DNA of 44,821 bases from Phycisphaerae bacterium. GTDB taxonomy: Bacteria > Planctomycetota > Phycisphaerae > UBA1845. Numbering within the stretch: position 1 is the first letter of the stretch; every line of letters begins with the position of its first letter. Under the pieces are notes generated by a model. It did no database searches. It was not told the origin of the DNA and saw nothing but the letters and a program-made list of their open reading frames with translations. Where the stretch lies: positions 1 through 44,821 of the forward strand of contig JAJDDT010000037.1 of NCBI GenBank assembly GCA_029260165.1. Direction: 5' to 3'. This document shows positions 1 through 44,821 of this stretch, in pieces. Position numbers and translations under genes: made by a program.

Positions 1-294
1 GAGTAGCATGGCCAACTGCGTTGAATCAATCTGTATGCACGCCTCTTGCGAAGCAATCACTTCGAACGTCCCTGCTTCGAGAAGTTTGTAATACAGCCAA
101 TAGCCACTGCCGTCGAAATGGAGGAATTTGATCCTGTCGCGACGACGATTCACGAATAAGTACAGACTGCCGTCCAACGGATCAGCCCCGAACGCGCCGC
201 GCACGATGCCGGATAGCCCATCAAACCCCTTGCGCATGTCGGTGGGCTGCGTACAGAGAAAGATTGATACGGAAGATGGAACACTCAGCATCAT
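1..294 (-). CDS. tnpB: IS66 family accessory protein TnpB (partial)
   Basis: This is the N-terminal 98 residues of the IS66 Orf2/TnpB protein; the reading frame runs off the window start. It starts MMLSVPSS and contains the family pattern CTQPTDMRKGFDGL, then GxxxxDPLDGSLYLFVNRRRDRIKFL, then YWLYYKLLEAGTF. The ATG at 294 overlaps the tnpA stop in an ATGA, the usual arrangement for coupled IS66 accessory genes. TnpB is needed with TnpA and the DDE transposase TnpC for transposition in IS66 elements; its biochemical role is not well defined. No frame disruption is seen in the visible part. Confidence 0.9.
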   Translation of the reverse strand, partial: MMLSVPSSVSIFLCTQPTDMRKGFDGLSGIVRGAFGADPLDGSLYLFVNRRRDRIKFLHFDGSGYWLYYKLLEAGTFEVIASQEACIQIDSTQLAMLL

Positions 295-812
295 GACGCA
301 CCGTCGTGCTCGTGATGAATTCGGCACCCGGTCGACGAGCATGCGACGGCCGCCTCGCTTCGATCGATCCGCGTCGCTTCCGCCACGACCGCGCGGATGG
401 CATCAAGTTGACTCGCCGCCACTTCGATCTGCGTTCCGCCCGGCAAGCGAATGACCACCCCGGACGTGGCCGGCAACACCGTCACTGGCTGGAAGACGGC
501 GCGATCTTCGCAGCGCGCGTTGCGATCGTATTCGCTGAGGCCGTGCGATTGGGTTGGGCCACGAGCTTTGCCGTCGTGAGCTTTAGCGTCGCGTGCGTTA
601 ATGCTTTGCGTTTTGACACAGTCGCTGCGTGATTTCGCACGCGCGGCTTGCCGTCGCGTCTGCGGCCCGAGTTTCTTCTGCCAATAATAGAACGAGGCTT
701 CGGACACACCCTCGACGGCACAGAACCGCACGACCGTTAATCCGGAATCCCCGAAACGCAGGAATCGCCCCTGCCACAACGCGAGCCTTTTCGGATCAGT
801 CGAACAAGCCAT
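291..812 (-). CDS. tnpA: IS66 family accessory protein TnpA
   Basis: A 173-residue protein with the helix-turn-helix pattern of IS66 TnpA near the N-terminus (SGLTVVRFCAVEGVSEASF followed by YYWQKKLG) and the conserved C-terminal segment IRLPGGTQIEVAASQLDAI. TnpA is an accessory DNA-binding protein of the element. I chose the ATG at 812 because AGGAGG sits six bases upstream; the frame is open to an earlier ATG at 833. The middle, about residues 55-105, is low-complexity and charged. The gene is intact and overlaps tnpB by four bases, so the element may still be complete if tnpC is present to the left of the window. Confidence 0.88.
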   Translation of the reverse strand: MACSTDPKRLALWQGRFLRFGDSGLTVVRFCAVEGVSEASFYYWQKKLGPQTRRQAARAKSRSDCVKTQSINARDAKAHDGKARGPTQSHGLSEYDRNARCEDRAVFQPVTVLPATSGVVIRLPGGTQIEVAASQLDAIRAVVAEATRIDRSEAAVACSSTGCRIHHEHDGAS

Positions 813-884
813 GCCGGACCTCCTGGCCATCAAACCCCGTCAATCAACACCCGAGCAAGGATAGCCGACCCGTCAAGAATGGTT

Positions 885-899
885 TTGATGGGCGCTTAC
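885..899. repeat. IS66 terminal end
   Basis: The outer tip of the element, reading GTAAGCGCCCATCAA inward on the minus strand. GTAAGCG at the tip is characteristic of IS66 inverted repeats. The matching repeat is beyond the window start. Confidence 0.7.
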
Positions 900-917
900 G
901 TTGCATCCAACCGGTAA

Positions 918-1049
918 TCGCCGACGTCGCCGGACGGCACGAAGAAGCATTTCATGGCGACGGCACGGATCGACACGCCGGTTGAGGTCGAATACTACCG
1001 CCACGGCGGCATCCTCCAATACGTCCTGCGAAACCTGGCAAAGTCGTGA
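918..1049 (+). pseudogene. aconitate hydratase C-terminal remnant, copy 1
   Basis: A plus-strand frame opens after a stop at 915-917 and ends with TGA at 1047-1049. Its 43 codons include [20 protein letters not shown] and [16 protein letters not shown]. These match the extreme C-terminus of AcnA-type aconitases, where [11 protein letters not shown] and GGILQYVLR are highly conserved. No start codon and none of the iron-sulfur or catalytic domains are present, so this is a remnant. Its last part is duplicated at 3845-3910. The IS66 end lies 18 bases upstream, which suggests that insertion or recombination removed the rest of the gene. Family assignment is from motif recognition only. Confidence 0.7.
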
Positions 1050-1099
1050 CGCCTCGCGACCCAAGCACCCCGAAGGCAACGCGTGTGTCCCCCGAACTC
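984..1099 (+). repeat. 116-bp direct repeat, copy 1
   Basis: Identical to 3845-3960 except for one base (1046 g against 3907 a), with no gaps. It covers the last 21 sense codons and the stop of the aconitase remnant plus 50 bases downstream. The two copies flank the Cys-rich protein gene at 1293-3593. A separate 24-bp match with one mismatch, 900-923 and 3781-3804, lies upstream of each copy. Confidence 0.95.
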
Positions 1100-1171
1100 G
1101 CCGCACATATCCTGCTGAAGAGCCCATTATCCAGTTAGCGATAAATATATGGACAATATCGTGTAAGTTCC

Positions 1172-1201
1172 TTGACATCGAGCGATGCGGGTAGCTATGC
1201 T
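1172..1201 (+). promoter_or_regulatory. putative sigma-70 promoter of the Cys-rich protein gene
   Basis: TTGACA at 1172-1177 and TATGCT at 1196-1201 are separated by 18 bases. The -35 box is a perfect consensus match and the -10 box matches four of six. Transcription would start near 1208 and leave a leader of about 85 bases before the ATG at 1293. Planctomycete promoters are poorly characterised, so this is a pattern match only. Confidence 0.45.
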
Positions 1202-1292
1202 CGGTGCTGCGCTGCCTAGGCTGAGTACCGTTACGCAGGGGTGGTTCCTTTCGGCCGGGGTGTAGATGCAAACCGAAACAGAGGAGTGGGAA

Positions 1293-3593
1293 ATGACCGC
1301 AGTTTGTTCGCGAAAAGCGTACCACGGCGTGTTGACCGGTGTCTTTGTCATGGCCTTCATGGGCGGTACGACCAGTGCACAGCTGATTACCGGCGCTTGC
1401 TGCAATTCGAACGGTACATGCAGTAACGGCGTGACCGCCATCGGTTGCATCTTCAGTGATGGGATTTTTCAGGGAGAAAACTCACTTTGCAGCAATACAG
1501 ACTGCCGGGGTGCCTGCTGTCTCGGGTCTTCCTGCGTCAACGATCACACCTCTGCCTCATGCAATGGCATACCGCTGGGGCGGTTCAAGGGGCCGCAGAC
1601 GAGTTGTAGCCAGGTCGCCTGCACGGGGGCGTGCTGTAGTCAGTTCGGCGAATGCGTAAATAGCACAACATCGCTGAATTGCAGCCTATTTGCGGGAAAC
1701 TACCTCGGGGACGGATCGACTTGCGATGAGAGCACCTGTGTCGGCGCCTGCTGCTTTCTCCCCCTCATGGGCAGTTGCACGGTGACAACCGATAACGAAT
1801 GTGCCTTTTCTTCGGGCAGCTACCAGGGTAATGGAAGTGATTGCTCCGCGTGCGACGGGGCATGTTGCCTTGACGACGGATCGTGTTACGAAACTACGTC
1901 GATTTCCTGCACGGGGTTCTTCGGTGCCGGCGGCAGTTTTCAGGGTAGGGGAACCGACTGCGACACTGTCACCTGTGCACCGGCCGGGGCTTGTTGCTTT
2001 GATGGCGAAGCTTGCCAAACTCTCACAGAAGCAGCGTGCTCTGAGGCGTCGGGAGAGTACCAGGGAGACGGAACAACGTGCCAGGAAACCTGCTCGGGAG
2101 CATGCTGCCTAACCGACGGGCAATGCCTGGATCGAGTGTTTTCCGCCCTTTGTGATGGGCTGCAGGGATCCTATCAGGGCGATCGGTCGACCTGCGCCGA
2201 ATCATGCGCGGGTGCCTGCTGCCTGCCCGACGACGAATGTCTGTCGGGTCTCACCGCTCATACCTGCCTGACATCCCTCGGTGGGCGTTACCAGGGCAAC
2301 GGCACAGAGTGCGACGGCGGAGCGTGCCCCTTCTTCAGTTGTCCAGGTGATGGGGAATGTTGCCTGGCGAACGGAACGTCGGGCTGCCTCAACAGAAGTT
2401 GCTGTGAGTCCGTCTGCAACATTGCACCCACATGCTGCATCGATGGTTGGACCCAGTTCTGCGCGAATATTGCGGAGGATGTGTGTGGGAATCGCTGCAC
2501 GGCCACGGGTGCCTGCTGTCAGTCCACCGGTGGTTGCGCAGATGGCAGGACGGCTGTTGGTTGCGATCAAACCGGTGGCATTTGGATAGGTCCCGGCTCG
2601 ACCTGCCAGTTCTCCATTTGCCGATACGGCGCCTGTTGCGTGGGAGGCGGCGAGTGCATCGATCGCTTCAACCCCATCAGCTGCATTCTGAGGCATGGAC
2701 AGTATTTCGGCGACGGGAGCATTTGCGTCGATTCGTTCTGCCCGAATTGTCCGGGGCTGGGAAATTGCTGCGAAGCCAACGGCTCGATCAGTTGTGTGAA
2801 CCAGGACTGCTGCGAGACCGTTTGCAGCAAGGATGACTACTGCTGCGATACCGAGTGGGACGGCATCTGCGCGGATGAGGCGGCGCAGCTTTGCGGCAGC
2901 GCTGCTGGCACCTACTGCGTAATTCAGGGATCGTGCTGTTTGCCCAACGCTACATGCGCTGAAGGGATGACGCAGGGCGATTGCGAAGCTGCCAGGGGAC
3001 GCTTCAACGGTGCCGGCAGTCAATGCTTCCTGACGAACTGCGAGTTTGGCGCGTGCTGCGGCGATGAGGGAGTTTGCCTGAACGACGTCAATCGCCTTTC
3101 ATGTTTGGTCAACTTCGGGAGTTTTCTGGGCCACGCCAGCAACTGCGTCGAGGCATCTTGCCCGGAATGTGCGGGCGATGGAGATTGTTGTGCAGCCAAC
3201 GGCAGCCCAGGTTGCAGTGATGCGTTGTGCTGCCACCGCGTGACGAACATCGCTCCCGATTGCGGATTTGGTGATTGGGACGAGACTTGCGCCGAACTGG
3301 CTGGCTGGGTCTGCGGATCCGGAGACCGAACCTATTGCGAAAGTTGCCCCGGGCAGGGTGATTGCTGCACAGGCAACGGTACGCCTGGATGCGAAACCGA
3401 AGCTTGCTGTGCCAACGTTTGCGCGGTGGACCCGGCATGCTGCACGACAGGATGGGACGATCTTTGCGCCATCAAGGCGTCACACCTGTGCGACAATTGC
3501 GGATGCCCGGATGTCGGTGACGTTGACGGTGACTGCGACGTCGACTTGCACGATTACTCGGTCATCCAGGACGCGTTTACGGGGCCGAGGTGA
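1293..3593 (+). CDS. secreted Cys-rich repeat protein with C-terminal half dockerin
   Basis: 766 residues. A signal peptide is clear at 1-30 (hydrophobic VLTGVFVMAFMGG, then TTSAQ). The body consists of about twelve units opening with GACC or GSCC, each with a QGDG/GNGT-like turn and closing cysteines. Interleaved are four units of a second family with CCxxNGxxxC, a CCxxVC pair and a WDxxCA segment. The last residues, GDVDGDCDVDLHDYSVIQ then AFTG, have D at loop positions 1, 3, 5, 9 and 12, as in one dockerin calcium loop; the second loop of a full dockerin is missing. GAGGAG lies six bases before the chosen ATG; an upstream in-frame ATG at 1266 would bury the signal peptide. The very high cysteine content implies a disulfide-rich extracellular protein. 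Biochemical function is unknown; a structural or adhesive surface role is inferred. Confidence 0.85.
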   Translation: MTAVCSRKAYHGVLTGVFVMAFMGGTTSAQLITGACCNSNGTCSNGVTAIGCIFSDGIFQGENSLCSNTDCRGACCLGSSCVNDHTSASCNGIPLGRFKGPQTSCSQVACTGACCSQFGECVNSTTSLNCSLFAGNYLGDGSTCDESTCVGACCFLPLMGSCTVTTDNECAFSSGSYQGNGSDCSACDGACCLDDGSCYETTSISCTGFFGAGGSFQGRGTDCDTVTCAPAGACCFDGEACQTLTEAACSEASGEYQGDGTTCQETCSGACCLTDGQCLDRVFSALCDGLQGSYQGDRSTCAESCAGACCLPDDECLSGLTAHTCLTSLGGRYQGNGTECDGGACPFFSCPGDGECCLANGTSGCLNRSCCESVCNIAPTCCIDGWTQFCANIAEDVCGNRCTATGACCQSTGGCADGRTAVGCDQTGGIWIGPGSTCQFSICRYGACCVGGGECIDRFNPISCILRHGQYFGDGSICVDSFCPNCPGLGNCCEANGSISCVNQDCCETVCSKDDYCCDTEWDGICADEAAQLCGSAAGTYCVIQGSCCLPNATCAEGMTQGDCEAARGRFNGAGSQCFLTNCEFGACCGDEGVCLNDVNRLSCLVNFGSFLGHASNCVEASCPECAGDGDCCAANGSPGCSDALCCHRVTNIAPDCGFGDWDETCAELAGWVCGSGDRTYCESCPGQGDCCTGNGTPGCETEACCANVCAVDPACCTTGWDDLCAIKASHLCDNCGCPDVGDVDGDCDVDLHDYSVIQDAFTGPR

Positions 3594-3637
3594 GGGAGTT
3601 CCTCGGACACACAAGAACCGCATAGAGCCAACGGGTA

Positions 3638-3844
3638 TCAATCCGTGGCGCGAACGTACCGAATCGTGCCTGTTTCAGGCCCCGCTCCTTCGTACATCGT
3701 GCCGGGTTTCTCCATCACGCGGATGGACGGCTTCAGGTGGGGACAGGTGTCCGACGTCAAAATCCGCACGCCCGACTGACGTTGCATCCAACCGGTCATC
3801 GCCGTCATCGCTTCCGTGACGTATCCGGATTTCTGAAACGCGTC
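3638..3844 (-). pseudogene. unidentified gene fragment, C-terminal part
   Basis: The minus strand carries about 68 codons that read like real coding sequence (AMTAMTGWMQRQSGVRI, TSDTCPHLKPSIRVMEKPG, GTIRYVRATD) and end at TGA 3640-3638. The frame continues upstream only into the antisense of the aconitase-tail repeat, so it is cut at the repeat boundary near 3844. A short piece of the same coding sequence (AITGWMQR) recurs at 900-923, between the IS66 end and copy 1 of the repeat. I do not recognise the protein family. It looks like debris from a recombination event. Confidence 0.4.
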
Positions 3845-3910
3845 GAGGTCGAATACTACCGCCACGGCGGCATCCTCCAATACGTCCTGCGAAACCTGGC
3901 AAAGTCATGA
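3845..3910 (+). pseudogene. aconitate hydratase C-terminal remnant, copy 2
   Basis: Twenty-one codons plus TGA, identical in protein to the end of copy 1 ([18 protein letters not shown]). The upstream half seen in copy 1, with RIDTPVEV, is replaced here by unrelated sequence. It cannot encode a functional enzyme. Confidence 0.65.
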
Positions 3911-3960
3911 CGCCTCGCGACCCAAGCACCCCGAAGGCAACGCGTGTGTCCCCCGAACTC
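3845..3960 (+). repeat. 116-bp direct repeat, copy 2
   Basis: Second copy of the repeat at 984-1099, 115 of 116 bases identical. It sits between the Cys-rich protein gene and the protease gene. The rest of the gap, 3961-4151, shows no convincing gene; it probably holds the leader of the protease gene, but I see no clear promoter. Confidence 0.95.
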
Positions 3961-4151
3961 CCGACTCGCCCTCCCGCGAAGACTCCGCCGGAAGTATCAC
4001 GGAACCGGCCTCGCGGGGTTATCGGGTCCGAACGACTGCGCTTGAACCGAGGGGGGTTTCCGGGCACAATGGGCGGTCTCAGGTTCGACGGGGTGTGGTC
4101 CCTGTAAGCCGGGCCTGTCAATGGTGATAAGACGAGATTGGGGTGAATCAT

Positions 4152-6779
4152 ATGGTGGCGGGAGTCAGGTATGCGGCCGGGCTTTTGTGTTCGGCCTGGG
4201 ATCGGCGGTTTCTCGTCATCCTCATATCGGTCATTCTGCCCGGGACAGCCTTCGGATATGACGATGGCGAAAAGCCTCGTCGACCCTATATATCAAGCAC
4301 TAAACACGCAAACGACGCTGACACTGATTGGGTCGGCCCCATAGGTCCGATTGCGGTGCCAAACGGGAAATCGAATCGGGCAACTGGCATCGCGACTGTC
4401 AAACCTGTTCCCGCGCAGCCTGCGGCGGCGGGTCCGGTCAGCGTTCTTGTCCACTTCGCTCCGGTCGCGGGAGCTGTGACCCGTCGGGTCGCGGCTGAGC
4501 GGCGGGACGGGGTCCGCACCTGGGCTGCCGGTGTCGGTGGACACATCAAATACGAATATAAGACCGTTCTTACAAATGTCATTAACCTGCGTAACATTCC
4601 ACCGGCCCGACTTCGGGACCTCAGAACGTTACCGGGCGTGGTCAAGGTCGAAGAAGACCGGATCATGCACGCCTACCTCACTGTGAGCACGCCGCTGATT
4701 CGGGCGTTGCAGAGTCAGATCAGCGGGGCCGGACTTTCCGCGGACGGAAGCGGCGTTCGGGTGTGCGTGATTGATACCGGCATCGACACGGACCACATCA
4801 TGTATTCGGCCCGGATCGACACAGCTGCGGGTCGCGATTTCGCGAACAACGACAACAATCCCGAAGACGACAATGGCCACGGTGCGAACGTCGCCGGCAT
4901 CGCGGTGGGCGGCACGGGGATTTCGGATACGCGCTGCGCCGTTTCGACCACGCTGCAGGGAGTCGCCCCCGCTGCGACCCTCATCGGCATCAAGGTGCTG
5001 GATTCGGCAGGGAGTGGGTTCAATTCGGATGTGATCGCGGGAATTGATTATGCGGCGGATCAGACTGCGGCCGGTGGTCGTTGCGATGTGATCAACCTGA
5101 GTCTTGGCGGCGGGGTGTTTGCCGGAACGTGCGACGGTGACAGCTCGGCCATCGCGGTCAACAACGCCGAAGCCAACGGTGTCGTGGTCGTGGCCGCGGC
5201 GGGTAACGAAGCCAACGCCAACGCCATGGGGTCGCCCGCGTGCGCGTCCGGAGCCATCGCGGTTGGGGCAGTGTTCGACAATGATTTTCCCAACTGCGAA
5301 AATCCCGAGTCCAGCTTTGCGTGGTGCGGAAATGCATCATGCACGACGACCTTGTGTACAGATACAAACATTACCCTGGACTCGCTGATCTGCTTCAGCA
5401 ATCGAAGCGACCAACTCGACGTCACCGCACCGGGCTGCGTCGCCACGTCTGCAGGCACTGCTGCAGGGGGAACGACCTTCGCGGGCCAGTGCGGAACCAG
5501 CCAGGCGTCACCCCATGTAGCCGGCTTGGCTGCACTGTTGCTCAGCGTTGATTCAAATCTCACCCCTGCCGACGTTCGTCAACACATCCGCGACGGAGCG
5601 ATTGATATGGGACCGGTCGGTTTCGATATCGGATACGGGTTCGGACGGGTGGACGCGATCAATTCGCTTTCCCTGTTGGCTCCCTGCATGACCAACATCG
5701 ATTGCGACGACGGCGATAGCTGCACGGTCGATGTCTGCACGAGCGGGTCATGCTCCAACACGCCGATGAGTTGCCCCGCCGGCCAGGTTTGCGTCGGGGG
5801 CATCTGCGAAGGGCAGGGGGCGTGCTGTGCAGGTGCCTTTTGCAGTATCGATACCTCGGCGGGCTGCTCTGTTTCGGGTGGAGCCTATCTTGGTGATGGT
5901 ACGGTGTGTGGCAGCGGGACGGCTGGCAGCCCGACGATTTATCAGAACTCACCGGCGGTGATGATCCCTGACGGTGGAGGCGCTGGAAACCCCGTCACCG
6001 ACACGATCATCGTCCCGGACTCGTTTCCCATCGGCGACCTGAATGTGGGGGTCACGATCACGCACACATGGGTGGGCGATCTGACTGTGACGCTGTCCCA
6101 CGGCGGGACTACGGTGACGCTGATTGATCGACCGGGTGTTCCTGCGTCGGGATTCGGATGCGGCGAAAGCAATTTCGCGGGGATCATCCTCGACGACGAA
6201 GGAACAGGCGGCAATATCGAGTCGCAATGTGCCCCCAATCTGACCTCTCCGCCGAACTATACACCAAACAACGCACTCAGCGCGTTTGACGGAATGGATT
6301 CTGCGGGCGACTGGACGATTACGGTCTTTGATAGCGCGACGCCCGATCCCGGAACGTTGGACGCGTGGTCACTTCACATTGATGGACTCGGCTCCAACCC
6401 GTGTACGGCGCAATGTCTGATCAACGCCGATTGCGACGATGGCGTGTTTTGCAACGGGGCTGAAACTTGTTCAGGCGGTTCATGCCAGTCCGGACCGGCC
6501 GTGTGTACCGCCTCGTGCGAGCACTGCGACGAAACAGCGTCAGCCTGCGGGCTTTGCTCCGCCGATCTGGATGGAGACGGAACGATCGGTGCGAACGACA
6601 TCAGTATGTTAACCGGTTGTTTCGGCGATTGTTACGCCCCGACCGACTTCTGTGCGGCTGCCAATGTGGACGGCGATGCAGGCGGATGCGTCGGAACGGG
6701 AGATTACTCGGTACTTGTTGGATGTATGAATCAGGCTTGTGGGGCGTGTTCAAATTGCACCGGCCCGCCCGGGGGTTAA
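4152..6779 (+). CDS. secreted subtilisin-like serine protease with P-domain and dockerin
   Basis: 875 residues from the ATG at 4152; GGGG at 4140-4143 may serve as its ribosome site, and a GTG at 4143 is an alternative start. A signal peptide (LVILISVILPGTAFG) is followed by a propeptide-like region to about 190 (LPGVVKVEEDR). The S8 peptidase domain spans about 200-510 with Asp208 in VIDTGID, His243 in NGHGANVAGI, oxyanion Asn352 in AAAGNEA and Ser450 in GTSQASPHVAG, so the triad is complete. A Cys-rich unit including GACC follows at about 513-590, then a proprotein-convertase P-domain at 593-746 (GDLNVGVTITHTWVGDLTV; GDWTITVFD). A second Cys-rich unit (CDDGVFCNGAETC) and a two-loop dockerin-like domain at 801-869 (ADLDGDGTIGANDISML) end the protein. 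It shares GACC units with the upstream gene and CDDxxFCNG units and the dockerin with the downstream gene. Substrates are unknown. Confidence 0.92.
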   Translation: MVAGVRYAAGLLCSAWDRRFLVILISVILPGTAFGYDDGEKPRRPYISSTKHANDADTDWVGPIGPIAVPNGKSNRATGIATVKPVPAQPAAAGPVSVLVHFAPVAGAVTRRVAAERRDGVRTWAAGVGGHIKYEYKTVLTNVINLRNIPPARLRDLRTLPGVVKVEEDRIMHAYLTVSTPLIRALQSQISGAGLSADGSGVRVCVIDTGIDTDHIMYSARIDTAAGRDFANNDNNPEDDNGHGANVAGIAVGGTGISDTRCAVSTTLQGVAPAATLIGIKVLDSAGSGFNSDVIAGIDYAADQTAAGGRCDVINLSLGGGVFAGTCDGDSSAIAVNNAEANGVVVVAAAGNEANANAMGSPACASGAIAVGAVFDNDFPNCENPESSFAWCGNASCTTTLCTDTNITLDSLICFSNRSDQLDVTAPGCVATSAGTAAGGTTFAGQCGTSQASPHVAGLAALLLSVDSNLTPADVRQHIRDGAIDMGPVGFDIGYGFGRVDAINSLSLLAPCMTNIDCDDGDSCTVDVCTSGSCSNTPMSCPAGQVCVGGICEGQGACCAGAFCSIDTSAGCSVSGGAYLGDGTVCGSGTAGSPTIYQNSPAVMIPDGGGAGNPVTDTIIVPDSFPIGDLNVGVTITHTWVGDLTVTLSHGGTTVTLIDRPGVPASGFGCGESNFAGIILDDEGTGGNIESQCAPNLTSPPNYTPNNALSAFDGMDSAGDWTITVFDSATPDPGTLDAWSLHIDGLGSNPCTAQCLINADCDDGVFCNGAETCSGGSCQSGPAVCTASCEHCDETASACGLCSADLDGDGTIGANDISMLTGCFGDCYAPTDFCAAANVDGDAGGCVGTGDYSVLVGCMNQACGACSNCTGPPGG

Positions 6780-6837
6780 TCAGTGAGGCCAATGTGGCTT
6801 GTGGCACCGCCTTGTTTTTCAGTGAGGAGTAAGAACA

Positions 6838-9093
6838 ATGACAATTCGTAGAACAACGCGATGGATCGCGATCCTTGCGTTGACCATCGCGGTACCGACC
6901 GAGGCACTCGCGGTTATCCGCGTCACCATCCGGCCCATCACGCTTCAATCGGCTGGCCCCTCCGACACCGCCGCGACCCTGCCAACCGCGCAGACGCAGT
7001 ATCTGCCCGGCGAGACATTCGTCGTCGAACTATGGGCACAAACCACGGAAACCAACGGGCTGTCGTCCGTCACCGTGGATATGAGCTTCGTCAATACGGT
7101 CGTGACGGCGCAATCCATCACCCACACCGCCCTGTTCAACGCAGCGGGCCTGTCCACAGGAACGATCAATAATCCCGGTGGTCTGGTGGACAACCTCGGT
7201 GGTTCGCACGTCGCAGCTTCTCCCCCATGTAGCGCCCAGGTGGGACTAACCAACTGGGCGAGGGTGGCTGTCGTTGATATGCAGGCCCTTGCCAACGGCA
7301 CGTCGATCATCCAGTCCGCCGACACCGCGTCGCTGATTCTCGGCACAGCCATCTGCAACGAATTCGGCAATGTGGTACCAGCCGACATCGATTTCGGACA
7401 GGTGACCGTCACCGTCCGGGAATGCTTCAACAACGCCGACTGCGATGACACCCAATTCTGCAACGGACCGGAACAATGCGTCTCCAATGTTTGCCAGGCT
7501 GGCACGGCGCCAAACTGTGCCGACGTCATCTCCTGCACCGACGATAGTTGCGACCCAGCCGCCAGCGCGGGAACCGGAGCCTGTCTCAACGCACCGAATG
7601 ACGCCAACTGCGACGACAACCAGTTCTGCACCGGCGTGGAAACCTGCAGCGCCACGCTCGATTGTCAGGCTGGTACCGCACCGAACTGTGCCGACGCCAT
7701 CTCCTGCACCGACGACAGTTGCGACCCTGCCGCCAACGCCGGAACCGGAGCCTGTCTCAACGCACCAAACGACGCCAACTGTGATGACAATCAGTTCTGC
7801 ACCGGCGTGGAAACCTGCAGCGCTACACTCGACTGTCAGGCCGGTACTGCACCGAATTGCGCCGACGTCATCGCCTGCACCGACGACAGTTGCGACCCTG
7901 CCGCCAACGCCGGAACCGGAGCATGCCTGAACGCACCGAACGACGCCAATTGCGACGACAATCAGTTCTGCACAGGCGTGGAAACCTGCAGCGCCACGCT
8001 CGATTGTCAGGCTGGTACCGCACCGAACTGCGCCGACGTTATCACCTGCACCGACGACAGTTGCGACCCAGCCGCCAACGCGGGAACCGGAGCCTGTCTC
8101 AACGCACCCAACGACGCCAGCTGCGACGACAATCAGTTCTGCACAGGCGTGGAGACCTGCAGCGCCACGCTCGACTGCCAGGCCGGCGCGGCGGTATGTA
8201 CCGCCACCTGCGAACACTGCGACGAGGCTGGTGGCAGTTGCGAGTTGTGCATTCTGGATCTGGATTTCAACGGCGTGATGGGCACAGGTGACTTCGGACT
8301 CTTCTCCGGGTGCTTTGATGGTTGCTACCTGGCGACTGATCCATGTGCCGCATCCAACTTCGATGGCGACCCCGGCATTTGTGTCGGCACGGGCGATTTC
8401 GCGGGCTTTGTCGGCTGCTTCGGGCTGAACTGTGCCAGTTGTGGAAACTGTGCAGGCCCGCCGCCCGTCAGTGCCGCGAGTCAGAGTTCCTCAACAGAAT
8501 CGACGGTCAACATAAGTCTGGTAACCGTCCGTGTGCCGACGGTCGATGATTCCGTCGCGGTACTGCCGCGGTCAGGAACCTCATTCAGGCTCGGTCAGCC
8601 TTTCTTCGTGGAAGTATGGGCGACTCGATCCACGGCTACAAGATGGGACGGCGATGGACTCGCGGCGGTGTTCGTCGACCTGAGCTTTGAGACCGATGCG
8701 CTCATAGTCGAAGAGGTGATCCCCGGCGATCGGATGTCCATGTTCGCCGGCGGCATGATCCAACCAGAGTTGGGCATGGTATCGCAGTTGGGAGGTTGCT
8801 CCAGGCTGGATTCACTGAATCTCGGCGCAATGGGCAACTGGGTTCGGGTGGCCACGCTGGCGGTTCGGTCTCTCGCACCGGGCCTCGTCAGATTTGAAGC
8901 CGGCCCGAGCGATCCGGTCCACGGTGTGGCAATCGTCAATGAACTCGGCAATCTTGACCCGTTCCAGATCGAATTCGGAGCATCGGTCGTAAACGTCGTT
9001 CAGACGCCCGCGATTCATGACGGACAGCGTCGGTTCAAGGCCGGCTCGGTTCCCCGGCAACACCAGGAAGCGAACCCGCGTAACGGTAAATGA
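6838..9093 (+). CDS. secreted scaffold-like protein: two cohesin-like domains, tandem Cys-rich repeats, internal dockerin
   Basis: 751 residues. GAGGAG lies eight bases before the ATG and a signal peptide ends near residue 24 (LALTIAVPTEALA). Residues 25-194 form a beta-rich domain with the pattern LPGETFVVELWA, a WARVAVVDMQAL segment and a closing FGQVTVTV. About 202-450 are four tandem 56-57-residue Cys-rich units plus a partial fifth. About 465-545 is a two-loop dockerin (LDLDFNGVMGTGDF; SNFDGDPGICVGTGDF). Residues 556-722 repeat the first domain type (LGQPFFVEVWA, NWVRVATLAVRSL, FGASVVNVV). The beta domain resembles dockerin-partner cohesin folds in layout, but I could not test this. The gene is followed, after an ATGA stop context, by a protein with the same beta domain, so the two are probably co-transcribed. 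Two such domains and a dockerin in one chain fit a scaffold; this is inference. Confidence 0.8.
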   Translation: MTIRRTTRWIAILALTIAVPTEALAVIRVTIRPITLQSAGPSDTAATLPTAQTQYLPGETFVVELWAQTTETNGLSSVTVDMSFVNTVVTAQSITHTALFNAAGLSTGTINNPGGLVDNLGGSHVAASPPCSAQVGLTNWARVAVVDMQALANGTSIIQSADTASLILGTAICNEFGNVVPADIDFGQVTVTVRECFNNADCDDTQFCNGPEQCVSNVCQAGTAPNCADVISCTDDSCDPAASAGTGACLNAPNDANCDDNQFCTGVETCSATLDCQAGTAPNCADAISCTDDSCDPAANAGTGACLNAPNDANCDDNQFCTGVETCSATLDCQAGTAPNCADVIACTDDSCDPAANAGTGACLNAPNDANCDDNQFCTGVETCSATLDCQAGTAPNCADVITCTDDSCDPAANAGTGACLNAPNDASCDDNQFCTGVETCSATLDCQAGAAVCTATCEHCDEAGGSCELCILDLDFNGVMGTGDFGLFSGCFDGCYLATDPCAASNFDGDPGICVGTGDFAGFVGCFGLNCASCGNCAGPPPVSAASQSSSTESTVNISLVTVRVPTVDDSVAVLPRSGTSFRLGQPFFVEVWATRSTATRWDGDGLAAVFVDLSFETDALIVEEVIPGDRMSMFAGGMIQPELGMVSQLGGCSRLDSLNLGAMGNWVRVATLAVRSLAPGLVRFEAGPSDPVHGVAIVNELGNLDPFQIEFGASVVNVVQTPAIHDGQRRFKAGSVPRQHQEANPRNGK
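7441..8190 (+). repeat. tandem coding repeat, period 168-171 bp
   Basis: Equivalent TGC/TGT codons recur at 7441, 7609, 7780, 7951 and 8122, giving one unit of 168 bp, three of 171 bp and a truncated fifth. Each full unit encodes CDDNQFCTGVETC, CQAGTAPNCAD, CTDDSCDPAANAGTGAC and LNAPNDA; the first unit is more divergent. Differences between units are mostly synonymous, so homogenisation or recent expansion is likely. Confidence 0.95.
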
Positions 9094-9113
9094 GACGTGA
9101 CGGAGACGACGAA

Positions 9114-9860
9114 ATGCCCGCGATGAAGCTTAATCGCAAGAACCCGTGTCTCCCTTTGACACGAGCAATACTACTCGCGGTGGTCATTGCGTGGTCCACC
9201 CCGGCAGTCGGTCGGGGCGGCACGGTCGCATCAATCGAACTGGTTCCGTTGCTCACTGCCGGTCCCGGCGACACCACGACCACCCTGCCCTCGCCGTTGA
9301 TTCAGGTCGCCCCCGGCGAGCCGTTTGTCGTGGAGATATGGGCACGAACGGGCAATTCCCAGGGTATTTCGTCCGCCTCGATGACCATTCAGTTCGACCC
9401 GTCCGTTGCAATCGTCACCAGCGTGAACCACACGACACTCTTTTCATCACTGCCCAACGGCGAGGTGGACAACGTTGCAGGGCTTGTGGTGGGGTTGAGC
9501 GGGTCACACCTGAGTACCTGCGCCGATCAGGTCGGCGTTATGCCAACCTGGGCCCGCGTCGCTGTTCTCGACATGCAGGCCGCCGATTCGGGTTCGCTCG
9601 TCGTGACCTCTGCCGACACCGGAATCATCGCCTTCGGAACCGCCATCTGCGGCGTGGGTGATCTCCTGCCCTCTCAGGTGGCCTATGGTGCCGCGACACT
9701 CACCGTCACCGGTCCGCCCATACCAACCGTGTCGCAGTGGGGCCTGATCGCCCTGACCCTGATGCTGCTGACGGCGGGTACCATCATCATCAAACGACGA
9801 TCACTCCCGATCGGTCGGGGGCGATCGTTTCGATTAGAACAAGGCGCTGTTCGACTGTGA
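9114..9860 (+). CDS. cohesin-like secreted protein with IPTL-type C-terminal sorting signal
   Basis: 248 residues from the ATG at 9114, which has GGAG eight bases upstream; an ATG at 9090 overlapping the previous stop would add acidic residues before the signal peptide (RAILLAVVIAWSTPAVG). The body, about 30-200, is homologous to the beta domains of the preceding protein (APGEPFVVEIWAR, PTWARVAVLDMQAAD, YGAATLTV). The C-terminus has IPTVSQWGLIALTLMLL, a transmembrane stretch and KRR, matching the IPTLxxWG-type sorting signals that are thought to retain proteins at the cell surface. Unusually, 19 residues follow the basic cluster (ending GAVRL). The last 27 bases overlap the 3' end of the convergent tadC gene. 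It could be the surface anchor for the dockerin proteins encoded upstream; that is inferred. Confidence 0.8.
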   Translation: MPAMKLNRKNPCLPLTRAILLAVVIAWSTPAVGRGGTVASIELVPLLTAGPGDTTTTLPSPLIQVAPGEPFVVEIWARTGNSQGISSASMTIQFDPSVAIVTSVNHTTLFSSLPNGEVDNVAGLVVGLSGSHLSTCADQVGVMPTWARVAVLDMQAADSGSLVVTSADTGIIAFGTAICGVGDLLPSQVAYGAATLTVTGPPIPTVSQWGLIALTLMLLTAGTIIIKRRSLPIGRGRSFRLEQGAVRL

Positions 9861-10772
9861 CATTTCGTACATCCGCATGGCCGCGGGTCCGACGAGAACG
9901 ACGAAGAGCGCCGGAAAAATGAACAGAATCAGAGGAGCCATCAATTTGACCGCGACTTTCTGCGCTTTTTCCTCGGCGGCTTGACGACGCTTCGTTCGCA
10001 ACGCGTCCGCCTGATGACGCAGCGCCTTACCAACGCTTGTACCAAACCGCTCGGCTTGATTGACGATGGCCACCAGCGATTTCATTTCGGACACCTGCGT
10101 TCGCTCTGCCATGTTGTCGAGCGCTTCGTTTCGCGGGATTCCCATCTGAGCTTCACGGGTCGAAATCTGAAACTCCTCGCTCAATTCCGGGTGGACATTT
10201 CGCATTTCGTCACCAACGCGTTGCAAAGCACCATCAAGAGCGAGACCGGATTCGACGGTGATCACCAGCAGATCAAGCGAATCGGGCAACCCTTCCCGAA
10301 TGGAATTCCCGCGTTTCTTTGTCGCCGAAGCCAACCAGATATTTGGCGCCATAAACCCCAGTGCTGCTCCGAAGAGTGACATGCCCACAATGTTGCTTGC
10401 GCTGTTCCCGCCATTGAATGCATAAAATGCAACGGCGATGCCTCCGAGAACGGCAAGGACCGACTTGCTCGTGAGGAATATCGTCGTGACGTTTTCCTTG
10501 CGAAACCCGGCGGACGCAAGTTTGATGCGGATTTTGGACATCTCTGCCGAGTTTTTCGGCATCACCGGTCTTATCGCGATCGGCGCGACCTTTTCCAGCA
10601 TCCTTGCCGCTACGGAGCTTTTGGCTTTTTCCTGCATTTCCTCGCGTTCGCGGGTCCTGCCGGACATGCGACGGGCGACGGTGTCGTGCTCTTCGTTCCT
10701 GCCCGACATCAACGCGTAGATCGTCAAGCCGATACTGGCCACTGCCATTATGATCAGGACTGGTAATGTCAT
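9834..10772 (-). CDS. tadC: Tad pilus inner-membrane platform protein TadC
   Basis: 312 residues of the GspF-like TadC family. It has an N-terminal membrane segment, a soluble part (VAPIAIRPVMPKNSAEM; KLASAGFRKEN), two membrane segments, the family core GLPDSLDLLVITVESGLAL with ALQRVGDEM, and a C-terminal membrane helix (LILFIFPALFVVLVGPA). TadB and TadC form the inner-membrane base on which the TadA ATPase acts to polymerise Flp pilin. An AGAGG lies seven bases upstream, and the gene starts ten bases after tadB. It is the last gene of its unit, and its 3' end overlaps the convergent plus-strand gene, with no terminator hairpin in between. Confidence 0.92.
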   Translation of the reverse strand: MTLPVLIIMAVASIGLTIYALMSGRNEEHDTVARRMSGRTREREEMQEKAKSSVAARMLEKVAPIAIRPVMPKNSAEMSKIRIKLASAGFRKENVTTIFLTSKSVLAVLGGIAVAFYAFNGGNSASNIVGMSLFGAALGFMAPNIWLASATKKRGNSIREGLPDSLDLLVITVESGLALDGALQRVGDEMRNVHPELSEEFQISTREAQMGIPRNEALDNMAERTQVSEMKSLVAIVNQAERFGTSVGKALRHQADALRTKRRQAAEEKAQKVAVKLMAPLILFIFPALFVVLVGPAAMRMYEMSQSNSALF

Positions 10773-10782
10773 AGCAAACCTC

Positions 10783-11778
10783 TCAAACCTTGATGTTCAC
10801 AATCCAACGGATCATAGCCATTCCCATCAACTGCATACCGAAGGCAATCATCAGCATGATCTTGCCGGCGGAGTTTCCGATCATTTCGTCGGCGTAGTTC
10901 GGATTCAGAACCACGACGGCTCCGAAGACAACCGTGGGCAGCAGGAAAAGCACCCATCCCGATAGTCGGCCCTCGGCGGTGAGTGCCTGCACCATGCCGT
11001 ACAGCTCGATGCGTTCGCGAATGACCGACCCGATCTTGTCGAGAATCTCGGCGAGATCACCACCCGTCTGCCTTTGGATGAGGACCGCCGTGACAAAGAA
11101 CCGTACATCGAGCGAGTCGACGCGATCAGCCATGCTGAGCAAGGCGTCTTCCATCTTGATTCCCAGGTTTTGCTCATGGAACACCCGTCCGAATTCTGAT
11201 CCACACGGGTCCGGCAGTTGATCGTGGACAACTTCAAAAGCACTGGCGAGCGAATGGCCTGCACGAAGTGCCTGTCCCATGATTTCAAAGACGTCCGGAA
11301 GTTGTGTAGTCAAACGCTTGAGCCGTCGCGTTCGCAGCCAGTTCAGCCAGGCCAATGGCAGCAGCATCACCGCGATTGATCCGACCGCGCCGACCATGGG
11401 GTGCCCATTGAAGATGATGACGCCGAAGAAAACCGCGATGGCGAGACACGCCTGGTTGACGAGTAATTTCGTGGCAGTCCAGGGCACGCAGGCCTGGTCA
11501 AGCATACCCTGAATCTTCGGCGTAAAGGAGAGCGCTGCGATGGTCCCCGCAAGAAACCCGTCGTCCGTATTCTCTCGCTTGAGGATGGAACTTGACGAGA
11601 AGTCTTTCTTTCCGGATTGCACCCCGCGCAATCGATCGGACAGTTTCTTCTTATGGTTTGTTTTCGAGTCGGTAATGACCTGGTAGATACCGTAGGCCAG
11701 CAGAATCGACCCAACCATTGGAAAGACAGCAAACGCAAACGCCTTTCCCGAAGCCAGCAAATGAATCGTCGGTTCCAT
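10783..11778 (-). CDS. tadB: Tad pilus inner-membrane platform protein TadB
   Basis: 331 residues of the GspF/TadB family: N-terminal membrane helices (FAVFPMVGSILLAYGIY), a second pair around 110-145, the core LPDVFEIMGQALRAGHSLASAFEVV, then QTGGDLAEILDKIGSVIRER and two C-terminal helices. I start at the ATG at 11778 (MEPTIHLL); three GTG codons precede it in frame. It lies between tadA (74-bp gap) and tadC (10-bp gap), in the canonical tadA-tadB-tadC order. Confidence 0.92.
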   Translation of the reverse strand: MEPTIHLLASGKAFAFAVFPMVGSILLAYGIYQVITDSKTNHKKKLSDRLRGVQSGKKDFSSSSILKRENTDDGFLAGTIAALSFTPKIQGMLDQACVPWTATKLLVNQACLAIAVFFGVIIFNGHPMVGAVGSIAVMLLPLAWLNWLRTRRLKRLTTQLPDVFEIMGQALRAGHSLASAFEVVHDQLPDPCGSEFGRVFHEQNLGIKMEDALLSMADRVDSLDVRFFVTAVLIQRQTGGDLAEILDKIGSVIRERIELYGMVQALTAEGRLSGWVLFLLPTVVFGAVVVLNPNYADEMIGNSAGKIMLMIAFGMQLMGMAMIRWIVNIKV

Positions 11779-11852
11779 CACCACCACCTACCCTTCACGA
11801 CTGCGGTATTGATTGAGCAGTATTCTCTTGTCATTATTCACTGCCCCTCTTG

Positions 11853-13268
11853 TCAATGCTTGTCTGTTGCCAATACTTGCTGTTCAAAAATAGATTGGTC
11901 CACGACGGAACCGTGGGCCTTCAGATGTTCGAGAAAACCCGGTCGCAGGCCGGTTGCGACGAACTGGCCCCATACTTTTCCCTCCGGCGTGGTGCCTTGC
12001 GGCTCGAATTTGAACAGATCCTGCATGGTGATGATTTCACCTTCCATGCCTTGTACCTCTGTAATGGTCGTGATTTTTCGAGCACCGCCGTTGAGTCGTT
12101 GCGCCTGCACAATCAGATGGATCGCGGACGAAAACTGTTGACGGATCGCACGAGTGGGCAACTCGAAGCCAGCCATCATGACCATGGTTTCGACACGTTG
12201 CACGGCATCACGGGTGCTGTTCGCGTGAATCGTTGTCAGCGAGCCGTCGTGCCCGGTGTTCATCGCCTGGAGCATGTCGAGTGTTTCGGAGCCACGACAT
12301 TCACCCACCACCACGCGATCCGGACGCATCCGCAGCGCGTTAATCAAAAGGTCGCGGATGGCGACCCGTCCCTTGCCTTCGATGTTCGGTGGTCTTGTCT
12401 CCAGTCGCACCACATGCGGTTGCCGCAATCGAAGCTCGGCCGCATCCTCAATAGTAACAATTCGGTCTGTCTCGGGAATAAATGATGAAAGATTGTTCAG
12501 CAATGTTGTCTTACCCGAACCGGTACCACCGACAATGAGCACATTGAGCGCGCCTTTGACACAGGCTTCGAGAAAGTCGCGCATTTCCGTCGTGCAACTA
12601 TTGTAGTTGATGTAGTCCTCCCATGTGATCGGGTCAGCACCGAAACGTCGAATGGACATGCTCGGACCGTCGATGGCGAGCGGCGGGATGACGGCGTTGA
12701 CACGACTGCCGTCCTTGAGTCGTGCGTCGACCATCGGTGAGATTTCGTCACAGCGTCTCCCGACAGAGCTGACGATCTTGTCGATGGCGTGCATCAGATG
12801 TGCGTCGTCGCGAAACTGCACCTCGGTAAGTTCGAGCTTTCCGCCTTTTTCGATGTAAATCTGTTGCGCACCGTTCACAAGGATGTCACTGATGTCGGGA
12901 TCGCTTAGCAACACTTCAAGCGGACCAAGCCCGAATGTTTCATCCAGCACTTCGCTGACGAGCCGCTTTCGCTCATTGAAGCTGAGAAGGGTATCCTCCT
13001 CCTCCGCCAAATTGGCTACGACTTCGCCAACCATGGATCGCAACTCGGCGTCGTCACCTTCCAGCGCGGTCAGGTCGAGCTTTTCCACGAGCTTGCGGTG
13101 AATCCGCGATTTTAGTTCATTGAAGGCATCAAGCTTGGAACGACTTGTCTGAGACCGTGGCCCACCCGGTGTCTTGACCGGTGCAGACTTTACAGGGGGC
13201 TTGGGCGGAGATGGTGCAGATGCCTTTGGCGGCGGTGATGGTGCGGTTTGATTTGAGCGTCCAAACAT
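11853..13268 (-). CDS. cpaF: Tad/Flp pilus assembly ATPase TadA (CpaF)
   Basis: 471 residues, close to the usual size of CpaF-type secretion ATPases. The first 45 residues are Pro/Lys-rich and probably disordered. Then come the N-terminal helical domain ([20 protein letters not shown]), the Walker A motif GGTGSGKT at 247-254, the Asp-box region ([13 protein letters not shown]), and [26 protein letters not shown] with the His-box. The protein hydrolyses ATP at the inner-membrane platform to drive pilus assembly. AAGG lies just upstream of the ATG. It is second in the cpaE-tadA-tadB-tadC unit. Confidence 0.95.
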
Positions 13269-13367
13269 ATCCTTACCCCTTTACGATGCGTCGCACTGTA
13301 TAGACCGTTATTGTTACGTTCATCAGATTCGGCATGTGCAGTTCATGTTCCATCATTGATCTCTCCA

Positions 13368-14561
13368 TCATGCCTCATTGAAAATCTTGCTAAGGAATTT
13401 CGATCCGGTTCGCGACGCATCGGGTGACCCCGGGGCGACCGTTTCCGGTGCGTGTATTCTGACGGCGAGGTCGCTGATCGCGGTGCGGACCCTGGACTTG
13501 GGATCACGCGTCACGAGCGGTTCGCCGAGGTTGACGGCTGCCCCGACGGTAACAACGTCTTCGGGGATGGTGGCGAAGACCTTTCGATCGAGAGTAGCTT
13601 CGACATCCGCAACGGTGAGTGACCCATTGTCACGTCCGATGCGGTTGCAAAGGAGCTTCGCACGTTCGGGATTGAACCCCGCCTCTTCCATACCCTGCAA
13701 TATACGTTGTGCGTTGCGAACCGCCGGAACGTTAAGTTGCATGACCAATAAGGTGACGTCGGCGAGATCGAGAATAGATGAGGCACCGACATCGTACCGG
13801 TTCGGCCCATCAATAACGACGTATTGATTCATGGTGAGCAATGTTGACAATACCCCGACGCAGTTGGCGGCTGTAATGTTGTCGGACTGTGTGAAATGCG
13901 TCGGCCTGCTAAGGACGTAGGTTCCCGATTCGTGCTGAACAAGCGTGCGTTCAACGACCTGCTCCTCGAGTCTCTCATGTGAATGGGCGAGATCGGCAAT
14001 GGTATAGTTTGGGTTCAGATCGAGCATTGTGGCGACCTGTCCGAACCGATAATCGAGATCAACGACAGTGACACGTCCGGTACAGATGCTCGACAATTCG
14101 ACGGCCAGGTTCGTCGCCAGACAGGTGGTACCAACCCCACCAGCCGTTCCCAGGCAGGCGATCATGCGCCCTGACGTCTCTCCCTCGTCACCGGACTGAG
14201 CGATTTTGCCAAATGCGTCCTTGAGCAAATTCTCATCGATCGGCTTGGTCAGGAATTCCTTGACGCCCTGACGCATGGCCGAAAGTATGAGTTGTCCGTC
14301 GGTCGATTCGCTGACCGCGAAGATGTTGAGGTTTGGGTGGTGGGGGATCAGTTGTCCCGCCATGGGAAGGACAGCCTCAGGATTGGGATCGAGGTGGACA
14401 AATAGTACCTCGGCGGGAATCTGCTCAGCCACATGTGCGAGCATGGCAGGCTCGTCAAGCTCAGCAACGATTCGTACATTCTCAAACGACATGAGCGTGT
14501 TGCGCAGTGTCGCGTTATACGATTCGTCAGCGTTGAAAAGAATGACCCGGACGGTCCCCAT
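13368..14561 (-). CDS. cpaE: Tad pilus localisation protein CpaE/TadZ
   Basis: 397 residues. Residues 1-120 form a response-regulator-like domain (VRVILFNADESYNATLRNTL; EFLTKPIDENLL), and 132-370 a MinD/ParA-like ATPase domain. The P-loop reads GTAGGVGTT at 138-146, so the lysine of the deviant Walker A motif is not in its usual place, as in many TadZ proteins. VTVVDLDYRFGQVATMLDL and YVVIDGPNRYDVG are further ATPase motifs. TadZ/CpaE places the pilus machine in the cell. I chose the ATG at 14561, with GGAG nine bases upstream, rather than the longer frame from 14612. First gene of its unit, directly after a strong terminator of the preceding unit. Confidence 0.9.
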   Translation of the reverse strand: MGTVRVILFNADESYNATLRNTLMSFENVRIVAELDEPAMLAHVAEQIPAEVLFVHLDPNPEAVLPMAGQLIPHHPNLNIFAVSESTDGQLILSAMRQGVKEFLTKPIDENLLKDAFGKIAQSGDEGETSGRMIACLGTAGGVGTTCLATNLAVELSSICTGRVTVVDLDYRFGQVATMLDLNPNYTIADLAHSHERLEEQVVERTLVQHESGTYVLSRPTHFTQSDNITAANCVGVLSTLLTMNQYVVIDGPNRYDVGASSILDLADVTLLVMQLNVPAVRNAQRILQGMEEAGFNPERAKLLCNRIGRDNGSLTVADVEATLDRKVFATIPEDVVTVGAAVNLGEPLVTRDPKSRVRTAISDLAVRIHAPETVAPGSPDASRTGSKFLSKIFNEA

Positions 14562-14721
14562 ACTGCGGTCACTCCGGTACCGAAGTCGAGCGTTTGGCTG
14601 CAAATACCGCAATCACGCCTACGGACGCGACGCGCTCACAACCTGCTCTCCTATTCGGCGTTTACTCGCCTCCACTCCCCGAACATCATTGGCTGTCATG
14701 CACGATGTCCCCGAAAAGCAT

Positions 14722-14768
14722 AAAAAAACCGGGGCGGGGTGCGGTCCGAAAACCCACCCCGCCCCCGG
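14722..14768 (-). terminator. rho-independent terminator after the tadG-like gene
   Basis: Read on the minus strand, a GC-rich hairpin (CGGGGGCGGGGTGGG against CCGCACCCCGCCCCGG, loop around TTTTCGGA) is followed by a run of seven T (plus-strand a's at 14722-14728). It begins a few bases after the stop of the upstream gene and separates the flp-tadV-tadE-cpaB-tadG unit from cpaE-tadA-tadB-tadC. Confidence 0.88.
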
Positions 14769-14774
14769 CGAGCG

Positions 14775-16694
14775 TTAGTTGATTAGTTCGACAGGTCGTT
14801 TCCCACCGAGCCTCATGAAGATTTCCTCCAATTCAGCCTGGTAAGTTGCGATGTCGTTGCTGGTAGCCTGGAGGTGTTCACCACCTCCGATGGCCGCGAC
14901 CTCCTCCATGAGGCCTGCGTCAGCGTAGGCACCCACGCTGACGGCGAAAATCCGATAACCCAGATCAGATGCAATTTGCGCCTGATCGAGCACATATTGC
15001 CTTGCCGCAGCAAGAATATCCTGCTGATCCGCCCAGGAACCAGACGGATACTGCCCGGTCGGCGTGATGTTCGCGTTTCCATCAGTTAGCAACACGATCA
15101 TCTTATGGGACGCGCTGCGTGCCGCCGTCCCGGACAACGTCTCAATACCATACGAGAGACCACCACCCATGTTGGTCCAGCCATCGTAGTGGCCTGCCTG
15201 CATCTGCGTGAGCCCGTTACTGCCGGTTGAAATATCAAACAGATCAGGATTTGAAACCAACGGTACCTGGTGACGCATCGTGTAACCGTAGATATCGAGT
15301 GCCAATTGGTCGTCGTTGTCAAAACTACTGACAACATCAACCATCAGCTCGACGGAGTCCTTGACCGCCTGCATCGGCTGACAAGGTGTGTCAGCCAATT
15401 CGGGCGTCTTGCTGTTCGACCACCGCTGCTCCAACAGGTAATCGGTAAACGTCTTGGGACCGAAGCAGTATCGGAAATTGCTATTGGCACTCGTCATGCG
15501 CGACCACGACGAAGCAGCCCAGTTGATGTAGTCAAGCCATCTCGAGCCAGGCTCACCGAAGAACGATTCGATGTACTCGATTTCATAGCTATCGATACGA
15601 TCATCGCCGTTACCAGGAGACGCCCCCGGCACGGATTCCCACGCGCCACCGGTTTTTCCGCTGTCCCAACGGGCAAGCCCGAGGGCAACAGCAACCTGTC
15701 GCCTGTAACGAGAGTAACTGGAATGGTGGCCCGTATTGAGAATCTGCGCAGTCTCCTCCGGACTGTATTGGGCACCACCACTGAATTGGATGTTGCTGAG
15801 GAACCCGCTCACCGTCGCGCCGGTCCAGTCGCTTTGACCGCTGCCATAACGCGGCAGTCGGATCAACCCCGAATCGGCGGCAGGATCGTAGCCGTCGGTG
15901 AACGACTCATCACCCCAGCGCGATTCCTGGAAAATTCCCCAGGCTGGTCCGGCAGACTGAGAGTTGAATCCCTCACCGTCCAGAGCGAGACCGGCCAGGC
16001 CCGCCGGGGTCCACATGGAACCTGCATCATCCGAACCGCCCGGCAGTGCAGCCCAGACGTCCCAGATGTTGATGGTTGTATCCGCATAGCTGCCAAGCTC
16101 GCTGTCATCGTTGTGCGAAGCTGACAGGTCAGCCACGATCACGATATCACGAGGCACGAGCAGCGCGGTCGCTTCCGCGGTCATCGTGCGCTCGTTTCTT
16201 CCGAAATAACGAGCGAAAAACAGCTCTCTTGTAGCAGACACACGAACCGTAACGGCGTCCGGGAATTCGGAATCCGCAACCTCGGAGAATTCGTATTGTC
16301 CGCCGACGAGGTTGGCTCTCCCGAGCGTGATGTCACCCACACCAACGGTGACAGGATCGTTCACAACGTCGTTGTGTACAACGTATTCCTCCGCAGCGGC
16401 ACGAGCGAGGTTTGGTCCACTACTGCCCTCGCCCAGCATCGCTGCTGCCGCGAGCGCGGCTGCGTCCGCAGTTCGCTGCAAATCTGCCCTGACGTTCCAT
16501 AAATACCCCATATCGACGACCAACGCAGCCATTCCAATCATGATCGTCGAGACGGTCATGACTTGAACGGCGATCACACCTCGACGGCGCGTCGGTCTTC
16601 GGGGCCGCATTCGCCGGCAACCGTCACTTCTCCCAACCGTCAAGCGGCCGAGACCGGTGGCAGTATGCCTGTCACTTGCTTTCCCATAAACCAT
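14775..16694 (-). CDS. TadG-like pseudopilin with interrupted von Willebrand A domain
   Basis: 639 residues. An Arg-rich cytoplasmic stretch precedes a pilin-like membrane helix (RRGVIAVQVMTVSTIMIGMAALVVDMG) and the Tad family segment LQRTADAAALAAAAML. A von Willebrand A domain starts with IVIVADLSAS: the MIDAS residues DxSxS are at 189-193, the MIDAS Thr at 507 (GWTNMGGGL) and Asp538 in LLTDGNAN. The helix that normally follows DxSxS (PMQAVKDSVELMVDVV) starts only near 440, so about 240 extra residues are inserted there, with many Trp, Tyr and Gly. GGGAGG lies eight bases before the ATG at 16694. TadG is a minor component anchoring Tad pili in the envelope. The insert may be an exposed adhesive module; this is inferred. 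Confidence 0.85.
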   Translation of the reverse strand: MVYGKASDRHTATGLGRLTVGRSDGCRRMRPRRPTRRRGVIAVQVMTVSTIMIGMAALVVDMGYLWNVRADLQRTADAAALAAAAMLGEGSSGPNLARAAAEEYVVHNDVVNDPVTVGVGDITLGRANLVGGQYEFSEVADSEFPDAVTVRVSATRELFFARYFGRNERTMTAEATALLVPRDIVIVADLSASHNDDSELGSYADTTINIWDVWAALPGGSDDAGSMWTPAGLAGLALDGEGFNSQSAGPAWGIFQESRWGDESFTDGYDPAADSGLIRLPRYGSGQSDWTGATVSGFLSNIQFSGGAQYSPEETAQILNTGHHSSYSRYRRQVAVALGLARWDSGKTGGAWESVPGASPGNGDDRIDSYEIEYIESFFGEPGSRWLDYINWAASSWSRMTSANSNFRYCFGPKTFTDYLLEQRWSNSKTPELADTPCQPMQAVKDSVELMVDVVSSFDNDDQLALDIYGYTMRHQVPLVSNPDLFDISTGSNGLTQMQAGHYDGWTNMGGGLSYGIETLSGTAARSASHKMIVLLTDGNANITPTGQYPSGSWADQQDILAAARQYVLDQAQIASDLGYRIFAVSVGAYADAGLMEEVAAIGGGEHLQATSNDIATYQAELEEIFMRLGGKRPVELIN

Positions 16695-16847
16695 GCTTTC
16701 GCCCTCCCGCGAGCTTGAATTCCTCGCGTCGTATTGTTTTGCCACGCTCAACGAAATGCCGAGCGAGCGGCCTTTTCAAAATAGTGCTCCACCGTCGACC
16801 ACTGCCGTACAGCAAACCGAGGCGAACAACTCCAGGGAGCGAAACCC

Positions 16848-17855
16848 CTAACTCGGTCGGATCGGTGCCGGACCAGGCTCGTCCGCCTCTTCGTCATCCT
16901 GCTGCGTTGCAGCACCTGGCGAAGCGGGTCGTTGCGGCACGCTTTGCGGAGCTCGATTCTGCCGCATCGGTCGCCCTTGATTGCGTGCGACTGACTGCGT
17001 ATTCAGCATCGAGTCCGGGCTGTCGAACATCAGCTCCACCTGCTTGCCGCCACCGTTCACCACCGTCACCGAATGACCGGTGAAAGCCTGCTGTGCCGGT
17101 GCGTCAGGAGTCTGCTGCTGCGACTTTCCTGCTCCGCCGAACAGCCCGAGCAATTCGCTTTCGGTCGCGTTGCCGGGATTGGATTCAAGGTCGTCATCCG
17201 CACTGCGCATCGCAAGGGTCAATCGACCTTTGGTTTGCGCAAGGTGCAACTTCGGAACGTCCTTGTCTCTGACGAGAAGCGTTACGGATTTCGCCACTTT
17301 CGCTTTACCACTTGATTCACTGTCGTCACTCAGCGTGCGACCGACCGCAGCCACTTCAACTTTTTGAAGCAGAATGCGACTGATCGTCTCATTTCGCCTG
17401 TCACGACGCACGTCCATCACCGCGATCACATCGACAAATCCCCCCGGCTGCAGCTGATAGGCTACACCGGTGACCTCATCAATTTTGACCGATACGGCCC
17501 GGAAACCCGGCTTGATACGAACCGTCAGTCCCGGCGGAGTTCCCTCAGGTGCCAACAACGACCCCCTGACGATAGACCCCGCCGCAATCTGCATCGCCGT
17601 AACCCGACCGACCAGACCCTCCATGCTCGCGAAACCGTCTTCGCCCAAAAGCGGTGTCTCAGGCGTTTCGATTTCCTTGAGCATTTCCTTCGTGATTTCC
17701 ATGGTCGCGGAAATGTCCACAGCGGCCACAACCGTCTTGACCATTCTCAGCGCGTTGTTCGCCTTCGCTTCCTGGATCGTGTCCAGTCCGAACTTGATCG
17801 CCAACCCACCAAGAACGACCCCCATTACCAACGGAACGATTGCTACTTTTTTCAT
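16848..17855 (-). CDS. cpaB: Flp pilus assembly protein CpaB/RcpC
   Basis: 335 residues. An N-terminal membrane anchor (VAIVPLVMGVVLGGLAIKFGL) is followed by a SAF domain (VVAAVDISATMEITKEML; GRVTAMQIAAGSIV) and the CpaB core (GFRAVSVKIDEVTGVAYQLQPGGFVDVIAV, VEVAAVGRTL, HLAQTKGRLTLAMRS). CpaB/RcpC is a periplasmic protein thought to interact with the outer-membrane secretin. The C-terminal 90 residues are Gln/Pro-rich and probably disordered. GAGG lies upstream of the ATG. Part of the flp-tadV-tadE-cpaB-tadG unit. Confidence 0.93.
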   Translation of the reverse strand: MKKVAIVPLVMGVVLGGLAIKFGLDTIQEAKANNALRMVKTVVAAVDISATMEITKEMLKEIETPETPLLGEDGFASMEGLVGRVTAMQIAAGSIVRGSLLAPEGTPPGLTVRIKPGFRAVSVKIDEVTGVAYQLQPGGFVDVIAVMDVRRDRRNETISRILLQKVEVAAVGRTLSDDSESSGKAKVAKSVTLLVRDKDVPKLHLAQTKGRLTLAMRSADDDLESNPGNATESELLGLFGGAGKSQQQTPDAPAQQAFTGHSVTVVNGGGKQVELMFDSPDSMLNTQSVARNQGRPMRQNRAPQSVPQRPASPGAATQQDDEEADEPGPAPIRPS

Positions 17856-17970
17856 CGCTATCCTCGCGATCGCCCCAGCAACGCTGCGGTTGCGTCCATG
17901 GTCTCACCCCAACGACTGAAGCTGCTCGTGTCCCAAAAATACGATTTTCAAACGGTTGGACCAGCCAACC

Positions 17971-18411
17971 CTACGGTATGGCAACGGCTGCGAAGCCCTC
18001 CTTGCGCATCGAGCAGGTGCCGCTTATCGAATAACTGCCACCAGTAAGCACATAGCCACCCGTGATCGAAATCCGCTCGATCGGAGCCGAAACCGTCACA
18101 GTCTGCATTTCGTTCGCGATCGGCGAGGCATCGAAGGTCCAGACGGTTCCTTCTTCGTAGCCAAGCGGATCCATCACCTCACGCACACGAATGGCAACAT
18201 CATCCTCGGTAGATGCTTTCAACACAGCCGTGCGGCATCCTTCGCGCGCTGCATTCGTCAGCGTCTGCCGAACTGTAAAGACCCAGCCAAACTCGACGAT
18301 TCCCATAAGGATCGCCAGGAGAAGTGGGAGAACCACCGCGAATTCAACAAGCGTGGCACCACGTCGTTTTCGCGGATAACGACGTAGCCCATTTTGTATT
18401 AATCGTCTCAT
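17971..18411 (-). CDS. tadE: Tad pseudopilin TadE
   Basis: 146 residues, the usual TadE size. The N-terminus is basic (RRYPRKRRG) and is followed by the TadE signature ATLVEFAVVLPLLLAILMGIVEFG and a hydrophilic domain with TNAAREGCRTAVL. TadE-type prepilins are cleaved by TadV and are needed for pilus biogenesis. The start codon is two bases from the tadV stop, which indicates co-translation. Confidence 0.93.
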   Translation of the reverse strand: MRRLIQNGLRRYPRKRRGATLVEFAVVLPLLLAILMGIVEFGWVFTVRQTLTNAAREGCRTAVLKASTEDDVAIRVREVMDPLGYEEGTVWTFDASPIANEMQTVTVSAPIERISITGGYVLTGGSYSISGTCSMRKEGFAAVAIP

Positions 18412-18412
18412 T

Positions 18413-18967
18413 TTATACCGTCCACCATCCCATAACTTGACCCGATAAAACGATCACAGAACCAATCGACAACGGGACACCGTAAGGCAACAGTTGCGGT
18501 TTCTTGCCCAGCGACTTCGCAGCGGCAAATTCACTGAATAACGTGGATTTGGACTGAAGCTTGGTGAGGATTAGCCCCATATTCGCCCATGCTTCAGATC
18601 CTCTTCCTGCGGCGAATATCATCACCACAGCCACGATACCTCCAATAAACGCGCCGAGCGCGAACGACACCAACGTCATGAATGGACCAAACCAGACACC
18701 AATGGCTGCCATCAGTTTGACGTCACCAGCCCCCATGCCATGCATGGCCCACGGAATGATGAGAACGCCAAACCCAACGAGCAGTCCAAGAAAACCAGCC
18801 CCAACGCCCGACCAACCGAAGAATGCCGCTTGCACGGCAAATCCAGCAGCAGCCAGCGTCACATTAAGCCAGTTTGGTACGCGGCGTTGCGCGTAGTCAA
18901 TCCAGGACGCCAGCGCCACACCGGGAATCAAAATCCCGCACGTGACACCCCAATACCCCGAAAGCAT
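18413..18967 (-). CDS. cpaA: prepilin peptidase TadV/CpaA (A24 family)
   Basis: 184 residues with about six membrane segments. The two catalytic aspartates of the A24 family are visible: Asp24 in SWIDYAQRRVPN and the Asp of GMGAGDVKLMAAIG. The enzyme cleaves the leader of Flp, TadE and TadG prepilins at the inner membrane. I chose the ATG at 18967 with a G-rich site upstream; a TTG at 18982 is an alternative. It follows flp and abuts tadE, the normal Tad gene order. Confidence 0.92.
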   Translation of the reverse strand: MLSGYWGVTCGILIPGVALASWIDYAQRRVPNWLNVTLAAAGFAVQAAFFGWSGVGAGFLGLLVGFGVLIIPWAMHGMGAGDVKLMAAIGVWFGPFMTLVSFALGAFIGGIVAVVMIFAAGRGSEAWANMGLILTKLQSKSTLFSEFAAAKSLGKKPQLLPYGVPLSIGSVIVLSGQVMGWWTV

Positions 18968-19023
18968 GATCGTGACCCCCAAGTCAGGAAACTGTACTCA
19001 AACAAACGATTCAGACACAAAGG

Positions 19024-19064
19024 GGCGGGTGGGGCACCGCCACGATTGACGACACCCACCCGCC
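19024..19064 (-). terminator. hairpin between flp and tadV (attenuator candidate)
   Basis: Perfect 10-bp arms, 19024-19033 (ggcgggtggg) and 19055-19064 (cccacccgcc), with a 21-base loop. No long T-run follows on the minus strand, so partial termination or mRNA processing is more likely than full termination. This would let pilin mRNA exceed that of the assembly genes. Confidence 0.55.
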
Positions 19065-19085
19065 TGAAACCCTTGTCATCCGTGA

Positions 19086-19268
19086 TTAGACCACGTTAGG
19101 CAGCTTGCCCTCGACGTTCGTAAACGTCTGCGATACCTTGTCGCCTACCAGCTGAATCGAGCCGATAGCCGCAACGATAATCAAGGCGAGCATGACCGCA
19201 TACTCCGTTGCAGTCGGGCCATCTTCGCTCTTGAGAAAATCTTTGCATCGATTCATGAAATTCGTCAT
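19086..19268 (-). CDS. flp: Flp-type major pilin
   Basis: 60 residues. The leader MTNFMNRCKDFLKSEDG is followed by the processing site and the mature start PTATEYAVMLALIIVAAIGSI, with Glu at +5 and Tyr at +6 as in Flp pilins. The C-terminus is short and polar. AGGAG lies seven bases before the ATG at 19268, so I reject the longer frame from 19298. It is the first gene of the Tad locus. The pilin is polymerised into the Tad fibre that mediates surface attachment. Confidence 0.93.
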   Translation of the reverse strand: MTNFMNRCKDFLKSEDGPTATEYAVMLALIIVAAIGSIQLVGDKVSQTFTNVEGKLPNVV

Positions 19269-19368
19269 TGCAATGCTCCTTTTGCATATTCCCGCCAAAG
19301 ACCCATGTCTTCAACGGAATAGATATTTGCACAGTCGGCGACCCATCCGTCGTCGCCCAACCGTCCCC

Positions 19369-19578
19369 TCACAGATTCAAAATTCGATCCAACATGGATT
19401 CAAATTTTCCAGTCGCCATCCTGGCTTCTGTTTCGTCCGTCAATCCGAAACAACACGTTTCTTCGGACGAAGCATCGAGATACGGGTCGAAGATGTGACT
19501 CTCTCCCTTATCTCCACTGCGTGCTTCCCTGTCAGCCTCAATCAGCCAACGCTTCAAACATAAGAAACAGAAAGGCAT
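19369..19578 (-). CDS. small hypothetical protein, possible zinc ribbon
   Basis: 69 residues from an internal ATG of a longer frame that starts within a terminator. It begins MPFCFLCLKRWLIEADREA, with a CxxC pair and a second Cys-Cys at about 44-45, and ends in a helix-like acidic and basic stretch (DETEARMATGKFESMLDRIL). Composition looks coding, but I see no convincing ribosome site. It is oriented like flp and ends 100 bases before it. It may be a real small protein or chance. Confidence 0.35.
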   Translation of the reverse strand: MPFCFLCLKRWLIEADREARSGDKGESHIFDPYLDASSEETCCFGLTDETEARMATGKFESMLDRILNL

Positions 19579-19741
19579 CAGGCAAAGCGTAGTTGGTAAT
19601 TTCCGTAAAATTCCGCTTATCACACGATGCCACACAGCGATACGCCGATAATCACCACAGTGCGCACAAGATATTACCCGAACAGGGTACCTTACTATTA
19701 CTTTCATCCTGAGGCGGCATCTGAGCGGTGTGATGGGACGT

Positions 19742-19781
19742 AAAAACGCCACGAGCGACGGAGGTCCCGTCGCCCGTGGCG
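19742..19781 (-). terminator. rho-independent terminator of the sigma/PDZ unit
   Basis: Arms 19747-19761 and 19767-19781 pair over 15 bases with one G-U pair and a 5-base loop. On the minus strand the hairpin is followed by TTTTTA. It lies 41 bases after the stop of the PDZ protein gene and ends the long minus-strand run. Confidence 0.9.
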
Positions 19782-19821
19782 CTGTGGTCGCATAAAACCC
19801 TTGAAAAGGGGTTTGAAGGGC

Positions 19822-21234
19822 TTATTCGCTCTCTTGCAACTCCTGATACTTCTCAAACGCATCCGCATTACGCGCTTCGAGGTCAGCCGCGTCCGAATAC
19901 ACCGTCACCAACTCGTCCCCACCCTTCCGGACGACAACTTCGATGCTTCCGTCGGCATTCTCTCGAATCGTGCGATGGGCTTTCTGCAGGTGCGCGATGT
20001 GGATGCGCGCGTTGTTGGCAGCGTGTAATGCATTGCGGGCTGCCATCGATTCGTTATCCATCCGCTGGACGTCCACATTGTGAAGCTTTTCAAGCATCTC
20101 CTGTAAAACACCACTCTCGCCATCAAGCTGAACTTTTATTTCAGCCATCCGTCGGTGGATGTCACCAATACCGTCGACCCGCAACGCCGAAAAATCCGGC
20201 CCCACCCCACCCCACGCGCTGTACGCCGAAATCCCGTGCGAATTTCGCGGAAAAGCCTTGTAGGCCTCCTCATCACCTTCAGCAAGCTCATCCTCGTCCG
20301 CATATTCATCCACGGTTTCATTACCGTCAGCGTCAATGCGTGTCACAGTGATCGGACCATCGCCCTCACGCTCAACTGTGACAGTCTCGCCATCAACAAC
20401 GACCGACGTTCTGATTTTGACGCCGTTCTCCGTGGCAAGAACATCGAATGTGTGATTTTCAACCGTCCGAAGCATCTCGCGAAGGTGCTCTGGGATATCT
20501 TCCAACTCGGCATCATCCACGCCTTTCAAAACCCACATTCCCTGTGTGTCACCAGGCTCCAACATGCGGAACTGTACGTTGTTGCTCATGTGAATTTCCG
20601 GGGTTATGCCGGGAATCCATTCGAGATTGCCCATTTCGGACCGGCTTCCCAACGTCGCGACCAGATTGCGACGCTCGCCGTCACGCACAACCGTAAACTT
20701 CACCCGCGCACCCGGACCTGCGTCGGCAATCTGACTGACAAGCTCACCAAGGTCGTTTCCGATCGCAACATCGTTGATCTCAGTGATAACATCCTTCGGA
20801 AGAAAACCCGCCTCCTCCGCCGCACTGCCCTTGGCGATATTCAGAACAGACAACCCTTCGATGTCACCTGCCGTCTCCTTCATTTCATCAGAAACGCCAC
20901 CAAGCGTAACACCAAGCCAACCCCGGTTCTCGGCATCCTCATCAACCGATACAGCAAGACTGATTGGCTGACGATCGCCGGCAGCAGCAATCACTCTGCC
21001 GCCCGGTGCGCCCTGGATAATCCGAATCTGGCCATCCTTACCCGCCTCTGCCATGACGATGACAGCACCCTGCGACGTCGCAATAGCGTTCCGAACCTGT
21101 GGATCACCTTCATCGGTCTCAATAATCAGCTCAACAGCTGCGCTCACTTTCGGCTCGTCCGCTGTTACAAAGCCACTCGCGATCCAACCGCTCACGAGCG
21201 TAGCCGCCAACACCATCACAGTTCTACTCATCAT
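19822..21234 (-). CDS. exported PDZ-domain protein
   Basis: 470 residues. It has a signal peptide (TVMVLAATLVSGWIASGFVTA) and one PDZ domain at about 95-190 (RGWLGVTLGGV, GLSVLNIAKGSAAEEAGFLPKDVITEIN, PGARVKFTVVRDGE). The remainder has beta-rich and charged segments, including an acidic stretch (DEYADEDELAEGDEEAY) and a helical C-terminus. There is no trypsin-like protease domain, so it is not HtrA. AAGGAG lies seven bases before the ATG pair at 21234-21231. It follows the sigma and anti-sigma genes and may bind or present envelope substrates to that pathway; this is inferred from position. Confidence 0.75.
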   Translation of the reverse strand: MMSRTVMVLAATLVSGWIASGFVTADEPKVSAAVELIIETDEGDPQVRNAIATSQGAVIVMAEAGKDGQIRIIQGAPGGRVIAAAGDRQPISLAVSVDEDAENRGWLGVTLGGVSDEMKETAGDIEGLSVLNIAKGSAAEEAGFLPKDVITEINDVAIGNDLGELVSQIADAGPGARVKFTVVRDGERRNLVATLGSRSEMGNLEWIPGITPEIHMSNNVQFRMLEPGDTQGMWVLKGVDDAELEDIPEHLREMLRTVENHTFDVLATENGVKIRTSVVVDGETVTVEREGDGPITVTRIDADGNETVDEYADEDELAEGDEEAYKAFPRNSHGISAYSAWGGVGPDFSALRVDGIGDIHRRMAEIKVQLDGESGVLQEMLEKLHNVDVQRMDNESMAARNALHAANNARIHIAHLQKAHRTIRENADGSIEVVVRKGGDELVTVYSDAADLEARNADAFEKYQELQESE

Positions 21235-21284
21235 CGTGTTCTCCTTCATTTCTTATGGAGGTCTCGTGCCCCCGAAGTCGTTTC

Positions 21285-21977
21285 CTACAATCCGCGGTTT
21301 CTGATCATTCGGCGTCCATGTGGCTGCGACTGTCCGTAGGTCCGCGTCCGCTGCACCTCAATCAGATAGATTTTTCCGTCTTCGCCGGGGATACCAATAA
21401 TGCCCGTATCCCGATGACGCTCCAGACGGGGTGCCTGCGTGCTGACCGGGATGATGCCGTAGTCAATCGGGCTGCGGCGCTCGTTGTTTCTCGGACGTAT
21501 GTGCTCGACGTACTCTGGTCTTGACGTCAGATCCGGTTTTTGACGTCGACGAATCGGCGAATAACCCGGTGTCGCCGGATCGTCAGCCAGGGATGACTTG
21601 ACGATCGAAGGCTCTTCAATCGGATTATCACTGTCGGACGAATGCAGGCCGATCATTCCGAACACCGCAATGCACGCAGCCGCCGCGACCGGCAACACCC
21701 ACCACAAACGCGGCATTTTCCCACCAACAGTGCCACCATTCGTCGCACCCGACGCCGCCACCCGTATCGGATGACGATGGTTTGATCTCTTGCTTGTCAC
21801 GAGGATCGAACCAAGAACATCACCACACTCGGCATCAATCCGTTCATAGTCCGCGAACAGATCCCGATACTCCGGGTTCCTGACGAGGGCGCGATCAAGC
21901 ACAAGTTGCTCGTCGGCCGTCAACTCGCCATCCAGCTTTCGGCTGATCAATCTTTCGATGTTTTCCATTTCGCTCAT
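21285..21977 (-). CDS. membrane anti-sigma factor (zinc-less type)
   Basis: 230 residues. Residues 1-60 are a helical domain with the anti-sigma layout (ISRKLDGELTADEQLVLDRAL; YRDLFADYERID) but without the HxxxCxxC zinc motif. A single membrane segment lies at about 90-110 (WWVLPVAAAACIAVFGMIGL). The C-terminal part is Arg/Pro-rich and presumably periplasmic (GIIGIPGEDGKIYLIEVQR). It starts ten bases after the ECF sigma gene, as expected for its cognate regulator. The proposed role is to hold the sigma factor at the membrane until a signal arrives. Confidence 0.72.
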   Translation of the reverse strand: MSEMENIERLISRKLDGELTADEQLVLDRALVRNPEYRDLFADYERIDAECGDVLGSILVTSKRSNHRHPIRVAASGATNGGTVGGKMPRLWWVLPVAAAACIAVFGMIGLHSSDSDNPIEEPSIVKSSLADDPATPGYSPIRRRQKPDLTSRPEYVEHIRPRNNERRSPIDYGIIPVSTQAPRLERHRDTGIIGIPGEDGKIYLIEVQRTRTYGQSQPHGRRMIRNRGL

Positions 21978-21987
21978 CGAACCAACC

Positions 21988-22551
21988 CTAAATCCTGTCT
22001 CGAAGCATTTCGCGTAGCTGTCGTCGTGCCCGCACCAATCTTGTTTCCACCGTGTCCACCGGCAAATCCATCACGTCCGCGATTTCGCGATAACTCCAAT
22101 CCTGCACATGTCGCAGAACAAACGGCTCGCGGTAAATGTCCGGAAGCGCGTCGATCGCGCGACGGACCATCCTGCGACGTTCCAAACCGTCAACCGCATC
22201 GGCCATCTGTCCGTTGTTTGAACTCGCCACTCTCTCGCGGAGAACCGTCGCGGCTTTTCGATCCCGCGTGACCTCACGCCCGGCGTCGACAGCGGCGTTT
22301 CTGGCGAGTCGATAAAGCCAGGGTCGCCAGCGGGTGGGATCGCGAAGTTTCGCGACCTGCTCCCAGAAAGTTGTCCAAACCTGCTGAACGACATCGTCGA
22401 TCCGATCCTGATCACCGAGGACACCGAAAACAACCGCCCGGACCCAGTCCGAGTGCCGCGACACCAACTCGCCGAACGCGTACCGATCCCCTTGAAGCAC
22501 CGCTTCAACTACTGGCTGATCGGGATCCACTTCTCTAACGGCCAACGTCAT
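21988..22551 (-). CDS. ECF RNA polymerase sigma factor
   Basis: 187 residues. Region 2 is at about 20-85 (YAFGELVSRHSDWVRAVVF, DRIDDVVQQVWTTFWEQ) and region 4 at about 130-180 (LPDIYREPFVLRHVQDWSYREI, ETRLVRARRQLREML). Region 1 and most of region 3 are absent, as in extracytoplasmic-function sigma factors. I chose the ATG at 22551, preceded by GTGAGG, rather than the frame start at 22647. It sits between a larA-like gene and its probable anti-sigma factor. Confidence 0.92.
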   Translation of the reverse strand: MTLAVREVDPDQPVVEAVLQGDRYAFGELVSRHSDWVRAVVFGVLGDQDRIDDVVQQVWTTFWEQVAKLRDPTRWRPWLYRLARNAAVDAGREVTRDRKAATVLRERVASSNNGQMADAVDGLERRRMVRRAIDALPDIYREPFVLRHVQDWSYREIADVMDLPVDTVETRLVRARRQLREMLRDRI

Positions 22552-22633
22552 TCGCATCCTCACCAACACAGACGAACCGGCACGCAACTGCCTGTCAACA
22601 AATGGTAAGAACCGGTCCAACCGTCTGCCAGGG

Positions 22634-24187
22634 CTATTTTCCGCCAACCTGAAAATAGAAAAACGGCGGAATGGTGAGGGCGGCGACGGATCCGCCTCCG
22701 CTGGAGTCCCTGGCGCGGTCCAGCGCGTGTTGGATGTTGGGAGACCACGATACGCCCAGTTTCCTGGCGGTGCGGTCGTTGGGTGGGCCTACGAGAATGA
22801 CGTCCGATAAATACTTGAGTGCGTAGGTGGCCCAGTACCAGACGGTAAACGGGTGGAATCCATGATGAGCGAACCGGTTTCGGTAGGCATCGATCAGGTC
22901 GGGGTCACGGGCGAACTTTTCCTGGAACTCGTGGTGCATGGCGAACGGGTCAACCGTCGAGCCCAGGACCTCGTCGTAGAAACGTTTGTAGGCGACGTGA
23001 TATTCGGGATGGAAAACCTCGTAACACGGATTCATCAGAATGACGACGCCGCCCTTTTTGACCAGCGGTTTGTTGTAGAACCAGTTGAACACATATCCGA
23101 GTACGTCGCTGACGACCAGCACCGGGTTGATGCGGGCACCGACCGAATACGGGCTTAAATCCGGCAAACCGAACACGAGTGTGTCGTATTGCGTCGGGGC
23201 GGGGACGGTCATCTGCCGGGTCATGACGTCGATCGTGCGTTCGTGGACGGCGTCGATGGAACCTGCGTTGATTTCGACCGGGGCGTAGTCACCCGGGACG
23301 CTGCTCAGGATCACCTTGCGTATCCGTTCGGGCAGCAGTTTCATCGAAAGCGGTGTGGCTGACCGCATAAAACGTTCGATCGCGTTGCATTTTTCAGGAG
23401 ATTTTCCCAGGTGGCGGACATGCGCGGGGTACGTCCCGTTGTTCATGGCTGCCTCCATGACCATGATTCGCGCGTGTTTGCTGATCACGCGGCTTATGCG
23501 TTCGATGCAGTTGTGCATGCATGAACCTTCGGGTTGCATGACGTGGGGTATGTCGGCTGTCATTTTCGGGTGGTGGTGGGAGGCGATGGAGTCGTAGGTG
23601 CCGAGTCCAACGGCGACGGATTTGTGCCCGCCATTAAGGGGGATTTGGATGGTATCAACGTAGATGACGAGGTCGCACTCGAGGACGCGTTTGTCGACCT
23701 GCACCGTTTCGCCCTGATCGGTATCTTCAAGGGTGACGATGTTGTCGCGGTCCTCGGCGTCGAAGTTGACGAGTTGCTGTGGGTAGAACTCGCGCATGAT
23801 GTTGGGGCCTACCATGCGGGCGAGTTCGTGTTTCTTCATTTTTCGGTGGAGGGCGACGGCGCAGATGAGCTGGATGTTCTCCTTTTTGACGCCGGTGTCG
23901 TAAATCATCGGCAGCAGGACCTCGAGCGATTGCTGGCGGATGTCGGGCTTTGCGGTCTGCGGGAATGGCTGACAGTTGTCGTCGAAGGCGATCAGCACGC
24001 GTGACCCGGCGTTCAGGAGTTTGTCCAGCGGTTCCATGCCGACCGGTTCGCGGAACGCCTGTCGGACGGCCGCTGGGACGTCCCGCTTCGCAATCCCGGC
24101 CAGCCGCTCCGGTGCGTAAAAAATCGTCGCGTCGTCAGGCAACGGCACGCTGATAATATTGTTGCCACTGTAGGTGAGGTAGTTCAT
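22634..24187 (-). CDS. LarA-like protein (DUF2088, lactate racemase family)
   Basis: 517 residues. The N-terminal domain has the LarA pattern: RVLIAFDDNCQPFPQ at 63-77, ICAVALHRKMKKHEL with His114, VNFDAED, the GGHK motif at 186-189 and the HHH stretch at 204-206. The C-terminal part (VVILMNPCYEVFHPEYH; YLSDVILVGPPNDRT) fits the second domain of the family. Characterised LarA uses a nickel-pincer cofactor to racemise lactate; related proteins act on other 2-hydroxy acids, so the substrate here is unknown. No larB, larC or larE is in the window. The ATG at 24187 overlaps the proline dehydrogenase stop as ATGA and lacks a ribosome site, so translation is probably coupled. Confidence 0.82.
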   Translation of the reverse strand: MNYLTYSGNNIISVPLPDDATIFYAPERLAGIAKRDVPAAVRQAFREPVGMEPLDKLLNAGSRVLIAFDDNCQPFPQTAKPDIRQQSLEVLLPMIYDTGVKKENIQLICAVALHRKMKKHELARMVGPNIMREFYPQQLVNFDAEDRDNIVTLEDTDQGETVQVDKRVLECDLVIYVDTIQIPLNGGHKSVAVGLGTYDSIASHHHPKMTADIPHVMQPEGSCMHNCIERISRVISKHARIMVMEAAMNNGTYPAHVRHLGKSPEKCNAIERFMRSATPLSMKLLPERIRKVILSSVPGDYAPVEINAGSIDAVHERTIDVMTRQMTVPAPTQYDTLVFGLPDLSPYSVGARINPVLVVSDVLGYVFNWFYNKPLVKKGGVVILMNPCYEVFHPEYHVAYKRFYDEVLGSTVDPFAMHHEFQEKFARDPDLIDAYRNRFAHHGFHPFTVWYWATYALKYLSDVILVGPPNDRTARKLGVSWSPNIQHALDRARDSSGGGSVAALTIPPFFYFQVGGK

Positions 24188-25668
24188 CGTCGGTGTCGGT
24201 TCGCCGATCCCATTCCATCGTCCGCGCCAATCGTGGAACGGGTATTGTAGGGCTGATCGCGCGATCCGGGGAGTAGCGAATTCGAATCGAATTTCGTGGG
24301 ACAGTTGATCGCACACGCTGTTGGATTGACCAACAGGGTTGATGCGTTGCGGGCGTCGTAGCTTTGTCGCAGGAAAGAGTCGTTGGCGGTGTTTTCGAGG
24401 AGCCGGCGAATGAGGTAGCCCATGCCGCTGATGAAGTCGCCGCAGGGTGTGTAGACGCGGAGGCAGTGTCCCATTTCGACGACGGCTTGTTTGAGCGGAT
24501 CGCCCATGCCGTTGAGCATCTGGATTTCGTAGTCGTGCGGAGTGAGGCCTGACTGTTCGGCGGTGGCGAGTACGTGGGCGATGCTGCGGACGTTGTGGGA
24601 TGCGAAGGCGGGTCGGATGCTGTGGTGGTTTCGGAGCATTTTGGCGGCGATGCGTTCGAAGCATGCGTCGGACTGCCATTTTTGTTGCCAGACGGGTGGG
24701 ATGACGTTGTTCTGGTTGGCCAGTGCGGTTTCCATGTCCCAGTAGGCACCCTTGACAAGTCGGACGGCGACGGGATGTTCGCGTTTGATCGCCCATTCGA
24801 GGAGACGGTCGTAGTCGTTTTCGGCGTCGACGAGGTAGGCTTGAACGACGATGCCGACGTTGGTCATGTCGTGGAATTCGGATTCGGTGAGTACGCGTTT
24901 GAACAGATCGAACGTGATGTCGCGGTAGTTGAAGGATTCCATATCGATGTTGATGAACGCGTTTTTTTCGCGGGCGCGTCTCAGGATGGGGCGTAGTCGG
25001 ATCGCGACGGAGTTGAACGCGCGGCCGGGGTCGATGGGGTCGAAGTGTGGTGAGAGGGCGGTGAGTTTGATGCTGATGTTGACGCGTGGCATGGGGCCGT
25101 CGCTGCCCGTGTCGATGAGGTTGTCGTTTGGCCAGGTTTGGGCGGCGGGACAGATCGAATCGATGAGGTCGAGGTAGGTTTCGAGGTATCGGTCTGCCTG
25201 GGTTTCGCTGGTGGTGAATTCGCCGAGGACGTCGAGGGTGAAGGCCATGTGCTTGCGGTGGAGTATCCGGACAGACGCGATGGCTTGTTCTGTATTGGAG
25301 CCTGCAATGAAGCTGTGGGCCATCGTTTTGGCGGCGAATTTGGCGGCCGTAACGATGAGTTTGGCGTGGAGAGAGTTGGGGTCGCTATAGCCCAGGATTC
25401 CCTTGATGGCCAATGGCATGTGAACGTCGCGTGGGTCGAGATATTGGGTGATGTGATTGGCGATTTGTTCGTCGGTTTTCAGGACGGGAAGGACGTCGAT
25501 GAACCGAAACGCCTGGACCTTGAGCTGTTCGTGTTGGCTTGACAGGTCGATCATGACCCGCTGCCACCAGGCTTGTTGCCAGATATTGGGTTGAGCTGCC
25601 CGGGCACGTTCAAAGATTTCCGTGCCGATTTCGGTGATGCGCGTTTCGAGTGGTGCGGTGTTGTGCAT
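24184..25668 (-). CDS. proline dehydrogenase (PutA-type, without P5C dehydrogenase domain)
   Basis: 494 residues. It has an N-terminal helical arm and then the ProDH barrel with the PutA-family motifs VNISIKLTALSPHFDP, FINIDMESFNYRDIT, VAVRLVKGAYWDMET, PAFASHNVRSIAH, YEIQMLNGMGD and the flavin/substrate motif GDFISGMGYLIRRLLENTAN. It oxidises proline to pyrroline-5-carboxylate using FAD. In bifunctional PutA a P5C dehydrogenase domain would follow. Here the chain ends 60 residues after the barrel with a tail (PTKFDSNSLLPGSRD, GADDGMGSANRHRR) that might be a relic of the interdomain linker. It lies eight bases after addA and overlaps the larA-like gene. Confidence 0.88.
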   Translation of the reverse strand: MHNTAPLETRITEIGTEIFERARAAQPNIWQQAWWQRVMIDLSSQHEQLKVQAFRFIDVLPVLKTDEQIANHITQYLDPRDVHMPLAIKGILGYSDPNSLHAKLIVTAAKFAAKTMAHSFIAGSNTEQAIASVRILHRKHMAFTLDVLGEFTTSETQADRYLETYLDLIDSICPAAQTWPNDNLIDTGSDGPMPRVNISIKLTALSPHFDPIDPGRAFNSVAIRLRPILRRAREKNAFINIDMESFNYRDITFDLFKRVLTESEFHDMTNVGIVVQAYLVDAENDYDRLLEWAIKREHPVAVRLVKGAYWDMETALANQNNVIPPVWQQKWQSDACFERIAAKMLRNHHSIRPAFASHNVRSIAHVLATAEQSGLTPHDYEIQMLNGMGDPLKQAVVEMGHCLRVYTPCGDFISGMGYLIRRLLENTANDSFLRQSYDARNASTLLVNPTACAINCPTKFDSNSLLPGSRDQPYNTRSTIGADDGMGSANRHRR

Positions 25669-25676
25669 GGTGGTGG

Positions 25677-28600
25677 CTAGGTCTTGTTGGCCGGCGGTAT
25701 GATGTCAACGATGATGCGTGGGTGCAGGAAAACAAGGTGGCAGGATTTGGTTTTCATGTTGAACAACGACTCGACGGAGGTTGCGTACAGTTGCATTTGT
25801 GATCGGTATCGTTGGGCGACCTCGTCGACGTTGGACGCCTGAATTCTGTCGGTCTTGTAATCGATGATATCCAGACACGCGTCACCAACCAGGATTCCGT
25901 CCACCACGCCGCGGACGAGCACCCCGTCATTCAAACTTTCCGGAAGCGTTTCGTCAAACCTGTAGGCCGCCTGGGTGGCGAGGAACATGAATTCACGGTG
26001 GAAGTTGCTGTTCGCCTGTCGGATGCGAACCGCGAGGTCGGTCATCAGGAACCATTCGATGGCGTCGACGTTGATCAGGTCGGATTGCTTTTCATTCAAA
26101 ATGCCGTTGGCGGTCAGTTGATCAAGCTGAACGCGTACGGTGTGTTCGAGATTGAAATCCAGATGCTGCATGAGCTTGTGTGTGGCGATGCCAACGCTGG
26201 CGGATGTTTCGCGGTCCATCCGTGATCGTGGAGACGCTGCCGGTGCGCGGGTGATTTCATCGGGGTCGATAAATGGATCGAGCATGTAGTTGGCTTCGCT
26301 GGCGGCGACGACGGATCGAATGCTTGAGGCGGCGAGACAGGGGTATTCGCACTCGATTCGTTCGAGGATGGCGGTTGCGCGGGTTGGGTCGTCGGACCGC
26401 GGCTCGTCTGGTGGCAGGGGCTTGAGTTGCGCGACGGCGAGTTGGGTGGGCGATGGGCCTGTCTGTTGGGACGGACGGGCGGTATCCCATTGCGTGATGT
26501 CGTCTTTGCCATGCGCGTGCACGCGGTAGATGGCGGTTTCGTTCGGGTGGTCTGGCCACGAAACGATGTTGGGCGGAAATGTGCGAAGTGACGCGGTGAT
26601 CCAGTCGCTGTAGTTGTTGGCTGACAAGATGTCGAGCATGGAAACGGGTGACGGTTCATCCTGGTTTGGTCGGGGGGGGGCGAATTTGGATTTTGGCGTT
26701 GCGATAAGGATGAGCTTGTCTCTTGCGCGTGTCATGGCGACATACAAAATGCGAATTTCCTCGGCTATCGCGTGTCGATGGATACTGTTCGCGACGATTT
26801 GGGATCTTGCGGATGGGTACTCGATGCGCTTTTCGCGGTCGATCACGTTGAGTCCGATGCCGGCGTGGCGGTCGAAGGTGAACCGACCCCTGGCGTCGGA
26901 CAGATTGAAACTCCTTGCGAGGTCCGCGATGAAGACCACAGGGAATTCAAGCCCCTTGGCTGCGTGGATGGTCATGATGCTGACACCGTCGGGGTTTGCG
27001 GACCGGGCGGATGTCCTGATTTGTTTTTCCCTTGCGGCGAGTTGATCAACAAAGCATAGAAAATCGTGGAGCGTGGCGCGCTTGTGATCGCTGAACGACG
27101 CGGTCCGTTGATGGAAGTTGAAAAGATTGCCGCGTCGCTGCGAGCCATTTGGTAACCCGCCGACGTAGGCGAGGAAGCCTGTGTCGGTGATCAGTTTCCA
27201 GAGTGTGTCGTGAATGGAACGTTCGCGGAATTCCCGACGACACCGGTCGACCTTTTTCCAGAATGTTGCGAGTTTTTGAGCGGCGGGATGATCGGAAGAT
27301 CGATCGGGAAAGCGAAACGCGGCTTCGTGAAACGGTTCGGTGCGGCGGCTGATGCGGATGGCGGCGAGATCGTCCTCGGTGAACGGCAAGCCAAGGATGT
27401 GTGACCGAAGGGTGGCTGCCAGTGGGATGTCCTGCTGACTGTTGTCGATGATTTGCAACGCAGCGACGACGTCGCGGATTTCGACGGACTCGAGGAGGTT
27501 GGTTTCGGAATTGGTGGCTGTTGGGATGCCGTATTTCTCGAGAACGGAAGCGATGGTGTTGGCGGAGTGGATACCGGATCGCAGGAGAATGGCTACGTCG
27601 GCGGGTCTGAGGGGTGTTCCATCTTCGCGGGTCATTCCGTTGTCGGTGAGGTGACGAATTTTCATGGCGATGAGGTAGGCTTCGCGCTCGATGGTTTCCC
27701 ATTCGGCGGGGTCGTCCGGATCGAGCATGGGTTGGTTGAGGTTGTCTTCGGTGGAGTCGTTGTCGCTCCCGTGGGGGATGTCGCGTTCGAGGAAATGGAT
27801 GTCGGTGGTGGCAGGGAATGTTGGGTCGACGGGCGGGCGTGTTGCGCTCATTTGTTGCGTGTCATCGTAGTCCATCCCGACGACGCCGGGGTGCATGAGG
27901 TTGGCGAAGAGGCGATTGATCGCGTCGATGACATGCGGGCGACTTCTGAAGTTCTCCTGGAGGTGAATGGTGTGTTGACGATCGTTGTTTTTGCCCTGCG
28001 CCAGACGTTGCTGGAAGACGTCGGGGTCGGCGGACCGAAATCCGTAGATGCTCTGCTTGACGTCGCCGACGGTGAACAGGTTGCTGGGTTCTGTCGAGAC
28101 ACCTTCGCGGCTGATATGCTGGAGGATGGCGTGTTGGATGGGGTTGATGTCCTGATATTCGTCAACAAGGATGTGCGCGAAGCGCTGCCGGATGGTTGTG
28201 GCGATGGTGTCGTTTGTGAGAATGTTGAGCGTTAGTCGTTCGAGATCGGCGAATTCGAGCAGGCTTTTTCGTCGTTTGGTGATGGTGTATTGATCGCGGA
28301 ATCGTTGGACGAGGTCGACGATGGTGGTCACGAACGGAGCGATGGCGGTGATACCCTCGATGAGTTCGCCGGTGGTGAAGAGCGTGAATCGCGTTTGGAT
28401 GCGAGCTTGAAAGAGTGTTCTTGATTTTTTGAAAACCGCACTTGCACGGTCGCGCTGTTGGATCGTTTCAGGCGGGGTTGTGTCTGCGGAGAGTCTGGGG
28501 GGCGACTTGATTTTGGGGTTGTGGTCGCGGACGTTTGTGAGCAAAGCGTCGAGATCTATTGCGGATTGTTGAGAAAGGCCGAAGCTGTTCAGCAGGCGTT

Positions 28601-29387
28601 GCGCCTCGTCGGAAAAGAGGCGGAGTCTGTCGAGGTGCGATGCGGTTTCGTCGAAATACACGCGTGCCTCGGGACCTGTGTTTGCCGGTGGTACGACGTT
28701 CTGTTCGCATTGAATGGACAGTTCCGTGGCGAGTGCCTGCAGGGTGTCGCGGAGAATATTCCGCTGATCTCCGGTGACGAGCGTGCGTTGTTGGGCAAGC
28801 CATTGATCGGGGTCGGGGAGGCTGTCGAGAAAGTTTGAAAGACGGATCACAAATTGGGCGATTTGTTGATCGCTTCCGAGTCCGTAGATGTCAACCAGTT
28901 TCTGAAACGTGGCACCTGCGTTGTCGTTTGACGCGTACAGATTATTGAGGACCGTGTCGAGGGATTCCGCCTGCAGGATTCGCATTTCATCGTCCGGCAG
29001 GAGGATGGCAGAGGGATCGATATCCGCGTGATTGAAATACTGACGAACCATTCGGTTGCAGAATGCGTGGAGCGTGGAGATGTTGGCTGCGTCGACCAGC
29101 GCGATCTGCTCGCGAACGCGTCCGGTGTCGGCGTGGGTTGTGAGCCGTTTGGAAAGTGCGGTGCGGATACGCGTTTTCATTTCGGCGGCGGCGGCGTCTG
29201 TGAACGTAACGATGGTCAGTTCATCGAGATTGCATCTGTCAGGTTGCGGAGCATCGCAAACGAGGTAGACGCAGCGTTCGGTCAGGACAGCCGTCTTGCC
29301 CGAGCCGGCGGCTGCGGAGACCGCGATGCCCTGCCCCATCCGCGTGATGGCGTCCTGTTGGTTGGGTGTCCAGCGGATGTCAGCCAT
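25677..29387 (-). CDS. addA: AddAB helicase-nuclease subunit AddA
   Basis: 1236 residues, normal for AddA. UvrD-type helicase motifs include the N-terminal WTPNQQDAI, Walker A AAAGSGKTAVL near 25-35, TFTDAAAAEMKTRI, DEYQDINPIQ (motif II), VGDVKQSIYGFR (motif III), MTIHAAKGLEFPVVF and LYVAMTRARDKLIL (motif VI). The RecB-type nuclease domain at the C-terminus carries LDIIDYKTDR and QMQLYA. AddAB processes double-strand breaks for homologous recombination. The start overlaps the last eight bases of addB. A nine-base C tract in the coding strand (plus 26672-26680) encodes Ala-Pro-Pro. Confidence 0.95.
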   Translation of the reverse strand: MADIRWTPNQQDAITRMGQGIAVSAAAGSGKTAVLTERCVYLVCDAPQPDRCNLDELTIVTFTDAAAAEMKTRIRTALSKRLTTHADTGRVREQIALVDAANISTLHAFCNRMVRQYFNHADIDPSAILLPDDEMRILQAESLDTVLNNLYASNDNAGATFQKLVDIYGLGSDQQIAQFVIRLSNFLDSLPDPDQWLAQQRTLVTGDQRNILRDTLQALATELSIQCEQNVVPPANTGPEARVYFDETASHLDRLRLFSDEAQRLLNSFGLSQQSAIDLDALLTNVRDHNPKIKSPPRLSADTTPPETIQQRDRASAVFKKSRTLFQARIQTRFTLFTTGELIEGITAIAPFVTTIVDLVQRFRDQYTITKRRKSLLEFADLERLTLNILTNDTIATTIRQRFAHILVDEYQDINPIQHAILQHISREGVSTEPSNLFTVGDVKQSIYGFRSADPDVFQQRLAQGKNNDRQHTIHLQENFRSRPHVIDAINRLFANLMHPGVVGMDYDDTQQMSATRPPVDPTFPATTDIHFLERDIPHGSDNDSTEDNLNQPMLDPDDPAEWETIEREAYLIAMKIRHLTDNGMTREDGTPLRPADVAILLRSGIHSANTIASVLEKYGIPTATNSETNLLESVEIRDVVAALQIIDNSQQDIPLAATLRSHILGLPFTEDDLAAIRISRRTEPFHEAAFRFPDRSSDHPAAQKLATFWKKVDRCRREFRERSIHDTLWKLITDTGFLAYVGGLPNGSQRRGNLFNFHQRTASFSDHKRATLHDFLCFVDQLAAREKQIRTSARSANPDGVSIMTIHAAKGLEFPVVFIADLARSFNLSDARGRFTFDRHAGIGLNVIDREKRIEYPSARSQIVANSIHRHAIAEEIRILYVAMTRARDKLILIATPKSKFAPPRPNQDEPSPVSMLDILSANNYSDWITASLRTFPPNIVSWPDHPNETAIYRVHAHGKDDITQWDTARPSQQTGPSPTQLAVAQLKPLPPDEPRSDDPTRATAILERIECEYPCLAASSIRSVVAASEANYMLDPFIDPDEITRAPAASPRSRMDRETSASVGIATHKLMQHLDFNLEHTVRVQLDQLTANGILNEKQSDLINVDAIEWFLMTDLAVRIRQANSNFHREFMFLATQAAYRFDETLPESLNDGVLVRGVVDGILVGDACLDIIDYKTDRIQASNVDEVAQRYRSQMQLYATSVESLFNMKTKSCHLVFLHPRIIVDIIPPANKT

Positions 29388-32300
29388 CGGATGACTGCTC
29401 CACCCTGCCTACCCTGTTCATAACCTCGGTTCGTGACATCGAGATCAACCTGCGTGTCGGGGTGGAGCCGGGTTCGTAGCGACAGACCGGTTTGAATTGG
29501 CAATAACGGCAGGGAGAAAACGATTTGAGTCGGTACGGGCGCACGTCGATTGTCCCGTCAAGCCATCGGTCTGCCCATTGGCCTATTGTTTGCCTTGTGC
29601 GTTCGAGCATACCTGCGAATTCAGCGTTGTCAGCCACATCGGAGCTGTCCTTATAACCAAATGTACCTTTTTGGTTTCTATATATTTTGAAAACCGGCGA
29701 CCATTTTGATGAACCCGTGGATTCGATGCGATCGATGTGTTTTGTGTTGATTAGTCCGCGCGGGCATTCGTCGCTGTTGCTGAGTTTGGATTCGTCGGCT
29801 TCCCGGGGGTGCTTGACGCGTCGATAACGTTCGCGGATTGGAAGAAAAAACGCAGCCACTGGTATGATGCGTCTTCCGAACAGAGATTGTCCCTGCTGTT
29901 GGAGAACGAGCAGGTAGGCGAGCAGTTGCAGGGACATCCCGTGGTACGCAGCCGCCAGATCCAGCGTTCTTTCCCTAGTGCGTTTGTAGTCAATCACAGT
30001 CGCGAGATAGGCGTCGGCTGTCTCGGCAAGGTCCACGCGGTCGATGTAGCCTCGGAGCAGGAGTTTCCGTCCCCTGGGTGTGGTAATTTCCAGGGCATTC
30101 AATCCCTTGCGGTCTGAAAAACCGAAAGCGAGTTCGGTTCGGGTCGGACGCATATCACCGGCACGCGTCGCGATTTGCTGGTTCGCGATGATCGAAGCCA
30201 ACTCATGTGTTGCCCGGCTTGAGAGAAAGGTGTCGTGTGGGTTGGCCAGCTCCGCAAACAGCGGGATGTTGGTCCTGACGTGATCCAATCCCCGTTCGAG
30301 TCGTTCGGAGATTTCCGTCGGGGCCAGTTCGATGAACGCAACCTTGTCAGCCACGACGCCGCCAACAAATGCCTCGAGAATGGCGTGGTGAAACGTGCCC
30401 AGATCGACGACCTGTAGTGCTGCGATTTCACGTTCCTGAAGACCGAGCGTGTTGTTGGCGAAATGACGAAACGGACAGGATGCATAGGCTTCGAGACTGG
30501 AGACACTCGCCCTCAATGGCTCGCGATAGAGTTGAGCAACCGACGTCGGTGACAGCGATGCGGCGTTGTTGTACGCAAGCGACGAGGTCGCGGTTCCCAT
30601 CACGTTCCGCCATTCCGTGTTTTTGTATGACAATGCGTAAAGATCGTTGAACAGCATTCTGCGGTCCGCCTTGTTGTCCGAATTGGGATCGGACGTGGGC
30701 ACGATCGGGCGATGTCGCATCGCGTGGGTCACCTGCGCTGCCAGGTCAAACGGTGTCAGGATGGACCAATCTGACAACGACGCTACAGGGTCCTCGATTT
30801 TCCTCGTCGCCAGTTTCGGGAGAATGCGACGAACCGAATCAAGGAACATGGAAGGGCGAAGCTCGTTTCCCTTTTCGTCCGCGCGCGCATAACAAATCAA
30901 GAGTTGTTGCGAGGCGCGGGTCATCGCGATGTAGGCGAGCAGGGCTTCGTCGTTGAGATGTTGTTGTCTCGGTGTTCCGAGGTCAGTCCCTGCTTCCCGC
31001 AGCGAAGAGCGATCCCCGTGGTTGAGAATGGTATCTTCCTTCAGTGGCGATGGAAACGTATTGTCGTCGAAACCGAGGATAATCGCGAGTTTGAGATCGG
31101 GATTTCGACTGCGCTCGATCGAACCGATCAACACCTGATCGAGCATGGATGGTGCCAAACCAACCGACCACTGCAGAACGGCTGTGTCGAAAACGAGTCG
31201 GGCGGTGGCGACATCAAACACCTCGCGACCGAGGGTCGTTTCAAATTCGGCGCACAACTCCTCGAATGACGCCCACGTTTGACGGTGCAGATCAGCCAAT
31301 TCAAATTCACCGGCGGCGTCCGCCCGTTCCGCCCAGTCGCTGATGGTCTTTTCGCAATTGAACACCTTCGCAATTTCCTGCAAAACGGTTGCCCACCGTC
31401 GCCCGTCCATCTTGTCTTCGGTGGTCGCCAGTGAATACCACTCCGCCAGCAGCGGTTTGATCGCATCCCGCGCTGACTGAATCAGGTCCATCGGGTGCCG
31501 CTTCTGTTCTTTCGTCTTGTTGCCCTGCGACCGATGTCGTGGCGGAACAGACCAATCCGGTTGAATCCACCGCTCCGCCCCGTTCAATCCCGTGGCCAAT
31601 AGATAATTGTCCAACGCGTCAGCCCGTCGCGATTCGACAGGACAGAAACCCGTCTTGAGAAGATGTCGAATTGGCCCATATGGGTAATCATCGATCGCCA
31701 GGTCGAACAGGCATCGCAGGAGGTCGATCAACGGGTGCTTCGAAATAGGGCGACGCTGATCAACGAAGAACGGAATACCCCGAGCGGCCAACGATGCTGT
31801 CAGAAGTGCGCGGTAGGTCGGCAAATTGCGAACGACAATGGCTACGTCGCGATATCGAAGCGGATGGGATTTGCGTTGGACGGCTTCGACGATGCGCGCG
31901 ACGGAATATTCCACCTCGGTCCGCCTGTCAGACGCCTCGACTATTTGCACGCTTTCATCACAGGCGTCAACGTCGGGACTGCCCGAAAAGAGTCGGTGTT
32001 CGAGACTCTGCAGCATGGACGAAGTGTTAAAACGACGCGCGGCAGACGAAAGCACGACCGGTTTTTCAACCGAAACACCGACCGATGTCAACGCGTCCGA
32101 AACCCGCGCAAGCGTCCCTCGCGTGCGTCGAAACAGGCCCAACGCGCCGCCCGACGGAGCTGCGTCGTCCTGCGGATCGATCAACAAGGTAATCTCGATC
32201 GTCTCCGATATCCGCGCCAGACCGACGAGCATCCGCTGTTCCTGACCCGTGAATCCTGCGAATCCATCAACCCAAACGCGAGCGCCGGTCAGCCATCCAC

Positions 32301-32874
32301 ACCGCGAGACGTTGTCGGTCGCCGTTTCCAACTGCTGTGTCGGATCAACGCGATTGGACTCAATCAGCGAAACGTACGTCTCGTAGATCCACGCGACGTC
32401 TTGAAGCCGGGCCTCCCGCGTGGGATCGTCTTCGGTCGAAATCCTGGCACGGAGTTGCTCGGGCGTGACCGTTTCAGCCAGGCACTCCGCGATGGTCAGG
32501 CCCATGCGTTCGACAAACCCTCCAAATCGTTCCGCACTCCTGTAATATTGTAACCTGTTGCGACACCGAATCATGGCCAAACGAAGGAGCATGCTCCGCC
32601 CGGTGCTCGTGAGCACATCGCGATCGTGCAGCCCGACCTCGTTCAAAATCCGGTACGCCAACCGTTGAAAACTGAGCACCTCCGCACGATGGGCGGCTCG
32701 TGTCGGAAGAATATCAAGAAGTGCCCGCTCGGATTGAAGGCTGGCCTGCTCGGGAACCAGAAGGATGAGTCGCGGACCTGTGATCGGCGAGTCTGTCAGT
32801 TGCTCGGCAATCGAATGAAGACAGTGGTGTGTCTTGCCCGTTCCCGCTCTTCCAATGACGAACCGTGCAGCCAT
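29380..32874 (-). CDS. addB: AddAB helicase-nuclease subunit AddB
   Basis: 1164 residues from the ATG at 32874; an in-frame TTG at 32892 is unlikely. The inactivated-helicase N-terminus has GRAGTGKTHHCL and LLVPEQASLQSERALL. The C-terminal nuclease has VIDYKRTRERTLDL and a QLLAYLLVL segment. Four iron-sulfur cysteines typical of AddB are present: one in YASCPFRHFANNTLGL and three in PCRYCQFKPVC. The subunit scans for recombination hotspots and cuts one strand. It follows a TPR lipoprotein gene by 45 bases and precedes addA. Confidence 0.93.
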   Translation of the reverse strand: MAARFVIGRAGTGKTHHCLHSIAEQLTDSPITGPRLILLVPEQASLQSERALLDILPTRAAHRAEVLSFQRLAYRILNEVGLHDRDVLTSTGRSMLLRLAMIRCRNRLQYYRSAERFGGFVERMGLTIAECLAETVTPEQLRARISTEDDPTREARLQDVAWIYETYVSLIESNRVDPTQQLETATDNVSRCGWLTGARVWVDGFAGFTGQEQRMLVGLARISETIEITLLIDPQDDAAPSGGALGLFRRTRGTLARVSDALTSVGVSVEKPVVLSSAARRFNTSSMLQSLEHRLFSGSPDVDACDESVQIVEASDRRTEVEYSVARIVEAVQRKSHPLRYRDVAIVVRNLPTYRALLTASLAARGIPFFVDQRRPISKHPLIDLLRCLFDLAIDDYPYGPIRHLLKTGFCPVESRRADALDNYLLATGLNGAERWIQPDWSVPPRHRSQGNKTKEQKRHPMDLIQSARDAIKPLLAEWYSLATTEDKMDGRRWATVLQEIAKVFNCEKTISDWAERADAAGEFELADLHRQTWASFEELCAEFETTLGREVFDVATARLVFDTAVLQWSVGLAPSMLDQVLIGSIERSRNPDLKLAIILGFDDNTFPSPLKEDTILNHGDRSSLREAGTDLGTPRQQHLNDEALLAYIAMTRASQQLLICYARADEKGNELRPSMFLDSVRRILPKLATRKIEDPVASLSDWSILTPFDLAAQVTHAMRHRPIVPTSDPNSDNKADRRMLFNDLYALSYKNTEWRNVMGTATSSLAYNNAASLSPTSVAQLYREPLRASVSSLEAYASCPFRHFANNTLGLQEREIAALQVVDLGTFHHAILEAFVGGVVADKVAFIELAPTEISERLERGLDHVRTNIPLFAELANPHDTFLSSRATHELASIIANQQIATRAGDMRPTRTELAFGFSDRKGLNALEITTPRGRKLLLRGYIDRVDLAETADAYLATVIDYKRTRERTLDLAAAYHGMSLQLLAYLLVLQQQGQSLFGRRIIPVAAFFLPIRERYRRVKHPREADESKLSNSDECPRGLINTKHIDRIESTGSSKWSPVFKIYRNQKGTFGYKDSSDVADNAEFAGMLERTRQTIGQWADRWLDGTIDVRPYRLKSFSPCRYCQFKPVCRYEPGSTPTRRLISMSRTEVMNRVGRVEQSSDG

Positions 32875-32919
32875 GACGATGGTGTACGGCAACGAGGCAT
32901 GACGGTCAATCGACGCGAA

Positions 32920-34098
32920 TCAGGGGGTTGGCGAACCGCCGGAAGTGTCGGTGAAGGATTCGAGCATGAACTGTGCAGGCTCAAAATCCGGGAAATTTTT
33001 GGCAAGCCTCTCGATATATTTCGATGCCCGCTCCGGGCCTTCCTGTTTCGCGATCAGGTACGCCCGCAGCAGGTCCCATTCGGGCCGATCGGGTTTAAGC
33101 TTCCGACCGCGGTCCACACAGCGATGCGCCTCATGCCAGTCAGCAAGCCGAACACATGCCTCGGCCAGCAGCCACCACGCGCGTGCGTCGGTCCCGTATG
33201 TATCGAGATGGTCGTGCAGGATCGTCCGCGCTGTTTCCGGGGTTCCGGTCCGATTGTGACATGTCGCCAACGCCCGAACGAGCATGGCTGACGGTCGCGA
33301 TTCGGTCGAGCGATCGCCATTGATGTTCGCCGTAAAAGACGAAACAGAGGAATTCGAAACAGCCGCATGATCGTCGCCGAAAACGAGTGATTGCAGGATC
33401 GGCATCGCCCTGGCGAATTGTCCCATCCGAATCAGGAGCAACGAATGTCGCTCGCCAATCCAGTCAGCTTCCTGGTTTCGGGAGTACGCTTCAGCGTAGT
33501 CTCGATCAGCCTGGGTTGAATCGTTCTGCAACTCGGCGATGGTTGCACGCACCACAAGCAGCTTCGGCGCCCGGTCAAAATCATTCAGATGCTCGTCGAT
33601 CAGTGCCCGCGCGTCATCAATCTGGCCCAGCGTGACCAGTGACTCGACGAGCGCGGTCAGATAATCCATCCTGGATGGATCAGTATCGAATGCCATTCGA
33701 AAATGACCCGTCGCCTCGGTCAGTTCATCCCGTCGCTCAGACAACAACCCGAGTGCGTAATGGAATTCGGACGACGTGTCGCCAAGGCCTTCCGCGCGTG
33801 CAAGATGTTTGGCCGCACCTGAAACGTTGCCCAGTTCCATGTGACACGTTGCCAACATCCGGTGATACGCGGGTGTTTCGGGTGAAAGCGTGACGGCCTC
33901 CTGAAGGTTTGTTATCGCGTCATCCAGACGCCCCTGGTCCAGTTGCTGAGTCGCGAGTTGAAATTTCACCTCGGATCGGACGAGACGCCAGTTCTGTTCA
34001 GCCTGCTCGCGCGGTGTTGGCCCTGGTGTCGTCCTGCAACCGATGATCGCGAACAGAAGAAAGGTCAAAATGGTGCGATTGAACATCGACCAGCTCAT
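32920..34098 (-). CDS. TPR-repeat lipoprotein
   Basis: 392 residues. The N-terminus (TILTFLLFAIIGC) is a lipoprotein signal with Cys21 as the lipidation site. At least six tetratricopeptide-like repeats follow (LDQGRLDDAITNLQEAVTLSP, AAKHLARAEGLG, EATGHFRMAFDTDP, WHEAHRCVDRGRKLKPD). The start overlaps the secretin stop as ATGA. By position it may be the pilotin or TadD/PilF-like assembly factor for the secretin; that is inference from context. Confidence 0.8.
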   Translation of the reverse strand: MSWSMFNRTILTFLLFAIIGCRTTPGPTPREQAEQNWRLVRSEVKFQLATQQLDQGRLDDAITNLQEAVTLSPETPAYHRMLATCHMELGNVSGAAKHLARAEGLGDTSSEFHYALGLLSERRDELTEATGHFRMAFDTDPSRMDYLTALVESLVTLGQIDDARALIDEHLNDFDRAPKLLVVRATIAELQNDSTQADRDYAEAYSRNQEADWIGERHSLLLIRMGQFARAMPILQSLVFGDDHAAVSNSSVSSFTANINGDRSTESRPSAMLVRALATCHNRTGTPETARTILHDHLDTYGTDARAWWLLAEACVRLADWHEAHRCVDRGRKLKPDRPEWDLLRAYLIAKQEGPERASKYIERLAKNFPDFEPAQFMLESFTDTSGGSPTP

Positions 34099-35897
34099 CG
34101 ATCCGTTTCCCCTTCGACGCTCGTCGAACTGTTCGGAGTTTCCATTAGAACACCCCCGGCAGTGGGGCGACCAAACGGCGAATGATCAACCCCCGAATCA
34201 TCCATGATGAGTCTTGTGACGAAGTTGCGATTGATCGCACCATCGTCGTCCCATGCACGCTCCTGGAGGATGTCCTCCCTGAGTCTGATCGTCGTCAGAG
34301 ACCGGGGATTGTTGTGCAACGCCATCTCCGCATGCCACAACGCGGATTCCATATCCTGTTTTGAAAAACGATCCAGCGCACGTTTGTAATGATGCTCCGC
34401 CAGTCGTTCACGACCATGCCACATCATCCCGTTGCGAATCCCGACGCGCGCCCGTTCAATGTCTTCCCGAAGCTCACGACTTCGGTCAGCGTAAAGCTCT
34501 TCATCCTTGATGACGTAAACCGTGAGTAAAATGACGACCTCCTCGCGATCGAGAGAATCATCGCGCGAACGAAACAAATCCCCAACAGCCTGAAGATTCC
34601 CCAGGAAAGGAACCTGCGATCGTGAGGCAGTCGAGGCTTCGCGAAAGAGACCGCCGATCAGAATCGTATGCCCATCGCGAACGATCACATTGGTCGTCAC
34701 CTCGGTCGTCTGTTCAAACGGGAGCTGGGCAGCCGTCAACCCGCCAACGCTGTCTTTCGGGTGCAGCTCCATTCGTATGTAGTCGTCGTCGTAAATGAAC
34801 GGTCGAAACGTCAGTTGCGTACCCGTCTCGAGGAATTCGACCGTTTGCACCGCCTGTGTCTCGGTCACCGTTGTCGTGATGTAACCATCTCGACGACCGA
34901 CGATGATATCGCCCACTTGCTTGTTAACAGCCAAAACTTTTGGATTCGCCATCACGCTGGTGTCGGTGATTTCTTCCAGGGCGCGAATGAAAACAGCCAC
35001 ATGGTCCTTGATGACACCGAAGGTCAAACCACCATCAGGTACGTTGTTTGCGAAACTGGTCGACAAATTGGAGTTGAACTGCTCGAACCGGTTTTGTGGC
35101 AATTGTCCGAAAACAAGGTTTTGAATCCCCTGCGAAGTCGATCCCAGCAGTTCCAGATCGACCCCGCCCACCAACGAAAAATCGATGCCCAACGCATTCG
35201 ATTCGTTAAGACGCGCTCGCAGGATCGTGGCCTCAACCAGCACCTGCCTTGGACGAATGTCGATGTCCTTCAAGAGAATGGCGACCTTGGCGATCCGATC
35301 CGAATAGTCATAAACGACGAAGAATTCGTCAGCAGCCATGACGTCTCCGCCGGACTCGGATTCCCCCGCCGAATCCAGACTGGTCTCGACGACCGGCGGC
35401 TGGACAATCTTTCCCTCGGCGCTGAGCAACGGCTCGAGCATCGGAACCACGTCGGCCGCACGAACATAATTCAGGCGGAACACACGCGAATTGACCGTCC
35501 TCGTACCCGTGCTGGCCGCCTGAAGTTCATCGTTCGTATAGACGTAGATGAATTCACCTTGTTCGCGATAGTCGCAATTGTTGGCAGCCAGCACCGCCTT
35601 GAGCGCGCGTTCGAACGGAACCTGATACAGGTCGGTCGTGACCGTCCCCTGTACGGCGGGGGTCGCGATGATGTTGCGGCGACTCTGAACGCTCAACATG
35701 CGAAGCGCCGTCGACAAACTCATGTCCGCAACATGCAGTTCAACCAGTCCCGACGACCCCACCGCGACCGTCCCCTCGGTGGGGACCGACCCGTTCTCCG
35801 TCGGGGTCTGTGCATGCGACACCGATGCGACCGACCACAACAGTGACAGGCCACAACAAAATCGTACCACGAGATACGCAGGACAATCAGTCCGCAT
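34095..35897 (-). CDS. secretin (PilQ/GspD-like) with C-terminal helical extension
   Basis: 600 residues. A signal peptide (SLLWSVASVSHAQ) is followed by an STN/N0 domain (VELHVADMSLSTALRMLSVQ), an N1-like ring domain (RVFRLNYVRAADVVPMLEPLL) and the secretin core with RQVLVEATILRARLNE, SVMANPKVLAVNKQ and VRDGHTILIGGLFRE. The last 120 residues form a TPR-like helical region (HHYKRALDRFSKQDMESALWH), which is not usual for secretins. It forms an outer-membrane channel. The STN domain points to type II secretion or type IV pili rather than RcpA/CpaC. GGGAG lies six bases before the ATG. Confidence 0.9.
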   Translation of the reverse strand: MRTDCPAYLVVRFCCGLSLLWSVASVSHAQTPTENGSVPTEGTVAVGSSGLVELHVADMSLSTALRMLSVQSRRNIIATPAVQGTVTTDLYQVPFERALKAVLAANNCDYREQGEFIYVYTNDELQAASTGTRTVNSRVFRLNYVRAADVVPMLEPLLSAEGKIVQPPVVETSLDSAGESESGGDVMAADEFFVVYDYSDRIAKVAILLKDIDIRPRQVLVEATILRARLNESNALGIDFSLVGGVDLELLGSTSQGIQNLVFGQLPQNRFEQFNSNLSTSFANNVPDGGLTFGVIKDHVAVFIRALEEITDTSVMANPKVLAVNKQVGDIIVGRRDGYITTTVTETQAVQTVEFLETGTQLTFRPFIYDDDYIRMELHPKDSVGGLTAAQLPFEQTTEVTTNVIVRDGHTILIGGLFREASTASRSQVPFLGNLQAVGDLFRSRDDSLDREEVVILLTVYVIKDEELYADRSRELREDIERARVGIRNGMMWHGRERLAEHHYKRALDRFSKQDMESALWHAEMALHNNPRSLTTIRLREDILQERAWDDDGAINRNFVTRLIMDDSGVDHSPFGRPTAGGVLMETPNSSTSVEGETDR

Positions 35898-35938
35898 GAA
35901 TGACTCCCAAAACGGGCGTACGCGATCGGGCTTCGGAC

Positions 35939-36223
35939 CTATCGTCGCCCGGGCGCGCCGGTGCGCTTATTATCGGCACCGTCCATGCGGACCTTGATCG
36001 TGTGTGTCCTGACGACGGAAATCAGTTCGGACAGTTGCTGATTGACCCGTTTCAACTCAGCCAGCATGTCGAATCGCTGCTTGCCACTGTTCGGAATCTG
36101 CGCAACCGCAGGCTGAATCACATCAACCGGGGACAACCAGACCTTCAAACAGGTGAGCAGAAGAAATGAAAACCCCAACGTCCGGATAATCGATTGGCGT
36201 GTCGGTGCAAATCGAAGTTGCAT
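35939..36223 (-). CDS. small membrane-anchored protein of the secretin cluster
   Basis: 94 residues. An N-terminal membrane helix (TLGFSFLLLTCLKVWLSPV) is followed by a short periplasmic helix (LAELKRVNQQLSELISVVRTH) and a basic tail. AAGGAGG lies five bases before the ATG. Position between pseudopilin and secretin genes suggests an assembly partner. I do not recognise a family. Confidence 0.7.
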   Translation of the reverse strand: MQLRFAPTRQSIIRTLGFSFLLLTCLKVWLSPVDVIQPAVAQIPNSGKQRFDMLAELKRVNQQLSELISVVRTHTIKVRMDGADNKRTGAPGRR

Positions 36224-36265
36224 GAGAGCCTCCTTGCTCTGGAACTGGAATGATTGAACCGGGTT

Positions 36266-36673
36266 CTAGAGCTTGCGATGCTCGTCGGAGTCGTTCGCCT
36301 TGAACGTCCCCGTCGATGCGTCGTAGGTCCAGTCCGACTCCCCAAAAGGTGTATCGGGAGAACCGACCCGATTTTCGTTGGTAAAAGGATTGTCGGGAAC
36401 GCATTCAAGATAATTCGACAAACCGGACCGCTGGTGAAACGGTTTCGCCTCGACCTGCAGGGCCTGGATTTCCTCCTGACCAGGATAGCGGGCATCGTTG
36501 TCGCCCCAATAGCGGTCGATCGCGGTCCGAACCTGCTCCAGAGCGGATATCAGTGCTTTCTGACGCACCTCGGGCTTGTCCCGATCCTGCTCGGGAATCG
36601 CGACCACTGCAGCCAGACCGACGACAAAGAGGACGGCGACAACTTCAATCATGGCGATGGCAGTTCTTTTCAT
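36266..36673 (-). CDS. type II secretion/type IV pseudopilin
   Basis: 135 residues from the ATG at 36673. The N-terminus MKRTAIAMIEVVAVLFVVGLAAVVAIP is a prepilin signal. If the Glu is placed at +5, residue -1 is Ala and not the usual Gly, and the leader is only five residues long. The periplasmic part (ALEQVRTAIDRYWGDNDARYPG, LECVPDNPFTNE, DWTYDASTGTFKAN) resembles GspG, including the DNPFT and W-Y-dASTG elements. There is no clear ribosome site. First gene of the pseudopilin-secretin-TPR cluster; a 122-bp gap separates it from birA and may hold a promoter. Confidence 0.82.
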   Translation of the reverse strand: MKRTAIAMIEVVAVLFVVGLAAVVAIPEQDRDKPEVRQKALISALEQVRTAIDRYWGDNDARYPGQEEIQALQVEAKPFHQRSGLSNYLECVPDNPFTNENRVGSPDTPFGESDWTYDASTGTFKANDSDEHRKL

Positions 36674-36795
36674 GACAACCACGATATCGGATCAACTCAA
36701 AACGTCCTTAACTACGAGCGGGTGTCGAACGGTTACTTTTGTGCGGATTTTTGGGGCACGCCGATTATCTGACGTTGGAAACGAAGCACATACCG

Positions 36796-37614
36796 CTATT
36801 GGGCGTTTTCGTCACGAAGAATCGTGGTTCCCGCCGCCGGAAAGTGCCTTCGGTAGCCATTGTCAAGTTGAACAACGATCGAGGAGGTCGGCTCGACGTC
36901 GACGATGTGTCCGATAAAAACCTCCCCGCCGTGCATCAGCCTGACGCGCCGACCGCAAGGAACCGCGGATCGCGTAAATGCTGATCGAATCGCGGATTCA
37001 GACCAGCGCGCGGGATCGGTCAGCCATGCATCGAAACTCTGCAACAGGGCGACGGCGACGTTTTCTCTGGAAATTGTGTGGCGAGACTCGATATCGAGGG
37101 ATGTCGCGTGGTCCGATAATTCGTCCGGGAAATGACGCCTGTGCTGGAGGCAGTTGATCCCGATTCCCACTACATATCCATAAGTGCCGTCGGGTAGGCG
37201 GTGCGATTCCACCAGGATACCCGCGACCTTGCGTCCGTTGATCAGAATATCGTTGGGCCATTCGATCCGGGCGTCCAGTTGGGTGCCGGACTGAATCGCC
37301 TCGGCGACGGCGATGGCGGAGATCAGGCTGATGTACTCGCCCGGGGGTATCGCGTACGCGTCAGTGTAGGCCAGCAACGTACTACAGAGAATTCCCGCTC
37401 CGCGAGGCATCAGCCACGTTCGTCCCATCCTGCCCCGGCCTTTGGTTTGGTATTCCGTGAAAACGGCCAAACCGTCCTGGATTGAATCGATGTTCCGGGA
37501 CCAGACGTAATCGTTCGTGCTCTCGATTTCATCGAGTAACTCGATGGTCGTACCGATCCTTTTCACCGACAAGGCGGATCGAATCTGATCGATATTCAAT
37601 CGTCCGTCGATCAT
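36796..37614 (-). CDS. birA: biotin-[acetyl-CoA-carboxylase] ligase
   Basis: 272 residues. The biotin ligase motifs are complete: EIESTND, KGRGRMGRTW at 58-67, RIEWPNDILINGRKVAGILVE and VVGIGINCLQHR, then the C-terminal SH3-like domain (CGRRVRLMHGGEVFIGHIVDV). The enzyme activates biotin with ATP and attaches it to carboxylase carrier domains in the cytoplasm. The N-terminal winged-helix domain of bifunctional BirA is missing, so it is probably ligase only. The ATG at 37614 overlaps the glycosyltransferase stop as ATGA. Confidence 0.94.
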   Translation of the reverse strand: MIDGRLNIDQIRSALSVKRIGTTIELLDEIESTNDYVWSRNIDSIQDGLAVFTEYQTKGRGRMGRTWLMPRGAGILCSTLLAYTDAYAIPPGEYISLISAIAVAEAIQSGTQLDARIEWPNDILINGRKVAGILVESHRLPDGTYGYVVGIGINCLQHRRHFPDELSDHATSLDIESRHTISRENVAVALLQSFDAWLTDPARWSESAIRSAFTRSAVPCGRRVRLMHGGEVFIGHIVDVEPTSSIVVQLDNGYRRHFPAAGTTILRDENAQ

Positions 37615-39398
37615 TCATGGTCTCCGTCGATCCATGGAGCACGCCAATCCCAATCAGAGGGCGCGACCGGATTCGATGCCAACGTGAGGGCGATCATGAT
37701 AGATGTTTCAGGATCCTCGTCCTGGTAGTCCAATCCGGCGACGATGTATCGTGGTTGCAGATACGCTTTCAATTCGTCGAACTCATCTTCCGTAATCATA
37801 ACCAGACGGGGTGGGTTTTTCTTCAGTTCAGCCAGAAGTTGCTGTCGGCGTTGCTCGTGTCCGGATGCGTTGTCAACAAGGCTGGTGATCATGGTGTATC
37901 GCGAGGCACACCGTCTGTTGGCGTAATGGTAGATGCCCGCTTCGTTTCCCCAGACGAAAATCGAATCGTCCGGATCGGTCAGCGATTCGACGTGTTCTCC
38001 GACCGCTCTGGCCCATGCTCGTCGATAGGAAAATGAGGATGGCCCGATTTCGTGTGGTGGGAGGAGCAGGTAGTACCAGGATTGGGAGGTCAGCGTAACG
38101 GCTGAAACCATCATGATCGCAATCGCCCGCATACGGGGTCTGGGTAGTCGATCGATACCGATCGCACTGGCCAGGATGAGGGCGGGCCACATCAAGCGAT
38201 AATAGTGAGGCCAGAACTGCGCGGGCAGACAGACCGCGATGTAGCTGCCAAACATGAGCAACACAACCGCAGGATCAATGGACAAATTGCGTCGGCTGTG
38301 GGGCGGTGACAGGATCGGCGGGCGCAATCGTTGCGCCTGTTTTTCAGGGTCTTCTGTAGCGTCGCCCCTTGTGGGCGGCGCGGTCGCAAGTTGACGTCGT
38401 TTGGTGTTCCCGCCACCCACAAGGGGTGACGCTACACTGTCTCCGTCGCTCACAACGGGTGACGATACATGGATTGGTTTCGTCCCGCCGGAACTGTCAC
38501 CAGTCCGTCTGCAGGAACGGACGGCGGCTACTACGAATCCGATCGCCCCGGCCAACCAGATGCCGATTCCGCTGCGCATGATCTGCACGAGGTGATCCGT
38601 ATTGAAAAACTCGGCGAACCTGGAACCAGGACCGTTGTCTACGTTGGCGTATCCGAGGTTGAACCAGAAAACCGCGTCGAGAAATTCAGCCCAACGCGCG
38701 GTGGCTGAAAAATACCCAGCCACACCTGACCAAATGACGGCGGGACCGATGGACATCAGGAAAACGGTTCGCGTGACGGTTCGCCACGAACGATCAATAC
38801 CCCACGCCTGCCAACAAGACCAAATGGTTAACATCAACCATGGTGCTGCCATGACGGTCTTCAGTGTTGACGCAACGCCAAACATCAGTCCAGCCATGAC
38901 GAGATGAAACGCACGCAACCGCTCATGCCATAGCAACAGGGCGACCGCGAACATCACGAGTGCGTTCATGAATATCTCGCGATTGCAACCATCGCCGGCG
39001 GTGCCCGGATCAGCCGAGGTGATCGCGAACAGGCCCGCACCGATCATGGCAGCCATCAACGATTTGCGACGCGCGAGGACGAGGTAAATGAGCACGCAGG
39101 TAACGGCGGACGCTGCGGTCGCGAGCACACGATAGGTCGCGTCGGTGTTTCCGAACGTCGCGCCGACGAGGCCGAACAATACGAATGCCCCGGGCGGCTG
39201 ATGATCCCATACATCCACATAGAGTCGATCGCCCGCCATGATTCGGGATCCGATGTGCGCGTAGTTGGCTTCGTCTGTTTCCAACGGAATTGACCACGCA
39301 TGAAGTCGCATGACCACGAGGATCAACAGACAGACGGAGAGTGCGCCCGCGTGGTGACGGCAGGAAGCTGTGGTGTTGGGTTGTTTGTGCGACGTCAT
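37611..39398 (-). CDS. multi-pass membrane glycosyltransferase (GT-C, ArnT/PMT-like)
   Basis: 595 residues with about ten hydrophobic segments. The first periplasmic loop has the GT-C acidic motif (PLETDEANYAHIGSRIM) and WDHQPPGAFVLFGLVG, as in the ArnT/PMT_2 group. Enzymes of this fold transfer sugars from lipid-phosphate donors to lipids or proteins on the outer face of the inner membrane; the substrate is unknown. A hydrophilic insert encoded by 38355-38469 (VSSPVVSDGDSVASPLVGGG) lies in a loop and consists of a small palindromic repeat kept in frame. The start at 39398 has no strong ribosome site. First gene of the long minus-strand run. Confidence 0.82.
   Translation of the reverse strand: MTSHKQPNTTASCRHHAGALSVCLLILVVMRLHAWSIPLETDEANYAHIGSRIMAGDRLYVDVWDHQPPGAFVLFGLVGATFGNTDATYRVLATAASAVTCVLIYLVLARRKSLMAAMIGAGLFAITSADPGTAGDGCNREIFMNALVMFAVALLLWHERLRAFHLVMAGLMFGVASTLKTVMAAPWLMLTIWSCWQAWGIDRSWRTVTRTVFLMSIGPAVIWSGVAGYFSATARWAEFLDAVFWFNLGYANVDNGPGSRFAEFFNTDHLVQIMRSGIGIWLAGAIGFVVAAVRSCRRTGDSSGGTKPIHVSSPVVSDGDSVASPLVGGGNTKRRQLATAPPTRGDATEDPEKQAQRLRPPILSPPHSRRNLSIDPAVVLLMFGSYIAVCLPAQFWPHYYRLMWPALILASAIGIDRLPRPRMRAIAIMMVSAVTLTSQSWYYLLLPPHEIGPSSFSYRRAWARAVGEHVESLTDPDDSIFVWGNEAGIYHYANRRCASRYTMITSLVDNASGHEQRRQQLLAELKKNPPRLVMITEDEFDELKAYLQPRYIVAGLDYQDEDPETSIMIALTLASNPVAPSDWDWRAPWIDGDHE
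38355..38469. repeat. REP/MITE-like palindromic repeat inside a coding sequence
   Basis: Arm A (38355-38380, begins tgtagcgtcgcc) is inverted relative to arm B (38411-38436, ends ggggtgacgctaca), with 24 of 26 bases matching. A third, degenerate copy at 38444-38469 is in the orientation of B, with 21 of 26 bases matching. The core is CCCCTTGTGGG. It reads through in frame in the glycosyltransferase gene, adding about 38 residues. Confidence 0.85.
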
Positions 39399-39569
39399 TG
39401 GTGCGTTGTGAACCCATGCATTATCGGAACCGGTGGGCTGGGAGAGAAATTGATGTCCAAACTCCGGTTCAAATCGAAGGACGCCTTCTGATTCGTCGAT
39501 GAGTCATGCGACCGTTTCAGGCTTCGTCTGATACGACGTCAGAGCGTACACAAAAGGAAAGGAAATGCC

Positions 39570-40409
39570 ATGTTTCAGCGAGAAATCCTCTGGATGGCTG
39601 CTGCACTTGTTGTTTGCAGTGGTCTGGAATCCAGGTCCGAGGGGGTCACGGTCAAGGTGATCAAGGTCGTCGAGACCCGCGAAGTGGACTTGAGTCCACC
39701 CGCAAAAGACAGTGACAAATTCTTCGGTGGATTTGACCAGAGCAAGTTGGCGGTCACCATCGAGCTTCAGGGGGAGCGACTCAAAAAGGCGAGCCAATAT
39801 GGTCATATCGACATCACGTCAGCGACGACCGACAAGGGCGAAACGCTGGAGGTGATTCCATTCGCATCGCTGGGTCATCACCCCACCGACCGATACGAAT
39901 CCATCAACCGCGACTTCATGTACGCGTTCGAGCAGACCAAACCGACCGATCGCATCAAGATCGACCTCGGGTTCAAACCTTGCAAACGTGCGACCAGCCG
40001 AATTCAGGCGATTCAGGGGACGGTTCGGGTGCTGACGGTCGATCGTATGGAGGAAATCACGTTCGGCAATATTGCGCAACGCAAGGGCGATTCGCTCGGT
40101 CATCCGGTTTTGAAGGCAGCCAACGTCACGGTGCGGGTGACAGGTATCAAGAATTCAGTCGACGCCCTTGAAAGCGTTACCCTGGAAATTCAGGACGCTG
40201 AGAACGTCATTCATGATGTATACATGACGGACGAAAATGGCAAAAAATTGAATGTCAGTTCGATGAAAATGTTCATGGGCAGCAAGACAATGTTGACGCT
40301 CCAGGGATGGGAAAAACTGCCGAAGGACGCCAATGTTGTGGTCAGCGCGGGTGTCGGTCAAAAGACGTTTTCAGTCCCGTTTGCGATCAAGGGTGTGCCG
40401 CTTCCGTAG
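39570..40409 (+). CDS. exported protein of unknown function
   Basis: 279 residues. AAAGGAAAGG precedes the ATG and a signal peptide is visible (LWMAAALVVCSGLESRSEG). The body alternates beta-type segments (LAVTIELQGERLKKA, RIKIDLGFKPCK, VRVLTVDRMEEITFG, VTVRVTGIKNSVDALESVTLEIQDA) and may hold two immunoglobulin-like or beta-sandwich domains. I do not recognise a family. It stands alone on the plus strand, divergent from the glycosyltransferase gene (171-bp gap, no clear promoter seen) and convergent with the endonuclease gene, from which a hairpin separates it. Confidence 0.72.
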   Translation: MFQREILWMAAALVVCSGLESRSEGVTVKVIKVVETREVDLSPPAKDSDKFFGGFDQSKLAVTIELQGERLKKASQYGHIDITSATTDKGETLEVIPFASLGHHPTDRYESINRDFMYAFEQTKPTDRIKIDLGFKPCKRATSRIQAIQGTVRVLTVDRMEEITFGNIAQRKGDSLGHPVLKAANVTVRVTGIKNSVDALESVTLEIQDAENVIHDVYMTDENGKKLNVSSMKMFMGSKTMLTLQGWEKLPKDANVVVSAGVGQKTFSVPFAIKGVPLP

Positions 40410-40459
40410 CGAAACAGCGAAATATCCACGGCGGTGGGACGCGTGACAATATGAACGAG

Positions 40460-40495
40460 AAAAGGACCAGGACATTGCGATGCCCTGGTCCTCTT
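40460..40495. terminator. bidirectional terminator
   Basis: Nine-bp perfect arms aggaccagg (40463-40471) and cctggtcct (40484-40492) with a 12-base loop. On the minus strand the arm is followed by TTTTCT; on the plus strand by cttg. It lies between two convergent genes ending at 40409 and 40522, and is stronger for the minus-strand gene. Confidence 0.75.
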
Positions 40496-40521
40496 GAAAT
40501 TGTTCGGGGACACAGCTCCTG

Positions 40522-42426
40522 CTATGGACACGAACTGCTGAACGTTTGTCCCGTGTTGATGCTTCCCTCGGTATCGGTGGCAGGGCTTTGCCAGGTGAAA
40601 TCGGCGTACTCGCAACCATTGGATCCCGACAGGCGTACCGACTGCCCCACGGAGGTTGAACCGGATTCGCTGACACCGATGTCAGTCGATGTGATGTTGT
40701 CAGCCGGTCCATTCGTGGCGGTGAACGATCCTTCATAGCTCAGGAATTGAACTACATTGCTGTCGGGATCGACCAGTGCCAACCCGTCGGGCGCACCGTT
40801 TTGCAAACTTGAAATAGTGAACGACAACACACCGAACCCGTTGCTGCTGTTGGCGATTGTCCCGGAGAGCGACGTTGTCTTGTAGCTTGTCCCGTTGCTC
40901 CCGTTGTAGGCAACGATTGACCAGCTCGAGAGATTGACACCGGCGGGTCCTGCGATTTCGACGAATTCACCAACATCAGCGCCACTATTATCGTAGTGAA
41001 TTTCGTTGATCCAGGGATCGTCCAACGCCACCGTGTCACCACAGTGTCCCTTGAGCGTCTGACTGGTGTTGGCTTCTCCGTCCGTCTCTGCTGCGGCGGA
41101 GTTCCATGACATGTGGCTGTACGCGTCACCATTTCCGGACAGTTGCAGCGAGTGACCCACGGAGGTGCCTGACGATTCGCTCACACCGATATTGACCGAT
41201 GTCATCCCGTTGGCATCACCGTCCGTTGCGCTAAACGAGCCTTCGTAGCTGATGAACTGCACGACGTTGTCGTCCGAATCGACCAGGGCAAGTCCATCGG
41301 GACCGTTTTGCATCGCGGAAAAGGTGAATGCAGCCGTGCCCATGCAATCGGCTTGATCCGACAGCGAACCGGACAGATTGACCGTCTTGTAGACCTCTCC
41401 ATTAGAGCCGTTGTAGCCCAGGACTTTCCAGCCCGACAGACTGGTTCCTGCGTATCCTGCGATTTCAACAAATTCGCCAACGTCTCCACCACTGTTGTCA
41501 TAGTGAAATTCGTTGATCCACGGAATCGCACAATTGTCGTTGAAAAGACAGTCAGCCCACTCCGGATGATCAATGAACGGATTGCGATTCCCTTGATGAG
41601 ATTCCACAACGTCCGTGCGGTCTCGCTCCTCGTCCGAAACAGAATCTTCCAGATGCCAGTCCAGAAGCGTCGACAGGTCACCCATGTAGGCCGTTGACTT
41701 GTTGTTTTTGGTATCCGACACGATCAACGAAGCCGTGTCCGTCAGAATGAGATTGGGTTCCGATGCGCTCGTTACACCGTGCGTTCCGCCTTCGTACCGC
41801 ACGTCCATGTAGAAGAGTGCCCGTGCGACATCACCACGCCGACCGATCCAAGTCTCCCATGTTCCCGAAGTGCCAGAACCGGTACGCCAGTTCGAGTTTC
41901 CCGGATAGGTTCCGCTACCCCCGCCCTGACCATTGTTGACATTGGTTGTTTTTTCCGTGCAACCACTGTTGCACTCGCGATAGGGGAGGTTGCTGCGCGA
42001 CGTGTTGTACCCCGAGTTGGCGATGAAAAGATGGTGGCAGTCGGTGTACGGATAATTGGTGCTGCCATCCTTGGGAAAACCGTACGATTTTGGCCAGGAA
42101 TGCTCGCGGTTGTAGTTCGAATTCCCGCCACCCTCCTTCGTGTACGATGCGTTTTTGTAAACGTCGAGAACATTGCTCGAGTTGTTCGGATCTTCGTCAG
42201 CAGCGTCGAGGATGTTCCATGTGTCCGTTGCTGAAGACGTATACGGGAATCGTGTGTGGTCATCGATGACGTCGTGAAGCGTGCTGCGAAGGGCTGTCGA
42301 GCTTCGGGCGTCCACTGAGTCGTAATAGGTCGCAGACGGTTGGGCGTTGGTGACCGCGCCCCACATGAAAGTCGAAGCCAATACAAAACAGACTGATCCG
42401 CAACAGTGTGAACGTGTCCTGATCAT
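40522..42426 (-). CDS. secreted endonuclease I with two lamin-tail-like domains
   Basis: 634 residues from the ATG at 42426, which has GGGAG eight bases upstream; the longer frame to 42546 is rejected. A signal peptide is followed by an endonuclease I domain to about 285 with STLHDVIDDHTRFPY, YNREHSWPKS (catalytic His), DCHHLFIANSGYNTSRSN, LPYRECNSG, GRRGDVARALFYMDVRYEG and ESHQGNRNPFIDHPEWA. Two homologous domains of about 165 residues follow (PWINEFHYDNSGGDVGEFVEI near 302; PWINEIHYDNSGADVGEFVEI near 472), resembling the lamin-tail LTD fold often attached to secreted nucleases. Probable role: degradation of extracellular DNA for nutrients or biofilm turnover. Confidence 0.9.
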   Translation of the reverse strand: MIRTRSHCCGSVCFVLASTFMWGAVTNAQPSATYYDSVDARSSTALRSTLHDVIDDHTRFPYTSSATDTWNILDAADEDPNNSSNVLDVYKNASYTKEGGGNSNYNREHSWPKSYGFPKDGSTNYPYTDCHHLFIANSGYNTSRSNLPYRECNSGCTEKTTNVNNGQGGGSGTYPGNSNWRTGSGTSGTWETWIGRRGDVARALFYMDVRYEGGTHGVTSASEPNLILTDTASLIVSDTKNNKSTAYMGDLSTLLDWHLEDSVSDEERDRTDVVESHQGNRNPFIDHPEWADCLFNDNCAIPWINEFHYDNSGGDVGEFVEIAGYAGTSLSGWKVLGYNGSNGEVYKTVNLSGSLSDQADCMGTAAFTFSAMQNGPDGLALVDSDDNVVQFISYEGSFSATDGDANGMTSVNIGVSESSGTSVGHSLQLSGNGDAYSHMSWNSAAAETDGEANTSQTLKGHCGDTVALDDPWINEIHYDNSGADVGEFVEIAGPAGVNLSSWSIVAYNGSNGTSYKTTSLSGTIANSSNGFGVLSFTISSLQNGAPDGLALVDPDSNVVQFLSYEGSFTATNGPADNITSTDIGVSESGSTSVGQSVRLSGSNGCEYADFTWQSPATDTEGSINTGQTFSSSCP

Positions 42427-42743
42427 CGATACACTCCCTTGTTTGATGCCATTTGCCCATGGCAAAGATAGATGGCGACCTTTCCGCCATATTGCCCATG
42501 CGCCATGCCGTCCATGCGCCACATTCCCTCCACCGTCGTCGCCCACAGCGTGACAAACCGGTGAAGCGCGCGAAAAGCGTTCGCGCCGACTTGTTCAACC
42601 CCTCTCGCGGGATCCTGTGTGGTCCGGTCCTGGAACACAAGCGAAATTTCTGTTAGTTTTCCTTGGAGCAGCACCCTCGTTTATCCATCTTTCGTAAAGT
42701 CCCATGAATGTTCGTGGGAACGCGGGCGAATGGAAGGGCAGGC
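42427..42743. other. divergent intergenic region with small palindrome
   Basis: 317 bases between the divergent endonuclease and yjbQ genes. No gene or clear promoter is seen. TTTGCC-CAT-GGCAAA at 42452-42466 is a perfect 6+6 interrupted palindrome 26 bases before the endonuclease start and could be an operator. Confidence 0.35.
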
Positions 42744-43151
42744 ATGAACCAGCAACTTTCCATCCAAACAACAGGGCAGGGGCTGCGGGAGATTACGCGC
42801 GAGGTTGATTCTGTTGTTGAACGCGCCAGCGTCAGCGATGGCCTGTGCACGATCATGGTCCGACACACTTCCGCGAGTCTGACCATTCAGGAGAACGCTG
42901 ATCCGTCCGCCGGACGTGATCTGGAAAACTGGATCAACCGCCTCGTCGTCGAAAACGATCCGCTCTACACGCACACGCAAGAAGGACCAGACGACATGCC
43001 TTCGCACATCAAGGCTGCGTTGACAGCCACGACCTTGTCCATTCCCATCGCAAACGGCCAACTCGCGCTTGGGCGATGGCAGGGGATTTACCTGTGGGAA
43101 CACCGACGGCGCGGCAGCGAGCGGCAGATCGTCGTGCATGTGGGTGCGTGA
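42744..43151 (+). CDS. YjbQ family protein (UPF0047)
   Basis: 135 residues from the ATG at 42744, with GGAAGG six bases upstream; an ATG at 42708 is in frame but less likely. Conserved family motifs are MVRHTSASLTIQENADPS, a DLENWINRL segment, MPSHIKAAL and IPIANGQLALGRWQGIYLWEH. The family folds as a small beta-rich trimer. Some members have been reported to have weak thiamin-phosphate synthase activity, but the true function is unsettled. It is not in an operon here. Confidence 0.9.
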   Translation: MNQQLSIQTTGQGLREITREVDSVVERASVSDGLCTIMVRHTSASLTIQENADPSAGRDLENWINRLVVENDPLYTHTQEGPDDMPSHIKAALTATTLSIPIANGQLALGRWQGIYLWEHRRRGSERQIVVHVGA

Positions 43152-43370
43152 TGGCCAACCCATCAATAATCGGAATGGGACATCGTCCCGAACCACAAGA
43201 CAAACGCATCACAAGTTAACGCAGGATACCAGTTCAGCGACGGACATGGAGTGTAGACAGTTCCAGCGGCGCACCATCAATCGTTGCAGCATCACCCGCA
43301 GGACACCACGATCGTACCCGCCGATTCCGTAACACACGAAAACAGCCGTTCCGTGTCACCTGTTAACAAT

Positions 43371-43460
43371 CGGAGGAGGAGGGATTCGAACCCCCGTGAC
43401 AGTTGCCCGTCAAACGGTTTTCAAAACCGTCGCCAAACCGCCCTGACAGCCCCAGGAACG
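43371..43460 (-). tRNA. tRNA-Ser(UGA)-like sequence with unpaired acceptor stem
   Basis: On the minus strand, an anticodon arm ACGGT-TTTGAAA-ACCGT gives anticodon UGA. A long variable arm (TGAC/GTCA) indicates a class II tRNA, and the T-arm GGGGG-TTCGAAT-CCCTC is standard. The 3' acceptor strand CTCCTCC plus discriminator G is present. A D-arm-like segment (GCT/GGC) is weak. The 5' acceptor strand should read GGAGGAG, but the sequence there is GCGTTCC, which cannot pair. CCA is not encoded. It may be a decayed gene or a tRNA 3' part left as an attachment site by an integrated element. The start coordinate is approximate. Confidence 0.5.
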
Positions 43461-43944
43461 CCGATTTCCGGGAAGTGCTGTACCTATGTTGTACCGGCGT
43501 CAGAGAATTCGGCCGTGGCGGCGGAGTCGAAACGCCTGGTTTTCGGCTCTGATTTCCCCGATGACGTGAAAGCCTATCTGCTGGAAGCGATTGAAGAACA
43601 AGCCAAATGCCCGCTGACGACATCGAGCCAACAGTGCACCCACACAGACCCATGACGGCTGCGTTGGCGGACGCGGGTCCTTCCCGGACACCCCCTGCGG
43701 GCGGCCTGCCGCGTTATCGCGGTGTTTTCCTGCGCACGGTTGTCTTTTTCGGGGGGCGTCGGTCATGTTGAAATCGGCTTCCCCCACAATATCCGCCAAT
43801 CGTTGCCATGAAACGACTTTCGCGAAAACGGTGGTTTTTTCGCTCGGACATGCTCAAAATCTTTTTCTTCGTTTCGCTAAGCGCAACCCATCCGCTTGGA
43901 TCGTGCTCATCGTCTTGCAGCGACTCACTGTGTGTTGCATGGTG
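43461..43944. other. non-coding or decayed region
   Basis: I see no supportable gene on either strand. Short frames lack ribosome sites and family motifs. The region lies between the tRNA-like sequence and an Rhs remnant, so it is probably decayed mobile DNA. Confidence 0.4.
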
Positions 43945-44217
43945 CAATTCAAATTGGCTGCCCGCGTGCTGCCGATCTGATCGCCGTGCATGTAATTCGT
44001 CGTACCCGTTGCATGGTCAAACTCAGCCACCGCGGTCGCGAAGTGTTCCATGTTGGTGATAACTCCGATCGTTTCATCAACCGTCCAGTTCACTCATCGG
44101 CGACACACCATCATAATCCGTCCAGACGGCCGTGTCGTGCAAAATATTCTTGAAGTCCGCCGGATCGCGATCACGAACCATGTACCGCGCACGACCCGAT
44201 CCGGCGGAATTCAAGAA
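43945..44217 (-). pseudogene. Rhs/YD-repeat protein remnant, frameshifted
   Basis: Two minus-strand frames together resemble the end of an Rhs core: GSGRARYMVRDRDP with TAVWTDYDGVSP in one, then TVDETIGVITNMEH and FDHATGTTNYMHGDQIGSTR in the other. HGDQIGSTR corresponds to the conserved H-x-D-x-x-GSTR of Rhs proteins. A one-base shift near 44080 joins the frames, and stops bound both ends. No toxin or immunity gene is recognisable nearby. Confidence 0.5.
44145..44217. repeat. 22-bp inverted repeat
   Basis: Arms 44145-44166 and 44196-44217 match in 21 of 22 positions around a 29-base loop. On the minus strand the hairpin lies 43 bases after the stop of the cohesin-like gene and is followed by ATTTTGC, so it could act as a weak terminator. 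Both arms also lie within the Rhs remnant. Confidence 0.8.
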
Positions 44218-44260
44218 TCAAAATGGTACCCTCCGGAGTACCGAGGATGCCGGTTAAACA

Positions 44261-44821
44261 CTATCGCCGCTCGGTCGCTCCGGTCACGAGGACGATGGTG
44301 TCCTTGATCGGGTTGATCACGGGGGCGTCGAATTCGCTGAACAACGCGACGTACTCGCTCAACGCACGCACGCTGAACGCGCCGATCGCATCTTGCGAAA
44401 CGCGGAACGTGAACGTGCCGATGTAGGCCTGCTCACTCGCAGCCACGTCGGTGCTGCCGGCGAGAACCGCTCCACCCACGCGACCCAACGTAGCGTCGGT
44501 GGCGGGGAAGTTGCTCAAGCCAACGAAGACATAGTCGCGACGCTGCGTGTCGATCTCGACACCCTCGAGCGCGAACTCACCACGTCGGCCACCGCTCGTT
44601 GCGACACCGAGTTCGAAGCCGATCAGACCTTCGACGCCGCTGACAAACACGTCAACCTCGACAAGACCACCGGCACGAACCGCACGCTGACGTGGAACCA
44701 TCGTAAACGATGCGTTCGACGACGCGTTGGCGGTACGACGGAACTCGGGCTGATCACCGGTCGTGAAGTTGTCTGTGAAATTGCCCGTGAAGGCTGACCC
44801 CGAAACAATCGAGGACGCCGA
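44261..44821 (-). CDS. secreted protein with cohesin-like domain (partial, 5' end outside window)
   Basis: The minus-strand frame is open from the window edge to a stop at 44261, giving 186 residues without the true start. The pattern (AVRAGGLVEVDVFVSGVEGLIGFELGV split by loops, DYVFVGLSNFP, YIGTFTFRVSQDAIGAFSVRAL) is that of a single beta-sandwich domain with the layout of cohesin-type domains. An Asn/Thr/Ser-rich segment precedes it (GNFTDNFTTGDQ). No dockerin or sorting signal is present at the C-terminus. Function is unknown; it may be another binding partner for dockerin proteins. Confidence 0.6.
   Translation of the reverse strand, partial: SASSIVSGSAFTGNFTDNFTTGDQPEFRRTANASSNASFTMVPRQRAVRAGGLVEVDVFVSGVEGLIGFELGVATSGGRRGEFALEGVEIDTQRRDYVFVGLSNFPATDATLGRVGGAVLAGSTDVAASEQAYIGTFTFRVSQDAIGAFSVRALSEYVALFSEFDAPVINPIKDTIVLVTGATERR

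Follow-up and report, generated by a model that had tools for sequence, protein, structure and literature searches.

A predicted three-gene cohesin-dockerin assembly with a subtilase client in a Phycisphaerae bacterium

Gene products and dockerin-like segments of the locus

The window, which is the whole 44,821-nucleotide stretch of Phycisphaerae bacterium DNA analyzed here (contig JAJDDT010000037.1), contains four secreted-type open reading frames in a row on the forward strand, designated P1 to P4. Signal peptides were assessed by eye. P1 (1266 or 1293 to 3593) ends approximately 550 bases before P2 (4143–6779), P2 is separated from P3 (6838–9093) by 58 bases, and the start of P4 (9090–9860) overlaps the P3 stop by 4 bases. 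P1 is a Cys-rich repeat protein that an earlier note on this DNA had described as ending in dockerin-like calcium loops. Only one such loop, DVDGDCDVDLHDY (3519–3557), is present, and the stop codon follows 11 residues later. As a second client, P1 would thus carry half a dockerin, and it has no match at an E value of 1e-60 in 50 other genomes of the family, a threshold that would miss distant relatives. Based on the single loop and the missing family match, P1 was left out of the system.

P2 is a secreted S8 subtilase (Pfam Peptidase_S8, E value of 1.7e-46, 288 of 288 profile positions) in which the catalytic Asp, His, and Ser motifs can all be read (VIDTGID, NGHGANVAG, and GTSQASP). It also contains a P-domain (Pfam P_proprotein, 6.7e-9) and, at its C-terminus, a Cys-rich dockerin-like segment with two calcium-loop repeats (6516–6761), in agreement with the earlier description of a protease with a terminal dockerin-like segment. 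A related segment, 52% identical to that of P2, is located inside P3 (8209–8454). Both segments, which are supported by a profile (A3), repeat symmetry, and hhalign, are internal duplications: the real repeat-to-repeat score was reached by 0 of 2000 shuffles for P2 and 8 of 2000 for P3. In the Cys-rich dockerin-like segments, loop 1 is canonical (D-x-D-x-D/N...D), and loop 2 carries Asn as its first ligand and an insert of two residues. Pfam Dockerin_1 has no match in P1–P3 at an E value of 1 or less, yet a profile of 20 Cys-rich dockerin-like segments aligns, across both loops, with 30 of the 42 Dockerin_1 hits from the same genome (hhalign 83%, P of 9.1e-6); the P2 and P3 segments are therefore filed as dockerin-like. 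Against the PDB, the top match of the dockerin profile is a cellulosomal dockerin (E value of 0.075), and the lower rows hold calmodulins, a coronavirus spike (1.4), and two further dockerins (1.7 and 1.8). Since nothing falls under 0.075 and the lower rows are mixed, these matches are leads only. Dockerin helices appear solely in a weak model of the P3 dockerin-like segment (Doc) joined to the module that follows it, which was built from 4 sequences (pLDDT of 47.1 overall and about 30 for the dockerin).

P3 is read as an adaptor scaffold composed of a cohesin-fold module (CohA, 6910–7425), a spacer of Cys-rich repeats (7426–8208), Doc, and a module of a second subtype (CohB, 8503–9009). No family in Pfam or NCBIfam matches P3 at an E value of 1, so these two libraries alone would have missed the system. 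Among the six complete window-type P3 proteins, the spacer between the end of CohA and the start of Doc ranges from 155 to 433 residues. A CohB-clade module directly follows Doc in all six, as well as in both open reading frames of locus L006 (ORF1 and ORF2) and in L129, L130, and L132.

P4 combines a single cohesin-fold module (9210–9725) with an IPTL-CTERM sorting signal (9720–9782), after which come the remaining hydrophobic residues and a basic tail. This signal, which had been proposed before, was recovered with Pfam, NCBIfam, and a search of the same genome, and it exceeds the cut-offs of both libraries (21.7 vs 20.8 in Pfam and 22.5 vs 20.5 in NCBIfam). A tail of the form [IT]P[TA]xSxWG is present in each of the six window-type P4 proteins. 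The genome encodes three XrtH-like enzymes for which TIGR04177 is the best model, with scores of 62.9, 68.4, and 77 bits relative to a cut-off of 86.

Fold and subtypes of the cohesin-like modules

The two modules of P3 and the module of P4 belong to one domain type, and their alignment with seven domains from two relatives contains 14 invariant columns. The AlphaFold2 model of the P4 module has a pLDDT of 91.2 and a pTM of 0.87. In a VIA-align comparison with the PDB, the best match is 2vo8 (Z of 15.1, rmsd of 2.2, 132 aligned), and rows 1–36 all come from cohesins or from scaffoldin chains in cohesin entries (Z of 12.0–15.1). Adhesins first appear at row 38 (SspB, Z of 11.9; AspA, 11.2; SpaP, 10.9). 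Similarly, rows 1–34 of a Foldseek search are all of these two kinds, led by 5lxv_C (2.5e-8). The suggestion that this beta domain adopts a cohesin fold is thus upheld for P4, and CohA and CohB are predicted to share the fold by homology to the modeled module. At the level of sequence profiles, Pfam PF00963 (Cohesin) scores 21.9 on P4 (E value of 2.2e-4), which is under the curated cut-off of 24.1, and the module is for this reason filed as cohesin-like; P3 has no PF00963 match at an E value of 1. Run against the PDB, the cohesin profile finds a scaffoldin C cohesin first (E value of 0.075), a match that is weak but specific and likewise only a lead, and a phmmer search of PDB sequences returned nothing for P3 and one chance-level match for P4 (0.062, an LRR protein).

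CohA is 43% identical to the P4 module, and in a tree of 61 domains both are placed in one clade of 21 (support of 96/97). The CohB-type modules form a separate clade of 11 rows (100/99). This tree is a selection that covers part of the loci in the 25 class genomes positive for the A1 cohesin profile, and matches with a domain E value above 1e-6 or fewer than 90 model positions were excluded. Two labels were hand-corrected from protein architectures, and the topology should be read with two long rows (L094_6007 and L135_5411) and the meeting of long branches in mind.

Conservation and distribution of the gene set

Among 51 genomes of the family, seven P2 orthologues with an identity of 76% or more were found, including that of the window. 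All seven, from six genera, carry the dockerin-like segment and adjoin P3. P4 follows P3 in each of the six readable loci, and the seventh locus ends at a contig end. Loci L005 and L131 are apparently one contig (29,429 bases), as are L006 and G160:C20, and each pair was counted once. The earlier note had suggested checking whether the four-gene order recurs in relatives: P2-P3-P4 does, in six genomes and one contig-cut locus, and P1 has no match at the threshold given above. The same conserved order supports the pairing of a protease client with an anchored cohesin. In the five further genomes in which P4 is visible, the order is kept at identities to the window of 73–80% for P2 and 56–68% for P4.

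The P2-P3-P4 set is patchily distributed. No match of P3 or P4 grade was found in G071, which belongs to the genus of the window, or in G220, which belongs to the genus of G216 and G204. In G160, P3-P4 is kept and P2 has no match at 1e-60, so the protease is not obligatory. Three complete S8 paralogues (L156, L161, and L162; 57–61% identity by blastp) are without a Cys-rich dockerin and do not lie beside P3 or P4, and one paralogue lacking this dockerin is found close to other cohesin genes (G220:C31). Three others (L154, L155, and L163) end at contig ends, which makes their dockerin status unreadable, and G317:C220 was left out.

In a profile search of 298 genomes of the class, with the best candidates of each genome scored (at most 12), an A1-type cohesin was found in 25. 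A Cys-dockerin with an E value of 1e-14 or lower occurs in nine of the 298 (best 18 or fewer candidates per genome), and every one of the nine also has an A1-type cohesin, a co-occurrence that is inflated by shared ancestry and by the presence of both domains within P3. With 1e-6 as the threshold for both profiles, 17 genomes have an A3-type match and five of them are without an A1 cohesin; the best match among these five is 1.6e-11. Outside the class, 343 genomes were searched with the A1 profile (best 10 or fewer candidates per genome), and 12 of them gave matches at 1e-10, mostly in frames longer than 1,100 residues.

The protease homologue of G071 has a dockerin that is 63–65% identical to the one beside another scaffold cluster (C20 in G071 and C24 in the window's own genome), compared with 44% and 53% identity to the window dockerins of P2 and P3, respectively. 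That cluster combines an A-clade cohesin and a Pfam Cohesin (7.3e-12) in one protein, and the adjoining client has a Cys-dockerin. These identities hint that the dockerin type of the protease may follow whichever scaffold is available.

Proposed assembly and relation to known systems

P2, P3, and P4 are predicted, with somewhat better than even confidence, to form a three-gene non-cellulosomal cohesin-dockerin assembly. The modeled cohesin fold of P4, the two-repeat dockerin-like segments, the anchor signal, and the conserved linkage support this prediction. P4 would be exported and its IPTL-CTERM tail passed to an exosortase, possibly one of the XrtH-like enzymes, and this putative anchoring reaction would leave a single cohesin fixed at the envelope. 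P3 would be the adaptor, its Cys-rich spacer flanked by cohesins on both sides. As it also bears its own dockerin, it could be captured by the anchored cohesin, capture further dockerins, and possibly chain with other P3 copies. In the putative binding scheme, the A-type cohesins (the N-terminus of P3, and P4) would receive the Cys-rich dockerins, and the C-terminal dockerin of P2 would plug into a P3 or P4 cohesin. Proteolysis would thereby be kept at the cell surface, with surface peptide degradation as the putative purpose.

Three other explanations were weighed. The fold itself is common to adhesins, including SspB, AspA, and SpaP, and the genome holds 42 Dockerin_1 matches vs 4 Pfam Cohesin and 12 A1-type matches, an excess that suggests many dockerins may have other ligands. 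The modules could accordingly have lost dockerin binding and act as beta sandwiches for adhesion or carbohydrate binding on a surface fiber, with the dockerin-like pair as a calcium-stabilized spacer or sorting tag. This is considered unlikely: the top 36 VIA-align rows are all cohesins, although the lowest tie with adhesins, the protease dockerin and cohesin genes remain linked in seven of seven cases, and the G071 protease has a dockerin similar to the one in the scaffold cluster that this genome retains. Less probable still is that P2, P3, and P4 lie together for a different reason, namely shared expression as secreted proteins, and do not assemble. Secreted repeat proteins are abundant in the genome and the adjoining P1 has no conserved tie, but the P2-P3-P4 order has been kept in five further genomes despite the divergence of P2 and P4 described above.

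A larger, though still minority, share of the probability goes to the proposal that, within P3, Doc and CohB fold together as a single cis unit, comparable to the X-Doc pair of cellulosomal scaffoldins, in which CohB is structural and only the A-type modules bind. In its favor, Doc directly precedes a CohB-clade module in 11 cases, and those 11 form their own clade. On the other hand, the Doc-CohB model gave neither a confident dockerin nor a readable interface, and seven other modules labeled as following a dockerin-type loop fall outside the CohB clade. Such a unit would narrow the predicted three-gene assembly rather than exclude it. More speculatively, P2-P3-P4 may be one instance of a planctomycete toolkit, shared across the family, whose cohesin-dockerin modules are interchangeable. 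Single cohesins with an exosortase-type anchor, together with Coh-Doc-Coh adaptors, would assemble disulfide-rich chains of adjustable length at the surface, and clients (the subtilase here, FG-GAP or other propeller proteins elsewhere) would re-dock by swapping dockerin type as the scaffold changes; this broader idea is tentative.

In a genome with 42 Dockerin_1 matches, the module offers a small set that can be tested: its three linked genes encode two dockerins and three cohesins belonging to two subtypes, together with a defined anchor signal. Should the predicted binding prove real, the peptide-degrading cohesin-dockerin machines proposed for planctomycetes become directly testable, and an exosortase-type anchor joins the known ways of holding a scaffold at the cell.

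A non-cellulosomal use of cohesin-dockerin assembly, as the earlier note envisaged, is the favored reading, and a Pfam search of P1–P4 gave no plant cell-wall CAZyme or CBM domains. The idea is not new: peptidase complexes of this type had already been suggested in freshwater planctomycetes (PMC6461901) and in Cloacimonadota (PMC8542988). The "planctosome" of Nemodlikiaceae, itself a hypothesis from sequence (PMC6461901), shares with P2-P3-P4 a planctomycete host, cohesin-dockerin pairs, an adaptor with both domains, peptidase clients, an envelope anchor, and P-domains. As outlined there, it comprises an LTD-anchored 2,210-residue protein with P-domains and a cohesin, a HYR-domain adaptor, and M12B and M14 peptidases. 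In contrast, P2-P3-P4 is a compact set with an IPTL-CTERM single-cohesin anchor, a Coh-Cys repeats-Doc-Coh adaptor, and an S8 peptidase that bears the P-domain itself. A Pfam search found no LTD, HYR, M12B, or M14 domains in P1–P4, so the set works like a planctosome but was not filed as one. In Ca. Stygibacter (Cloacimonadota, PMC8542988), an S8/S53 peptidase also has a C-terminal dockerin and a cohesin scaffold has a surface-attachment domain. That scaffold is a single 3,755-residue scaffoldin with tandem cohesins, CBMs, and a C-terminal attachment domain, whereas the present set consists of three smaller proteins, one of them with an IPTL tail. The Coh2-Doc1-Coh1 scaffoldin of Limihaloglobus sulfuriphilus (PMC11557425), like P3, comes from the PVC superphylum, has a dockerin between two cohesins, and is presumed to be non-cellulolytic; the accessible text describes a single scaffold with 13 dockerin proteins and mentions neither an anchor gene linked to it nor an S8 client. 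In Ruminococcus flavefaciens, the cell-surface anchoring cohesin of ScaE holds a peptidase-dockerin, with binding that was measured there and is predicted from sequence here; the context there (PMC5301203) is a true cellulosome with a cysteine peptidase and a type III dockerin group, unlike the present set. Relative to these systems, what is new is the compact three-gene module, in which the cohesins are of two subtypes and the anchor is of the exosortase type, along with the hint that the dockerin type of the protease tracks the available scaffold.

Gene set and conservation

Four consecutive secreted-type open reading frames encode a Cys-rich repeat protein (P1, 1266/1293-3593), an S8 subtilase with a P-domain (P2, 4143-6779), a Coh-Doc-Coh protein (P3, 6838-9093) and a single-module protein with an IPTL-CTERM tail (P4, 9090-9860), whose start codon overlaps the stop of P3. 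The window spans all of contig G000:C50 (44,821 bases), one of 119 that make up a 4.43-Mb genome. The order P2-P3-P4 is the same in six genomes (the window, L131, L125, L126, L127 and L128), and in a seventh, G311, the contig includes P2 and breaks off after the beginning of P3. Among 51 family genomes, P2 orthologues of at least 76% identity are found in just these seven, from six genera; in the five other genomes that were compared with the window, P2 is 73-80% and P4 56-68% identical to its counterpart. The C-terminal tail [IT]P[TA]xSxWG is shared by all six P4 proteins, and the CohA-to-Doc spacer, as read from domain positions, varies from 155 to 433 residues. In L006 (NC_groundwater_1039), apparently identical to G160:C20, P3 and P4 are kept, preceded by a gene for a propeller protein of the Rax2 type that contains Doc and CohB, and a P2 match at 1e-60 is absent from G160; the scaffold pair therefore occurs with a different client. 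Related proteins on named contigs come almost entirely from planctomycete metagenome-assembled genomes, many labelled Phycisphaerae.

The earlier note treated P1 as a client ending in dockerin-like calcium loops and named conservation of the four-gene order as a check. P1 ends in one calcium loop followed by a stop after 11 residues, with no second in-frame loop. A search at E 1e-60 finds P1 in its own genome and in none of the 50 other family genomes searched (1/51), and the ORFs 5' of P2 in L005, where P2-P3-P4 is conserved, are unlike it. P1 was ruled out as a member on these grounds, and the conserved order is that of P2-P3-P4.

Elsewhere in the window, an ORF close to the left contig end (291-833, minus strand) weakly matches a transposase helix-turn-helix, with a score below the cut-off. 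Flp/Tad pilus assembly genes (9834-18982, minus strand; T2SSF, T2SSE, AAA_31 ATPase, Tad/Tad_C with VWA, RcpC/CpaB and prepilin peptidase A24) are convergent with P4, and a secretin lies at 34095-35897. A UvrD-type helicase with a PD-(D/E)XK nuclease adjoining an ADDB-like protein (25677-32892, minus strand) resembles an AddAB recombination set. A secreted protein with endonuclease I and LTD domains (40522-42546, minus strand; Pfam 4.5e-32 and 1.7e-10) has two similar LTD-like stretches by eye and no dockerin seen in its translation.

The beta domain of P3 and P4

The P3-N, P3-C and P4 modules can be aligned with seven domains from two relatives, with 14 invariant columns. Only P4 matched Pfam Cohesin, under the cut-off (E 2.2e-4). 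An AlphaFold2 model of the P4 module, computed from that alignment, has a pLDDT of 91.2 and a pTM of 0.87. In a Foldseek search of the PDB, rows 1-34 are all either cohesins or scaffoldin chains from cohesin entries (best 5lxv_C, 2.5e-8). Upon re-alignment, rows 1-36 are of the same kind, with Z scores of 12.0 to 15.1 (best 2vo8, rmsd of 2.2 for 132 residues); a clostridial GH84 contributes row 37, a protein-protein interaction module, and adhesins begin at row 38 (Z 11.9), which ties with the lowest cohesins and lies 3.2 below the top. In the same genome, a 1250-aa protein (L093) contains a relative of this domain together with a Pfam Cohesin match at 7.3e-12. The suspected cohesin likeness is thereby borne out for P4: the beta domain is a predicted cohesin-fold module, from the model in P4 and by homology in both P3 modules. 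CohB was modelled only jointly with the dockerin, and that model is poor.

A tree built from 61 domains places the P3 N-terminal and window-type P4 modules in one clade of 21 (A clade, 96/97) and 11 modules that come after a Cys-rich dockerin in a separate clade (100/99), which by sequence defines two predicted cohesin subtypes. Seven more modules, with a dockerin-type loop before them according to their labels, occupy two other positions; therefore, "after a dockerin" is not a single lineage.

Further Coh-Doc-Coh-like proteins occur on contigs C15 and C107 of the same genome. A 267-aa protein of the C15 cluster, with a single module, terminates in paired dockerin-type calcium loops, on which Pfam makes no call, in place of the IPTL signal of P4. 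A second four-gene cohesin set (L091, G000:C15; L133, G263:C499), in an order that differs between the two genomes, comprises a Coh-EF loop-Coh protein, two further Coh proteins, one small with terminal calcium loops and one with a terminal dockerin, and a large protein that ends in a loop pair. A trio conserved on G000:C24 and G071:C20 (L093, L158) consists of an FG-GAP propeller with a Cys-dockerin, an A-type cohesin scaffold and a small protein with terminal calcium loops; in L093, Pfam Cohesin matches the scaffold (7.3e-12) and, under the cut-off, the small protein. Read by eye, L159 (2-5191, G000:C28) combines FG-GAP-like repeats, CxxCH motifs and pairs of calcium loops with a cohesin-looking C-terminal stretch. 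Six genomes of other classes of the phylum (G366, G386, G491, G533, G543 and G597) give weak matches to the cohesin-module profile (A1-type; 5 to 9 per genome, of at most 10 scored), in frames of up to 6,358 residues.

Dockerin-like segments and their possible partners

P2 and P3 carry homologous Cys-rich segments of 82 residues, each an internal duplication, as are the three other segments tested. Pfam Dockerin_1 matches neither the P2 nor the P3 segment. A profile of 20 such segments aligned over both loops with one of 30 of the 42 own-genome Dockerin_1 hits (probability 83%, P 9.1e-6), and a control, a single Cys-rich repeat of P3, gave no alignment with the latter profile. Against PDB sequences, the dockerin profile finds its best match, at only E 0.075, in a cellulosomal GH48 dockerin, with calmodulins next. 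Of the dockerins first proposed, those of P2 and P3 stand as duplicated, two-loop dockerin-like segments and that of P1, a single loop, does not. As read from the alignment, GTGD[FY] is common to both P3 repeats and the second P2 repeat, at the position of the recognition residues in type I dockerins.

At 1e-6, A1-type cohesins are found in 25 and Cys-dockerins in 17 of 298 class genomes, 12 having both. An A1 cohesin is present in each of the nine genomes whose Cys-dockerin match reaches 1e-14 or better; the five Cys-dockerin genomes without one have no dockerin match better than 1.6e-11. This co-occurrence is inflated by shared ancestry and by both domains lying in P3.

G071, from the window's genus, lacks a P3/P4-grade match (its best for A1 is 1.6e-27) and has a P2 homologue (61.5%) that carries a dockerin, with no cohesin match in the surrounding 18 kb. 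This dockerin shares an insertion with those of the FG-GAP client next to the C20/C24 scaffolds and is 63-65% identical to them, vs 44 and 53% to those of P2 and P3 in the window. The C20/C24 scaffold cohesin falls in the A clade. This single case is a hint that the protease dockerin type may follow the available scaffold. No Cys-dockerin is seen in three complete S8 paralogues (G204:C5, G220:C31 and G188:C103); the one on G220:C31 has C107-type cohesin genes ~1 and 9 kb away, which counts against a simple rule of this kind.

A putative anchored assembly and known systems

The IPTL signal proposed for P4 is confirmed above both the Pfam and the NCBIfam cut-offs. The genome has nine IPTL signals and six exosortase matches, five above the cut-off; of the five exosortases scanned, XrtH best describes three, but under its cut-off. 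The best reading is that P4 would be an envelope-anchored cohesin, P3 an adaptor and P2 a dockerin-bearing subtilase, with putative binding between them. No IPTL-anchored cohesin was found described among the open-licence papers searched, judged mostly by titles and abstract openings. The idea of a non-cellulosomal use of cohesins and dockerins is already in print: a planctomycete cohesin-dockerin complex that degrades peptides has been put forward as a hypothesis (PMC6461901), and a dockerin-bearing S8/S53 peptidase with a surface scaffold is proposed for Cloacimonadota (PMC8542988). A Coh2-Doc1-Coh1 scaffoldin is noted in a PVC bacterium (PMC11557425), and the activities listed for cellulosomes include subtilisin-like peptidases (PMC12484212).
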